DNA of 64,000 nucleotides from Owenia fusiformis. Lineage: Eukaryota > Annelida > Polychaeta > Sabellida > Oweniidae. The notes beneath the pieces were generated by a model. The model worked only from the letters and a program-made list of their open reading frames with translations, was not told where the DNA came from and ran no database searches. The stretch lies in assembly GCA_903813345.2 (NCBI GenBank), contig CAIIXF020000007.1, positions 5,277,730 to 5,341,729 of the forward strand. Reading direction: 5' to 3'. A program made the translations under genes and the position numbers. Positions within the stretch are counted from its first letter, which is position 1, and each line of letters starts with the position of its first letter. Positions 1-64,000 of this stretch are shown here, in pieces.

Positions 1-726
1 ACTAAAATCTACAGAAAAGTATGCAAAATTCTTGCATCATAAACATGTGCGAATCTTCAGCCTTTTGCCAAAGTTTTCAAGATCAAAATACACGAACAAT
101 AATTAATCAAAGTGTGCGGCATACACATACAGTTAACATTGCAACTAAGAAAACAAACTAGGAATGAATCGCAGATGGCCACATATTAAGCTGCAACTTG
201 AACCAAAAGTTCGAGAATTTCTCGACAGGCACCGTCTGAAAATGGCGAAAATATCTTCCCAGATTCTGAGACTTGAAACTTCAATTATCTACCAAAAATA
301 AAGCTCAACTCACCACTGGATGTATCTCAACGTTGTTGACGATAATCCACAACAATATTAATCCTGTTTTTGAATGAAATAAACCAAGAATATCCAAAAT
401 AAAACCAAGTTAAAACACAATTAAAAAGTTCGACTCGGCGTTCCAAGTCCAAGAGAAATATGATTCACCTTGCTAGATCATGCAACAACTTCGTGTTCCG
501 AAATCAGCGTTTTGATTGGCCGGCTCAAGGTTGTTTGTCGCTATAACAAATAAACGCCATCTATTGGCAGAAATATTACTACTTCTGAGCCCAAAACTCG
601 CTAATAAAGTACCTTGAAACCATATAAAACAGAAAGACCTTATTGTTACGATGATTTAGATTGATACTTAAGACTTAATGACACCATCCAGTGAAGTCAA
701 ACGTGAATGACAACTCTTAGAAAAGT
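1..726. other. Intergenic or intronic DNA, no gene recognised
   Basis: AT-rich sequence without a convincing reading frame. One minus-strand interval (about 312-361) lies between an acceptor-like AG and a donor-like GTGAGT and is open in one frame, but its short translation resembles nothing I know. It could be an exon of a gene running off the left edge. Confidence 0.35.
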
Positions 727-957
727 TTAAATATCGGGACTGAACTCGATGGTTGTCACACTACCTTTTCCGATTTCAATGGCTTTCTTAAATCTCTTAA
801 GCGGTGGGCCTGACGTAGTCCTACCGGGAAGATCTTCCTGTTTGCTAGCGATAGACAGGCCTTCTAGCACAGTACTAATCGTCGTTTTAGGCCCCATCTC
901 CATGGCAAAATAGTCAATGAATCCTTCAATTCGGACGCAGATCAAATCGCCCGCCAT
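727..957 (-). CDS. Unrecognised small ORF (76 codons), possible first exon or short gene
   Basis: The ORF starts at 957 in a good initiation context (AAGATGGCGG) and ends at a TAA at 727-729. The product would be soluble and mixed charge, starting MAGDLICVRIEGFIDYFAME, with a basic patch (PPLKRFKKAIEIGKG) and no signal peptide or membrane segment. Codon use looks more gene-like than in the neighbouring spurious ORFs. Two internal GT sites (after CTTCCCG and after GGAAAAG) could be donors, so this may be a 5' exon of a larger gene continuing left rather than a stand-alone 76-aa protein. I do not recognise the family. It lies about 2.9 kb upstream of SPC25 and points away from it. Confidence 0.35.
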   Translation of the reverse strand: MAGDLICVRIEGFIDYFAMEMGPKTTISTVLEGLSIASKQEDLPGRTTSGPPLKRFKKAIEIGKGSVTTIEFSPDI

Positions 958-3663
958 CTTTTTTTTTCAAATTAAAGAGCACTGAACGAAATTTGGTTCA
1001 AATTTAGATCCCGGGGATCGATATTTGAGTGTGTTTGTTTTTTCTGATTTGCTCAAAATCGTGCACGCACGGGGACGCAAAACAAAGAATCAACTTCTTA
1101 TGGCCTAACCTTGTCAACTTGAAATGTTTACAGATGCAAGAGCAGACTAGTGCCAAGGTCTGATTAGGTTTTGGCCATGCTGGGTAAATTGCATGGTGGC
1201 CAGTTTGCTCTTCAAAGTGCAATATTTATCACTGTGTGTCTTGTTATTTCAACCTGGAGCAAATACTCCAACTAGGATCATCTCTCTTTGTTTGTATTTT
1301 TCTTCTCAAAATATTGCAGGAGCTTGTCAAAAAGCTTGTAGAATGTTCAAAACTTTCTATTTTGTGTATATTAGCAACCACAAGTATTGTGACACCGTAA
1401 ACATAGGCTGTGACATCATAATCTCTGTTAGTGACCTCACAAATATGAATTGAATTTTCTAACTTTTTGGGGTACTGTGATGTCATTTCTTTGTTCATGT
1501 GTTTGTAGTAACTGTTACTATTTAAAACAAGTGATCTCTCTCTATGACATCATTGGTAAAGTCTATAATGGAACCCAAATATGTTCCCAAAGCAACTAAA
1601 TATAAAACAAGAAAATTTGCTGTAGGCTATTATGCAAAATTCTGTAATCTGTCAATTTTAAAATGTAATGTTATACAAATATTGAATGATGTGGAGTTCA
1701 AGTTTTAAGTTGGATATCTGTATATTTCTGAGGGTGTATTTACCTGGACCATACTTCATAAAAAATCTTTGACAAATAACATACCAGTTGATTTGTTTGG
1801 TTCACATTTTATATGCTGATGCCCCAGGGACATAGGATGGTGCTCAATATATAATAAGCCTCCATTTTCAGAGAAAATATCATTTTTATAATTAGACAAA
1901 TACCAGTTACCCTGTTTTATAGGCTTATGGCCATAGGACCTCTCTAACATCATATCACATAATGATGGAGAGATTTTGCCAAGAGGAGACAATGTAACTT
2001 TTCTACCATCTGGTTGTTTATATCATGTTATGTTCAATTCAGTTATGTGATTTGTAAAATAGGTTTTGTTCAATGGGATTTGCTTATGCTACTCTGAATG
2101 TGGCTGTTTTCCAAGTACAAGTTAAATAATAATTCTAATCTAATAGGAAACCCTGCTAAAATGGAATCAGAATGTTTAATTGACCTATTAATTAATGTCA
2201 TCAAATTAATAAGTTTAAAGGGATAAGGTGCGTAAATGAAGTCTCACTTTAAATCTTCATAGTATTTCCAATGGATAAATAAGTACCTGATCTTTCATTT
2301 GACACCAAAAACAGCTCAAACAGACCACATCAGAATTGACACTAGATCATGAAAAAATATTTTTGATCTATCAATTTTTATATGTCAAGTTTTTAGCAAT
2401 GCGATAGAAAGATGGCATTGTTGTTTGCATTAATTATCCATTCATTTTTGATAGGATTTTCAAGCATACGCCATCTTTTAATCCAAGAGTTATTTGAAAC
2501 ATACACTTTGTGAAAAGTGGTAATTCACTTTTTTCAATCTCTGAACTTCAAATGCTGTTTTCTATGCAAGTAATTTTTTTTTCACATCAGTATTATCCAA
2601 AATAAAAGTTTTTATCATATTTGATTGACTGTGTGAGTGACATGTCTCAAATAATATTTTGTCCTTGTTCCTTCAAAAATAGGCGCATTGCCTGTTTAAA
2701 TCACTTAAAATCACTGGAAACCCAGAGGCTTGCAGTAAAATTCAAACCTCTTACAGTTTAGAGGCCCTTTAGATGCTGGCCTCTAGAAGTCAATGTAGTC
2801 ATGGTAACCAATCAAATTATAATTGTTTTATCAACAATTTTAAAGGATTTTTTTTAGTTTAAGGTAAGACTAAGAAATTATATTTTATTGAAAGATAGAT
2901 AAATACATGTACAGCTCTCATTTAGAAATACAAGGCTAAACTATGTAAAAAGGGTAATTAATCATTTTTCCTACTTGAGGGAAATGATAAAATGATACAT
3001 CCCTTCCTATAGACGCAGATGTATTTTTAGGAGGCTGTGGAATGTTGTCATATAGCTTACAGTGGCCCTCACAAATTATTTTATTTGCAATATATGTACA
3101 CAATTAAAACTCAAAATTTTACTTTTGAAAAGAAATTGTCCTTTGTAAGCTGAAAGTGTTTAATTAAGTGGCATCTTAACAATATAATTGAATGAAATGA
3201 TATCCAAATGGTTTAAACTTGAAATTATATTATTATGATGAACTAAAACATATTTTGCAAGGGCGGAATGAACAAACTTGAATAAATTAATATTTCTAGA
3301 GTTCAAAATAAATATACCACAGTATAAGGGCAAATTAGAAATTTGAATTGGTACTAGTTGACTAGAGGTACAATCATTTTGATAGGACAACAAAAGTAGT
3401 TTTATCATACATTAGGATAAAGGATGGCAAGTCAATCAACGGAGGTAAATTCATAATAATTGATTTTCAAAATGTCTCCAAGTAAGTATAAATGCTAATG
3501 TTGAAAATACCATTTGATCATCAATCATCATTTATAACATATGATATTAACACAAGAAGACATACATGTCAATTTACAACATTAGACAGCCTGGATGAAG
3601 TCTGGATGATGATGTCTGGACCCCTAGGTTCGGAGAATGGAGTTCCGGTAGCATAACTTCACT
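958..3663. other. Non-coding region with dispersed repeat fragments
   Basis: No supported exon. 1107-1200 contains a block (ACAGATGCAAGAGCAGACTA and what follows) that recurs near 44140 and 46080 inside the RPL27 intron repeats. 1208-1250 contains TATTTATCACTGTGTGTCTT, which recurs at about 5728. These are pieces of dispersed repeats. A non-coding first exon of SPC25 may lie here but cannot be placed. Confidence 0.5.
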
Positions 3664-3891
3664 GAAAGATTGGTGAAAATAAATACTTCTACTGGCATAC
3701 ATGAGCATTATGACCTAGCTCTGCTTATGGAAGTTGAACATATAAATTGAGCTTCTACGAGACTGTCTTATATTCCAGAAAGATTGCTGGAAATAAATAC
3801 TTCTACTGGCATACACGGGCATTATGGCCTAGTTATGCTTACGGAAGTTGAACATTTGAATTGAGTTTTCAAGAGACTCTGATCTCTTGTA
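3664..3891 (+). repeat. Two-copy tandem duplication (114 bp) just upstream of the SPC25 exon
   Basis: Copy 1 starts at 3664 (GAAAGATTGGTGAAAATAAA) and copy 2 at 3778 (GAAAGATTGCTGGAAATAAA). They stay alignable for the full period, with scattered substitutions. Each copy ends in a polypyrimidine-AG: TTATATTCCAG near 3777 and TTGTATTTCAG at 3897, the latter being the SPC25 acceptor. The duplication therefore carries a second, probably decoy, 3' splice site. Confidence 0.85.
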
Positions 3892-3897
3892 TTTCAG

Positions 3898-6800
3898 ATG
3901 GACAGTGCTACTGACAAAGCAGTTGATGAGAGAAATACAAGTCATGATTCCTATCTGGAAGAGAAACAACTTCTCCAGAGTAAGATTGATGGAATGGGTG
4001 ATGAGGTGAAACAGAAGAGTGATGAAATGGCGAAATATCTCGCTGAAAAAAAGAAGAAACATGAACTAATGATGAAGCAGGGTAGAGGTCAGTGACTTGG
4101 TACATAATTAATCATATCAGTTTATTTTAAGAAACTGCATTTACAATTCACTATTTACTTGAATATGTTCAATAACCTGCTCTTGTTGATGATTATATTA
4201 TCGAACTTGAAAAATTGGAGCACATACAGAATAGATACATATTATGAGAAAAAATTCAACCATTGTAACTTGGATGCAGTGAGCATTTTATTTGTTTCTT
4301 TTACCCAGAATAATTGTTCCCCTATAAGTGATTATCTGAGGATTGTTTGAAGATTTCCAGTGACTTGCTTGAACAAGGGATAGTTCAAGGAATTTGATTT
4401 GATAATGTCATAGCAACCCTGTTCTAGCATAACAGAAATTGATAACATTTTCAAGGGTTAGTGTTTATTTTCACATAGATGTCACATTGGCCCTATTTAT
4501 TATGTGTATTCCACCTGAAATACATGAAAGGAATATATTTTTATCATTCTCAAAAGAATGCTCTTTATGCTTATTTACAGAAGACATAGCTGCCCTTCAA
4601 GCTACACTAGCTGCCCTCAAGACACAGGCAACCAAAAACAATACAGGTAGGTCATAATGAATAATTAAAAGGAAATAGAAATACACATTTATAATTATAT
4701 GCATAAATACTTTAAACATGTATTCCAATTATGTTTAATGTATTTATGCTGAGGTTGAAACATGATGTTTGAGAATTATGAAATATTAAGTGTTGTCCAA
4801 TTTTCAAGTATGACATAAAATATGATCCTAGACATTGACTATCAGTGAAAAATCAATTAATCAAACTTTCATAGAGTTTGAGTACTTGACCATCTTGTTT
4901 ACTTTAACTCTTTCACTTTGTTTTACAATTTTTAATATAAGTATCATCTCTGATCTACTTATAAATAAGTACATGAATATTTGTCATATTTTTTACTGCA
5001 GCACTGTGGCTACAATTATGCACCGTTCAAAGGTTTTTGTCAAACCCTCACAGCGGGAAGTGTCGGGAATTCGACACACAGAAATTAAACAGCCCAATTT
5101 TGTCAAATTTCCAACCCCTTCCTATAAGGATGGGGTTGGGATCTCCAGGAATCCTTTGAATGGTGCATTGAATTGGATCATAACTTTCAGCAATATCTGG
5201 GCGTGTTGACAAGTTGAAGTCGATGCGTGATGACATTGAACATCTACAAGAAGAGGCAGATAAAGCTCTAGAAGACAAGGAACACCTGCAGGCTGAGGTT
5301 AAAGAAACTTCTGAGGCAGTTGACAAAGAAAAAGAATGTAAGTACCAAGTTATTTATTTCAGTTAAGTTGTTCTGTATGCTCAATGTTATTCAAAGATGT
5401 TCCAAACTGCGACATCTAGATTCAAAAATAATTTTATCGATTTTTGGGGGTTTTTGTTTTAATTTTTTCAATACTTACAGTCATAGTGGGATCTTCATTA
5501 GCTGCCATTTTATTTGGCTCCGCAGCATTTCCGCATGAATGAAACGCTCCGTCATGCATGTAAGAGCATTTTGGTTGGGCAATGTGCTGTATATATAATA
5601 TATAAGGACAGTGTTTTCTTTATAAAATGTTTTCAATTATTGGTTTGAGAAAAAACAATAGTGTCGTGAATTCAGTTCGCCATATGAATACCAATCCTTA
5701 CTTGATGACAATTTCCCTCTTCAAAGAGTGATATTTATCACTGTGTGTCTTGTTTGCTGTAATTAGAAAAGTAATGGAGCGATTTTGTTGAAATTTAACA
5801 TGCGAATAAATAAAAGTAATTGTTACACTTTCTTCTGACAGTTTGGCTAGGAGTGGCCATTTTGGAAAATGGTGTCCCTTTTTATGTGTGCTATTTTAGG
5901 TTGTTGCTATAACTTGAAAAGTAGTAGAGCCATTTTGTTGAAATTTTAAGTGGCTGCGTAAAAACTTTGGCAATGGCTGTTTGATGGGATTTGCTATGCC
6001 TTGGCACTGCTGTTATCTAGTTTATATAAGTCAAGAATTTCCCCAGCATTAGAACAATTGGATGCTTTTAAGACTGTGCAAATTATAAGATCTAGAAATG
6101 TGTTCACTTGGTAATTTGGGAAATGGTGACAACTGCAACATGTTTGTTGTAGCAATTTTGGTCTCTTTTAGTCAAAATTGGAAAAATAGAACTTTGAATC
6201 AAGTTGGAATCCTTTGGAAAACAATAATGAAATTATACAATAATGTGAATTTTATATGAAATTGTTTATGAAAGCAATATGTTATTTCATAAACAATTTA
6301 TGTTAGAATTTAGCTCATTTGGTGTCTGAGAAAAGCTGAATTGATATTTCAGTACTGGAGTTACAAGAGAAGGCAACATCAATGAGGTTACAGGAATTAG
6401 AGAAATCTGCAGAATGGTTCCAGGACAGACTTGGGCTACAGCTGAGAAAACTTCCAGGTAGGCTATGATTAGAGCCATATTGTTTTTGCAGTTTTGTTAT
6501 GGCGCTTAGGTTTCAACTTTTAATTTAATTGTCCTCATAATTTATAACAAACATACTTTAAAGCGAGACCCAGTTAGGTCTGAACAATGTTAAAATTGTT
6601 GCTATATAAGAAATAAATGACTTAAAATTTAATGAAAGTCTCTACAATACGTAACTTCCATTGAGGGAAATAATGTTGAATAATCCCCCAAGTGAATATC
6701 CTGTCCACTGACATGTTCCCGATGCAACAGGATGCAGGCCAATGATTTAATAGAATAGTGTTGATTTTTGAATTGAGGATGTAAGTTTAAAAATCAATAG

Positions 6801-7388
6801 ATGCCAACCTTTAGATGTAAGTCAATTACAATGTATTTTTCAGGTAATGTGCTACAATTTGTGTTCTCATGCCTTGATCACCAGGACCCAGACAGAAAGT
6901 TTGTCTTCTCAGTAAAAGTTGATGACAGTGGAAAATATCACAGTAAGTTCATTATAATAATGCCAAAATTTGAGTTAATGAAATTACATGCACTCATTGT
7001 GTGACATCTATCATTAAAAATCTTTTTAGAAATAGCACAATTATTTCCCCTACAATCCTAAAATATCAGAAAAACATTTGAGATTTGATGAAATGTGGAT
7101 CAGTAGCTTTTAAGATTAATGCTGCGGAAATGTCCAGATTTTTTAGCATTGAAAAGGGGAGGAGGATTCACTTCATTCATAGTTTTTGTAATTAAATGTA
7201 GAAATATATTATGAGCCATGAAATATTGAATGCCCAACATCTAAAACACTAAATTCATGTTTGTTTCAGTCTCAGACTGTCATCCTGAAGTAGGCGGTCT
7301 TGATGAGCTGGTAGAGAAACTGAACTCCACTAACAATCTCAGATCTTTCATATTGACAATTAGACAAAAGTTTAAAGAAATTGTATGA
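3898..7388 (+). CDS. SPC25: Kinetochore protein SPC25 (NDC80 complex subunit), six coding exons
   Basis: Coding exons: 3898-4087 (or 4081), 4581-4646, 5191-5337, 6353-6457, 6844-6942 and 7270-7388, giving 726 nt and 241 aa (human protein 224 aa). All introns are GT-AG and the phases join cleanly. SPC25 pairs with SPC24 and anchors the NDC80 complex to the inner kinetochore, linking chromosomes to spindle microtubules. The N-terminal 145 residues are charged and coiled-coil-like. The C-terminal part is the globular RWD domain: SAEWFQDRLGLQLRKLPG, then LQFVFSCLDHQDPDRKFVFS, the SDCHPEVGGLDELVEKLN block and a final LRSFILTIRQKF helix, matching the family in order and length. The ATG at 3898 follows an acceptor AG directly, so exon 1 of the mRNA is probably non-coding and not located. 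A possible polyA signal AATAAA is at 7846-7851. Confidence 0.93.
5700..6180. repeat. Dispersed repeat fragments in SPC25 intron 3
   Basis: The block near 5714-5755 matches the one at 1204-1250. Beyond it are two related segments about 120-130 bp apart, each reading roughly AGTAATGGAGCGATTTTGTTGAAATTTAA and a variant (near 5768 and 5920). This looks like a decayed repeat with an internal duplication; no coding potential. Confidence 0.5.
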
Positions 7389-10300
7389 GGAACTTTGTGT
7401 AAATATGCTGACAAAGGAGTCAAGTTTTAAAATGCCGATTGATAAGAATAGATAATGAAGAAACATATGTTATTGATAAGTTGTGTCAATCAAACATCAT
7501 TTGTGAAGAAATAATCTTATTATTGGAAGAAATCACACAGCTTAAGACTAAACCACCAGACAATTGTAAGATACTTATATATCCACTTACAAGAAATGGG
7601 GCTCATTTTTCCAAAGGGGTCTTCATTCTTCAACATAGTGCTTTTTGACTAGAAATCTCAATTTTTGTGTAGAAGGTAACAAGGCTCTAGAAATATTTTT
7701 ATATTGCGATTTGATACATTGGATTGCAAAGATCTCTTGATTATTGTAAATAACTAAATGCTTATTGTGTATACATGTAGATTTCATAATCTTTTATTTT
7801 CTTTCCCCCTTGGCTTGATTTCCAAGTAGGAGTGCTGAATGAAAGAATAAATCAAGGCAAATTCATTTGTAAAATATTTTAGACTTGATTCAACGACTAT
7901 TTAATGAAAGCAGTCATGGGTACTTCAGAAGAAAAGATTATGAAACGTAACCCTATTTTATTTGTATAAAACAAATAATATTGTATTTAAATATACAAAA
8001 TTTTTATTTTTGATCATCAATTACATGTTCATTTCAATGTATATAGATTTCAATTACAAAACACTAACTATAATCATAGAAAATAATAATACAATACTCA
8101 GCTATATAAATACATATACCTGTATAAAAATGAAAGGTATCAATCAAGCATCTTGCCAGAAAACAAAATCGCAAGAACAAAAGCTAACAAAAAAAATAAT
8201 CACTTCACTGAGGTGTGAGGGTGGACCATATGGAGTTTACCTTTTTCAAAGAATGATATTCTGGGCCTGTGTAACAGTATATTCACAAAAATAATCATTT
8301 CGAGCTGGATGAGTTGAAACATATATAACAGTGAAATAAAAACCTGTTTGGTTTTGGTTTGGAAAGAATATTCTTGAGAACAAGGTTAGGTCCACTAAGC
8401 TTTAACAGTCCACCCTCCAAGTGTAAAAAATTGAATAAATCAAAATATCAAAAAAAAAAAATCAAACTGGCAACTCATAGCACTTCTAAAGGCTGGTATC
8501 AAATAGAAAATGATGATTTATTCATGAAAAAGTGATGAAATTTGAAATAGTTCATGAAAAACTGGGAGTTGATAATTTGATATCACGCTACGGAGCTTAT
8601 TTCAGAAACAAACTCCCAAAAATCAAGTTATGAATAAATATGAACGGAATATTCTACACATATGGGTAAAAGGGCTAGGCTTATATATACATACTCATAT
8701 ATGAATTCATAATACTGTATTTTGTCACAAAAGACAGAAACTCTCACTGCATCAGAGGGATCACATAAAAACAGACTCAAACCATCCACCTCTAAAACAT
8801 GAAATAATAGCCTTGTGCCTGATCCACGACGACTAATCTGAAGTCGGAAAATGTAACATACCAAAAAAATTTGCCATTAGGCTTACAACCCTCCCATCCC
8901 ACAAATGAAACTTTGTGGCTTGGTATACAGTGTCTTAATGTGATCCCTTAGATATCTGCAATGCGAAAAGATGCTGCATTTTAATTATTCCCTTTATATT
9001 CACAACACACTTCTAATTGACAACTGCATCCTCTGGCTGCAGGACTCCCAAGACCCAAAATATTTTCTTTTTCTTAGGAATAAGCCCTGGATGACATGCT
9101 CAATGTGTGTTCCTCGTGTTCTTCATGCACAATTAAAAAGTACATTTAATCTTGCCCAACCTTAAGAATTAGCCCTCAAAATAGCATAGAGTATTATTTG
9201 AATGGTCCCAGGAATTTCTCGAAAATTAGAATTGGCACTAGGAAAAGCCTTACGATTTATCAGATTGGCCCCTATGAAAAACATGTTGTTGTTGACAAGT
9301 TGTTGGCCATATGAAAAGCCTTGAGAATTAGCTAAACAACCTCATAAAAAACCAATAGAAAACTGGCCGCAGGATGAAAAGCCTTAATCATAGCTAATTC
9401 AGACATCATGAGAATACGAGCTTACTTCAAGCTGAGGAAGTGTCTGCTCAGATGTTCGGTAGACTGACTTATACCAAATTTATAATTGTGAAAAATCACA
9501 TGAAGAACACAACAAATTTTGAATTGTGAAAAATGACATGAGGAACACAAAAAATCTCTAGAGATATTTCTGATTATATACATTAATTTGTACATCATAT
9601 AAAGCTCACAACCTCAAACAATGGAAAATATATAATCATATATATATAAAATTATTTTGTTCATAAAAAAGTTAATCAGCAAGGCTACATACACTTATGT
9701 AGCTTTCAGTCAAAATATAAAAATCTGAAGTCAATTTTTTCTATATTTTTGGTATCCCTTGAAAATAAATGTTAGTAATTTTCCCTACCACCATTTTGTT
9801 TATTATTTCCATTCTAATGGTACATATACACATCAATACAACATATAACATGAACAAATCGCAACACTGCAGATATCAAGGATGGATTCAATTGGTTAGA
9901 TTAGAACATGATTGGATGATTTCATCAAAATATTATCGTTTGTGTGTGGAAAATGTCCTAACGTGACAATTATGGATCTCTAAAGGCAGAAAGGTCACAC
10001 TTCAAGATGAATTTAAGGTAAATATAATTTTGGGCATTTTTTCAAACCAAAGGTTGACTCTTCATACTTAAACACATACACACCCTGGCAAGTGGTAGCA
10101 TGTTGATTTGAAACTATTGGCTGACTAGAACTTATCTTGCGTTAGGAGATATTTTCACTTAAAATTATTATTTTTGTTTAAAATGATAACGCAGTTTGAT
10201 AGAGATATGACCCATAGAGTTCGGAGTCCTTTAATTACATGTAGCAGTTGTACATTGATATGTTCCAATATGGGTGGACTGGCCATTATACAATTATATA

Positions 10301-10571
10301 TTAAGCAATTAAATTGCGTAGTGTGCACCAAGGGTCTATCAGAATCAATATTACATGCTTTACTTGCTTAGCAATCAGCTCAATTGAGAATGTCTAATTA
10401 CGAAATCAAAATTTCAACGTACATTTGTTATTGTAACATTTGACTTAAATTTCGATATACATACACATGATACAGGGTGATCCAAAATTTACAGAAACAG
10501 ATTGTTGAATAAATGTAAACCTACTTTTGGGGCACCCCCACCCAGTATGTAGAATATACAAAATTAAGATG
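7389..10571. other. Convergent intergenic region between SPC25 and the ceramide synthase gene
   Basis: Holds the presumed 3' UTR of SPC25 (AATAAA at 7846-7851) and, on the minus strand, sequence beyond the ceramide synthase 3' UTR. A direct duplication of about 42 bp lies at roughly 9480-9560 (TTGTGAAAAATCACATGA and variant). The open frames here are short, AT-rich and unlike known proteins. Confidence 0.5.
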
Positions 10572-10577
10572 TTTATT
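10572..10577 (-). terminator. Candidate polyA signal of the ceramide synthase gene
   Basis: TTTATT on the plus strand gives AATAAA on the minus strand, about 285 nt past the stop codon at 10861. Position and spacing fit a 3' UTR end, but other AATAAA sites exist further on. Confidence 0.4.
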
Positions 10578-10860
10578 GAGTATAAATTACAAAATAATTC
10601 AAGAACAATATGAAATTCGCTATCATTGGTTGGCTGTCACATTTCCAATTTTGTGACAAGTTTTTCTTCACTAGTTGAATGTTGCATAAGAGTAGCCCCT
10701 TGGCTTACTCCATTATTCCTCAGGTCCATTTAAAGATAGTCCCTAACTTTTGTGTTCTTAAGAAGCAAATATCATTTATTATGACCATACCAAAAATGGA
10801 CCCCATCTTTTAACACATGAGTAAGAATATTTGTGTACATTACTCTGGAAAGAGTTCAAT

Positions 10861-11037
10861 TTATGATGAAGCGGGTGCACTGTCTCCACTAAGCCCCATT
10901 GTGATATCACGCTTTGTTGTAGAGCCATTTTGAAGTGACTGTACACCATTTTGTTTGTTTGTTTCATCATAATAGTTGTCATTTTCCTCTTCCTCGGACT
11001 GTTCCCCTTCACTCGAGCTTCGGTCGTCTTTTTGTAC
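10861..11037 (-). CDS. CERS: Ceramide synthase last exon (acidic cytosolic tail)
   Basis: Starts after a TTTTAG acceptor with VQKDDRSSSEGEQSEEEEND and ends GDSAPASS before TAA at 10861-10863. The K-x-x-K-D-D-R-S entry and acidic serine cluster are typical of CERS2-6 tails. It joins in phase 0 to either version of exon 9. Confidence 0.93.
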   Translation of the reverse strand, partial: VQKDDRSSSEGEQSEEEENDNYYDETNKQNGVQSLQNGSTTKRDITMGLSGDSAPASS

Positions 11038-14000
11038 CTAAAACATTACATCAATGAAATGATAATTTACATATATCTTATGATTTCAACATTTCTAATG
11101 ATTGTATAAACCCCATCATTTATGCACCATGAGAAAGGTCATGTTATGTCATGAACTACAAATTCTGCTTAAAAAGAGTTAGATGTGACTGAAGCAAAAA
11201 ATATTTGAACATTTTTGGCTTACTCGATTTTGTGACTCAAGATTACACCATACGTAAAACTATTAATAAGATAACATATACTGATATCAGATATATTTTA
11301 TCCCTCAAAATATTTAGTTAAATATTTTTCAGGAACCTATGGCGTGTGGTGAATATTACTCAACTTTCTGTACATACAATGTTAAGACAGGCCAAGTAGA
11401 ACAACTTATCTGTCAAACTGGAAAATAAACACTTGCCCCTGACTTTATATATTTGACATTTGCATATTAACTATGACTGAATAAATAACATTCACAAAGT
11501 ATTGTCATATTGTCATTTAAAACTGCAGAGATCCCCCAGAATTCACACTGAATTGGTCTTTTCCCCTTGCAGAATTCATCATTTCAACATGTAGAAAACT
11601 GGGAGGAGTAACTGTCGGACAGGTAGATTTTGCCATATGCTATATATTCAAACTATGGTGGGATAATCAACAGAAAAAATTTACAGTAAAATCTGTCTAA
11701 AAGTATTTAAAAGCAGGTATTCACAATGTAAGGGTTTTGATGTGAGTCAGGAGATAACAAACTTGGAACCAAAAAAGTGTGAATAATGTAAATGTGTTAA
11801 ATAGTTGTTCTACTTGGCCTACCTTAATTGATTGCTTACTCTGACCTGGAGTGAGCAACTTGTCAGTTTACAAGGAGGGTTGGAAGCTGTAATTCAAACT
11901 CGATCCTCTGTTGCTTGGCATAGATCAATTTGGTAATAATATTACTCATATTTTGAAGACTACAACCCCCAAGGAAGCTTGAATACATGTATTACCATAA
12001 TATTCATAATGTCCATCTTCCAATGAAATACTCGGTCCAAAGAGAACATTATAAAAATATTTTTACGAAATTGTTCCACGCCAGGCAATGAAAGGTCAAG
12101 TTTGGAAAATGGCTGCCAATCCTTGATCAGGTTATAAACTAGAGATACATAAACCCTATATATCCAGGTCAACTTTCAGCATTATTCAAAATGATCATAT
12201 TTTACACAAAAATCCTAAATCTATTGAATTCACACCACTCACAGATACTTACATGTACAATTTACAGTTATAAATTAAATTATGAATCACATTAACACTA
12301 GACTTTATTTTATTTTATACACTATATGGAGTACAAATATATTGTTTACTTTATAAATGAACATGTCCCCTGTTTTAAGTCAAGTCGTTCAATATTCAGT
12401 CTTAAGGGTTGGGACTGGGGAAAGGATATTAAAGCTGCCACCTCAAGAAAACATGATGCAGGGTTACTTATTCGTAAAATAGGCTTCTTTCTACCACCTC
12501 TTCATAATATGATCATTCATGCATGGTGATAATACAATCCCGGGTCAGTATTAGGAAGCAGAATGTGAAAATTTACATTTTCATTTGTTTATGTCATTTT
12601 TACCTGGACTTCTAGCTCTGAAATTGAGGCTAAGTCAACCTCAATGGTTACATACCATAGAAACTTTGCAACTGGAGTGATATATCTTATATAGCGTGTG
12701 AATGCCACAACCCATGGATCTAATGCAGTGATGTTCATTCTGGTGCATTGAAGTTAATGTACCCCCTGCGTTGATTATAGAAACCACACCCAATATTAAG
12801 AATTTCTCTGTTTTTGGGATGTCTATGACATATGAGCTTGTTGTGGCAAGAATTTGGAAGAAATTTAGTAGTGCCCAAAATTTGTCCAAGGGTAAATGGT
12901 TCAAATCAATGAAACCGGTAAATGGTTCAAATCAATGAAAATGGTTCAAATCAATGAAAATGGTTCAAATCAATGAAAATGGTAAATGGTTCAAATCAAT
13001 GAAAATGGCAAATGGTTCAAATCAATGAAAAAGGTAAATGGTTCAAATCAATGAAAATGGTAGATGGTTCAAATCAATAAAAATGGTAAATGGTTCAAAT
13101 CAATGAAATGGTTCAAATTAATGAAAACGGTAAATGGTTCAAATCAATGAAATGGTTCAAATCAATGAAAATGGTAAATGGTTCAAATCAATAAAAACTG
13201 TTAATGGATCAAATCAATGAAAACGGTAAATGGTTCAAATCAATGAAAACTGTTAATGGTTCAAATCAATGAAAACGGTAAATGGTTCAAATCAATGAAA
13301 ACTGTTAATGGTTCAAATCAATGAAAACGGTAAATGGTTCAAATCAATGAAAACAGTAAATGGTTAAAATCAATGAAAATGGTAAATGGTTCAAACCAAT
13401 GAAAACGAGAAAGGGTTCAAATCAATGAAAACAAATCTATGTAAATCATCAATATAGAATTAGTCATTTAAAAGATACTGCACTGTTACAGCAGTAATCC
13501 CCATGCTTTCCAATGACTATGACTGTATCACACACAAAATAATTTCATTGAAACAAAATATATAAATTCATTATGTATATTCCCATCACCTCTCAAGGAT
13601 ATCTTCTTTAACTCAGATTGACGATGATCTGAGGTAAAATGTAAATGAGGGAGGTTCATATATATTTTTGCTGTTGGTTGATTCAAAAGGCAGGCAATAT
13701 TATAATTAAAATCTAAAAAGTTAAGCTTTATCCTCATAATCAGGGGCTTAAATTCTGTATTATATTTTAAATGTGTTACTAATAAAAAACCCACCAAACG
13801 GAACATATTTTACCAAATCATTTGTCATTCTGAACATTATAATCAATGAAAGGCAGTAGTATTGTCTTCCTTTGGCAAAATATAGCCATTTGTTATGATG
13901 TGACATCATGTATATTAAGCTATAAAATTTAGACCATAACTGTTATTTGCATTATCAGAAATTACATTTGTTCTGAAAATGGTGGCCATTTTGAATTCAG

Positions 14001-17000
14001 TAGCTATTTCTAAAATTCCTTCTTGGGCATAGTTCTGTACGCATAAGGCATCAGCGCATAAAATTTGAAGCAAACCTGGCAACTGGTATTTGAGTTAGCA
14101 CCTGAATCGATGTATGGATAAAAATAGATGTCTTCTCTATACCCCTACCAGGCCCGTAGCCAGGGGGCTCGGGGGTTCGCACGAACCCCCTCTGGTCAAA
14201 ATTTCTTTCAAAATCATGCAGTTTTTCACCATTCTGACTATTTCTTGAGTGATTTTTTTGGCCAAATTTGCGAAAGTGAACCCCCCCTAGAATTTTTTGG
14301 AAAAGTTAACCCCCTTGGAAAATTCTGGCTACGGGCCTGCCCCTACTCAATTTCATTCTTTTATTCTCTATTTTATATTTTAAAACATGACAACCAAAAC
14401 TTCTATCTCATGGGGATATATTCATGAACAAATCTTATTGACATTTTGATACAAGCCTTTCTGTTCTCTGCACATGATGATGATAATGATGATTATGATG
14501 ATACATGGGTAATGATCATCATTGATATTTAACAAATATTGAAAGGGTAATTTATAATTGATTAATTAATCAATGGAATAGGTATACAGACAGTTTTTTT
14601 GACATTTGGGTCAAGTTTGAGGGGCAGTTTTACAATTTTTCATATTTAGAATGTTGTTCAATTTGAGATAAGGTAGCCATATTTATGAGTTTTTTATATT
14701 TGAAATAACATATCAGCTTGAAAATTACACAAATAGAAAATTGATCTTTTTAAAACAATTATGGTTTTGGTACTGTACCAAACAGTACCAAAACAGTACT
14801 AAATGGTACAGGGAAACCATGGGAATTAAGGTATTTGTGTTTCTGAATAATGTTTCATTTGCATATTTGAATCATTTTAGAGAGGAAATATTCAAAGAAA
14901 TGTTTTTGTTATTAATCTTAGTTGTTTGACTTAAGAACAAAACATCACTCGATGAAAATAATTGTATCACACAATCCCAATTAATCATTGTATCATACAA
15001 TTTCAAAATATGTGTATATCTGCATATGTCTGTTTATCTGATCCCAATATCAATATTTTTCAAATTCATAGAATTCAAGTAGTGCATAAAATTATTTAAC
15101 TGTACTAATTGTATCTAAAAAAGGGAAAGGAGGGATAAGGGGGAAACTTAAATAATTCTATTAAATATTCTATGAATTTAATTTTTCAAAAGCAAGCTTG
15201 TCAATCAAAACACTTCAACTTAATTATAAATATGCACATTAACACACACATGTGGAGCTCCTGTTTGTCTATTAGATTTAGGGTTTAAGTGCATGCATTC
15301 TTGAAAAACAATGATTTAAATAAACTCAATGCCTAGAAAATATGTAAAAATTCAATCAAAAAGCTCAGCATTTTCTTTGAAAGGTAAATCTTAGCAAAGT
15401 GTACATGCAAACCATTCCAGAAGGAAAAGCTAATCCAATAGACCTACAAGCCGCCATTAAGGATGGTGTTCAATTGTCAACAGTCATGGAAAAATGAAGT
15501 TAATTTCATTATGGTTTAACGGCAACACTCTCTTTTCCCCCATTCTATATATGACATTGAAAAATGTTGATTTGCCTTGCAGTTCAACTTCTCAAAGAAT
15601 CATCATTTGAATCATTATTTTACCCCTCCCAAAATTTAACTATGTCTTCCAACATCCATTGACAACTGACTCCATCCCTATTGTTATCAAAAAAAAATCC
15701 ATTCACCTTTCCAGTAATGACATAAAAGTAGACCATTCGGCAGATCATATAGAACCATATGACGTGCAGAACTTGCAGCGCCATCAACAGGAAAACGTAA
15801 AGGTACATAGCGTTGTACATTCCAATAATCATTGGACTCTCAATGCCAACTGTATATATCAACCTGCAGGAACAGAGTAACAGTCTCACCCTGTAGTACT
15901 CACTCGCATAAAAGGAACTCATTGATTCAGGACATAATGAAATTTCAACAAAGCTTGAAAATAATCCATTGGTTAAAAGTAGATTTTTCATGGATTTCCT
16001 GTATCCATTTAGTTTTTTGATGATTTTGATATCCAGGGGGAATTCAAAATTTAGGGGATGTGTCAGCATGCCTCAATCAATGAGCACCCAGTATACATTA
16101 CCATGCTATAATTGCACATTCCGACACCCATGCATAATGTAGGTAATAGCTACAGCAATGATGAAACAGTCTAATATATAGCCATAAGAATTTTAGCAAA
16201 CAGATTGCTAACGATATATTTAGATATGAGGTCAAAGGTACAATTTAACTAGAAACAGGAAATCAACTCATCACTTCATAATATTGTTTGTTACCAAAGC
16301 CATATACTGGCAACCATTGAAATCATGAATTTTCATCTGTGTAGATGAATTTCTTGTGGCTATACATAGACTGAAATATAAATATGGTATTGCATTAAGG
16401 AAATATGGCATCATATTAAGGAAATATGGCATAATATAAGGGAAATATGGCATTACATTAAGGAAATATGGTATCACATTAAGGAAATATAGCACTACAT
16501 TAAGGAAATCGGCATCACATTAAGGAAATATAGCAAGAATTAGTAATATTAAACTAAAATACTAGAGAGCATACAACAGAAAGCTTGGGTCACTGGTTCA
16601 GATTCTTGTCTTTTTAAAAAATCAATCAAGAGATGTGGCTTTCTTCTTCAAAAAAGAGATTATCTGAAAGCTCGAGGTTCAATCATAAAAGCTATAAAAC
16701 AGATGCAAACAGTCAATTTATCAATATCAATTTATGTTTCATGAGATATCTTTCCCTGTAATGCAGATATATAAAAAAGAATAGAGAATGTCTCAGAACA
16801 TATGAAATCAATGTCTCCATATAGATTCAACATTCTTAGTGTATTTTCAAAATGAAGAGTTCATGAGATTTATATAGGCAAAAAACATTTCTATTCATAA
16901 TCGCTCAAGGCCTTAAGAAAATGTGCCCAGGAATCAGAACCAGACAATAACCTCACCTTAGCCTAATATAAGCAAAAATTTGGCTAAATGTAGAATACTA

Positions 17001-20000
17001 TACACAAAACTATGTAAGGCATGTATAAATCTAGTTCATTGTTATTTTATTGTAAGTAAGTACACACATGCAATAATCCAAGATGCTTGCAAAAAGTGCA
17101 TGAAGGACTTCAATGGATTTCTATATGGCCCCTTAAGTACCTAGCAATACAACCACCTTCGTCTCTAAATTGCATGCTTGTTCAATTTTTATTTTTTCGG
17201 TAGTGATGGGTTATGCTAGACAATGAAAGACATGATTTTATCACAGAAGCTAAATAACATATACTCTCAAATTGGTAAATTGGAATTAATATTATACCTG
17301 TACAGAGTAGCATCACTGTACATCTGTTGTTGCCTTAAATATTTATCACTTAAACTTTTAATTTGAGTTTTCTTTGCAGACCCCATGTTTTCTCTCATGT
17401 TTTTTCTCATGCAGTATTCTCCACAAGATTAAAAATGGTTGTGAAATTCTCATTTCCATAGTCCAGCCCAACTTTTTCAAAATACTTTTTCATGAATTTT
17501 CTCATGTTCGAGTGGGTGTAAATATGTCTTCACAATTTCAAGTGGGTGTCAAGCACTTGTTCAGGACTGGGGAGAATACTGACATATCTCTGGTTAAATT
17601 GTTTTCTAAATCTTAACCATTGTTCAACTTATAATGTATAAACATCATATATGCTCTCTAACTGCTAACATGATTTTGCTCTGAATTAAGGCATGCACAA
17701 ATGAATTCTATGTTCAACGGCATCTAGTCAATCAAATATGGCTAGCACAACTTAAATACATAAAAATCAGCAATTTTCAACTCAAACATCATTCCTTTTA
17801 ATTTTTTTGTATATTAATGATGCATCGCTACAATATGAAAGGAATATGTCAATAAATTATTAATATTATTAATAACAATTATTATTAATAATTGTTTTAT
17901 ATAAATCACAATAATTTGTGCAGGCCTTATGATGATTAAGTGAGACCTTTATACTTTCCCAATAGATGTCCATTTTCAGGGTGCGATTCACATGTAACAA
18001 TGAAATAAGCAGTACATCTGCAATGCTAAGGAGCGCATGCCATGGATACTAATATACATAGCTTAATTATTTAAACATTAATTATGCCATAGCTTAAAGT
18101 TGCAGCAAATATAATTTAATATGACATATGCCATTACTTCTTAAGCTCAGCATTAACGCTTATGTAGCCCAAATATGTAGTTACATATACGCAAAGGTAA
18201 GCATTCATTTCATCATGCTGCCCCTTAATTGTCCCATTTCCACCACCTACCCCTGCATCCTCCAGAATATAACAAACACATTCTTGAAATATGTTTTTGC
18301 AAATTACTTTTACTCTTTTTTACTAAGAAAGGCGTATTAAATTCACTTTTTAGACAGTGTTTAAAAGGGATAAAAACTATTAATTGAGCGTGAAAATGAA
18401 ACTAATTCAAGAAGGATTATATAAGACACATAAATTTCTTTATTTTCTAGTTGATTAATAATAAGTGCGACAGATGATTTACATATTGTTGTATATTAGA
18501 TATACATGTGTACCAGATTAAGATGATGAGATGTGATAACTTGTGATATGATCTAAAGATAAACTTGAATCCATTAATTCATTATATTCGATCCCAATAA
18601 CTTATGTATACTCAATCCAAAACCTTTTGTTTACTCAATCCCAAAAGCTTAGTAAGTATTCTCATTCTCACAAGCTTACTAGACTTAAGATAACAAGATA
18701 TAGAGTAGATATAATTTATCTCCTTCAAGTCATATCAATCTGATATCCAGAACCTCCCTTTTAAGAAACATCTAGAAAAGTCTACAGATGCATAGATCAA
18801 TTACTTTGTTAATCAAAAGCGTGTCAGTTGCAATATGGCTATAGCCATAGTTATCAATGGATCAAAAAGACCCGCTTCCATGTTACCCTTTGAAGCTATT
18901 CAGAATTACAGGATGATTTTCAAATGATCTTTGGGTGATTGTTTTTTTATTTTGTTAAAATGCTGAATGGTTATTAGGAGGGTTCAAGTTTTGTTTTAAA
19001 GTTTTTGTTTTAAGTTTGATTAATTTGATTTGAAGCTGATTCATTTGATTAATTCGGTTGATTAATCATTGCTGATTCTTTCAATACAATATTTTAATTG
19101 AATGAAGATGTGGTCAAAGTAAAGGAATGATCTTTTGATTAAGTACAAAGAGATGATAAAATACTTTGACAGATTACAGGGTGGTCACTTTTTGATGATT
19201 TGGTGAAATACAAGGTGATTATAAGTGTCTAAAATGGTAATGTGTTAGTGATTTAAGCTACCGAGCGAACCATGTTAGTTCAGGGGTCAATTGTTATGGT
19301 TTTAAGGGGTTTAATCTTGAATCTTGATGTCAATTTGATCAAGACATCAATTGTTAAATAGCGAAATGCAATAGAGTTAAAGAGTCTAGTTTTCAGGATA
19401 CAAGCTCGCTCTTAAAAATACTGGAGCAATGATCCAAAAAAAATTTAACTTCACCAGACTTGGAACTGAAAACTGACCCCTAACTAGAAAATTTTGAAAT
19501 TCACAGTTCATGCCTATGTGTAATGTAGCTACGAGATGAAGAAAGCAGGATGGGTGCACTAAAAAAAGACTGAATATAAGAAAGCAAAGTTGTTAACAAA
19601 ACAACACACACAAGGGGACATGTATTGTAATGTAGAGAAACCTAGTAGCTCTCTAGAGGAACTTACAGTTACAATATCAAAAATATGTCAACAATGAAAA
19701 AAATATCACGACTATGATTAAAAAAGATTAGTCAAAGTAGAGAATGTTTTTTTTGAGAAAGAGTAGAAATTCTGTTTAAAAAATTGATAGAAAACACGAA
19801 TATCATTTTCTAATCTGTAGTTGACTAAATGTTACAGATTTTATAGGACAATAGGAGAATGAAATGTGAATATTAGGGTTCCTTGTCTCAGTTCTGCATT
19901 AATCTAAAGGCAGTTCATTTTATCAGTGAGACCATCCACCCACCTTCGTTAATGACAGACTTTTATTTTTTTGATAAAAAATATTGAGTTAGCAAAATGG

Positions 20001-23000
20001 GACCTTTTTCCCCATCACTCATCCACAAAACAATTGTGCTTTTGTGTGTAAACATGAGATGGCACCCTTGTTCTGCACATTATATCAACTGCAGATAGAA
20101 CATGAAATTCCGTTTTTAAATGTTATTAAATGTATGAATAAAGAGAGGAGTATGTAAGAAATCAGATAAATCTGGAAGTTCCCCATTGGCTGGAATCATG
20201 CTTGACGAATCACAATGAGGCTCACCTTGCCCGTGACTACATACAAGTAAACCATTCGGCATATCATATAGAACCAGATTATGTGAAGTATTTGCAATGT
20301 AACCAATAGGGCATTGAATACATAGTAGGCTGGTATCATATCCACTATGACATGGCCCTCAAACATTGTACTATGTAAAATTCTGAAAAATATGGCATTT
20401 ACCCATCAATAAGTTCATGCATATCATGTTTTTCTCGTGAAATGCCACGAAAATGCATGAAAAGCCATGAAAATGCATGTATGGGCTCACATCTTAGACT
20501 GTGCGATCGATGGCAATGTTTCAGACACTTTCCAGAAAATCATGAGGAAAAACATGAGATAACATGTGACGAACATGGCAGTCTGCAAGACATATATTAA
20601 AATCTCAAATTTTTCCATTCACCCAAAGGTTTTTAACGACTAAACTACGGTGTATTTCAGTGAGTAGATCCAGATCCTAAGTACCACTGTAGTAATCTAA
20701 TTTGGTCATGCAGGTTTATAAAAATCCAGGATCGATCACACATAATTCTGAGTAGTTATACTATATTCTAATGATCTGATTGGGTCGGAGGAAAACTATT
20801 TATCTCGCCAATTTACCAATTTTACAAGTATAAAAACCATGATCAAGAAATATGTCAATTAAAAGAGGCTTATGTATGTTAATAATAAGAAAAGCAAGGC
20901 TAGTGAAAATGAATTTTATACAAGAAAATACAAAACTACATCTAAGGTGCAAACCTAAGCAATACAATGTTACTACGAAAACATATAAAACTAGCCATTT
21001 AAAGATACAGGCTCATCTGCATAAATGTTTTTTGAAATATATTTTTTGTGTTTGGCTCTAATCAAGTTGAAATGCCACAGTAATATATTAACAAATGCTC
21101 GAATTTGAAAACAAATTCCCCAAATTATATTTGTTCAGATTTTAAAAATAAATATCACAAGGTAGATTGTTGTAGCATGTACCTATCATGAATTAAGCCA
21201 ACATAACATGTATGAGTACTCTACCCTCTATCCAGACTGAATCCATTTCATATATTGATATGTTTAAAAATGTGTGTCAAAACTAAGCCTTCAATTAGGA
21301 CCAAGCTTTCAGTGAGCCTGTATCCTTATCATTTGGTTCGAGAGACCTACAGAAATTGTGAAATTTATTTGTGAAGGGGAAGATAGGAAATACTAACTGC
21401 AGATCAAGTAATGTACATAGTAACATAATAATCATACAATGACAGTAAACTTGTGGCATAAATGAAAATTCAACAGAAAATATACAGAACATAATACATG
21501 TATTAAATTCAGTCCCATTTCAACACAGCAACTTTAAATCTATGTACATTAAATGACCTGGTTGGGAACTGAGGGTAAATTACAAATATAAGCCCTCCTC
21601 CTTGTTCATTCAGTCCCGAAAGAATTTGTCATATTTGACCAAATATGGCTTGTTTGATATGCTCTATACACTAATAGGAAAAACAGACGCTGCCAAAATT
21701 CCACACCACATTCCCTTAATATATACACAATAATCATATAATATAATTCCTTGACAGCTTCATACACGAACAAAATACTTCATACTCTGGATAACAGTAG
21801 AACCTCTAAAAATGTAAAGCAGTACCATTACATATTTCAGCCTGTAAATGAATATTCAGTGCATTGCAATATATTTAATACAACAAACTTGAAGAGTAAC
21901 AATTTGTAATAAGATATATAACAAAATAGCGAACAGGTGGAAAACTGCTCTAGATAACAACAATTAGATTACAAAATGACTAAAAGACAGGTGTTTACTG
22001 ACATTTTAGCAGAACTAATTCCTCTGAATCTAATCTGTTTTATCCAGGTATGAAATATTCAGTAAAATGTATGGGTAAACCCATGCTACATAACCAATGG
22101 TCAAAATAACAATGTCTTATGGCATGATATTGGTTTTGAAAAAGATAATAAAAATGACACAGGTCCAAAATTCAACAAATTTTTATTTCGATTTACTAAT
22201 TTCCGAAACCACAATGGTGTTGTATGCATGGGTTTGCTGCATGTGTTTAATGAAAACAGAATTTCATAAAGTAACAACAAAATTACTAAATTACTTGAGA
22301 TCTTTTTAAAGTAATCTTAATAGTAACAAATTTTATTATTTAATAATACTACATATAATCGAATAATCCAATATGAAATTAGATACATTTCCATGCAAAT
22401 ATGCTCGCGTGCATTTAAGCATGAACAAAATTAACCTCTTAAATTTTTTTCAAAATATTATCAACTGAGAAATTCTATATTTAATAAGAATTATTTAAAC
22501 TAGATAAAGGCAAATAGTTTTTTTGTATGAAATAAGTTTATACTTACTTAAATGGGAATATACAGAGACGTGTAATAAACCACATGACAGTGAAAACAAC
22601 GAACAATGCATCACAAGTCTTCTGGTATTTAAGATAGTTGAAAACCTTGGCAAGCTGAAAATAAAATTTAAAAAGTTTTGAGAGATGAAATAATAAAACA
22701 AAAGACAGAGGCCAATTATACTATCAGAGGAGCTAACATATGTTTCAGTATGCTTAGACTTGACTACAAGTTGTCTCAAAATCATCCCAACCTGATTTAA
22801 ATCATTATAGCTATCAAAATATCAAGACAGGACATAAATTTTATAAAGCTGTTCCAATAACAAAACATAAATAAATAGCAATCAACAATCTGCCTGGTAA
22901 ATTTTGACTAAAAACTGGAACATTTTGAAAGTTTGAGGTTTTCAAGCGCCCTCAATATTGTCTGTTCCACAAAATGGTTTTTCCATCCAATATGAAGTTA

Positions 23001-26000
23001 TAACAAAAATGTCAATACCTCCATAAAATAATCAACAGCGTCATGGCAACACAGTACAAGGGTTCCTACACGAACCATATTTCCTGCCCAAGAGAACACC
23101 ATCAGACCTATGGTTACAACATGGTGGATAACCATCTCCCAGAAATCCTGCAATGAAACACCACATGTAAGTATTGATTTGGTGAAACACCACATGTTTT
23201 TATGTCAAAAACCACATGTGCATTTGAATTGAGAAAGACAGAATGGGTTTGTATGTGTAATACATAAACATGGCAATCAGATCCTACCTCCTATTTTTGA
23301 TAATTTGGACAGTGCAATATCGATCTTATAAAAATAATTAAGCTCACTAAAGCTATAAAAACATCGAAAACATTTTACAAAGGATTGGTATCGATATGGA
23401 GAACTGAATTCAACAATGTTTTTCTCTTAAACCAATCATTGAAAACATTCTGTAAAAAAACACCGTATTTTATGTAATGTTGACTGACTGACAACAATTT
23501 AATGCGAAAGTTATTTAGAAATATTTTATATTACAGTTTTTGTTAACATTTTTTGTTTCTTTCGTGCAATTGTTTTTGCTCCTTTCTGCCAATTCTTGAG
23601 AATGAAATAAAATGTCTTTCCGAACCTTATTGGAACAAAATAACATATATAACATGTTTTTAGACCTCTCAATATTTATAGTTATACAAAAGAATTCTTG
23701 GTTGATTTTAAAAAAAGTATTCAAAATCCCCCAAAACAGATAAAAATCAAGATAAACCTTTTATTTCAAGACAAGATACTTTTTTAAAATCAACCCAAAT
23801 TTCCTTTGTACAATTACAATATTGAGAGACCTAAACATGTTTTGTTATGTCATTTTGTTCCAATGAGGTTCGGAAAGATGTTTCATTTCACTCTGGAAAC
23901 ATGATACCAAGAACAAAACAAGTGTTTGATGTATTGAATATAGATGAAAGTATATATATATTTTTCCAATCATATTGTTACCATTCAAAAGATGACCACT
24001 AAATTAACGATGTTTAAGTTTTTAGATTTTTTTCATGACTGGTTTAAGAGAAACACATGTTCAAAAAGTTCTCCATATTGATACCACTCTTTCAATTGAG
24101 TGCAGCAACTGGTTACTTCAATGTTGCAGAGATCAATTAATATAAATCAACATTTCCTTAAAGTATATAAACTTGTACAGCAACTTTAAACAATAACATT
24201 GAGATAATAACACTGACATGATCCCTGGAGCATGCTTTACCAAAATGCATGAAATCTCCATTCTGACACAAATAACATCCTTCTATGTTGAGCTCTGTTG
24301 CATTGCAGATGGACAGAGATAGAAAAGATGTGGCTTACCACGATTTGAAACCTCACCTTTCTCTTGATATCTGTCATGAGCGAAAACACAAGTGCCCAGT
24401 AGAATCCCATCTCCACCATGTAATACCAATATACATCACTGGTTATATGCTGGAAACGAGAATAAAATGAATGAGAACATAGTAAAACCAAGCCAATAAT
24501 GTGGAAACCTGAACAGTTAATATTTCTAGATCAGGAACACTTTCATAGGAATGAGTTAGTAAAATGAGCTGCATGTTGCACTGAACACCCTGTATGACAT
24601 CAGAGATTGGCAGTTTCTCCTCAAATGAGAGCAGAATTCAAAATAATCAAAATAACAATAAAAAATTGTCTCTCATAGAAATAAAATGTTTGTAAATATG
24701 AGTGAGTGTTTCTCAAGGGGTTATTTCTTAACTGGATGCAAAATTTGAAATGAGTGTGAAAGAATTGTCAAATTCATTGAATGAAAACCTACTTGCTCCT
24801 AAACTCAAATCACTATATCATATGTAGCTTTTTTCAAAGATATACTTCCATACTATAATTGCCATGGAGATGTTTAGATGACTTTGAAAATTTCTAAAAT
24901 ATTATTTCTAGCCTGAAGAGAAAGAGTAAGGACCATTTATACTATGAGGTATAGCTTTACTTCTTACCTTGAAAATGTACATACTTTTTACCTGATTTTC
25001 ATAGTCAAAGCAACATGTAGGAGAAAACCCATCAAATATCACTACTTAAACCATGACAAGGAATTTCAATATTTTTACTTCAAAGAACATGCCCTAACCC
25101 CTTCAAAATTACTTTTCACAAAGAGACTTGTACAATATACCTACATCAAGCCGTATGTTTTTCTAAAAAATCCATAGCTGAAATTTGATGGGTATCTCTA
25201 CAAGAAGCGGATATGGTTAAGCAAGGGTCACGGATAATAATTAAATCTATTTATAACACGTAACATGGACATGTATACATGTTACTTTAGGATTCTGATC
25301 ACTACATACATGTACATGTATTCACAGTGAGTATCATTATGGTGTTACCAAAGATACATACAACAAAGAGAATGATCACTCGTTCTCGTTTTCTTTTCTG
25401 CAGAGTGCAGTAGATATAATACACAGCTCTTTACAGAGAAAATGTACAGCTGTGTCTGGGAAATATACAGCTCTGCACAGAGAGATATACACATCTACAT
25501 ACTGAATATAGAGAAATATATATCTCTGTAAAGAAATATATAATAACTCCTATAGACAGAACCTGTCTGTAATGATCATGCACACATCTTCAGAGACATG
25601 TACATGCTCACTTTTAGGTAACTACTACACACTTGTAAAACACTTAAAGGCCCCATATAAAGTTTAAACCACATTAGCTAATACTATAGTCTTACCCAAT
25701 TTTATTATACTTTCTATGGGGCCTTTATCAGTTGAATTAATATATAGGCATCAACAAATTTGACAGATTTACCTAAACAATTAGGACTATAAGTCCAGGT
25801 ATAAGCAAGCTAAAATGTTGATACATTTACCCAAAGCTCACTCTGTGCCACCTCTAGCTTATTTAATGGGACATTCTTTCTCTTCAAAATAATTTTAACC
25901 TGACATCTATGTCAGCAATCCTGTGAATACTAAAGGCATGATTTCCACAACAAGCAACTCCAGGACAATTATAATAGTAATAAAAATAAAAATATACAAG

Positions 26001-29000
26001 GTGATCTAATAAAGATGGCTCCTTTTCGTTACTTACTACAAACTCTACTACTTAAAGATTTTTAAACACTCTTGTTATTTCATTAAGTAAGCAAAACTTA
26101 TCAGAGATCTTACAAAAATAGTACCAGGGGTTCGTTATTAGTTTAAGTAAGTCTTCACAAGCTGTGATCCTTCATAGAGATCTTAAGATTGTGAGCTAGT
26201 ATTGAATCTATAGTGACATCAAATTCTATGTTGACATCAAGTCTATAGTGAAACTGATTTAAAGAGAACACATCTATTCTAAACTGACATCAATGTAATA
26301 AACTGACATGTATCAAAATGGTGACATCAAAAATGACCAAATGAATCAAGTGATAATGTGGACCAAATATTCCTTTTCAAAACTACAGTCAATGATATTT
26401 TTATATTTGAAATTGCATTTGTTGAATTTAAGTCAAAATACCTGAAATCATTATATAAAAAATCAAATGATTTGCTCAGCTAAATTAAAAGTTAAATTGT
26501 TGACACGTGATAAAAAGCACAGATTTATGTCATATCACGATTCATTAACAGAAACACAATACATTACTACTTTATCAGTGTTAAAGATAAAGAAGATGAA
26601 ACAACAACGCATAAAAAACACATCAATACAGCCACTAGAAGAATGTCAACTCCACGGAGAAGCAAATCCCAGGGAACAAAATATATTTTCAAAGAGCATT
26701 CCTTTCTAATGAATTGGAAGCTCTCAGTATACTGACTTTTACATTCCGATCTACTTTTCTATATTTCTTATTCAAGTCAAAATCAGCATTATATTTAAAA
26801 TAGTTATTACATAGTGGTTAAGAAAGAGCTTGAGGTAGTTTCAAATTGTGATATCCCCAATTCCCTATTTCCATTGATTTTGTTCTGAACCTTAGTCTTG
26901 CTTCAAGACTATGGACCCCCCTTTCTACTTCTCCAACACAACACCTGGTGTAAAGTAGATGGGGGTCCAGGATCTTGAAGCAAGAAGTCTGAAAAGATTG
27001 CTGAATTCTCTTTATCCCAACACAAACTTTGTTCAGTGGGATAATAAAGGTGTTATATCGTATGCAAGATATTGATAAGGTGTGATCATTTAGAAATCAA
27101 CAAAAAGTCCAGTAGTCGACCTGTGTTTTATAATTTCCTAGTTTCATGAGTTCCTGGATCCTATGAGTTGGCTGTAAACATATAGCAATTAATATAATCA
27201 ACATTAGCAAATAGAAAGAACTAACATGTTGGTTTTGTTTTGCTTTAAAACTGTGGGCTCCCCTCCCAATCTAATCAACTTCACCAAACTATCACAAAAC
27301 TTGCAGATAGGTGGGTAGTGAGGGGAGAGGAGTCACAATTGATTGAAGCGAGACTAATGTTGGTTAGTAAAAGTATTAATATTGTATCATAATAAAAATG
27401 ATATAAATTGGAGATTCAATTCACAATTAAGTAATTTCCTTTTAAGAAATTTCATGTTCATTCTAACATGATTTATAGGGGTTTGAGTGTTTTTCAAATG
27501 TTGCCCTTTGTGTTCTCTCGGTATCAAAACCAATTACTACTGCCTGTGAGAAGTTAATATGAGACCAATTTTTAGCAGACTGAAGATGAGATATCTTGGG
27601 ATATCGCGCCATATTTTGAGATATCTTGCAATATCTTGATACATCTCACCCTCTGGTCTACTGATGACAACTTGTCCAAAACAATGAAAAATTGCAGTCC
27701 ACAGGTACAGGTGGAGCAAAATGGTCAAGACTAATATGAGATGAAAGAGACACACGAAGCATTAAAAACAAGGCATTAACATGCAAAATGTCACCACTTG
27801 CAATTTGTTATAGATGCCAACTGCCAAACACCAACCGCCAAACACCATCCAAAATAAGTTGGAGGCTATTACAATATGTCACCACTTGTGGTAGTGACAT
27901 AACAAGACACAAGACAAGAAGCAGATTAATAAAAGTCAATTTGACATTGAGAAGATTCGATGTAAAGAAGTAATACAAATAAAAACATAAATAAAATAAA
28001 CAAATACAGATTAAATTCTACAGGGATAATGCCATGAAATGAAAACATGACAAACTGAATAGATTGTAGTTTTTTCTTTATACATGTATGCTCTCATTGT
28101 AAAAAGGTAAGTTGGCGTACCTGAAATGGATGGCCGTACCAGCACTCTTTGGTATCCCACAGCCAAGGTTTCTGAAAGTAAAGTTATAATATTGATAACC
28201 TATAAATTAAAGTACCTGTACAATTTCAAACAAATTGGTGGAACACCTAAAGAGCTGAAAACCTAATTTTTCTGCACATTTTTGAAACAAGGCAAACTTT
28301 ATAGACACCACTTATGGAACAATTGACAACTTTATACAGAAACATTTTAAAAGTGAAACTATTTTGATTGCCTTGGAGGATTTTAAATTAGCTAACTATG
28401 ATGTGTTGACAGACAAGATGGATGGAGGGGTGTACATACAGCAAGAGAAGTTGGTGATAACAAAAGCTCACCCATGTCAGCTAAAAAAACATGAGTATCT
28501 ACATTTATCTCGTAAAATGTTTATTTCTTCAGAAAGTAATTTTTGACAATGTTATGAAACAAAAACATACAAAATAAGTCACAATTTTTGGAAAGCTGTT
28601 TTTAAGTTTTGATACTTATAAATACATGTACTGTATAATACTTACATCCCATAATATATAGATGCCATAGTAAAATGCGGTAAAGTAGAACAGGAATCTC
28701 CAACTGCAAAAAAAACATACAAAACTGAGACACCCTGTAACATGAAATAAGAAAGCACATTATTGTTACACCCTACACCCTGAACATATCAATATCAACA
28801 TATACAAGTATCTTAATCTGAATCTCATTTCTTCATTAATACATATTCTCTTGTGATATTGATGTTAATTTGAATCAGTGAGCTAAAATCAATATCTAGG
28901 CCAAAATGAAAATAGATTTTACCTTCTCCACTCAAAAGAAATTACCTGCACGCTTTGACAATATGTGATTTATTCTCAAGAGGACTATTGATTAATCAAA

Positions 29001-32000
29001 CATAAATTAGATCTGTAAGTCAAGAGATTATAAACGTGATTAGACGTAGCAAGGCAAGAGGCAGATGATGCAGACAATAGGGAGTTATTTTAAAAACTTG
29101 ATGTTCCTGACCGTGTAGAATTATGGTCCTTGGTGGTTATTACAATCCTCTTGAATATAGAGATATATGGAAAATAATTGTAGTTAGGTCCCTGGAAAAG
29201 TCAGAATTGGGAGTGGCACATTGTCCCAGGCAGTAGAAATATTACACGCTCACCAACCGTTTCTATTAAAAACATGTAACTAACCTCACTAATATTTCAA
29301 TTATAATATTATAGTGCCTATATTTCAATTATAATATTATAGTGCCTATATTTCAATTATAATATTATAGTGCCTATATTTCAATTATAATAATATAGTG
29401 CCTAAACACAATTATTGCTCGTTTATGATCCTTGCATTCAATGTGAAGTTGAGTAACTGTCAGTGTGTTACTGCATATAAAAACAATTATTATTTAGGAT
29501 GGGGAAAAAATGTTGAATTCATTTGTTTATCAACAATGAAGGACAAAGGTGGCATATGATTGTATAGCTCATATTCTATGGCCGTAATTCCCCGTATGTA
29601 ATCTGGATCATAACCCAGGATACCCTAACCCCGAAGGAGCCCTCACAATCATGTAATATATAAATGCTCATACACATAAATACTCATTTGCATAAATACT
29701 CACTAATATGAATACTCACCAAGTTTCCTGGAAGCGTTTCATAGGTGTATACTTCCCCTGTAACCTCCTGTAACGGAACCATCTTTCTATAGTTCTGATA
29801 CCTTTATCCGTTCGCTTACTCAAAGCCTGAAAATAGAAAGACAATTATTGTTTCTTGATATTTTGAGTTCACCCCTTCCTCTCCCCCTAAGCATACAACA
29901 TTAAATAATGTAGACATTTAATCAGCAGAACAGACTGATGGACAATTGGGCAATTCTATGACAATTGGGCAATTTTATGATAATTTGGCCAATTCTATAT
30001 TAATTGGGTAATCTATCAGCTCACCATGTGAACCAAAAATCAGAGACATAAAACAAATGTAAATTGAGATCAAAGTGACATATGAAGTTGTTATGTACAT
30101 ACAACAGAGCTGTATTTGGAAGATCATGCTATCAGGCCATCATATCATGAGGGAGTGAATCACTAATTCTAAATAAAATATTTTCTCTCATCATGCCCTT
30201 TTCTACACCTGTTCTCTCTAAAATCTGAATGAAATACCAGATTTCTGGCATTTCTAAATGTATTGTACTGTATTTTAGATGTACTATTAGTCTGCTTCCT
30301 ATTTATTCCCATCCGAACATCCCTCTTAAATGGTACATCCAAGTGGCATGATAAGGTGTTGGCTATAAATCATGGGAGTATACATGTCTTTACTGGCAAT
30401 AAAGTACAAAAGAGTTTACGTTCATAAAGATCCCTTGCAGCTTTCTTTTTTGAATTATTTTATATTTTGTATCAAAACCAAATCATTCACACTATTATAT
30501 ACATCGTGTGTCATTTGAATATAGAAAATGCAATACAGGCCCATTTTACGACTCAAAGCTTGAAATCTCTAATAACTGTCGTTCAAATGAGAAAATTGCA
30601 ACCTTGAAAAAACTATATACCTAGAACATCTTGACCTAATCTATCCAAACAGTCTGAATGACAGACTTATTTGATGCATTTTACATCTGTTAATCATATT
30701 GTTAAGTTACTGTTAGATCATGCCATATTTTGCTAGCTACATGCATACAGTGGTACAGTACCTCCTTTATATACAAATGTTAACTTATCAGGGTATTTCA
30801 ACTGACGTATATGTATCTAGTGGCTTGTTACAAGGTACATAGATAAATACTGAGAGCAGGCCTGATCTCTTAACCCACATATTCATGAAAGAATTTCTAA
30901 ATGAGCACTCGGCTCCCTATTATACAGTCCTTTCAATTGAACTTTGGTGAATCAGGGATTTCATTAGAAGCAGGCAACAGGCGATTTTCACCAGTTGTTT
31001 TCACAAAATCGCCTGTTGTTTTTAGGGACTTTTCCATGTTAATTTATGATTTCCACCTATTTAGCCTGTTGTGAAAATTTTTAGTGAAACCCCTGATCTT
31101 CGTAGCAAAATTTGCTGGTTTGTTCTATACTTGAATACCTATTTCCAAATATGTGGCAATGACATGGACTTCATTGACTTCCACTTCCATAAATTAGAAG
31201 GTTTATAATTGCAGGAATTTTAGAATGATGTATGTAGGGTATCAAATAGTGATTAGTAGTGTAAACTGCCCTGAAAGGGAATAATGTTCCCTCAAATTTT
31301 AGAAAGGTTTTCAGGAATACATGTAGGCAAATGCAGTAGTCTACGGGGAATGATTATTGATGGGTTATGTACTTTTGAGAACAATTTTTTCATGATTGTA
31401 TATCGGGAGTGACTGGAGGTGTATTTTTCACTATGTGGTATAGTAAATTATAGGTTTTGTTTCTTAATGTTCTTCAAATGTTCCATGGGAATTTCTGGGC
31501 TCTATCAGATTTTATGTGACAAAGCCCTATAAAGTCCCATAATATTGGTTTATAAAATTTTTCTTATATGGGACCTGTTTTGATTTCATGTTGTATGAGA
31601 CTCAATGGGGCAGAGTGGGATTTGATGGGGCTCAAAGATGGAACCTCAACACTGGCGGATTAGGGGGGGGGGCCTGCCCCCCCCTTGGGTGGGCCCAGAA
31701 AAAAAAATTGGACCCAAGTGGGATTTGACGGGGCTCAAAGATGGAACCTCAACACTGGCGGATTAGGGGGGGGGACCCAAAAATAATTTTGAGCCAAAAA
31801 AGCCTTTTAAGGCCTTATTTTTTAATTTCAGGCCACATTTTGAAGAAAATGGGCCTCAAAATTTCAAAATTTGGGCCCACTTTTGGGTTTTAAGGGCCCA
31901 ACATTTTTTTCCTCTGACCTGAAATTTGGGCCCCCCCCCCTTGTTGGTTTCCAGATCCGCCCCCGCTCAAAGAAGCAAGCATTGGGTGACTTGATGAGGT

Positions 32001-35000
32001 GTATTCTAGAATTATACTGACATGTAGAGGCCTTAGATACATCCCAGGCCCGTAGCCAGGCAGAAGGGTTTCGGGGGAAGGAGGGGAAGTGACCTCTCCT
32101 TGGCAAAAGCTGGCTATGGGCCTGTGTGTACAATTTCTGCCTGAGCTCTGCAGAAATGGAAACTGATGGGAGTATGAAGCGTGCAATATGCTTTCTAATT
32201 AACTCTAGATATTTTCTTATCCATTGACCATCTATTGCTATATTGAATAATAGCCTCTTTAAGGTGTGGCTTAATAATAAAAGTGGGGATAATAGCTATA
32301 ACCACAGACTTACAGAATTAACTTTCTAATATGTCTAGACAAACATAAACAAACAAATATGTTTTTCAATCTATGTACAAAAGATTGAAAAACCAAAATG
32401 AAATGTTTGACAAATAAGTGTCCTCCTAAGATAAAGTTATCAATGAAATGACTTATAGGATGCCAACAAATGACACTTGATCCATGAAAAAAAGATCACG
32501 CAGGTAATGCTTATTTTCATATTCGTTCTGTAAAATTTGAATTAATTCCTGGTTATTTTGTAAATTAATATAATTTAGAATGTTGGTTACATGCATAAAT
32601 CATTCACTTTTTTGCTAATTCCACTGTTTTTTACTTTATCTTTATTCAAAACATGACATATTTCTCAAAGGTTTAAATCATTTATCTACATATACTTTTA
32701 GACAATCACAATTCTAGAAGTATATCTTGAACTTTGCTATATATCACAATTGCTTTTAGTTTTGCCAACAATGCCCTCTTAGATGTAATAGATATGCTTA
32801 TAGAGAATTATTAACCTCTCCTTCAACCCTAACTAGAACCATGTCTGCAAAAGAATTGTGATGTATCCAGGCCCGTAGCCAGGGGGGGTTCGGGTGGTTC
32901 GGGCGAACCCCCCCCCTGGCCCAAATTTCTTTCAAAATCATGCAGTTTTTCACCATTCTGACTAATTTTTGAGTGATTTTTGGCCATATTTGCCAAAGTG
33001 AACCCCCCCCTAGATTTTTTTAGAAAAACGAACCCCCCCTTGGAAAATTCTGGCTACGGGCCTGTATCCGTGTCAGAAACAAGGAGATGCAAGGCAGATG
33101 GCATACTTTGATATCTTAGTCAATTTTGCCATTTCAGGGAAGATACTTTTGTCATTTTAGGAAAGCCTAGTATGAAGTACAATAAAAAGTTAACAGTGTC
33201 TTTTGCCTCTTTAAAAAATGATAAAAAACCTCCCTAGCATTGCATTACAACTATGAATGGACTATACCTTTACATATCTCATAGCCTCAATTAGTTCACT
33301 GACATACTTAAAAAGCTAGTTTATAATGTTGTACATGTACTTGCTATGTATTAAACCATGGGCTAAATGCACAAAAATGTGGTCTTAAAACACTTCAGAA
33401 AAAGGCATACTTATACATTGGATAAGATAAAAGTAACTTATTATAACAGAGATATTGTAATTAACCCAAAGCCAATCATTGTTTTGCCTATTGTAATTCT
33501 TCCCAACAACATATTAAACATAATCAAAAACATGAATAGATGATATGATATATGACTGATGCATGAATGTAGCATATGTTAAACCGTATATGTGAAGGAA
33601 TGTATCAATGAAATCATCAAATAACCTCATGAGCCTCAAGTGGCACCAAATGGCACTAATAATCCAACATGCAACATTTTCTGATGGTCAAGCCCTAATA
33701 GGTTTTAAGCAAAGGTGGCAAAAGCGAGAAGCTTCAAAATACAAGGCAGATTTTCACAATCTATCACGCACAATCTTCAAACAACAGGGCTAAGAAGGGC
33801 ATATTTACTGCCAGTTGACCATGGCCCATATAAAAGCTTGACTTCTCATTTCCTTTGGAATTAGTTAATATTCAGAGTTAAGGATATGTATTACTCTAGG
33901 TATGACATTAGATTGTGAAGTAATATCTCTTGTGAATAACAAGTTTCATTTGGGATACCATGGAGATATTCACAGTGACGCCCTGCAACCATTGTTACCA
34001 GTGGCAGGCCGCCAGTAGTCTCCATCTTGATTCACAAGGTTTTCGTATCTTCCCATGAGAATGCATGCTGTTGAAAATTTAACACCAAATCTGTCCCTCC
34101 CTTGTCCAAATAATAAAATATTCGTGCTTAATAGAGGTGAAAAAGGAACAGGCAAGGAGCTTCAAACATATGGGATTTTTTGTATCAACAGACTTCTCAT
34201 ATAATTGCATTCCTAGGACTATATTAACTCCTTTCGCATTTTCTGATTACAAATACAACAAGCCTTGATTCAGCTTAATATGGAATATAAAATACATCAG
34301 TTATTAATATAGCATTAGATATACACCTTTGCTAATTGCAAATTACTGCTTTTATTCTCATGAGGCCAACTTGTCTATGGATTTGATCGGGTGTTCTGTA
34401 TCATGGTACAAGACACTAACTAATCAATATTAATTAGACAAAAGCGTTCTAATAATATGAAATTGATACAGTTAACTCAGTGGCATAAATGAACTATACC
34501 TATACATTTACTTGTAGTAGTACATCTAGTGGTAGGACTACATCATGCATATTATGATATGATAAGTATCCAATGGAAGTACCCAATGATACTGTCAAAA
34601 GGTGGAAGGTAAAACTTCCAAATGATTTTACCGTTTTGATCCTCATAAGATCTTCATAGTCTTAAATGAATAGCTGTCATGGTATTTAATCATATTTAAT
34701 CAAGTATGGATGTAATATAAACTGCCTTTTCAGTGAAAATTGTAGCACCCTTATTCTCTGACCATATAACGTTCCAATTAGCTTTTTTCTCTAGCTTTTT
34801 AAAGGGTAAATGAAAAGTACATGCTTAAAGGAAGAATAGAGCTGCTGCTATAGGTATAGGGGGTGACAAAATTGCAGGCAATATGTACAATTGACCTACC
34901 AATGCACAGTATTCCTTACAAGCTCAAATACAATATCCCAAAAAGATCTGCGATATGTTAAAAAGCGGGTCAAAGTTATTTGAGATTCAAAGTGCAAAAA

Positions 35001-38000
35001 TAAGAGGGGGAAATATTTAAATTCTCACAAATAAAAATGGTAACCATATTCATAGATAAATGAATACATTATTGTAAAAGTCTTGTGCCTTGAATTAAGT
35101 TTACGCTTTGGGTATCTTTAAAAAAATAGACAGAAACATTCATAGTTTGATTTCAATGATATGTTGTACACTAACAGCATCAATACCATATACTCTTATT
35201 AACGAGAGAGTTTAGTTCAAATTAAAGAACTAAGTCCAAAGGTAAAAGTAAGAAGATTAAAATAACAACAGATACTAAACAGATTAAGTTCTAATATTGA
35301 TTTCAAAGCTCAATCTCAACAAACTTGATATAATAACTTAAGGGAGGGTGTCCAAATGCCAATATGTGTAAATGTAGTTTTAGAAAACAATTAATTCTAG
35401 TATGATTTAACCCTCCCCTCTCCCAAGTAAAAAAATATGTAATTTGTTGATCATGTCTTTTTTTACCTGAATCTTACATTTAAGATCAATGTATGAAATC
35501 TTCATTGACCCTTCCCCGTAACAGATTTACCTTGACAACTGGATACCAACCCTTATCCTGGTACAACAATATTCTTAAACATAAAGCTACAATACTGCAA
35601 TTATCAAGCTAAAGCTACATGTAGATTGGTTTTAATCATAACTTTGGCTCAATATGAATTCAGATTAGCAATTTCAGGCTCAGAATAATATTGCATTCTT
35701 GCTGCTGATTAATGATTAATAGGAACACCCCCCCCCCCATTCTATGTTTACAAAGGTAATCTCAAAACAAATATTTCATCTCAGACAATATTGATTACCT
35801 GTGCTTGAATGTTCTTTCTGGTCATAACAATTTCATTTAATTAATTTCAATAATTTAAATAAAGTGGTTAGTTTTATGGCACCACTGTATAGTTTTGAAT
35901 GTTATTAACATGACTGGCAATTATATTCCTTGCTAATTTCACTATTATTTGCCCAATTTTACGCTTGAAATGTGACCATCACCACATTTATGTCTAGAAC
36001 CTTTGTCATGGGATTCAAAAGCAGAAGTTAAAGGCAATTTACTCTCAGACTGATCGTTTTGTCCAAAATTATCTGTTCATTCTGAAGGATTTTGCAACCA
36101 TGACCTTGTTAAAATTAAAATCATAATAGTTTTCATTTGTAATATGCTTGTTATCAAAAAATCAAACCACTCAACCTATATTTTTTATTGACAATAACAT
36201 ATCCATAATATTATGTTTTGAAGCTACTAGCATTTAAGTATGAATAAGATGACGAGTATTGATTCCTACTTTGGCCATAAACAAATGATACCTAAAGATT
36301 TTAAAATCGTTATTCAAAAATTCCAAATTTTATCTCTTGGGCTCAAAATAGACTCAAGGGTAGATAGAAGAATATACATGTGACTATAAAAGTGCATAGG
36401 GCTTGGGAAAATTAATTCATATTTGAAGATACCTAGAAACATAAGGGGAGGGGAGTAATGCTTCAGTCAAATTTTATCTACGGCAACCATACGAGGGCAG
36501 CATAATGGGTGCCCAAAATCGAGAGAAATATACAGCACAGGGAGAAGCAGTACAATATAATGATTTTGCGAAGCTACTGCCACCATTTGACCACCATAGA
36601 GCAAATGTGGATCTATGTTATCACTCCTACTGTGAATGTGGCAGATGAGCATTCTCTGTGTCTTAACAGAAATCCTGCACACCTTCTCAGTTTATTTATA
36701 TGTCCAGTGTCAGATTGATCCAATAAATCTAAATCTGCCGTAGTAACTCTTAATATCTATCTACAACTGTATAACATTATAAGGAAAATATTCACTGTTT
36801 TTCACTATTTTCACTGAACATGCAGTTCAGATGGCCAGTATAAGGGAATTTATTTGTAGTGAATTTTCTGATATATATAAGGTCACAAAACTTTAGATTA
36901 TTAATCTATTTTATCGAATTTGTTTGTTTCGCTGTAAACCTTGGACACTATCTATCTCATCATAATTTTGAATAGGCACACAAGTTTGGTGGCATACGTT
37001 GCTGGTGAAACTTGGCAATAAATCTAGTTACATATTACCATTAACTTGTCAAATGGCAAAAGGTCCCAAACTCCTGTGAATATAAAGTAAGGACATCAAT
37101 ACAGCCATACCCCTTCAGTGGTCTTCACAGTACTTTTTCTCAAGTGGGTGCAAAATTCTCATTGTCACAATTTAGACTAAAATTGACCAAAATATGCCTA
37201 TTTTCATGATTTTTCTCATTTTCAAAAGGGTGCAAATGGATTTTCAGGTGGGTGCAAGCATTTTTTTCAAAATCTCAGGTGGGTGCTGCGCCCACTTGCT
37301 TTAATGCTGGGGAGATTACTGCCCTTTATATAAGTCAGACTTCATTTTCTTAAAAGGTAGCTTCATCAAGGAGAAAAAAATAAATTCTAAATCTAAGCAG
37401 TACCTGCAAATGAGTGCCTGCTAGGTTATATGATGACAACACCAAATTCCTAACGAAATGATAGTCACTCAGTTACTATGATAATGATAGGGAGGTTGGT
37501 GTAAGAAGAATCTAACATGTACCTGGAGATCTTTATGAGATGGGTGTTTCCCTATTTGACGATATGCTGCCTCTAAGACTGTATCTGGAGGGGGTGGTCT
37601 GTAGCCCTTTTCCCTGAGATTATACCACTTTCCTAGTGGATATGCCACAACACTGAAACAAATCATATTAGTGGTTTATACATCTGAATAAAAGTTATCA
37701 ACCATTGGCCATTACAGACCAGGCAAACAGGGTGGGAACACGGAGCTCGGCCAGATTCATCAATTTAGACTACTACACGTAGTGGCTAGGTGCAGTATTA
37801 ATTCTTAGAATAACTACACGACTAAGGCACTACTACACTGATGAATCTGGCCGAGCTCCATGGGCAGGAAGTGGGGTCACGCTAGTATGTATCCAACAGA
37901 CCGAATATAATATTCGGTCTGTTATGATTGATATATTTCCTATGGAAATCGCGGTGATATTTTTTGCACATAAATTTCTCGTTTATTACAAGAATGTTCA

Positions 38001-40095
38001 CCTTGAAAATTGCTGAATATGTTGAAGAGATGTTCATCTTAAACTAGAAGCAAAATTATTTGTATAAGGCGGGTACAAGTTGATATAAAATAATGAAATG
38101 TTCAGACTCACCAAAACTTCAGGATGTGTTTATAAGTACATCGCGAAATCAATGTCAAGGACGTTTGAGTTCACGAGATCCAAACGAGATATGCAAATTT
38201 TTTGAACTTTGACAACACATGACCACTTGATTACCTCGGCCTTCTTCATAAATATTTCCGCTCTATTTACTATAAATGAAGAAAATTAATCGGGATAATG
38301 ATAATAAATGACTAGATCTAATAAATTCCCGCACAAATGGAATTTATCAACACGCTTCCGTCCGCTCCACGTGTTATTTGTTTACAAATAGACTGACGTC
38401 ACTGGCTAAATCTCGTTTATCGTGAGAATTGGCATTGCCAAAATGGCTTGACCTAATCAATGGCTTCGCTACAAGAAGCGTCTGTACATTTTATGAATAT
38501 CTTCAGTAAGAGGACAATATACGAAAAAATAATATTGTAAGTACTTTACAAGGTAATCATTTTATCATTTAACAAACTTATTTGTAACATTTATTCAACA
38601 CCACATTTTACAATAGGTGACTTACAGTCTGAATATTTATTCAGACGAAGGATACAGTCTAGGGGTCACGCGGCTCCAGCCCCAACATTCCTTAGGACAA
38701 TAATGTCATGTTCATTTACATTGGGCTCATCCATTTCTGGAAATTAAAAACCTTGAAACCACACTTTGTGAAAATGTCTGACCAGCCTGCGTTATTGGGT
38801 ATTATCGACAGAACTGCTGAAGAAAGTTCAGACTGTCTTTTTGTTATGCTAGTCATGCCAAAATTTATTGAAAATGGCAAGATCATTGTGGACTGTTTTA
38901 GAAGCTGCCAAACAGACCAGATATTCAAAACAGAAACATGTAAATATTACAGACACCAAAATGTTATATCTCTCTTGATTGTATAAATATGTAGTAAAGC
39001 TGTGACTCTACTCTGGCCTCTACTGAAAAAACTATTCTGCACATCCCATTTGTTTCAACAATATATATTGTATTGTATACTTGTTTCTATAACAATTATG
39101 TAAACCAATTAGAGTACCTGAATTAGCAAACTTTATAACATGTCAGAGAAATAAAATCGCTCTTGAACATCGATGAAATCTAGGAACATGTTAATATGAC
39201 ACCTTTACCACGAGATTATATGTACCACAACATATCAATTTGTTCATTGCATGATATTTTATTATCTTAATACACAATATATATTGTTTTAATTTTCATC
39301 TTCATTCAAGGTTTCATGTCAAATGTAAAAAATAAGAAAAAGCACTTGATCTTTCCGCGGCAATGTGCATGCGCATGTAACGTACAATGCACATGTGCAC
39401 GAATGCACAAAAAGTTTAAAAATGGTGCGCACCAGGTCTGGAATTTCTTCACTTTAACTGCAAATTACACAACAAGTAGGACTTATTGTCACCATGAGTC
39501 ATGAAAAGGGCAAGTTACATTCAATTATCTTCTAAGTTACTTATTCCAGCGTGACTGCTGGAAGTTGGAAAACCACTTCACAAGACGGTATATTTGAATG
39601 TTCCATCAGCTGGCTTTTGAGCCAGTTGTGTTCAGTAAGATCCAATGATCGCACGACTGTAAGTCGTGGACCTTGATAATTGAGATCGTATGAATTCACA
39701 ACCAAGCGATTCAAAATCTGCCACACCCACTTTATTACCATTTGAAGATATTTCTTGGCGACATACACAATGTTTATTTCTATTCAGTATATTTTACAGT
39801 ACTTTATGTCCATGTTGCTGTTTTAAGACCCAGGTTTAAATTAACTCACAGAGTAAAGCTCCCTCAAATTTTAATTCGTTCCCGGCAAAAGTTCAAAAAA
39901 GACAACTCACTTTTCAAATATTTTTCTGATTAGCAGTAGAACTGCAGCTACGATGAACGGAACGTAAAGATCATGGAATTGTGGATAGTATATTCCATTG
40001 TCCTTGTTTTCCAATGATTTCCAAGTATGATTATTGGGTAACCAGAAACTTTCCGTCCAAAATGTATCCGCAAAACTTTTGTATATTGCAGCCAT
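10861..40095 (-). CDS. CERS: Ceramide synthase (CERS2-6 type: Hox-like plus TLC domain), ten-exon mRNA with an alternative penultimate exon
   Basis: Coding exons in transcript order: 40095-39911, 37652-37523, 29826-29720, 28703-28646, 28171-28121, 24449-24357, 23147-23019, 22654-22548, then either 20382-20226 or 15863-15707, then 11037-10861. The sum is 1194 nt and 397 aa; every junction is GT-AG and in phase. The enzyme N-acylates sphingoid bases with acyl-CoA in the ER membrane to make (dihydro)ceramide. Visible signs are an N-terminal sequon (NHT in LPNNHTW), a first membrane segment (about residues 43-60), a truncated homeobox (about 80-130, ending ERWFRYRR), and the Lag1p motif with HH at 216-217 and HD at 243-244. 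The tail is acidic and Ser-rich, starting KDDRSSSEGEQSEEEE, like the CK2-phosphorylated tails of vertebrate CERS2-6. The start codon lies in context TAAAAATGGCT. Which vertebrate paralogue it matches best is uncertain. Confidence 0.95.
12891..13432. repeat. Minisatellite of about 22 units, 18 or about 24 bp long (ATGGTTCAAATCAATGAAAA)
   Basis: About 22 imperfect copies of a unit centred on GGTTCAAATCAATGAAA lie in the intron between exons 9b and 10 of the ceramide synthase gene. Short units alternate with longer ones carrying GGTAA or CTGTTA spacers, and the middle part shows a two-unit higher-order period (ACGGTAA then ACTGTTA). Confidence 0.95.
14149..14339. mobile_element. MITE with CAGGCCCGTAGCCAG terminal inverted repeats
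   Basis: A 191-bp element with perfect 15-bp inverted ends CAGGCCCGTAGCCAG / CTGGCTACGGGCCTG. It contains C-rich and G-rich tracts but no coding capacity. CCCCTAC flanks both sides and may be the target duplication. A close relative lies at 32868-33064, and a deleted one at 32045-32124. Confidence 0.85.
15707..15863 (-). CDS. CERS: Ceramide synthase alternative exon 9b
   Basis: 157 nt, acceptor CAG at 15864-15866, donor GTGAAT at 15706-15701. It encodes the loop LIYTVGIESPMIIGMYNAMY, then LLMALQVLHVIWFYMICRMV and ends TGK. Length and both phases equal exon 9a. By my count, codons 1-24 share 5 of 24 residues with 9a and codons 25-52 share 22 of 28. Both copies are intact with good splice sites, so this is a functional exon duplicate, not a relic. 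Confidence 0.9.
16382..16530. repeat. Minisatellite, about 7 units of 20-22 bp (ATTAAGGAAATATGGCATCA)
   Basis: Direct repeats of a unit reading ATTAAGGAAATATGGCATCAC with point changes, in the intron between exons 9b and 9a of the ceramide synthase gene. The minus-strand frame through it spells a repetitive PYFLNVM peptide, which is a by-product. Confidence 0.9.
17385..17585. repeat. Dispersed repeat fragment (GTGGGTG family)
   Basis: Shares CTCATGTTCGAGTGGGTG-type and GACTGGGGAGAATACTG-type blocks with 37128-37320 and 58850-58985. Diverged copy, no coding capacity. Confidence 0.55.
20226..20382 (-). CDS. CERS: Ceramide synthase alternative exon 9a
   Basis: 157 nt, acceptor CAG at 20383-20385, donor GTGAG at 20225-20221. 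It encodes the loop ILHSTMFEGHVIVDMIPAYY followed by the last membrane segment ALLVTLQILHIIWFYMICRM and ends TGK. The loop resembles the vertebrate CERS5-like arrangement (a TTLFE-type sequence after FPFWILN, from my knowledge of that family). It is the exon nearer to exon 8. Confidence 0.92.
22548..22654 (-). CDS. CERS: Ceramide synthase exon 8 (end of Lag1p motif, splice hub)
   Basis: Encodes the AKVFNYLKYQKTCDALFV continuation of the Lag1p motif, a membrane segment and CIFPF. It ends with AA of a split Lys codon; either alternative exon 9 supplies the third base (A from the 20.2-kb copy, G from the 15.7-kb copy), giving Lys both ways. Confidence 0.93.
23019..23147 (-). CDS. CERS: Ceramide synthase exon 7 (Lag1p catalytic motif)
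   Basis: 129 nt, in-frame both ends. It encodes the core of the Lag1p motif: DFWEMVIHHVVT, then the GNMVRVGTLVL stretch and CCHDAVDYFME. The HH pair and the HD pair needed for activity in this family are both present, so the enzyme looks catalytically intact. Confidence 0.94.
23345..24105. mobile_element. Long foldback (inverted repeat) in a ceramide synthase intron
   Basis: The left arm (about 23345-23735) returns in inverse orientation at about 23760-24105. Examples are TGGTATCGATATGGAGAACT against AGTTCTCCATATTGATACCA, and TCTTTCCGAACCTTATTGGA against TCCAATGAGGTTCGGAAAGA. The arms are diverged, with small gaps. The element sits between exons 6 and 7, about 200 bp from exon 7 and 250 bp from exon 6. 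Confidence 0.75.
25646..25727. mobile_element. Short MITE with AAAGGCCCCATA ends
   Basis: An 82-bp hairpin element: AAAGGCCCCATA at the left and TATGGGGCCTTT at the right, perfectly complementary over 12 bp. No coding capacity; lies in a ceramide synthase intron. Confidence 0.7.
26897..26984. mobile_element. Short hairpin element with CTTGCTTCAAG ends
   Basis: CTTGCTTCAAGACTATGGAC at the left is matched in reverse by GTCCAGGATCTTGAAGCAAG at the right, with two small mismatches. The stem continues inward as CCCCC and TCTACTT. A partial relative occurs near 56110. Confidence 0.65.
29293..29404. repeat. Four-unit tandem repeat, 28 bp
   Basis: Four copies of a 28-bp unit starting TATTTCAATTATAATATTAT and ending AGTGCCTA; only the last copy has a change. 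The near-identity implies recent expansion. It is intronic, between exons 3 and 4 of the ceramide synthase gene. Confidence 0.95.
30951..31097. mobile_element. MITE with ATCAGGGATTTCA ends
   Basis: ATCAGGGATTTCATTA at the left is matched by TAGTGAAACCCCTGAT at the right in inverse orientation. The interior contains the inverted words ACAGGCGATTTTC and CGCCTGTTGT. About 147 bp, no coding capacity. Confidence 0.65.
31615..31975. repeat. Partly duplicated GGCGGAT-type MITE with G and C tracts
   Basis: The block GTGGGATTTGATGGGGCTCA through CACTGGCGGATTAGGGGGGG occurs at 31615 and again at 31718, a 103-bp step. The distal end carries AGATCCGCCCCCG, complementary to the GGCGGAT start. It looks like a short inverted-repeat element whose left end was duplicated. 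Confidence 0.6.
32045..32124. mobile_element. Internally deleted CAGGCCCGTAGCCAG MITE (80 bp)
   Basis: Ends CAGGCCCGTAGCCAG and CTGGCTATGGGCCTG match the 14149 and 32868 elements with one mismatch, but only about 50 bp of unrelated or rearranged sequence lies between. Confidence 0.75.
32868..33064. mobile_element. MITE with CAGGCCCGTAGCCAG terminal inverted repeats, second full copy
   Basis: A 197-bp element matching 14149-14339 along its length, including a shared internal 37-bp stretch that begins AAATTTCTTTCAAAATCATG. The 15-bp inverted ends are perfect. Flanks read TGTATC on the left and TATCCG on the right, a possible short target duplication. Confidence 0.88.
37128..37320. repeat. Dispersed repeat (GTGGGTGCAAAATTCTCATT family)
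   Basis: Shares GTGCAAAATTCTCATT, GGTGCAAATGGATTTTCAGG and GCGCCCACTTGCTTTAATGC with a copy at 58850-58985, and more weakly with 17385-17585. An interspersed, non-coding family. Confidence 0.75.
37523..37652 (-). CDS. CERS: Ceramide synthase exon 2 (first part of Hox-like domain)
   Basis: 130 nt between TTGTTTCAG and GTACATG. It encodes VVAYPLGKWYNLREKGYR and then the first helices of the truncated homeobox (DTVLEAAYRQIGKHPSHKDL). The homeobox continues in exon 3 (29826-29720) with the recognition helix RTIERWFRYRR. Confidence 0.92.
37739..37862. mobile_element. MITE with GGAGCTCGGCCAGATTCATC ends
   Basis: The left end GGAGCTCGGCCAGATTCATC is perfectly complementary to the right end GATGAATCTGGCCGAGCTCC over 20 bp, enclosing about 80 bp. 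It lies 90 bp upstream of ceramide synthase exon 2 in intron 1. Confidence 0.8.
37891..37923. repeat. Short perfect hairpin
   Basis: AACAGACCGAATA and TATTCGGTCTGTT form a 13-bp stem around TAA. Function unknown; probably another inverted-repeat remnant. Confidence 0.6.
38190..38450. promoter_or_regulatory. Cluster of transcription-factor-like sites in ceramide synthase intron 1
   Basis: Within about 250 bp lie an octamer-like ATGCAAAT (about 38195), an E-box CACGTG (38368-38373), a forkhead-like TGTTTAC, a full palindromic CRE TGACGTCA (38394-38401) and the palindrome TTGGCATTGCCAA (about 38429). The stretch is less AT-rich and has more CpG than its surroundings. It could be an enhancer or a second promoter; no first exon is identified. 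Confidence 0.35.
39911..40095 (-). CDS. CERS: Ceramide synthase exon 1 (start codon, lumenal N-terminus, TM1)
   Basis: Encodes 61 residues plus two bases. It starts MAAIYKSFADTFWTESFWLP, carries the NHT glycosylation sequon at a place conserved in animal ceramide synthases, then a hydrophobic stretch VPFIVAAVLLLI. The donor GTGAGT follows GAAAA; the split codon AA|T gives Asn at the junction with exon 2. Confidence 0.92.
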
Positions 40096-40346
40096 TTTTA
40101 CATGTTGCTTCCCTACAGTCCGTAGGGCGCATATTGAAGCCTCATTTTCAAATTTTCACCCACATGTTTATTAGTCAAAATTTGCGCAAAAAGGGCCATA
40201 AATGACATATTCAAGTTATTATATAGTGATTATTATTCATATCTCGTTAAGAAACCAAAAACCTGATAAACGTAAATGATGATGGCTTGAATGTTGTAGG
40301 TAGTGACTATATTTTTAGTACTCCGAGATTTTGCGAGAATAACGTT
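40096..40346. promoter_or_regulatory. Bidirectional promoter between ceramide synthase and RPL27
   Basis: Only 251 bp separate the minus-strand ceramide synthase start codon (40095) from the plus-strand RPL27 start-site motif (40347). Both core promoters must fit here. No TATA box is placed for either gene, which fits housekeeping promoters. Confidence 0.7.
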
Positions 40347-40371
40347 CTTTTACTTCCGCCATACTTGCAAG
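40347..40371 (+). other. RPL27: RPL27 non-coding exon 1 with 5'-TOP motif
   Basis: CTTTTACTTCCGCC starts with C followed by a pyrimidine run, the 5'-terminal oligopyrimidine signature of ribosomal protein mRNAs that makes translation TOR-dependent. The exon ends ACTTGCAAG before GTATAT and joins the coding exon after CAG at 40703. The start site is inferred from the motif, not from transcript data. Confidence 0.7.
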
Positions 40372-40708
40372 GTATATTTATTGAAAAAAAATCCTTGAAA
40401 ATCGTAAAACATCTCGAAAGCTAATCAAACTTTCTCTTTACAGAATGTATTTACTGAAAGAAGAGGTATCAATACGATCTTTCAAGATGATTTCATGCCT
40501 ACGGATGTGCGAAACGCTTAGAAATAACCAGTTTTAGACAAGTCCTGCTCCATAAATATGAAAAATTGTACACACAGACTATTTTGCTTTTAATTTTTGC
40601 TAAGTTGAATTCATTACTGTTTCTATTCAAACAGTTATAATATAATGATCCACTTTCCAAACATTTACGTTATTTACATCAATTTATGAACATTGATTTT
40701 CAGCCACT

Positions 40709-43700
40709 ATGGGCAAGTTTATGAAGTCTGGGAAGGTTGTGTTGGTCCTTGGAGGACGATATGCTGGCCGCAAGGCAGTCATTGTGAAGGTAGGTAAGAC
40801 CTGACTATAATCTGGAAGCCAAAGAACTATCAATCAATTGCCGAGTCCATTCTATTTCTCCATGAGAAAAGTTACTTGAGTGAGAGCTCATCAATCAAAA
40901 ATAATCAATAAAAGACCGTAGTGCAGTATTGTATGCAGAACTACATTCATACTAAGGTTTAGTTTTTTATTTCGGAAACCAGTTCATATGGTTAAAATAA
41001 CGAAACGCTGTGATGTAACCACATATCTACTACCAGTATGTTCTATGTCATCTATCGGACTATGTTACATTGTGGAACTCGGCCAAACACGACACTGAAG
41101 GCAACATATCGATATTGATCTCAGCAGAATTTGTTGAAATTCGGATCATCCATTTTGCCAGTAACGTGTCTGATCACGTGTCAAGAGTCCATTTCACTGC
41201 TTCATTTCGTCAGTAGAACGGCAAAAATAAGAAATTGGGAGACCATTGTGCAAAAATATATGGAAAAGTATATTCATAATGTACATGAATGACATTTGTA
41301 TATCTTGGATTGCTTCTAGTTTGGCTTATAAAGTTTGTGGCCTCTTATATTTGGATGTGTCTCTGCCATGTTATTTTCAATAAGATTAACATGGCTGAAA
41401 TTCTTCAAATTACAAGACAGCACAGGCTTATTGCACAAAAAAACTAAAAAATCTGAAATACAGTGTGTCTCAAAAAAAAGTTACACTTACAAAAAGTTCA
41501 ATATCTTTCATGATTTTGACTTTTCCCCTAAAATATACTTAGATACCAAAAGACCAGTCTTTCTCGAATAAATCCACACCATCAGATTGAAAATCCGTCC
41601 ATGATTGGCTGTACAGGACAGATTTTATAGACGCATGTGAAATTTGATTTGCGCCAATTTCTCAGTGGTTGGACATGTGGTGACCAATTATTTTTTGGTG
41701 TGAATGCTGTGGGCAGTGATATCTTGATATGATCAATGATCCAGTTGTTTCTTTCCTGGATAGAAGTACAAGATTTCACTGTCGGAGTGTTCAATTTTGT
41801 TACGTATGATGGCAACAGGATGGTGCAAAGGCCTGTGGCAGATCGATCGTTTGGTAGAACTCTTTGGAAATCAGATGATAGCATTGAATTAAGTACCCGA
41901 TGGATTTGCCCCCAGGGTCATCCCAGTTTACACCCTTGATTTTTGAAGGGCCTCTGAAAGCACTTTACAGCATCAAAAACTGACCTAAATGAACTTCTGC
42001 AAAAATAATTGATGGAATCAGTGTGATATTACAATGCATATGCGCATGGGCAAGGGTACCTCAGATTTGCTTTGGAGAACATGTTGAGGGGACCGCATGT
42101 TTATGTGGATAGACCCAATGATCATGTAAGACAAATAGGAAAATTACAGAATGACTCAGTTAAAGGTCAAGCTTCTACTCAGAAGAAAGTTAAATGTTAA
42201 AGAAACTGTTCCTCTTTTGTCATTTGGTCCATCCAATCACTTAGAAGTTGGCGCAAGTCAGATTTTACCATGGAACACTAAAAGCTGAGCCAATCATGGA
42301 CAGATTTTGAATCTGATGGTGTCAAATTATTCGAGAAAGATTTGTCTTTTGGTATCTAAAGTATATTTTAGGGGAAAAGTCAAACTTATGAAAGATATTG
42401 AACTTTTTGTAAGTGTAACGTTTTCTTTGAGACACACTGTATACAAATGTCATTCATGTACATTATGAATATACTTTTCCATATATTATTGCACAATGGT
42501 CTCCCAATTTCTTATTTTTGCCGTTCTACTGACGAAATGAAGCAGTGAAATGGACTCTAGTTACTAGTTGATATCACGTGACTTGTGACATGTCACTCAA
42601 CCATGTCTTCAAAGAAAGATATTATTTATTAGAAAAATGGTTTTTGGACATCTGCTGCTGAATACTGAAGAAAATATTCCAAGATAGCGATGTCAAGTAT
42701 TGTAGGAAGGGCCACTGAAGCTACTGTCTATTTTAAATCAACTCTATTCAAGATGTTACACTAGGAAACTTATTGATTTTATGAATCATAAAGACCTGAA
42801 ATGATGCATTGAAATAAGTAAATTAAAAATCTACACATAAAGTGGTGAAAAACAACGAACTTAAAGTTGAAAGATTGCAACGTTCGCTACTTTGTTCAAT
42901 TCCGAAGTCTCCAAGGTGCTACAAATGGGAAATTATTTAGATTTAGATTTTATAACCTCCGAATACTGCCTTCATTGTCGTGTTTAGCTGATTTTCACAA
43001 TGTAACATAGTCTGATAGATGACATAGAACATACTGGTAAGTAGAAACATGGTTACACCACAACATTTAGTTATTTTAACCATATGAACTGGTTTCCGAA
43101 ATAAAAAACTAGACCTTATACATGTAAACTGATGGCATATCTTGTATTCTTTGTGATTTGTTTAATAAACTGTATTTTAGAACTTCTCTGACATGTTATT
43201 TTCAAAAATATGAACGCTGCTGAAACTCCCAAAAATAACCTGCAAGCAAATTTCTCGCACTATGCAAAATAAATAGATAAATCTGATATTTTCAAATTTA
43301 TCCATTAGTTCAATATGTTTACTCAAATTATCTGCCTAGGATAAGGTAGTTCTGCCCTTTCAAGAAAATTAAAAATGACTTGTTTTTATTTTAAAATATA
43401 TCAACATTGATATCCACATGTGTCCAGTTAACTGGTCTACATTGTGGCTCTGTCTGTGTGGCATATGGGAGCTGAATGTTCTTCACAGAACTTGAGGTGA
43501 ATTCCCTTTCCACAATGTTGAAGATCAACTTTGTCCCCGATTTTAGGATTGGTGAGGGCATTACCTTGTATATTCCATAACCTTCCTATAGTCACTCTGT
43601 GGCAATTACTAGGGAGATAAGCCATGCAAGGTACAAAATATTTTGGATCAATTTATTTTTCTCCAAACATTTCTTTTGATTAATACTAATTTTGAAAGAA

Positions 43701-46700
43701 TCCATTCAGAATAGTTTTCCAAAGATATGAGCCTCATGTTATTTCCAGGTTCAATTTTTTCACATTTTACTGAATCTTAAAGAGGCACTATGCCAGTGGA
43801 TAGCACAATCAAGACCCCTCTGGACTTTTTTGCATATTGAGTTTCACCACATATATACCCATCTACTTACCAAAGAAGAAGTCCCAAATCCCCCTCTTTC
43901 AGTGTTAATTTTGCGATTGTGCTGGCTGATCTAATTATTTTCGAAGAAATTAATTCAATCTGAAGTTTGAATATACCGGGAAAGTCCATAACTCCTGTTA
44001 TTTGATTGGTTGTTGAATTTGTTTATCATAAACATGCATTTTTTGGTGAGGCATGCACCTCTCTTAGTGGGCAAGTGGGTGGGCTGGGCATCTTCATCAA
44101 AATTCCAAGAAAACTGCTTACCCATTCAACATGATTTTACAGATGCAAGAGCAGACCAGTGTCAAGATCTGATTAGGTTTCTTGCAAAATGTAAATTACC
44201 TTGTGTTTTGATTAAAAGGTTGATATTTTGCATCATTTGAGTTATTACTCCTCACCCTATGCAGACAGAGCCTGTGGGAACTATTGGGTGCGGAGCAAAT
44301 GAGCGGAGGGTGTGGAGCTAACGGTCATTTTTGAATTTAAATTTGGGATATTTCTGAAACTAAGCCGTTTTGGGACTTTAAATATACCAAGATATGTGTA
44401 TTTGACACCAAATATCAATACAATTGTGAAAATAGTAGCGCAATTCATTCTATAGCGACGCAGTATGCCTTAAACCTTTCTCAGACCTATATCTTTTGAA
44501 ATTATCCTTTTTATACTGAGTCCCCAGCATTCATAAAAAATGATGTTCAAGGTACACTCTCTATACAAATTATTTTTGCATCTTGGAAGCCAGGCAGTAT
44601 CTGTGTGATTTTATAAAAATTCGGAAATGTTTTTCAGATATGAGCCCCCTCTAAATATTGGGTGCGAAGCAGCTCCATAAACGTACCTCCGCACCCAATA
44701 TTTAGAGGGGGCTCATATCTGAAGAACATTTCCAAATCCTTATAAACTCACACAGATACTGCCTGGCTTCCAAGATGCAAAAATAATTTGCATGGGTAGT
44801 GAATCTTGAACACCATTTTTTATGAATGCTTGGGACGCAGTATTAAAAGGATAGTCTCAAAATATATAGGTCTGGGAAATGTTTAAGGCATACTGCGTCG
44901 CTATAAAATGAATTGCACTACTATTTTCACAATTTTATTGATATTTGGTGTCAAATACACATATCTTCGTATATTTGAAGTCCCAAAACGGCTTAGTTTC
45001 AGAAATATCCTAATTTTAAATTCAAAAATGACCGTTAGCTCCGCACCCTCCGCTCATTTGCGCCGCACCCAATATTTCCCACAGGCTCTGTCTGCATAGG
45101 GTGCTCCTGTTACTTACAGATGAGTATTCGTTGCCAGTAAAAATATACTGGTAATTGATTCCCCTGAGCATGCATTATACAGTATCACTCTCCAAAGGAT
45201 CTATGAAATACACTCTCCAATCTTTAGGATAAAGTCATCATTCTGTTTTAATGTAAGTCATGTTCTGCAGAATGATGTACCAATACCAGAATGTGTACAT
45301 TTTGAAAATACAATATTGTAAGTAAAATATATCAACATTGATATCCACATGTGTCCAGTTAACTGGTCTACATTGTGGCTCTGTCTGTGTGGCATATGGG
45401 AGCTGAATGTTCTTTATTGAACTTGAGGTGAATTCCCTTTCCACAATGTTGAAGATCAACTTTGTCCCCGATTTTAGGATTGGTGAGGGCATTACCTTGT
45501 ATATTCCATAACCTTCCTATAGTCACTCTGTGGCAATGATTAGGGAGATAAGCCATGCAAGGTACAAAATATTTTGGATCAATTGATTTTTCTCCAAATA
45601 TTTCTTGTGATTGCATACTAATTTTGAAAGAATCCATTCAGAATAGTTTTCCAAAGATATGAGCCTCATGTTATTTCCAGGTTCAATATTTTCACATTTT
45701 ACTGAATCTGAAAGAGGCACTATGCCAGTGGATAGCACAATCAAGACCCCTCTGGACTTTTTTGCGTATTGAGTTTCACCACATATATACCTATATACTT
45801 ACCAAAGAAGTCCCAAATCCCCCCTCTTTCAGTGTTAATTTGGCGATTGTGCTGGCTTATCTAATTATTTTCGAAGAAATTAATTCTATCTGAAGTTTGA
45901 ATATACACTGTACGGGAAAGTCCATAACTCCTGTTGATTGGTCGTTGAATTTGTTTATCATAAACATGCATTTTTTGGTGAGGCATACATCTCTCTTGGT
46001 TGGCAAGTGGGTGGGCTGGGCATCGCAAAATCTTCATCAAAATTCCAAGAAAACTGCTTACCCATTCGACATGATTTTACAGATGCAAGAGCAGACCAGT
46101 GTCAAGATCTGATTAGGTTTCTAGGAAAATGTAAATTACCCTATGTTTTGATTGAAAGGTTGATATTTTGCATATTTTTACTCCTATAACTTACAGATGA
46201 GTATTCGTTGTCAGTAAAAATACACTAGTAATTGATTCCCTTGAGCATGCATAATACAGTATCACCCTCCAAAGGATCTATGAAATACACTCTCCATTCT
46301 TTAGGATAAAGTCATCATGTTATTATCTTCTGTTTTAATATAAGCCGTGTTCTGCAGAATGATGTTACCAATACCAGAATGTGTACATTTTGAAAATACA
46401 ATATTTGAATTTGTAAAATATATCAACATTGATATCCACATGTGTCCAGTTAACTGGTCTACATTGTGGCTCTGTCTGTGTGGCATATGGGAGCCGAATG
46501 TTCTTTATGGAACTTGAGGTGAATTCCCTTTCCACAATGTTGTAGATCAACCTTGTCCCCGATTTTAGGATTGGTGAGGGCATTACCTTGTATATTCCAT
46601 AACCTTCCTATAGTCACTCTGTGGCAATGATTAGGGAGATAAGCCATGCAAGGTACAAAATATTTTGGATCAATTGATTTTTCTCCAAACATTTCTTGTG

Positions 46701-49700
46701 ATTGCATACTAATTTTGAAAGAATCCATTCAGAATAGTTTTCCAAAGATATGAGCCTCATGTTATTTCCAGGTTCAATTTTTTCACATTTTACTGAATCT
46801 TAAAGAGGCACTTTGCCAGTGGATAGCACAATCAAGACCCCTCTGGACTTTTTTGTATATTGAGTTTCACCACATATATACCTATCTACTTACCAAAGAA
46901 GAAGTCCCAAATCCCCCTCTTTCAGTGTTAATTTTGCGATTGTGCTGGCTGATCTAATTATTTTCGAAGAAATATTTTCGAAGAAATTAATTCAATCTGA
47001 AGTTTGAATATACACTGTACGGGAAAGTCCATAACTCCTGTTGGTTGGTTGTTGAATTTGTTTATCATAAACATGCATTTTTTGGTGAGGCATGCATCTC
47101 TCTTGGTTGGCAAGTGGGTCGGCTGGGCATCGCAAACTCTTCACAGCGCTTGCATTAGGTTAGAAAATTTGTGAGTCCCAAGAGCGCAATTTTTAAAAAA
47201 AAGTGTGTCCTTTGAAAAAAAAGTGTGTCCCCTATTTCTAGCCTGTTTTGAGGTAAAACTTTATTTTAAAAGCATTTTTTACCAAAACACCTTTCAGTTT
47301 TTGATTTCTTGCCGCGAATTTAAAACAGAAGTTAACATTAAGTACGGACTGAATAAATGCATGTTCGTTGCATGCATAAATGCATAAATCTGGTATTCTC
47401 AAATTTATCCATTAGTTCAATATGTTGACTCAAATTATCTGCCTAGGATAAGGTAGTTCTGTACTTTCAGGAAAATTAAAAAATGACTAATTTAAAAAAA
47501 ATATATCAACATTGATATCCACATGTGTCCAGTTAACTGGTCTACATTGTGGCTCTGTCTGTGTGGCATACGGGAGCCGAATGTTCTTTATTGAACTTGA
47601 GGTGAATTCCCTTTCCACAATGTTGTAAATCAACTCTGTCCCAGATTTTAGGATTGGTGAGGGCATTCCCTTGTATATTCCATAACCTTCCTATAGTCAC
47701 TCTGTGGCAATGATGAGGGAGATAAGCCATGCAAGGTACAAAATATCTTGAATCAACATTTTTTGTGATTGTATATCAATTTAGAAAGGACCCATTCAGA
47801 ATGTTTTTCTAAGGATACGAGTCTAATGTTATTTCCAGATTCTCATACATTTACTGTAAAACATGTTAAATTTGCTTGCATGCTTTTTTCATGATTTCGT
47901 GAGGTGTACAAATTAAATTGATTGTGAAAAATCATGCTTTACATTAAATCTAAAAACATTGAGGTCACCAGAGAATTTGATAGTGTTATCAACTTTGGTG
48001 GTCCCTAAATACAAAAAATGAGGTTCATGGCCATGATTTATCAATGTCTTGACTGATTATCAATAATTCCTGCATTGAATTAAGACATCTACTACCAGAC
48101 CTATTATGCTTAATAGTATCATTACTATCAGATCATTTGCAGACCTAGTTTTGTGAATCCTCATCAGTGGCTTATAATGTACCTTACAAAGCCGCTAATG
48201 TATTTGTGTTTATTGTAATAATTTGAAATAAAGAAATACAATATAAAAAAAAAAAATCTACTACCAGATATTTAACACAGTCTCTTCACAAGTTGAAAAA
48301 ACTGAAAAAACATCCAATTTTTGACCAGTAGTTCCGCTCAACAGGTGTAGGGTGGCTCAAAATAATATGTTTTTGGATCACGACTTTTCCAAAAAATAAA
48401 GCAAAAACAACATGAAATATTTCCAGTTGTGAAAACAGTATTTTTCTTCGCTTTTTATTAGAGCTGGCATCAAATGTCGGAATGGTCGATTGTCAGTCGA
48501 ATGCTCTCTGCGACACCCATGTCGACACAACGCCTCTTGATCGACAGTCGGAACTCACAACATAATAACGTAACGTAATAAGCTATTTCCCTATGAATTA
48601 AAATCTTTGTTACTACCTGCTGTATGGTGTATTTTAGATTAGTGAAGTTTTACCACCTACATTTTCAAATTTTCTTTTTTGTTTTGATCGACTTCCTGCT
48701 CTCGAATTAGGTCTCGGGGCCCCTCGAGATTTATTTTCAATGGCTGCCCGGAAATAACAACAGAAATCGTAGTTTTATGTCTATTTATTGCTATTTCGTC
48801 AAAGTTTGATACTTGAACATGGTTTACCTGTAAGTTAAATATAAAACATACAACTGAGGATGACTATTGTGCATCGTACTGCTAATTACAAGCCTAGAAA
48901 ATCTAAAATTCAGACGGATTTTCTTCAATTTTTTTTTCATTTTTCGAATATCATTGGACCCGACAATGTCGATATCGTTGTCGATCGAGAGCTCCGACAT
49001 GTCAACATTAAAATCCTATTCGATGCCAGCTCTACTTTTTATTGATGACTTAGTAAATAGCCAGCGTAAATACTAAATTACATGAATGAGCTGGGGGATG
49101 TCCTCTTTGCAGCAATTTTAAAGTGATATACAGTAGCTGAATGTAAACATTTTGATGATACAATATTTCGAGTTGTAAAATATATCAACATTGATATCCA
49201 CATGTGTCCAGTTAACTGGTCTACATTGTGGCTCTGTCTGTGTGGCATATGGGAGCTGAATGTTCTTCACAGAACTTGAGGTGAATTCCCTTTCCACAAT
49301 GTTGAAGATCAACTTTGTCCCCGATTTTAGGATTGGTGAGGGCATTACCTTGTATATTCCATAACCTTCCTATAGTCACTCTGTGGCAATGATTAGGGAG
49401 ATAAGCCATGCAAGGTACAAATATTCGAAGGAAATGATGAAATGAAATGGTTTACAAGCATTGAATTTTTGTCATTGTAAATAGGAGTTGTAGTTGATGT
49501 GATGAATCGATTGAAATGTGGCTCTAATTTTTCAATTTTATCATTCTAGAACTATGACGAGGGCACAACTGACAAACCCTATGGACATGCTCTAGTTGCT
49601 GGTATTGAAAGGTACCCACGTATTGTAACTCGCAGAATGGGCAAAAAGAGGATCGCACAGAGGTCAAAGGTCAAGGCTTTTGTAAAGGTCTACAACTTCA

Positions 49701-51625
49701 ATCACCTGATGCCAACTCGGTAAGGAAATTATATTTATGCATCATTTCGCTTAGTTTATCGAGATGTTCCTAGAATCCTTGGTTGGATCACATCTCTAAA
49801 TATTCCAGTTGTCAGGGGACTTAAGTACTAGCATATTGATTTATGTATGAAAAACAAACCAGTCCAGTAACCAGTCCTGAATGTATTTTAATTTACATCA
49901 TAATATAAAATGCATTATGTTTTTCCAATAAAATGAATTATTTCCTCATTACAGGTACTGTACTTCTACTTAATTTGGCGGCCATTTTAATTTGACCAAA
50001 TGTTCAAAACACCAAATCCGCCAAAGTAGGCCAAATTAAGTAGATAGAAGTACAGTATGCATGTTTATTCAGCGTGCTTTATTGTCTGATTTTAAAGCTC
50101 CCTATAGAAAAAATAGCAGCCAACTCCCAGTACATGGAATTCAATTAATGTGCATCTCAACATCTATATTCTGTGTTTTTAAATATTTCTCTTTCTGCTT
50201 CAGTTATTCAGTAGATGTCCCCATGGACAAGAACCTGATTAACAAGGATGCATTCCGGGACCCAGCTCTCAAGAGGAAAGCACGCAGAGAAGCCAAAGCC
50301 AAGTTTGAAGAACGGTAAGAATAACAACTGAATCGATGTTGATTAAAGGGATATTCTTTGCCAGACCATCTCGCTCCTAATATGGTAGTCATAACCATAG
50401 ATATACTTACCATGTTAAGCAAATCACAGAAAAATGTTTTGATATGGTCAGTATTGATCACTTAAAAATGTAGTGCCAATTTCAACTGCCATCTTTAAGA
50501 TTTCATTCAGGAATGTCATCGGCTCTCAACTTTGCATATAGTGTTGGGTAAGGAGCTATTAAGAATTACAAAACCAGCTTAATATTCTTTGTCTTTGACT
50601 TAGGCCTCCTAGACTTCCATCAACGCAAACATCAGTTCTGACGTCACGAGCTACTTTCCTTGTACTCGAACGATGATTCTCATATCGGGAACGTAAAATC
50701 TTTAATCGCGCACCACTATTTCCTCGCTTCCGAACATATTTCTACACTCGCGCACAGAGATCTGTGCTCGCGAACCACTTGTACATAGTGGTTCAGGAGC
50801 GCACGGATCTCTGTGCTTGGGTAGAGAAATATGTAGAGGAAATATTGGTCCGCGACTAAAGATTTTACGTTTGTGATGTGAGAATCGTGGTTCGAGTGCA
50901 AGGAACGTAGTTCGGAACGTCAGAATTGATGTTTGCGTTGATGGAAATCTAGGAGGCCTGTGATTTAATCCTTCTAAAAGTCACTTTCTTTGCTACTTAT
51001 GCTGTTATAGGCAAGGTTATGAAAGTTGAGAGTAGATGACATCACTTCCCGAGTGAAATCTTAAAAGATGGCAGCTTACTGGAAATGAGCACTACATTTT
51101 TAAATGATTGATATTGACTATATTAAAACATTTTCCCATATTTTGCTAAATATGGGAAGTATATATTATTTTAGCTATCATATCAGGATAATAATGCTCT
51201 GGCTCAGAATGTCCCTTTAATTTTATCTATATTATTATGTCACCAGCATCAACCAGAAGTGGTAACATATTGTTGTTATGGTATTCAGCGGTACACATTG
51301 GCATCTGTAACAAATGTCAGGTGGTGACATTTTGCACATAAATGTCCATGCTACATATGTACAATAAATTAACAAATACAGATTTCTGTTTTTTAGAAGA
51401 AATTAGCTATGGTTCTAAAACTACCGAATTATTGGATTATAGTAGTCTAGCTGTTCTGACGAGTGCTTTTCAGTTGCACAGATTGGTTTTCATTAAAATG
51501 ATTCAAGAAATATGTAAATAATTCTTTTTGAGATTAATAAACCCATTATCTTACCCTGTTTGTTTTCTACTTCCAGATACAAGACAGGCAAAAACAGATG
51601 GTTTTTCCAGAAACTACGATTCTAG
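40709..51625 (+). CDS. RPL27: 60S ribosomal protein L27 (eL27), four coding exons
   Basis: Coding exons 40709-40789, 49550-49719, 50204-50314 and 51577-51625 give 411 nt and 136 aa, the exact length of the human protein. It starts [20 protein letters not shown] (KOW motif), continues [20 protein letters not shown] and [20 protein letters not shown], and ends [15 protein letters not shown], a near match to known eL27. It is a structural protein of the large ribosomal subunit. All introns are GT-AG; Arg codons are split at the last two junctions. Intron 1 after the start exon is about 8.8 kb, unusually long for a ribosomal protein gene, and full of repeats. AATAAA at 51666-51671 is only 41 nt past the stop. 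Confidence 0.97.
40953..43118. mobile_element. Inverted-repeat element of about 2.2 kb in RPL27 intron 1
   Basis: Left arm 40953 to about 41700 and right arm about 42200-43118 are reverse complements with moderate divergence. Matching pairs include AGTTTTTTATTTCGGAAACC / GGTTTCCGAAATAAAAAACT, GGGAGACCATTGTGCA / TGCACAATGGTCTCCC and CCAATCATGGACAGATTTTG against AAAATCCGTCCATGATTGG. About 500 bp of unique centre holds two overlapping ORFs of 67 and 100 codons that I do not recognise. No target duplication is evident. Confidence 0.82.
43396..43637. repeat. RPL27-intron core repeat, copy A
   Basis: First of five copies of a core of about 240 bp that starts ATATATCAACATTGATATCC and ends CCATGCAAGGTACAAA. 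Shared features are the palindrome CCAGTTAACTGG, a 9-bp complementary pair ACATTGTGG (43439-43447) / CCACAATGT (43510-43518), a small hairpin GTTC-TTCACA-GAAC (43478-43491) and a terminal pair TACCTTG / CAAGGTA (43562-43568, 43627-43633). The minus strand is open for 62 codons. Downstream flank to 44252, then 45104-45327, belongs to the same repeat unit of about 1.1 kb, split by the 44253-45103 insertion. Confidence 0.85.
44253..45103. mobile_element. Foldback element with 5-bp target duplication (851 bp)
   Basis: The element runs from CACCCTATGCAGACAGAGCC to GGCTCTGTCTGCATAGGGTG and is almost a single hairpin: left arm to about 44668, a turn near 44669-44684, right arm to 45103. CTCCT lies on both sides (44248-44252 and 45104-45108). 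The paralogous repeat unit at about 46176-46196 reads TTTACTCCTATAACTTACAG with one CTCCT and no insertion, an empty-site control. No protein-coding capacity is recognised. Confidence 0.92.
45327..45569. repeat. RPL27-intron core repeat, copy B (unit to about 46417)
   Basis: Same core as copy A; the small hairpin loop is TTTATT instead of TTCACA while GTTC/GAAC is kept. The minus-strand frame is open for 89 codons here (45368-45637). The complete uninterrupted unit is about 1.09 kb and is followed head-to-tail by copy C. Confidence 0.88.
46418..46660. repeat. RPL27-intron core repeat, copy C (unit to about 47150)
   Basis: Core as in A and B; hairpin loop TTTATG. The unit is collinear with A and B up to the GCTGGGCATCGCAAA block and is then replaced by unrelated sequence with two GTGTGTCC words (about 47200-47230). 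A small direct duplication, ATTTTCGAAGAAAT, occurs near 46965-46985. The 89-codon minus-strand frame is open (46459-46728). Confidence 0.87.
47501..47741. repeat. RPL27-intron core repeat, copy D
   Basis: The most diverged core. The left flank (from about 47390, TCAAATTTATCCATTAGTTC) matches the left flank of copy A near 43295. Hairpin loop TTTATT. TACCTTG has become TCCCTTG, so the outer pair with CAAGGTA loses a base pair. Minus-strand frame open for 62 codons. Confidence 0.85.
48100..48255 (+). mobile_element. Short retroposed fragment with A-tail and 13-bp target duplication
   Basis: ATCTACTACCAGA occurs at 48087-48099 and again at 48256-48268, directly after a run of A. The insert ends AATAAAGAAATACAATAT plus poly-A, as expected for LINE-mediated retroposition of a 5'-truncated transcript or LINE tail. 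Its source is not recognised. Confidence 0.8.
48459..49034. mobile_element. hAT-like non-autonomous transposon (576 bp) with 8-bp target duplication
   Basis: Inverted ends TAGAGCTGGCATC / GATGCCAGCTCTA (13 bp, perfect) are flanked by CTTTTTAT at 48451-48458 and 49035-49042. An 8-bp duplication with TAGAG-type ends is the hallmark of hAT-superfamily DNA transposons. Sub-terminal GTCGA-containing words are present on both sides. No transposase frame. Confidence 0.88.
49180..49421. repeat. RPL27-intron core repeat, copy E (isolated)
   Basis: Core identical in layout to copy A (hairpin loop TTCACA). It is isolated from the others by the retroposon and the hAT-like element and lies 128 bp before RPL27 coding exon 2. 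Its left flank from about 49135 also matches the left flanks of copies B and C. Minus-strand frame open for 75 codons. Confidence 0.87.
49957..50057. mobile_element. MITE with TACTGTACTTCTA ends (101 bp)
   Basis: Left end TACTGTACTTCTACTTAATT and right end AATTAAGTAGATAGAAGTACAGTA (positions 50034-50057) are complementary with a short insertion; the stem continues into TTTGGC / GCCAAA. It lies in RPL27 intron 2. The outermost TA may be a mariner-type target. Confidence 0.75.
50343..51220. mobile_element. Foldback element (about 880 bp) in RPL27 intron 3
   Basis: The two halves are reverse complements from the outer TAAAGGGATATTC / GTCCCTTTAA to the centre near 50770-50800. The best-matched part is AGGCCTCCTAGACTTCCATC (50603) against GATGGAAATCTAGGAGGCCT (about 50940-50960). 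It starts only 28 bp after the RPL27 exon ending at 50314, so the pre-mRNA could form a long hairpin beside the donor site. Confidence 0.8.
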
Positions 51626-51665
51626 TGCATTATCCTTTGGACTTTTATGTGTAAAAACAGAGCAA

Positions 51666-51671
51666 AATAAA
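51666..51671 (+). terminator. RPL27: RPL27 polyA signal
   Basis: AATAAA 41 nt after the RPL27 stop codon, fitting the short 3' UTRs of ribosomal protein genes. Confidence 0.7.
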
Positions 51672-53830
51672 TTATGTACAAAGAAATCTAGTATGTTTTG
51701 TGCAGTGGAATAGAGGAGTAGCATTACATAATAGATAATATCTTGAGAAATGTGTGATGCTCAATAATTTGGGAGTGTTCAATATTACCAAAGTACCTAC
51801 ACTGTTGGTCAAATATATGGAATATTGGGCATTTCACAAACATCAGTGTTAATGTTTTCAAGCCTTCATTAGCCTGAAGAATATGCTCTTTATTTTAATA
51901 GATTCTGATATTCTAAGGAAATTAAAAGTTACAAATGTGTTGAGTTTAATTTTCCTGACCAGTCTATAAAAATCTCCATTCACAAAAAATTGAGATAGCA
52001 TTAAACTGTTGAAAATAAAGAAATTATTTGTGAACTGAAAACATGACCCATGGTGATATCGATATTTTTTCTCAAATTCTATACAACAGTATGCAGCTCT
52101 TAGTTGCTCCTATGTTAGCGAGATCACCAACATATGAATTTTCATTATTTGCAAGATTGGTCTCGAACTTTCTGAGACTAAGAATGGATTTTATGTACAT
52201 TTTTATTGCATCAATTCCACGTCATCTCGGAAAGTCTGAGACTAATTATGCCAATAATGAAGGAGTTGTTACACTTTAAAATCAGTGACATTTTTTGGTT
52301 CACACTGTACAATGTTATAAAGCTGTGAGATGCTCAGTTCATCGACTGATACATCAAGGCATGGTGGCAGAAATTAGTTGCTCCCGAATGCAACTTTCGG
52401 CTGCCGGACTCTAATGCAACTTTCGGCTATGTCCAACTCATTTAAACACGAATGGAATAGTAACAGGTACTTTTCATATTTAAACGAGTTGTGCATGAAA
52501 TAGTAGGTTAATCCGGTAGCCGACAGCCGAAAGTTGCATTCGCAAATAAAAGCCAACTTATGACTGCTACATGTAGAAGTTTTCTGAGAATCATTCTAAG
52601 ACTCAACAATCCTGACAATTCTCCCAAACGAAATAATGTTCAGTTTGATATTTATTTAATATAATAATTTGTTTAAAGTGGTCATAGAATCAAAAGTGGT
52701 GATATTTATGATGTCATTTTGGGGTCATTTTTCTGCATCTTATTCTTCAATAACGTAGAAGATTTAATTAGTTTGGAAACTTCGTATGCATTAGCACTAG
52801 CAGTAAAAAGTGTTTGTGGATAATAATAAATCTGGTGGAAAATATGAAATCTAGAACAATTTTTTCTGGACTAATAAAACAAATATACAAGTACACCCCC
52901 CCCCCCAAACAAAATCTCTTCATTGTAGTAGTTAGAGCCAGCTAGATGTCAATAGTAACTTGACAATTACAGTGGATAATAATAACTCTGACGCCAGGAC
53001 CTGAGGACTATAGTGTTAACTTCATTTTTAAAATTCATACTCAGATTTCGAACACCATAAAAAACGTATAGAATTCAACTGTCGGCAGGCAGGCAGGCTA
53101 TTTTGAAAGTTTCAATTCAGGTTCTAGATGGCCGTTTCGAAAGTTTACGATCCTCCCTTCTAACGTGTGATCAAAAAAAGCAAAAGACAAGGGTGGCCAA
53201 TTCTCCTAAAATGTTTACACATGTTACATGGTAAAAAGTTCTAGAGCTGAGTAACTTTTCTGCGGCCATATTGCAGCCATTTTGGAAATTTCTAGATAAA
53301 TCTTGTCATCATGATTCCAAGGAAACCACTTAACAGAATTACTTCAAATTTTGACAGATGTTCCATATAGGTAAGAAGTTCTAGAGCTGATGAACATCTT
53401 GGCGGCCATCTTGCTTTCTGGGTCAACAAACCCACACTTCTTTGTTTAGGTACGATATTATCCACCCTTTGCCTTGTTGTTTTAACTATGAGGCAAACAA
53501 CAATTTACTTGCATAATGAACATGCATTGAGTCAGGTGCTGTAATGCTAAACAAGACCGGGTGTAACAAAGAATGTTTCGAAACTTAAATATTCAAATCG
53601 TTCGTCTACATTTTTTCTTGTTTTTCATGCATTTTCAAATAGAATGATAAAGGCTAGGCTATATCTTCCGCAGCATCTTCACGTGTATGACTTTTCTCCA
53701 GTGTGAATTGTCTGTCTCTTGTGTTTATTAAGAAGACAACGTTTTAGGCATTTTTCATGTCATGCGGATTTAAATATAAATCCGAGCATACGAATTATCT
53801 TTCACAAAACAAATAATCTGTTTGAACCGA
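51672..53830. other. Intergenic region between RPL27 and the FAMeT genes
   Basis: No gene seen. It contains the 52385-52542 hairpin element, a poly-C run near 52897, and two related GGCCAT-containing segments at about 53220-53290 and 53330-53420 (both with AAGTTCTAGAGCTGA) that look like a degraded repeat. 53580-53830 is part of the duplicated 3' flank of the FAMeT genes. Confidence 0.55.
52385..52542. mobile_element. MITE with CGAATGCAACTTTCGGCTG ends (158 bp)
   Basis: CGAATGCAACTTTCGGCTGC at the left is matched by CAGCCGAAAGTTGCATTCG at the right; GCAACTTTCGGCT also recurs directly about 34 bp inside the left end. No coding capacity. Confidence 0.78.
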
Positions 53831-53836
53831 TTTATT
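53831..53836 (-). terminator. Candidate polyA signal of FAMeT gene A
   Basis: AATAAA on the minus strand, about 130 nt past the stop at 53965. The corresponding site is conserved in gene B at about 58552-58557. Confidence 0.5.
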
Positions 53837-53964
53837 CATTCATGTAATTTGCACAACAAACTGCTATTGATATATTTCGATCACGCGGACCAGTTTGTGA
53901 AATCCTTTTGTTCCTTCCATATATGCTATACTGCAGTCGGTAATCTACAGCCATTTTCATTAGA

Positions 53965-55781
53965 CTATGCTAGAAATAAAAAAGATAATAGGGAGTTTAA
54001 GCTTGCATATAAAATCGAAACGCCAACTTATGCGTATGATCAATCGCCCATACAAATGCATCGCTTAAATATTTTCCGTTTGAATGTTTAGGTTATGAGA
54101 ACATTGCAAGCTTAAACTCTTAAGCTTAAATATAAACATTATCATGACATCCGATTGTACTTATTTGATTTGTAATCATGAGTATACGAGTACTTTCAGT
54201 GCATTTTCATTTTTGATGCTACAAATGATTCCATTCCAAGCATACTGGTCGATATGGAACAGTTTAGCTTCATATATAAAACGTACACATACCTAGGACA
54301 ATCCAGTCTCCCTCAGCACCCCATCCTGTCATAACGTTAATGGCATTTACTGCATGTGGTTCTGGGTCTTTCCACGACATGAAAGTTCCATATCCATATA
54401 CGTTCCCCGTTCCTACTTCAATGTTTCCACCAGCCCAACTGACCTAAGAAAAGAGTTTTCACTTGATATTCGTGTGAAATTGTATAGAGATTATCCTGTA
54501 TGAGATATCAGGAGTATCCAGAAGCAAATATTGCATATCTGCCTGAGGGCCGTAGATCCATGTTATATGGCATTGATATATGATTAATGAACTCCTTTAA
54601 TTTAATCAAAAATCTTCTCAATGACTATAGGCTAAATCAAGAACTCATCATTCTAAAATGAAAAAGTGCAAAATGAAACATATATACATCTAACGCTATT
54701 CAAGCTATAATCATCGGCATTCAAGAGATATTGAAAGCCGATAATATATCGTCATCATTTTTGAATGATAGGGCTTCGTAGCATAATACCCAAAATGGCC
54801 TCATCTCATCACAGCTCAGGCGCTCTCCCTTGACCAAAACCTTGGCCGATTCATAAGCGAACAATGTTCCCAGGTTGTCACGTATTCCACATTTTGGATC
54901 CGATGCGTAACCATGGAGCAAAATCTCATAGTTATCAGTTTGGGTGTCTCCAGGGGTCTGCTGAAGTTCTAGGTGGGCATCATGGCAGGCTTTTACAGAG
55001 AATGCAAAGAACGATTTTCCACTCACATCGATAGGTGGGTGGCGGTACTCATTGTTATCTGGAGTGTGTATTTCAAGCACTAAAATAAACATATTCTTTA
55101 TATTTATCATGTTTATGAAACTCATTTAAAAGAAGTAGGAAGAGAACGGACGGTGGGGCAGCTTTCAAAGATACCTGACCGGGGCCGCATCGCTTCATTT
55201 TAATGTATCACGGTAAGTAAACCACCTATAAAGTGGAAGAATTTTTGTGGTCTCAAAACTCAAACATGTTTAACTATAGCATCTTTTTTGCACCAAAAAT
55301 TACACGGAAAGATGTTCCTCGTGAATATACACGTCATATACTATATACCAAAATAATATGATAGAACCCTGTCGTCGCACTTTAAACCTTCTGCTGACAG
55401 AATATAGAAGTAACGTGTTGCATGTATGAAAACAAATTAACCCATATTTAAATAGCTTTATAGTTTATATCATACAAAGGTTAAAATACCCTCATTAAAG
55501 ATCTGAAGATTATGTGTTTACTGTTGAGTTTTCTTTTTCTTTTTGTGTTTTATAAAGCTCTTTGATCTTCTTTTTTGGCACTTGAGTTGCTTGTCTACTC
55601 CTCCAATTGTGTTATGCAAAATAGAAGTTCGCTTCTTACCTTTAAACGCATTATAAAGTACTGTTTTTAGTTTAGCAACTTCTTTGGAAAGCTTTTCAAC
55701 GTCTCCTTTCTTGCATGTATTAGACCTACGACCAGCCGCAAGGAAAGCAACGCATGTGAGAATGATCACTAATTGTTTCAT
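53965..55781 (-). CDS. Secreted FAMeT-domain protein, paralogue A
   Basis: Exons in transcript order: 55781-55640, 55079-54790, 54443-54293 and 53969-53965, giving 588 nt and 195 aa; GT-AG throughout. The start MKQLVIILTCVAFLAAG is a signal peptide. Residues about 25-45 (VEKLSKEVAKLKTVLYNAF) form a short heptad coiled coil, probably for oligomerisation. Residues about 55-195 are a farnesoic acid O-methyltransferase-like (FAMeT, Methyltransf_FA) domain: SFFAFSVKACHDAHLELQ, NYEILLHGYASDPK, MRPFWVSWAGGNIEVGTG, MSWKDPEPHAVNAINVMTGW and GAEGDWIVLA at the end. Despite its name this domain is common in secreted invertebrate proteins without proven methyltransferase activity, so I infer a binding or recognition role, not an enzyme. 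The last exon supplies only CA plus TAG. The paralogue lies at 58662-60217. Confidence 0.88.
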
Positions 55782-55848
55782 TTTGCCGTCTTGATTGATG
55801 CGATTCTTACTTGCGCGCCACGTCTGCATAAATGCGAGAAAAACACAG

Positions 55849-55856
55849 TTTATATA
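55849..55856 (-). promoter_or_regulatory. TATA box of FAMeT gene A, with conserved upstream element
   Basis: TATATAAA on the minus strand, 68 nt before the start codon. Just upstream, 55866-55891 is a 26-bp block (minus strand AAAATCATCCGATGGTCAAA and on) that is kept at the same place in gene B (60280-60305) with two changes. A second conserved block with GGGATCCGGGAGCGAG lies near 55958-55973 and again near 60367-60382. Confidence 0.65.
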
Positions 55857-55899
55857 CCACAGCGATGTGGTTTTGACCATCGGATGATTTTAATGTATC

Positions 55900-58550
55900 A
55901 TTTGTGCAAATCAAATCTTTTGTTTTACTTTTTAGTGCATTCATTCATAGTTTTATGGGATCCGGGAGCGAGGTAATTTGTGTGTGGCCGTTTGTCTGAA
56001 CGTTTCTATTAAATAATATTCGTTCTCCTTAGACTCTCCTTAGACAGCCTTATGGTTATATCGCTATCGCATAACAATAGCAATCGCTAAAAATTGTGAT
56101 GCTTTGTGAATAAGGCCTCGGATTCTTGAAGCAAGACCAATAGCCAGTCTACAAGTTCCCGATCCTCCAAGCATTGGGGAGGTCTCATGCTAATCTCTGA
56201 ATTTGTGCATTATATAATGCAAGGTAGAAATGGAGGAAGATCTAACAAAATTTGTGGTTTTATAAAACGATAATTTACAACGTTGATATTCTAAGTAATG
56301 AAATATAATTAAAAGCTTACAGGTGATTTTAATAGAGATACACGTAGGCATCGGTTTTTGTTTAATTCGATCACAACCTTGGCATTTGCTGCAACAACGT
56401 TTATGGTGAAATAAAATGATATTTTACAACGTTGATACTCTAATTAAAGTAATAAAAATTCATTGAATTGGAGTCCTTTAGAGATACACACGTAGGCACA
56501 TACACTTATTGCACTAGTATTTGTTCCAACATAACCTGCCTGTCATTTGCTGCACATCCTCCGATCACAGGGCTTCAGAATTCAGAATATCTTCTTTCTT
56601 ACGGATTCTGGACACCTGGCTTAGGATGATGTTTGCTGAAGCATTCTAGCTAATTATACAGGACCGAAGAAAAGTTGGATATTTCGGTCAATCTTTCATA
56701 TACAGCCTTGCCCAAGTCGATATTTTTTTTATTATCTGGTCTTGAATTTTAATAATCATAACAGAAATCAATGAAATAAGTAAAAGAGACCGACCTGAGC
56801 AAGGCTATTAATTGCATATTCTGCTTTGAAACTTTAGAATTATTTAGTTCATTCAATGTGAATTTTGTCATGTCTGCTTACTAGTATTGGGTCGAAAACG
56901 ATGGTTATCTTTTCGAAACATGTGGGTACCAAGGGGCGTAGCCAGCTTTTAGTCAGGAAGGGGGTGGGGTGCGATCGCTAAACAAATTACACTTTACAAT
57001 ATTTTAAGATCTAGAATAGATAATGTAACCATATTTTGAAGAGATCTCGAAGGAATACCGAATTCTTGCTCCAGGCAGCCATTTTGAATTTTCTGAAGCA
57101 CAAATAGGAAAACAACACCATAATTGTGATCTAAGATTCCTTCAATTTGAGTATAATATAGCCATACTTTGAAGAGATCGGATAAGTATTGCGAAATCCC
57201 ACATAAAGTGTGCCATGATTTTTACGAGGCCTGAACCAAAACACGATACAAAATTTGCAGTCAGCTTTAAGTCGTCTTTCATTTGAGTATAATGAAGCTA
57301 TATTTCAGGAAGTATGTGAAATAGGTAGATGTTGTGAATATACTACCAAGATTTGTTAATCTGAAACATAGAATCAAATCCCATGGTAAGGGCTGATGTG
57401 AAAAGATTTTGAAAAAAATTCCCGCCATTCCTAAAGTAGCGGCCATCCTAAAATTTCTTTGCTTAAAGGGTTCCGATAAGCATCCCGTATAAAAACAATA
57501 TGGTGGCTCCAGGCGAATCAACTGGATCAGTCCATTTTTAAGAAATAAGGGGAGTTCTGTAAAATCAAGTTTATTGAAATTGTCTTTGAGATAAAGTAAT
57601 CCGTTTATAATGATTTTGAAAACGTTATCAATGGAGTGATTGCGTTCAAACAGTACATGTACAACAGCCAATATAAATCCTTGTATTAGAAATGCTTTGT
57701 TTCATTTGTAGGATATTTCATATGCCAAGCTGTGTGCTATTACGTTATGGGGAAATTTAGATGCCAATTTTTCCTTATTATACACAAATAGAAGATCCTG
57801 AAACTTCACCCATAAATTTAGAATTGATTTGTCAAAATAAAAATCATCCTTTTATAAATGTGTGACGATCTATGATATACTTATGCTATATAACAGTTAG
57901 AGGTGTTGACACAACGACATCGAACCTGTGAACCCTTGAGTATTATTCCGGGATCGGGCCTTTTATACTAAACGGTGAGCAACACCAGAAACGAGCGTTC
58001 GATTTGCTAAACGAAATGCGTCACCCTTTAAAACTATTCACCAATATATTATCCACCCAATATGAAGCAAATCCGTTCACACATTTTGTGGACGGCGTCT
58101 GTAACAAATGGTAGGTAGTTACATTTTGCATGTTAATGGCTTGTATAAAATTGTTTTGCTATGTGTAAAAAGGATAACAGCACCAGACTCAATTGTTTTT
58201 GTTTTAACAATGAGGCAAAAAAAAATTAACTTGTATGATGTACACTGTAAACCTACATGTATTTTACAAATAAGCATTGAGTCCGTTGCTTAATTAAATG
58301 CGAAACTAGACGGGATGTTTCGAAGAATGTTTTTATACTTAATATTCACATTTTTTTGCATATTTTGCAAAAGATTTTTTGCTTGTTTTTCATGCATTTT
58401 CAATATATTTCGAAATTCCTTGTATGATCCAGTATGATTTGTCAGTGTCTCCTATGTTTATCAAGTAGACGACGCTCTAGGGCATTTTTCGTGTTATACA
58501 GATTTACAGTAAATGCGAGCGAAAACAAAACAAATTATCTGTTTGTACCG
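55900..58550. other. Intergenic region between the two FAMeT genes
   Basis: 56225-56540 contains two related segments with TTTACAACGTTGATA and AGATACACGTAGGCA, also weakly matched near 61770-61880 and 62890. 56930-57330 holds repeats of the form TTGAGTATAATGAAGCTATA and TTTGAAGAGATC. The 130-codon minus-strand frame at 57279-57671 lies in this repeat. 58100-58550 is the 3' flank of gene B, duplicated from the flank of gene A. Confidence 0.5.
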
Positions 58551-58661
58551 ATTTATTCATTTATGTAATTTGCATAACTAATTATTACAATTGATATTTC
58601 CACGTGGGCCCTTTAGTTCCTTTTATACATGATATACTGCGGTATTCTGCAGCCATTTTCA

Positions 58662-60217
58662 TTATGCTAAAAATAAAAATAGAGCATACAATGTCACGAT
58701 TTGCATTGCCGCAATAATAGGGAAACTAATTAACATTATATTATTATGCATGTCATCCGATTTATTAACTTGTATTGTTATCAAGAGTATCACTCTCCAA
58801 TGCATTTTCATCCTATAGATGTTTTCATTTAACATCCTAGCATACTGTCTCTCCAGGATTTTCACATTCGAGTGCAAAATTCTCATTTTCACAATTCAGG
58901 TCAAAATATGCCGATTTCAATTTTTAGGTGCAAATGGATTTTCAGGTGGTGCAGCGCCCACTTGCTTTAATGCTGTGGAAATCAATGCCTCGATATGGAA
59001 CAAAAAATGTACACGTACCTAGGACAATCCAGTCTCCCTCAGCACCCCATCCTGTCATAACGTTAATGGCATTTACTGCATGTGGTGCTGGATCTTTCCA
59101 CGACATGAATATTCCACATCCATATACGTTCCCCGTTCCTACTTCAATGTTTCCACCAGCCCAACTTACCTTAGATACAAAAGCGTTCGACAGTTTTCAC
59201 TGGTGTGAAGTATAATACGTCATTAATTGATTTTGTTAACCCATCTAAATTATCGAACATCTTCTTCATGACAAAATCAAGAACTAGATAGACAATTTAA
59301 AATGCAAAGTGCAATTTTTTTAAATGATAGCATAATACCCAAAATGGCCTCATCTCATCACAGCTCAGGCGCTTTCCATTGACCAAAACCTTGGCCGATT
59401 CATAAGCGTACATAGTTCCCAGGTTGTCACGTATTCCAGATTTTGGATTATATTTGTAACCATGGATCATAATCTCATAGTTATTAGTTCGTGTGTTACC
59501 AGGGGTCAGCTGAAGTTCTAGGTGGGCATCATTGCAGGCTTTCACAGAGAATGCAAAGAACGATTTTCCACGCACATCGATAGGTTTGTGGCGGTACTTA
59601 TTGTTATTTGGAGTGTGTATTTCAAGCACTAAAATTAATATTGTTTATGTTTATGACACTTCGAAGTCACTCAATGGTCTAACATTTTGGATTTTTTTAG
59701 TTTGATTTTTCCAGTGCTGAAGTAAAAGAAGAGTACAGAAGATTTCACAGATATCGTGCCCCAATCAAATTAATGTAGCTCTGTAAGTGGAACACCTTCT
59801 ATGAAGTGAAACACGTCGTCAAAATCTTGATCTCATTAGTTGTGTTGCAAACAAAGCTTCTATGTCACCACCACACGTAGTGATGTGGTGACATAATAGT
59901 GGTGACATTTTGCATGTTAATGCCTTGATTAAGATGACTTAAAGTTTGAAATATTTTCAGTAAAGAGTGTGCGTTAACAAAATGTTGTTAGTGTTTGGGA
60001 TAATGTGGAGTTTCTTTTTGTGTTTTTATTCAAGTTTCTAGTATTCTCCCAGAAAGACCGTATGTAAATTAGAATTTCGCATCTTACCTTTAAACGCATT
60101 ATAAAGTACTGCTTTTAGTTTAGCAACTTCTTCGGAAAGATCATCAACGTCTTGTTTGCTGCATGTCTGAGCCGCAATGAAAGCAACACATGCGAGAATG
60201 ATCACAAATTGTTTCAT
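58662..60217 (-). CDS. Secreted FAMeT-domain protein, paralogue B
   Basis: Exons in transcript order: 60217-60088, 59628-59339, 59169-59019 and 58666-58662, giving 576 nt and 191 aa. The internal exons have exactly the lengths of gene A (290 and 151 nt). It starts MKQFVIILACVAFIAAQTC (signal peptide), has a coiled coil DVDDLSEEVAKLKAVLYNAF, and the FAMeT domain with SVKACNDAHLELQLTPGNT, NYEIMIHGYKYNPKSGIRDN and the end GDWIVLA. It lacks four residues present in A after the signal peptide. The two proteins are about 80 percent identical in the large exon by eye. Promoter, introns and 3' flank are also shared, so the whole locus was duplicated. Intron 3 carries a dispersed repeat copy (58850-58985) that gene A lacks. 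Confidence 0.88.
58850..58985. repeat. Dispersed repeat inserted in intron 3 of FAMeT gene B
   Basis: Shares GTGCAAAATTCTCATT, GTGCAAATGGATTTTCAGG and GCGCCCACTTGCTTTAATGC with 37128-37320. Gene A has no such block at the matching place, so it inserted after the duplication. Confidence 0.75.
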
Positions 60218-60305
60218 TTTGTCGGTGTTACGCAGCACGTCTGTATGAAATGCGACAGGTATAAAGCAGAACATAGCTCTGTGGTTTTGGTCATCGGATG
60301 ATTTT

Positions 60306-63300
60306 GTCTTATTTGTGTAAATTAATTCTTTTGTTTTATAATTCATTCATCTGTTCATGGTTCTGTGGGATCCGGGAGCGAGATTATTTGTGTAAGGCTA
60401 AATCAACAATGGTATGTGTTTGGTTTTTCTGTGAATTCGCGATGAATTAATAGTGTTTTTTTAATCTCTGTACCCACCATCATACAGGGTTTGGATTTAA
60501 CTTCAATTTATCTTTCATCCCGAGAAACTATTTTAAGGTTATTATTAATCCAATAGGTTGGATGTTTAACAGGGGCATAGGAAGGTGTAAATTCAACACT
60601 ACGCCCAAAAATGTGTCAAATCTTCTTTATCAAAGCCCCTATTTTATGCTCGTGAAACGTCAGTGGTCATACCTTTCTAAGCTAATGGTAATGTACTTAA
60701 AATGTTCGAGTGTTTTCATTACTAGTATATAAAATCACCATGGAAAGCCGATCTTTAAATTTCGACATAACTCATTCTCTCTTTTCTAATGAAAATGTTT
60801 ATTTTCTCGAACGACGACTGATTTCCAGATAACAATGAAAGATTTTTTAACATTAATGAGTCCTTTAAGCAGTTTTTTGAATAATTGAAAAAGATACATA
60901 GTATTGTCTGATTCCATCGTGTACCGTGCAATACGACAATGCAGATTAAAGAAAAGAAACATATCCGTAATTAGTGATACAATTAACCCAAATAACCCCC
61001 CCCCCTCAACAAAGGTACATATTTCATGAAATAAAGCATGTTGGAAAGGGAACTCATGATCAATCTGTTAAATGATTAACAACCAACAGAGCCATATATA
61101 AAGATTACTTCCCACTATTATAAGTTTGACTCTCTCCCCCAATTATCTTTATCTTTACGCCAAAAAGTGTAATTTATCTGTGACCCAAGCTAGAAAAATA
61201 ACAGAGGCACAAAAATCTTGCAAAAAGTAGACCTACTATTGAAAAGATCTAGCATATCACACGGGGTCTAAAAACATTTAAAATTTCTTGTGCTCGAGAT
61301 CACAAACAACGGACTATGGTGGAACATAGGGAATGACAACTTGGTATGGTAAATGGTAAATAGACACGTTACCATTGTCTTTACATAATACCGTTGTCAA
61401 ATATTACCATTGTCACCCCGATTTTACATCATATTCATGATATAAAATTCATGAAAATCTAATTGAAGCAACGGTTATGTCCGCCATTTGTGACAACGGT
61501 ATCTGACTTTACCGTTGTCAGGGTATTCCGGTGTGACGCTGACGCCTGTTTATGCGATGGTTAGGTTTGATGTGTACTTGTGTTGATTGTCAAATTACAA
61601 AACACTTTTGACAAAAATTGGGCTGTCAAATTCTATACGCTGGAGCAACTCATACAAACCAGGACTATGTCAAAATCACAATTCCTGCTAAATTACTGCT
61701 TATCAAATGGCCGATCCTGGGAGGAGGGGGGGGGGGGGGTCTCACGTTAACCTTTATATGCAAGGTAAAAACGGGAGGTAGATCTAACAAAGTTTGCGGT
61801 GTACACAGTGGATGTAATATAATATACAATTTTGTTATTCTTATTAATAAAAATACGTTAATATATTCATTGGATTAGAGTCATTCATATGCAAAATAAA
61901 TCTATTTCTATCGATGGCGCATTTTGTGGTGTATAGTTTTAAATAATATGATAATTTTCAGGTTAGTACTATTATTAATCAAAATATGAAATTAAAGTAG
62001 ATAAGATGCGAGTAGAAATAATCTTGATTTCCGACATTAAATGTTTCAAATTCGGTTAAAGTGATGTCATATTTGAAATCTACATGTAAAACTACAAGGA
62101 GGATTGGCTCCCAGAATGCAACACCGATATTCTACAAAACAATCACCTAGCGATAGCTTTGTTGGAGAGTATCGGGTCATTCTCCATGCAGTCGTACAAA
62201 TTATACAGACACGAATAGCAAATGACGCATGCGTGGAGATTAAAGAATATCGAGTTGGAACCCTGGCTTCCAATCCTCCTTGTAAAACTACATAGATCTA
62301 GAAATATAATTTTGAAAATATTTATCAACTTAACTTTAAAATTTAATTTTTTGGAAAATGAGACTTCTAGTTCGGGGAGATCTCCCATAGACCCCATGTT
62401 ATAAAATCACAAAAAGGGAAATATCTTTTCTTGTATTGGACAGATAACATTTTCCTTTACTGGACATATATTAATTTACATAACTATTAGATGGATAAGG
62501 GTGATTGAGCCATTAAACAGATGTGATTTAACTTAAAGGGAACGTTCTTCTATATCCGCCATGCTATCTGACCCGAACGAGCCACCTGATTGTAAAACTG
62601 GTAACTACCTACGTTATTCAAATTCATAATAAAGTCAATTACGATCCATCGTGAATTATTGGAGATGATTGTGTAGTTTTTGTATAAGTCCTTCTTTGCC
62701 TGTAAAATCATAGTTCGGGATGTTGGTGTTTGTTAACCTTATAAGAGGTCCGGAACTCTGATGTTTCCTTCAAAATTCTCCATCACGTGCTCTGAATTCT
62801 TTAATCGTTCACACACGGTATCCTATGGGAATTTTTGGATACCAAATGTTACAGAAGGGGATTAGATGGAAATACTTAGAACGTAGATGCAGTACATACA
62901 CGTAAGCATTTCATTTGCCAGTATTCATTTGAATTTCAAAACAACCTGCCTTGTGTGGTATTCTAATTTATTATACGATGGTTAACCACACAGACAATAA
63001 TTACATCGATGAAATTCAGAACAATTATCAGATACATAATGATGATATTCCTTGATAAAACTCAATGCTTCCACGAAAAGGGTTGAACGTGCTTTTCATG
63101 GCTTTTGGACTTGGAATATAGGGTGGGGGGGGGGGGTTCATGCATTCACCAAGCTTTAATTGTTGCGAGGCACTGATAAAATGTACATGATATATATTCA
63201 TCACCACATGAAAGATGCTGTGGTTGAGAGTGGTTGGGAGTTTTCTCTTGAAGTTTGTCCCTTCGTGATCGTTCACGCCAAGCTTTATCATTCCCAAACT

Positions 63301-64000
63301 TAATCATGTTTGCCTAGCGTGGAACGTCTAACTAATAACATGACCATCATTTGTAACTAATTTGTCTGACATCAGGCATATTTTTGTGGTTATTCGTGCA
63401 TTTATTATGGGATGATGAATGATGGGAGTATACTTCCAGAAAGAGTAGTATGTTTAGACTTGTAAAACGTTTGACAATGCCATCTATTCAAGATAATAGA
63501 GAGTTTAAGCTTTCGATATTTCTCACAACGTAACCGTGAACGCAAAGTCAATGAATCAATACAGTAATTATAGCGCACATACAAGGCAAGCGCTACTTGG
63601 TCTCCTTCAAATACCCAAATGGTTCAGAGCTGTGTTTATAACGGGAGATTTGCAATTTCACGTTGGTGGGAACGGGAATCATTAAACTCATGACTTTTGA
63701 ATACTATGCTGACAAGTTTGATTTCAATGCACAGTAAAATGCTTTCTGAAGAAAATCTTGCATGTCATATGTGTTTTAGATCCAAATATCTTACGAAACG
63801 AGCTTATTTAAAATATGTATCATAGAAAAATAGCTTGATATAACTTATCAAAGTCATATTACACGATGTTGTGTGGTCTATGTAACGGAGTAAGTAAACA
63901 CTGTAACTGAACGATTATTTATGTGAGAAAACTACATGCATTTGTGTTGGGCAACTTGTGTGTACAGGTTGACGTTTTGATTTTATATGCATTGCTTAAA
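60306..64000. other. Region upstream of FAMeT gene B, no gene recognised
   Basis: Contains the conserved GGGATCCGGGAGCGAG promoter-flank block (about 60367), weak repeat matches to 56225-56540, several words TACCGTTGTCA/TGACAACGGTA in both orientations at 61370-61520 (an inverted-repeat remnant), G-runs near 61728 and 63123, and the hAT-like MITE at 62095. AAGATAATAGAGAGTTTAAG at about 63490 matches sequence beside the last exon of FAMeT gene A. Confidence 0.5.
62095..62282. mobile_element. hAT-like MITE (188 bp) with perfect 8-bp target duplication
   Basis: Ends CAAGGAGGATTGG / CCAATCCTCCTTG (13 bp, perfect) are flanked by TAAAACTA at 62087-62094 and 62283-62290. A second complementary pair, GATATTCT / AGAATATC, lies inside. 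An 8-bp duplication and CAAGG end fit the hAT superfamily. No coding capacity. Confidence 0.9.

What the first reader, a model, noticed from the sequence alone, without database searches (positions are those of the whole stretch)
15707..20382. Mutually exclusive exons swap the acyl-chain specificity loop of a ceramide synthase
Seen: two intact exons (20226-20382 and 15707-15863) with proper acceptors and donors, same length and same phases, both fitting between exon 8 and the last exon. Their first 24 residues agree at 5 positions, the last 28 at 22. Known: in mammalian ceramide synthases an 11-residue stretch in the loop between the last two membrane segments determines which acyl-CoA is used. 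Inference: the diverged part covers exactly that loop while the last membrane helix is held constant, so one gene can make two enzymes of different chain-length preference by splicing. Vertebrates do this with six separate genes. I know of no description of such a splice switch.
Basis: partly seen in the sequence, partly recalled or inferred. Interest (0 to 1): 0.92.

Follow-up and report, generated by a model that had tools for sequence, protein, structure and literature searches.

The report
Splice-switched specificity loop in ceramide synthase
An invertebrate ceramide synthase gene carries two interchangeable, old and well-preserved versions of the exon that caps the fatty-acid pocket, and the animal's second ceramide synthase gene has doubled the same part too, so it probably makes by splicing some of the enzyme variety that mammals get from six genes.

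Summary
The minus strand carries a complete CerS2-6-like ceramide synthase gene. Its loop exon exists twice (A 20382-20226, B 15863-15707): 157 nt each, phase 2 to 0, GT-AG sites. Either copy gives a 397-aa protein with a full TLC domain; none or both shifts the frame. Synonymous sites are saturated and intron flanks unalignable, yet the TM7 part is under strong purifying selection while the TM6-TM7 part has diverged. The 11 residues known to set acyl-CoA specificity lie in the diverged part and agree at 4 of 11.

New here: the one other CerS gene found in this genome, CerS1-like, 11 Mb away on the same contig, also carries two loop exons (154 and 157 nt), with the same phases but other borders, so probably a separate duplication.

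Mutually exclusive use is very likely; changed acyl-chain preference is the best explanation but untested. No RNA or related genome was at hand. The kind of device is known (ACSL gate exons, coq-2); I found no report for a ceramide synthase.

The parts
39911..40095 (-). Exon 1: start codon, N-terminus, TM1
   Evidence: tblastn with CerS6, recalled letters; gene model
37523..37652 (-). Exon 2: Hox-like domain, first part
29720..29826 (-). Exon 3: Hox-like domain, second part; the TLC match starts at its end (residue 136)
   Evidence: homeodomain match over protein residues 87-130, below Pfam cut-off
28646..28703 (-). Exon 4: TLC domain
28121..28171 (-). Exon 5: TLC domain
24357..24449 (-). Exon 6: TLC domain
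23019..23147 (-). Exon 7: Lag1p motif with His-His and two Asp; 129 nt = 43 codons, the size of human CERS2 exon 8 (residues 205-247)
22548..22654 (-). Exon 8: ends in phase 2 with the IFPFK end of TM6
20226..20382 (-). Exon 9A: TM6-TM7 loop and TM7, version A (11-residue stretch EGHVIVDMIPA); closer to the family pattern
15707..15863 (-). Exon 9B: TM6-TM7 loop and TM7, version B (11-residue stretch ESPMIIGMYNA)
10861..11037 (-). Exon 10, last coding exon: DDRSSSE (near the DxRSDxE motif), acidic tail, stop
   Evidence: motif described in PMC8789539 (passages)

Best explanation
One ceramide synthase gene makes two enzymes by mutually exclusive splicing of a tandemly duplicated exon. The His-His/Asp catalytic site comes from shared exons. 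The exchanged exon supplies the lumenal loop between TM6 and TM7, which seals the far end of the acyl tunnel, and TM7, whose lumenal half helps to line it. Swapping the cap should change how long, or what shape of, acyl chain fits, and so which acyl-CoA is joined to the sphingoid base. Only one-of-two gives an intact enzyme, because the exon has 157 nt and none or both shifts the frame. The genome's CerS1-like gene evolved the same arrangement, probably separately. Shown: gene, exons, frames, selection pattern, the second gene's exon pair. Inferred: splicing in vivo, exclusivity, changed acyl preference.
For: Full-length open frame with either exon; a frameshift for none or both, with a stop at the 8th codon of B when both are joined. 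TLC domain complete with either exon (181.5 and 172.7 bits). Synonymous divergence saturated (pS 0.75 and 0.77) while pN is 0.10 in the TM7 part and 0.53 in the loop part; loop against TM7 non-synonymous contrast P = 2.9e-7. No similarity left in 500 nt of intron on either side. The 11 specificity residues differ at 7 of 11, at the position fixed by PMC10122649 (passages); the CerS6 structure shows that loop capping the tunnel (PMC11919693, passages). The CerS1-like gene: E1 (154 nt) and E2 (157 nt), same phases, loop pN 0.46 against flank 0.17 with saturated pS (P = 0.0013), borders different from A/B. Two copies of each in the genome (one further weak match).
Against: No RNA evidence, no related genome and no activity data. 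The diverged part is wider than the 11 residues. The role of the 11 residues comes from vertebrate CerS2 and CerS5/6 work; whether it holds in this animal is untested. No RNA-structure device for exclusivity was searched for. The loop part alone shows no significant purifying selection (A/B P = 0.13; E1/E2 P = 0.058), so it could be partly relaxed rather than retuned. With no boundary fixed beforehand the clustering of changes is only modestly significant (P 0.025-0.049 for A/B, 0.008-0.082 for E1/E2). The E1 acceptor has a weak polypyrimidine tract and another AG 8 nt upstream.
Confidence: 0.7

Rival explanations
1. The exons are spliced mutually exclusively, but the switch tunes something other than acyl-chain choice: stability, dimer partner, lumenal regulation, turnover, or the sphingoid-base side.
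For: The exchanged exon also carries TM7, which in CerS6 contacts the sphingoid-base side (Trp318) and is restrained by the inhibitor FB1 (PMC11919693, passages); the diverged part is wider than the 11 residues.
Against: The H/N315 and W318 positions and most of the rest of TM7 are the same in A and B; change is concentrated at the lumenal, acyl-capping end, in both genes.
Confidence: 0.2
2. One exon (most likely B) is a relic that is no longer used.
For: B departs more from the family pattern (it lacks the L..T and FN positions shared by A and CerS6). No RNA evidence could be obtained.
Against: Open frame, correct phase and splice sites; amino-acid conservation above neutral decay (0 of 20,000); flanks decayed; the same arrangement in a second gene.
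Confidence: 0.06
3. The second exon mainly controls dosage: messages with both or neither exon are frameshifted and wasted, and protein B is minor.
For: Both-in and both-out products are frameshifted.
Against: Such a device needs no conserved membrane helix in its own reading frame. The both-out message meets no stop within the last coding exon as modelled, so decay of it does not follow.
Confidence: 0.04

Closest known systems
Human ACSL6 and ACSL1 fatty-acid gate-domain exons (PMC1543647, abstract and outline seen)
   Same: A mutually exclusive exon pair swaps a short motif with the fatty-acid gate of an acyl-CoA enzyme, in two paralogous genes.
   Different: Another enzyme family (acyl-CoA synthetase); the abstract stresses a Phe/Tyr change, whereas here most of the lumenal cap differs.
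coq-2 exons 6a/6e in nematodes, annelids and molluscs (PMC7434440, passages seen)
   Same: Mutually exclusive exons of a polyprenyltransferase change which substrate it uses; supported by exon deletion in C. elegans.
   Different: Ring substrate, not acyl chain; RNA-seq and genetics exist there, not here.
Oyster AOX duplicated exon 10 (PMC5589949, abstract and outline seen)
   Same: Tandem exon duplication in a mollusc enzyme, with choice of one copy.
   Different: Last exon; response to air exposure rather than substrate choice.
CerS1-6 gene family (PMC6315813, PMC11919693, passages seen)
   Same: Same enzyme and same loop; different CerS have different acyl-CoA preferences.
   Different: Variety there comes from separate genes. 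Gene multiplication also occurs in an invertebrate: 12 CERS genes in Parhyale against 1-4 in other arthropods (PMC5111886, passages).
Human CERS2 exon 8 skipping in breast cancer (PMC7876150, passages seen)
   Same: Alternative splicing of a ceramide synthase that changes the ceramide profile.
   Different: Loss of the Lag1p exon (like exon 7 here) and of activity; no exchange of specificity.

Membership tests
Ceramide synthase (CerS2-6 type) | TLC domain | tested here: met
   PF03798 positions 1-198 matched by both isoforms, 181.5 and 172.7 bits
Ceramide synthase (CerS2-6 type) | Lag1p motif with His-His and two Asp | tested here: met
   Alignment with CerS6: HH, D and D columns invariant
Ceramide synthase (CerS2-6 type) | Hox-like domain | tested here: met
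   47% identity to CerS6 (recalled letters) over residues 100-135; Pfam homeodomain 18.2 bits, below its cut-off of 22.9
Ceramide synthase (CerS2-6 type) | C-terminal DxRSDxE motif | tested here: inconclusive
   DDRSSSE at the expected place: one of the five fixed letters differs
Ceramide synthase (CerS2-6 type) | N-acylation of sphingoid bases | not testable with these tools
   needs an enzyme assay
Homologous mutually exclusive exons | Two neighbouring homologous exons of equal phase | tested here: met
   157 and 157 nt, phase 2 to 0, 28 of 53 residues identical
Homologous mutually exclusive exons | Joint inclusion or joint skipping gives no intact protein | tested here: met
   both cases shift the frame
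Homologous mutually exclusive exons | Each exon seen in mRNA, not together | not testable with these tools
   no RNA data on hand
Homologous mutually exclusive exons | Conserved in related species | not testable with these tools
   no related animal genome is held (one search says G000 has no relatives here); a viral-contig scan gave no relative
CerS1-type ceramide synthase (second gene) | TLC domain, Lag1p motif and CerS1-like loop region | tested here: met
   125.7 and 128.1 bits to PF03798 for two partial joined proteins; to human CERS1 (recalled letters) 48% over 58 residues around E2 and 49% over 59 residues of the exon before it

The most novel reading that the evidence does not exclude
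This animal lineage diversified ceramide synthesis by exon duplication instead of gene duplication. Its two CerS genes separately duplicated the exon for the acyl-tunnel cap (and, in the CerS1-like gene, the C-terminal exon as well), giving at least four enzymes of different chain preference whose ratio is set by tissue- or condition-specific splicing.
Probability: 0.5. Interest if true: 0.86.

Novelty: new variant of a known kind. Interest (0 to 1): 0.74.

Why it matters
Ceramide chain length matters for membranes and signalling. If splicing sets it, ceramide composition could be changed quickly and cell by cell from one gene, and exon pairs kept by selection are a natural experiment on which loop residues set chain length. 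Two CerS genes with the same duplicated structural element would be convergent evolution pointing straight at the specificity determinant.

Tried and rejected
Third copy of the loop exon: none in the window or the second gene at a convincing score, nor genome-wide (one match at E 0.10 with a stop inside was dismissed). A short open stretch after an acceptor-like site at about 21841-21760 (27 codons then stop, read by eye) could be a truncating terminal exon; not pursued. A possible exon near 20581 is out of frame with exon 8 (by eye). Intron similarity as a sign of a recent duplication or shared elements: none beside the exons (500 nt) nor between the three introns. Distant branch point as the exclusivity device: the nearest upstream AG lies 51, 21, 8 and 31 nt from the A, B, E1 and E2 sites, so no very long AG-free zone. 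Predicting the chain length each isoform prefers: B shares 6 of 11 residues with CERS5 (letters recalled, end residues from PMC10122649) and 5 of 11 with CerS6; A shares 2 and 4; too weak to call. A common origin of the A/B and E1/E2 pairs before the CerS1/CerS2-6 split: not favoured because the borders differ at both ends, but over 22 residues at TM7 A matches E1 at 13 (59%) and B at 11 (counted by eye), so sequence alone does not settle it. Relatives in viral contigs: none. L004-L006 (three other TLC-domain loci) were fetched and only scanned (best E 0.009).
Full report
What is there. The minus strand of the window carries a complete ceramide synthase gene, coding exons from 40095 to 10861. 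The joined exons 6 to 9A match human CerS6 (8qz6) at E 3e-48; the whole protein has a TLC domain, a Hox-like stretch (below Pfam's cut-off) and a DDRSSSE tail motif. There are ten coding positions, the number also given for human CERS3 to CERS6 (PMC6315813, passages); exon 7 has 43 codons, as human CERS2 exon 8 does (PMC7876150, passages). The ninth position exists twice, A at 20382-20226 and B at 15863-15707. The other nine have no convincing second copy in the window (two weak matches only, E 0.010 and 0.04).

Frames. Each copy has 157 nt and takes the message from phase 2 to phase 0. With A or with B the protein has 397 residues. With neither, or both, the frame shifts; with both, the 8th codon of B is a stop; with neither, the shifted frame meets no stop within the last coding exon as modelled. 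So only one-of-two gives an intact enzyme.

Selection. A and B share 28 of 53 residues (the split codon included). In the TM7 part (28 codons) pS is 0.75 and pN 0.098; in the loop part (25 codons) pS is 0.77 and pN 0.53. A scan that does not fix the border gives P 0.025 to 0.049 for A/B and 0.008 to 0.082 for E1/E2 over three segment lengths. Introns on either side (500 nt each) have no detectable similarity. None of 20,000 randomly mutated copies of A at the same nucleotide divergence kept as many residues. B is not a decaying copy by this measure.

Where the change lies. In CerS5 the 11 residues that set specificity run from E299 to S309 (PMC10122649, passages). In the alignment these fall on residues 9-19 of the exchanged stretch: EGHVIVDMIPA in A, ESPMIIGMYNA in B, 4 of 11 equal. 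The CerS6 structure paper says the acyl chain lies in a narrow tunnel surrounded mainly by TM4, TM5 and TM7 side chains and sealed at the ER end by the TM6-TM7 loop, which limits chain length (PMC11919693, passages). An earlier paper called the stretch a putative cytosolic loop (PMC8789539, passages); I follow the structure. The diverged part also takes in the end of TM6 and the lumenal half of TM7; the rest of TM7, with the H/N315 and W318 positions, is nearly constant.

The second gene. A search of the whole genome with the TLC family gave 8 matches: two in the window gene, three in a second gene on the same contig (C7:16.3 Mb), and three elsewhere (one on C1, two on C12), whose surroundings gave no match to CerS6 or CerS1 better than E 0.009. 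The family search does not see A or B on their own. The second gene is CerS1-like (human CERS1 letters recalled). It has two loop exons, E1 at C7:16316866-16317019 (154 nt) and E2 at C7:16315872-16316028 (157 nt), again phase 2 to 0 and again of a length that shifts the frame if both or neither are used (the frame logic follows from the lengths). They share 35 of 52 aligned residues; flank pN 0.17, loop pN 0.46, pS 0.84 overall; loop against flank P = 0.0013, loop alone P = 0.058. Their borders lie upstream of those of A/B at both ends, which argues for a separate duplication. Its C-terminal exon is also present twice, C1 at C7:16306982-16307080 and C2 at C7:16302571-16302705; how those are joined is open. 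I modelled only the 3' part of this gene. Genome-wide there are two copies of each element. Sensitivity is limited: queries with exon A and exon 7 did not report the CerS1-like gene, so a further diverged CerS gene cannot be excluded.

Which animal. G000 has 498.3 Mb in 525 contigs, with contigs 1, 7 and 12 of 62.2, 39.8 and 36.7 Mb. If contigs are numbered by size, twelve of them hold at least 484 Mb (my sum). The annelid Owenia fusiformis has a 505.8-Mb assembly with 12 chromosome-scale scaffolds (PMC9977687, passages). That is a good fit but not proof.

How it likely works. Mutually exclusive splicing gives one catalytic core with two different caps on the acyl tunnel. I put use of both exons in separate mRNAs at about 0.9 and a changed acyl preference, given that, at about 0.75. 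How exclusivity is achieved beyond the frame is unknown: the sites are ordinary GT-AG, the A-B intron is 4,362 nt (too long for steric exclusion, a recalled argument), and no similar elements were seen between the introns. RNA structures were not searched for.

What is known. Enzymes with homologous exclusive exons at the substrate site exist: ACSL6 and ACSL1 gate domains (PMC1543647, abstract and outline) and coq-2 (PMC7434440, passages). For ceramide synthases I searched 'ceramide synthase' with 'mutually exclusive exons' (8 papers, judged by title and start of abstract; one opened, PMC8659336, passages, where ceramide synthase occurs only in a reference), and with 'exon duplication' and 'alternative splicing' (0 papers). 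Looser searches were seen only as capped listings: 20 of 33; 25 of 1,999; 15 of 150; 12 of 15; 15 of 182. They showed human CERS2 exon skipping but, as far as titles and abstract starts tell, no exon switch in any CerS. The library holds only open-licence PMC papers, so this is not proof of absence. The paper behind the 11 residues (Tidhar 2018) was not held; I rely on papers that cite it. Invertebrates can also multiply CerS genes (12 in Parhyale, 1-4 in other arthropods; PMC5111886, passages), so exon duplication is not the only invertebrate route.

Verdict. Observation confirmed, interpretation well supported, and broadened: both CerS genes found in the animal have duplicated the loop exon. 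The missing pieces are RNA, relatives and an enzyme assay.

Noticed in passing
G000:C7:16306982-16307080 and C7:16302571-16302705 (L007): The CerS1-like gene also has two versions of its C-terminal exon (58% identical over 33 residues); whether they are alternative last exons or another exclusive set is open.
   Followed up: partly
21841-21760 (minus): Acceptor-like site followed by an in-frame 27-codon stretch and a stop, with an AATAAA some 400 nt on; would truncate the enzyme before TM7 if used. Read by eye.
   Followed up: no
about 54270-55890 and 58940-60350 (minus): Tandemly duplicated gene-like open frames; one frame, 54721-55125, matches Pfam Methyltransf_FA, E 2.7e-7, another, 55518-55889, matches nothing.
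   Followed up: partly
about 43300-49500 (both strands): Several copies of a repeated unit with similar open frames (for example 97.8% over 89 residues, output cut); the one frame tested, 45238-45516, had no Pfam match.
   Followed up: partly
about 12900-13450 (minus): Array of short repeats (TTTTCATTGATTTGAACCATTTACC-like) in the intron between exon 9B and the last exon.
   Followed up: no
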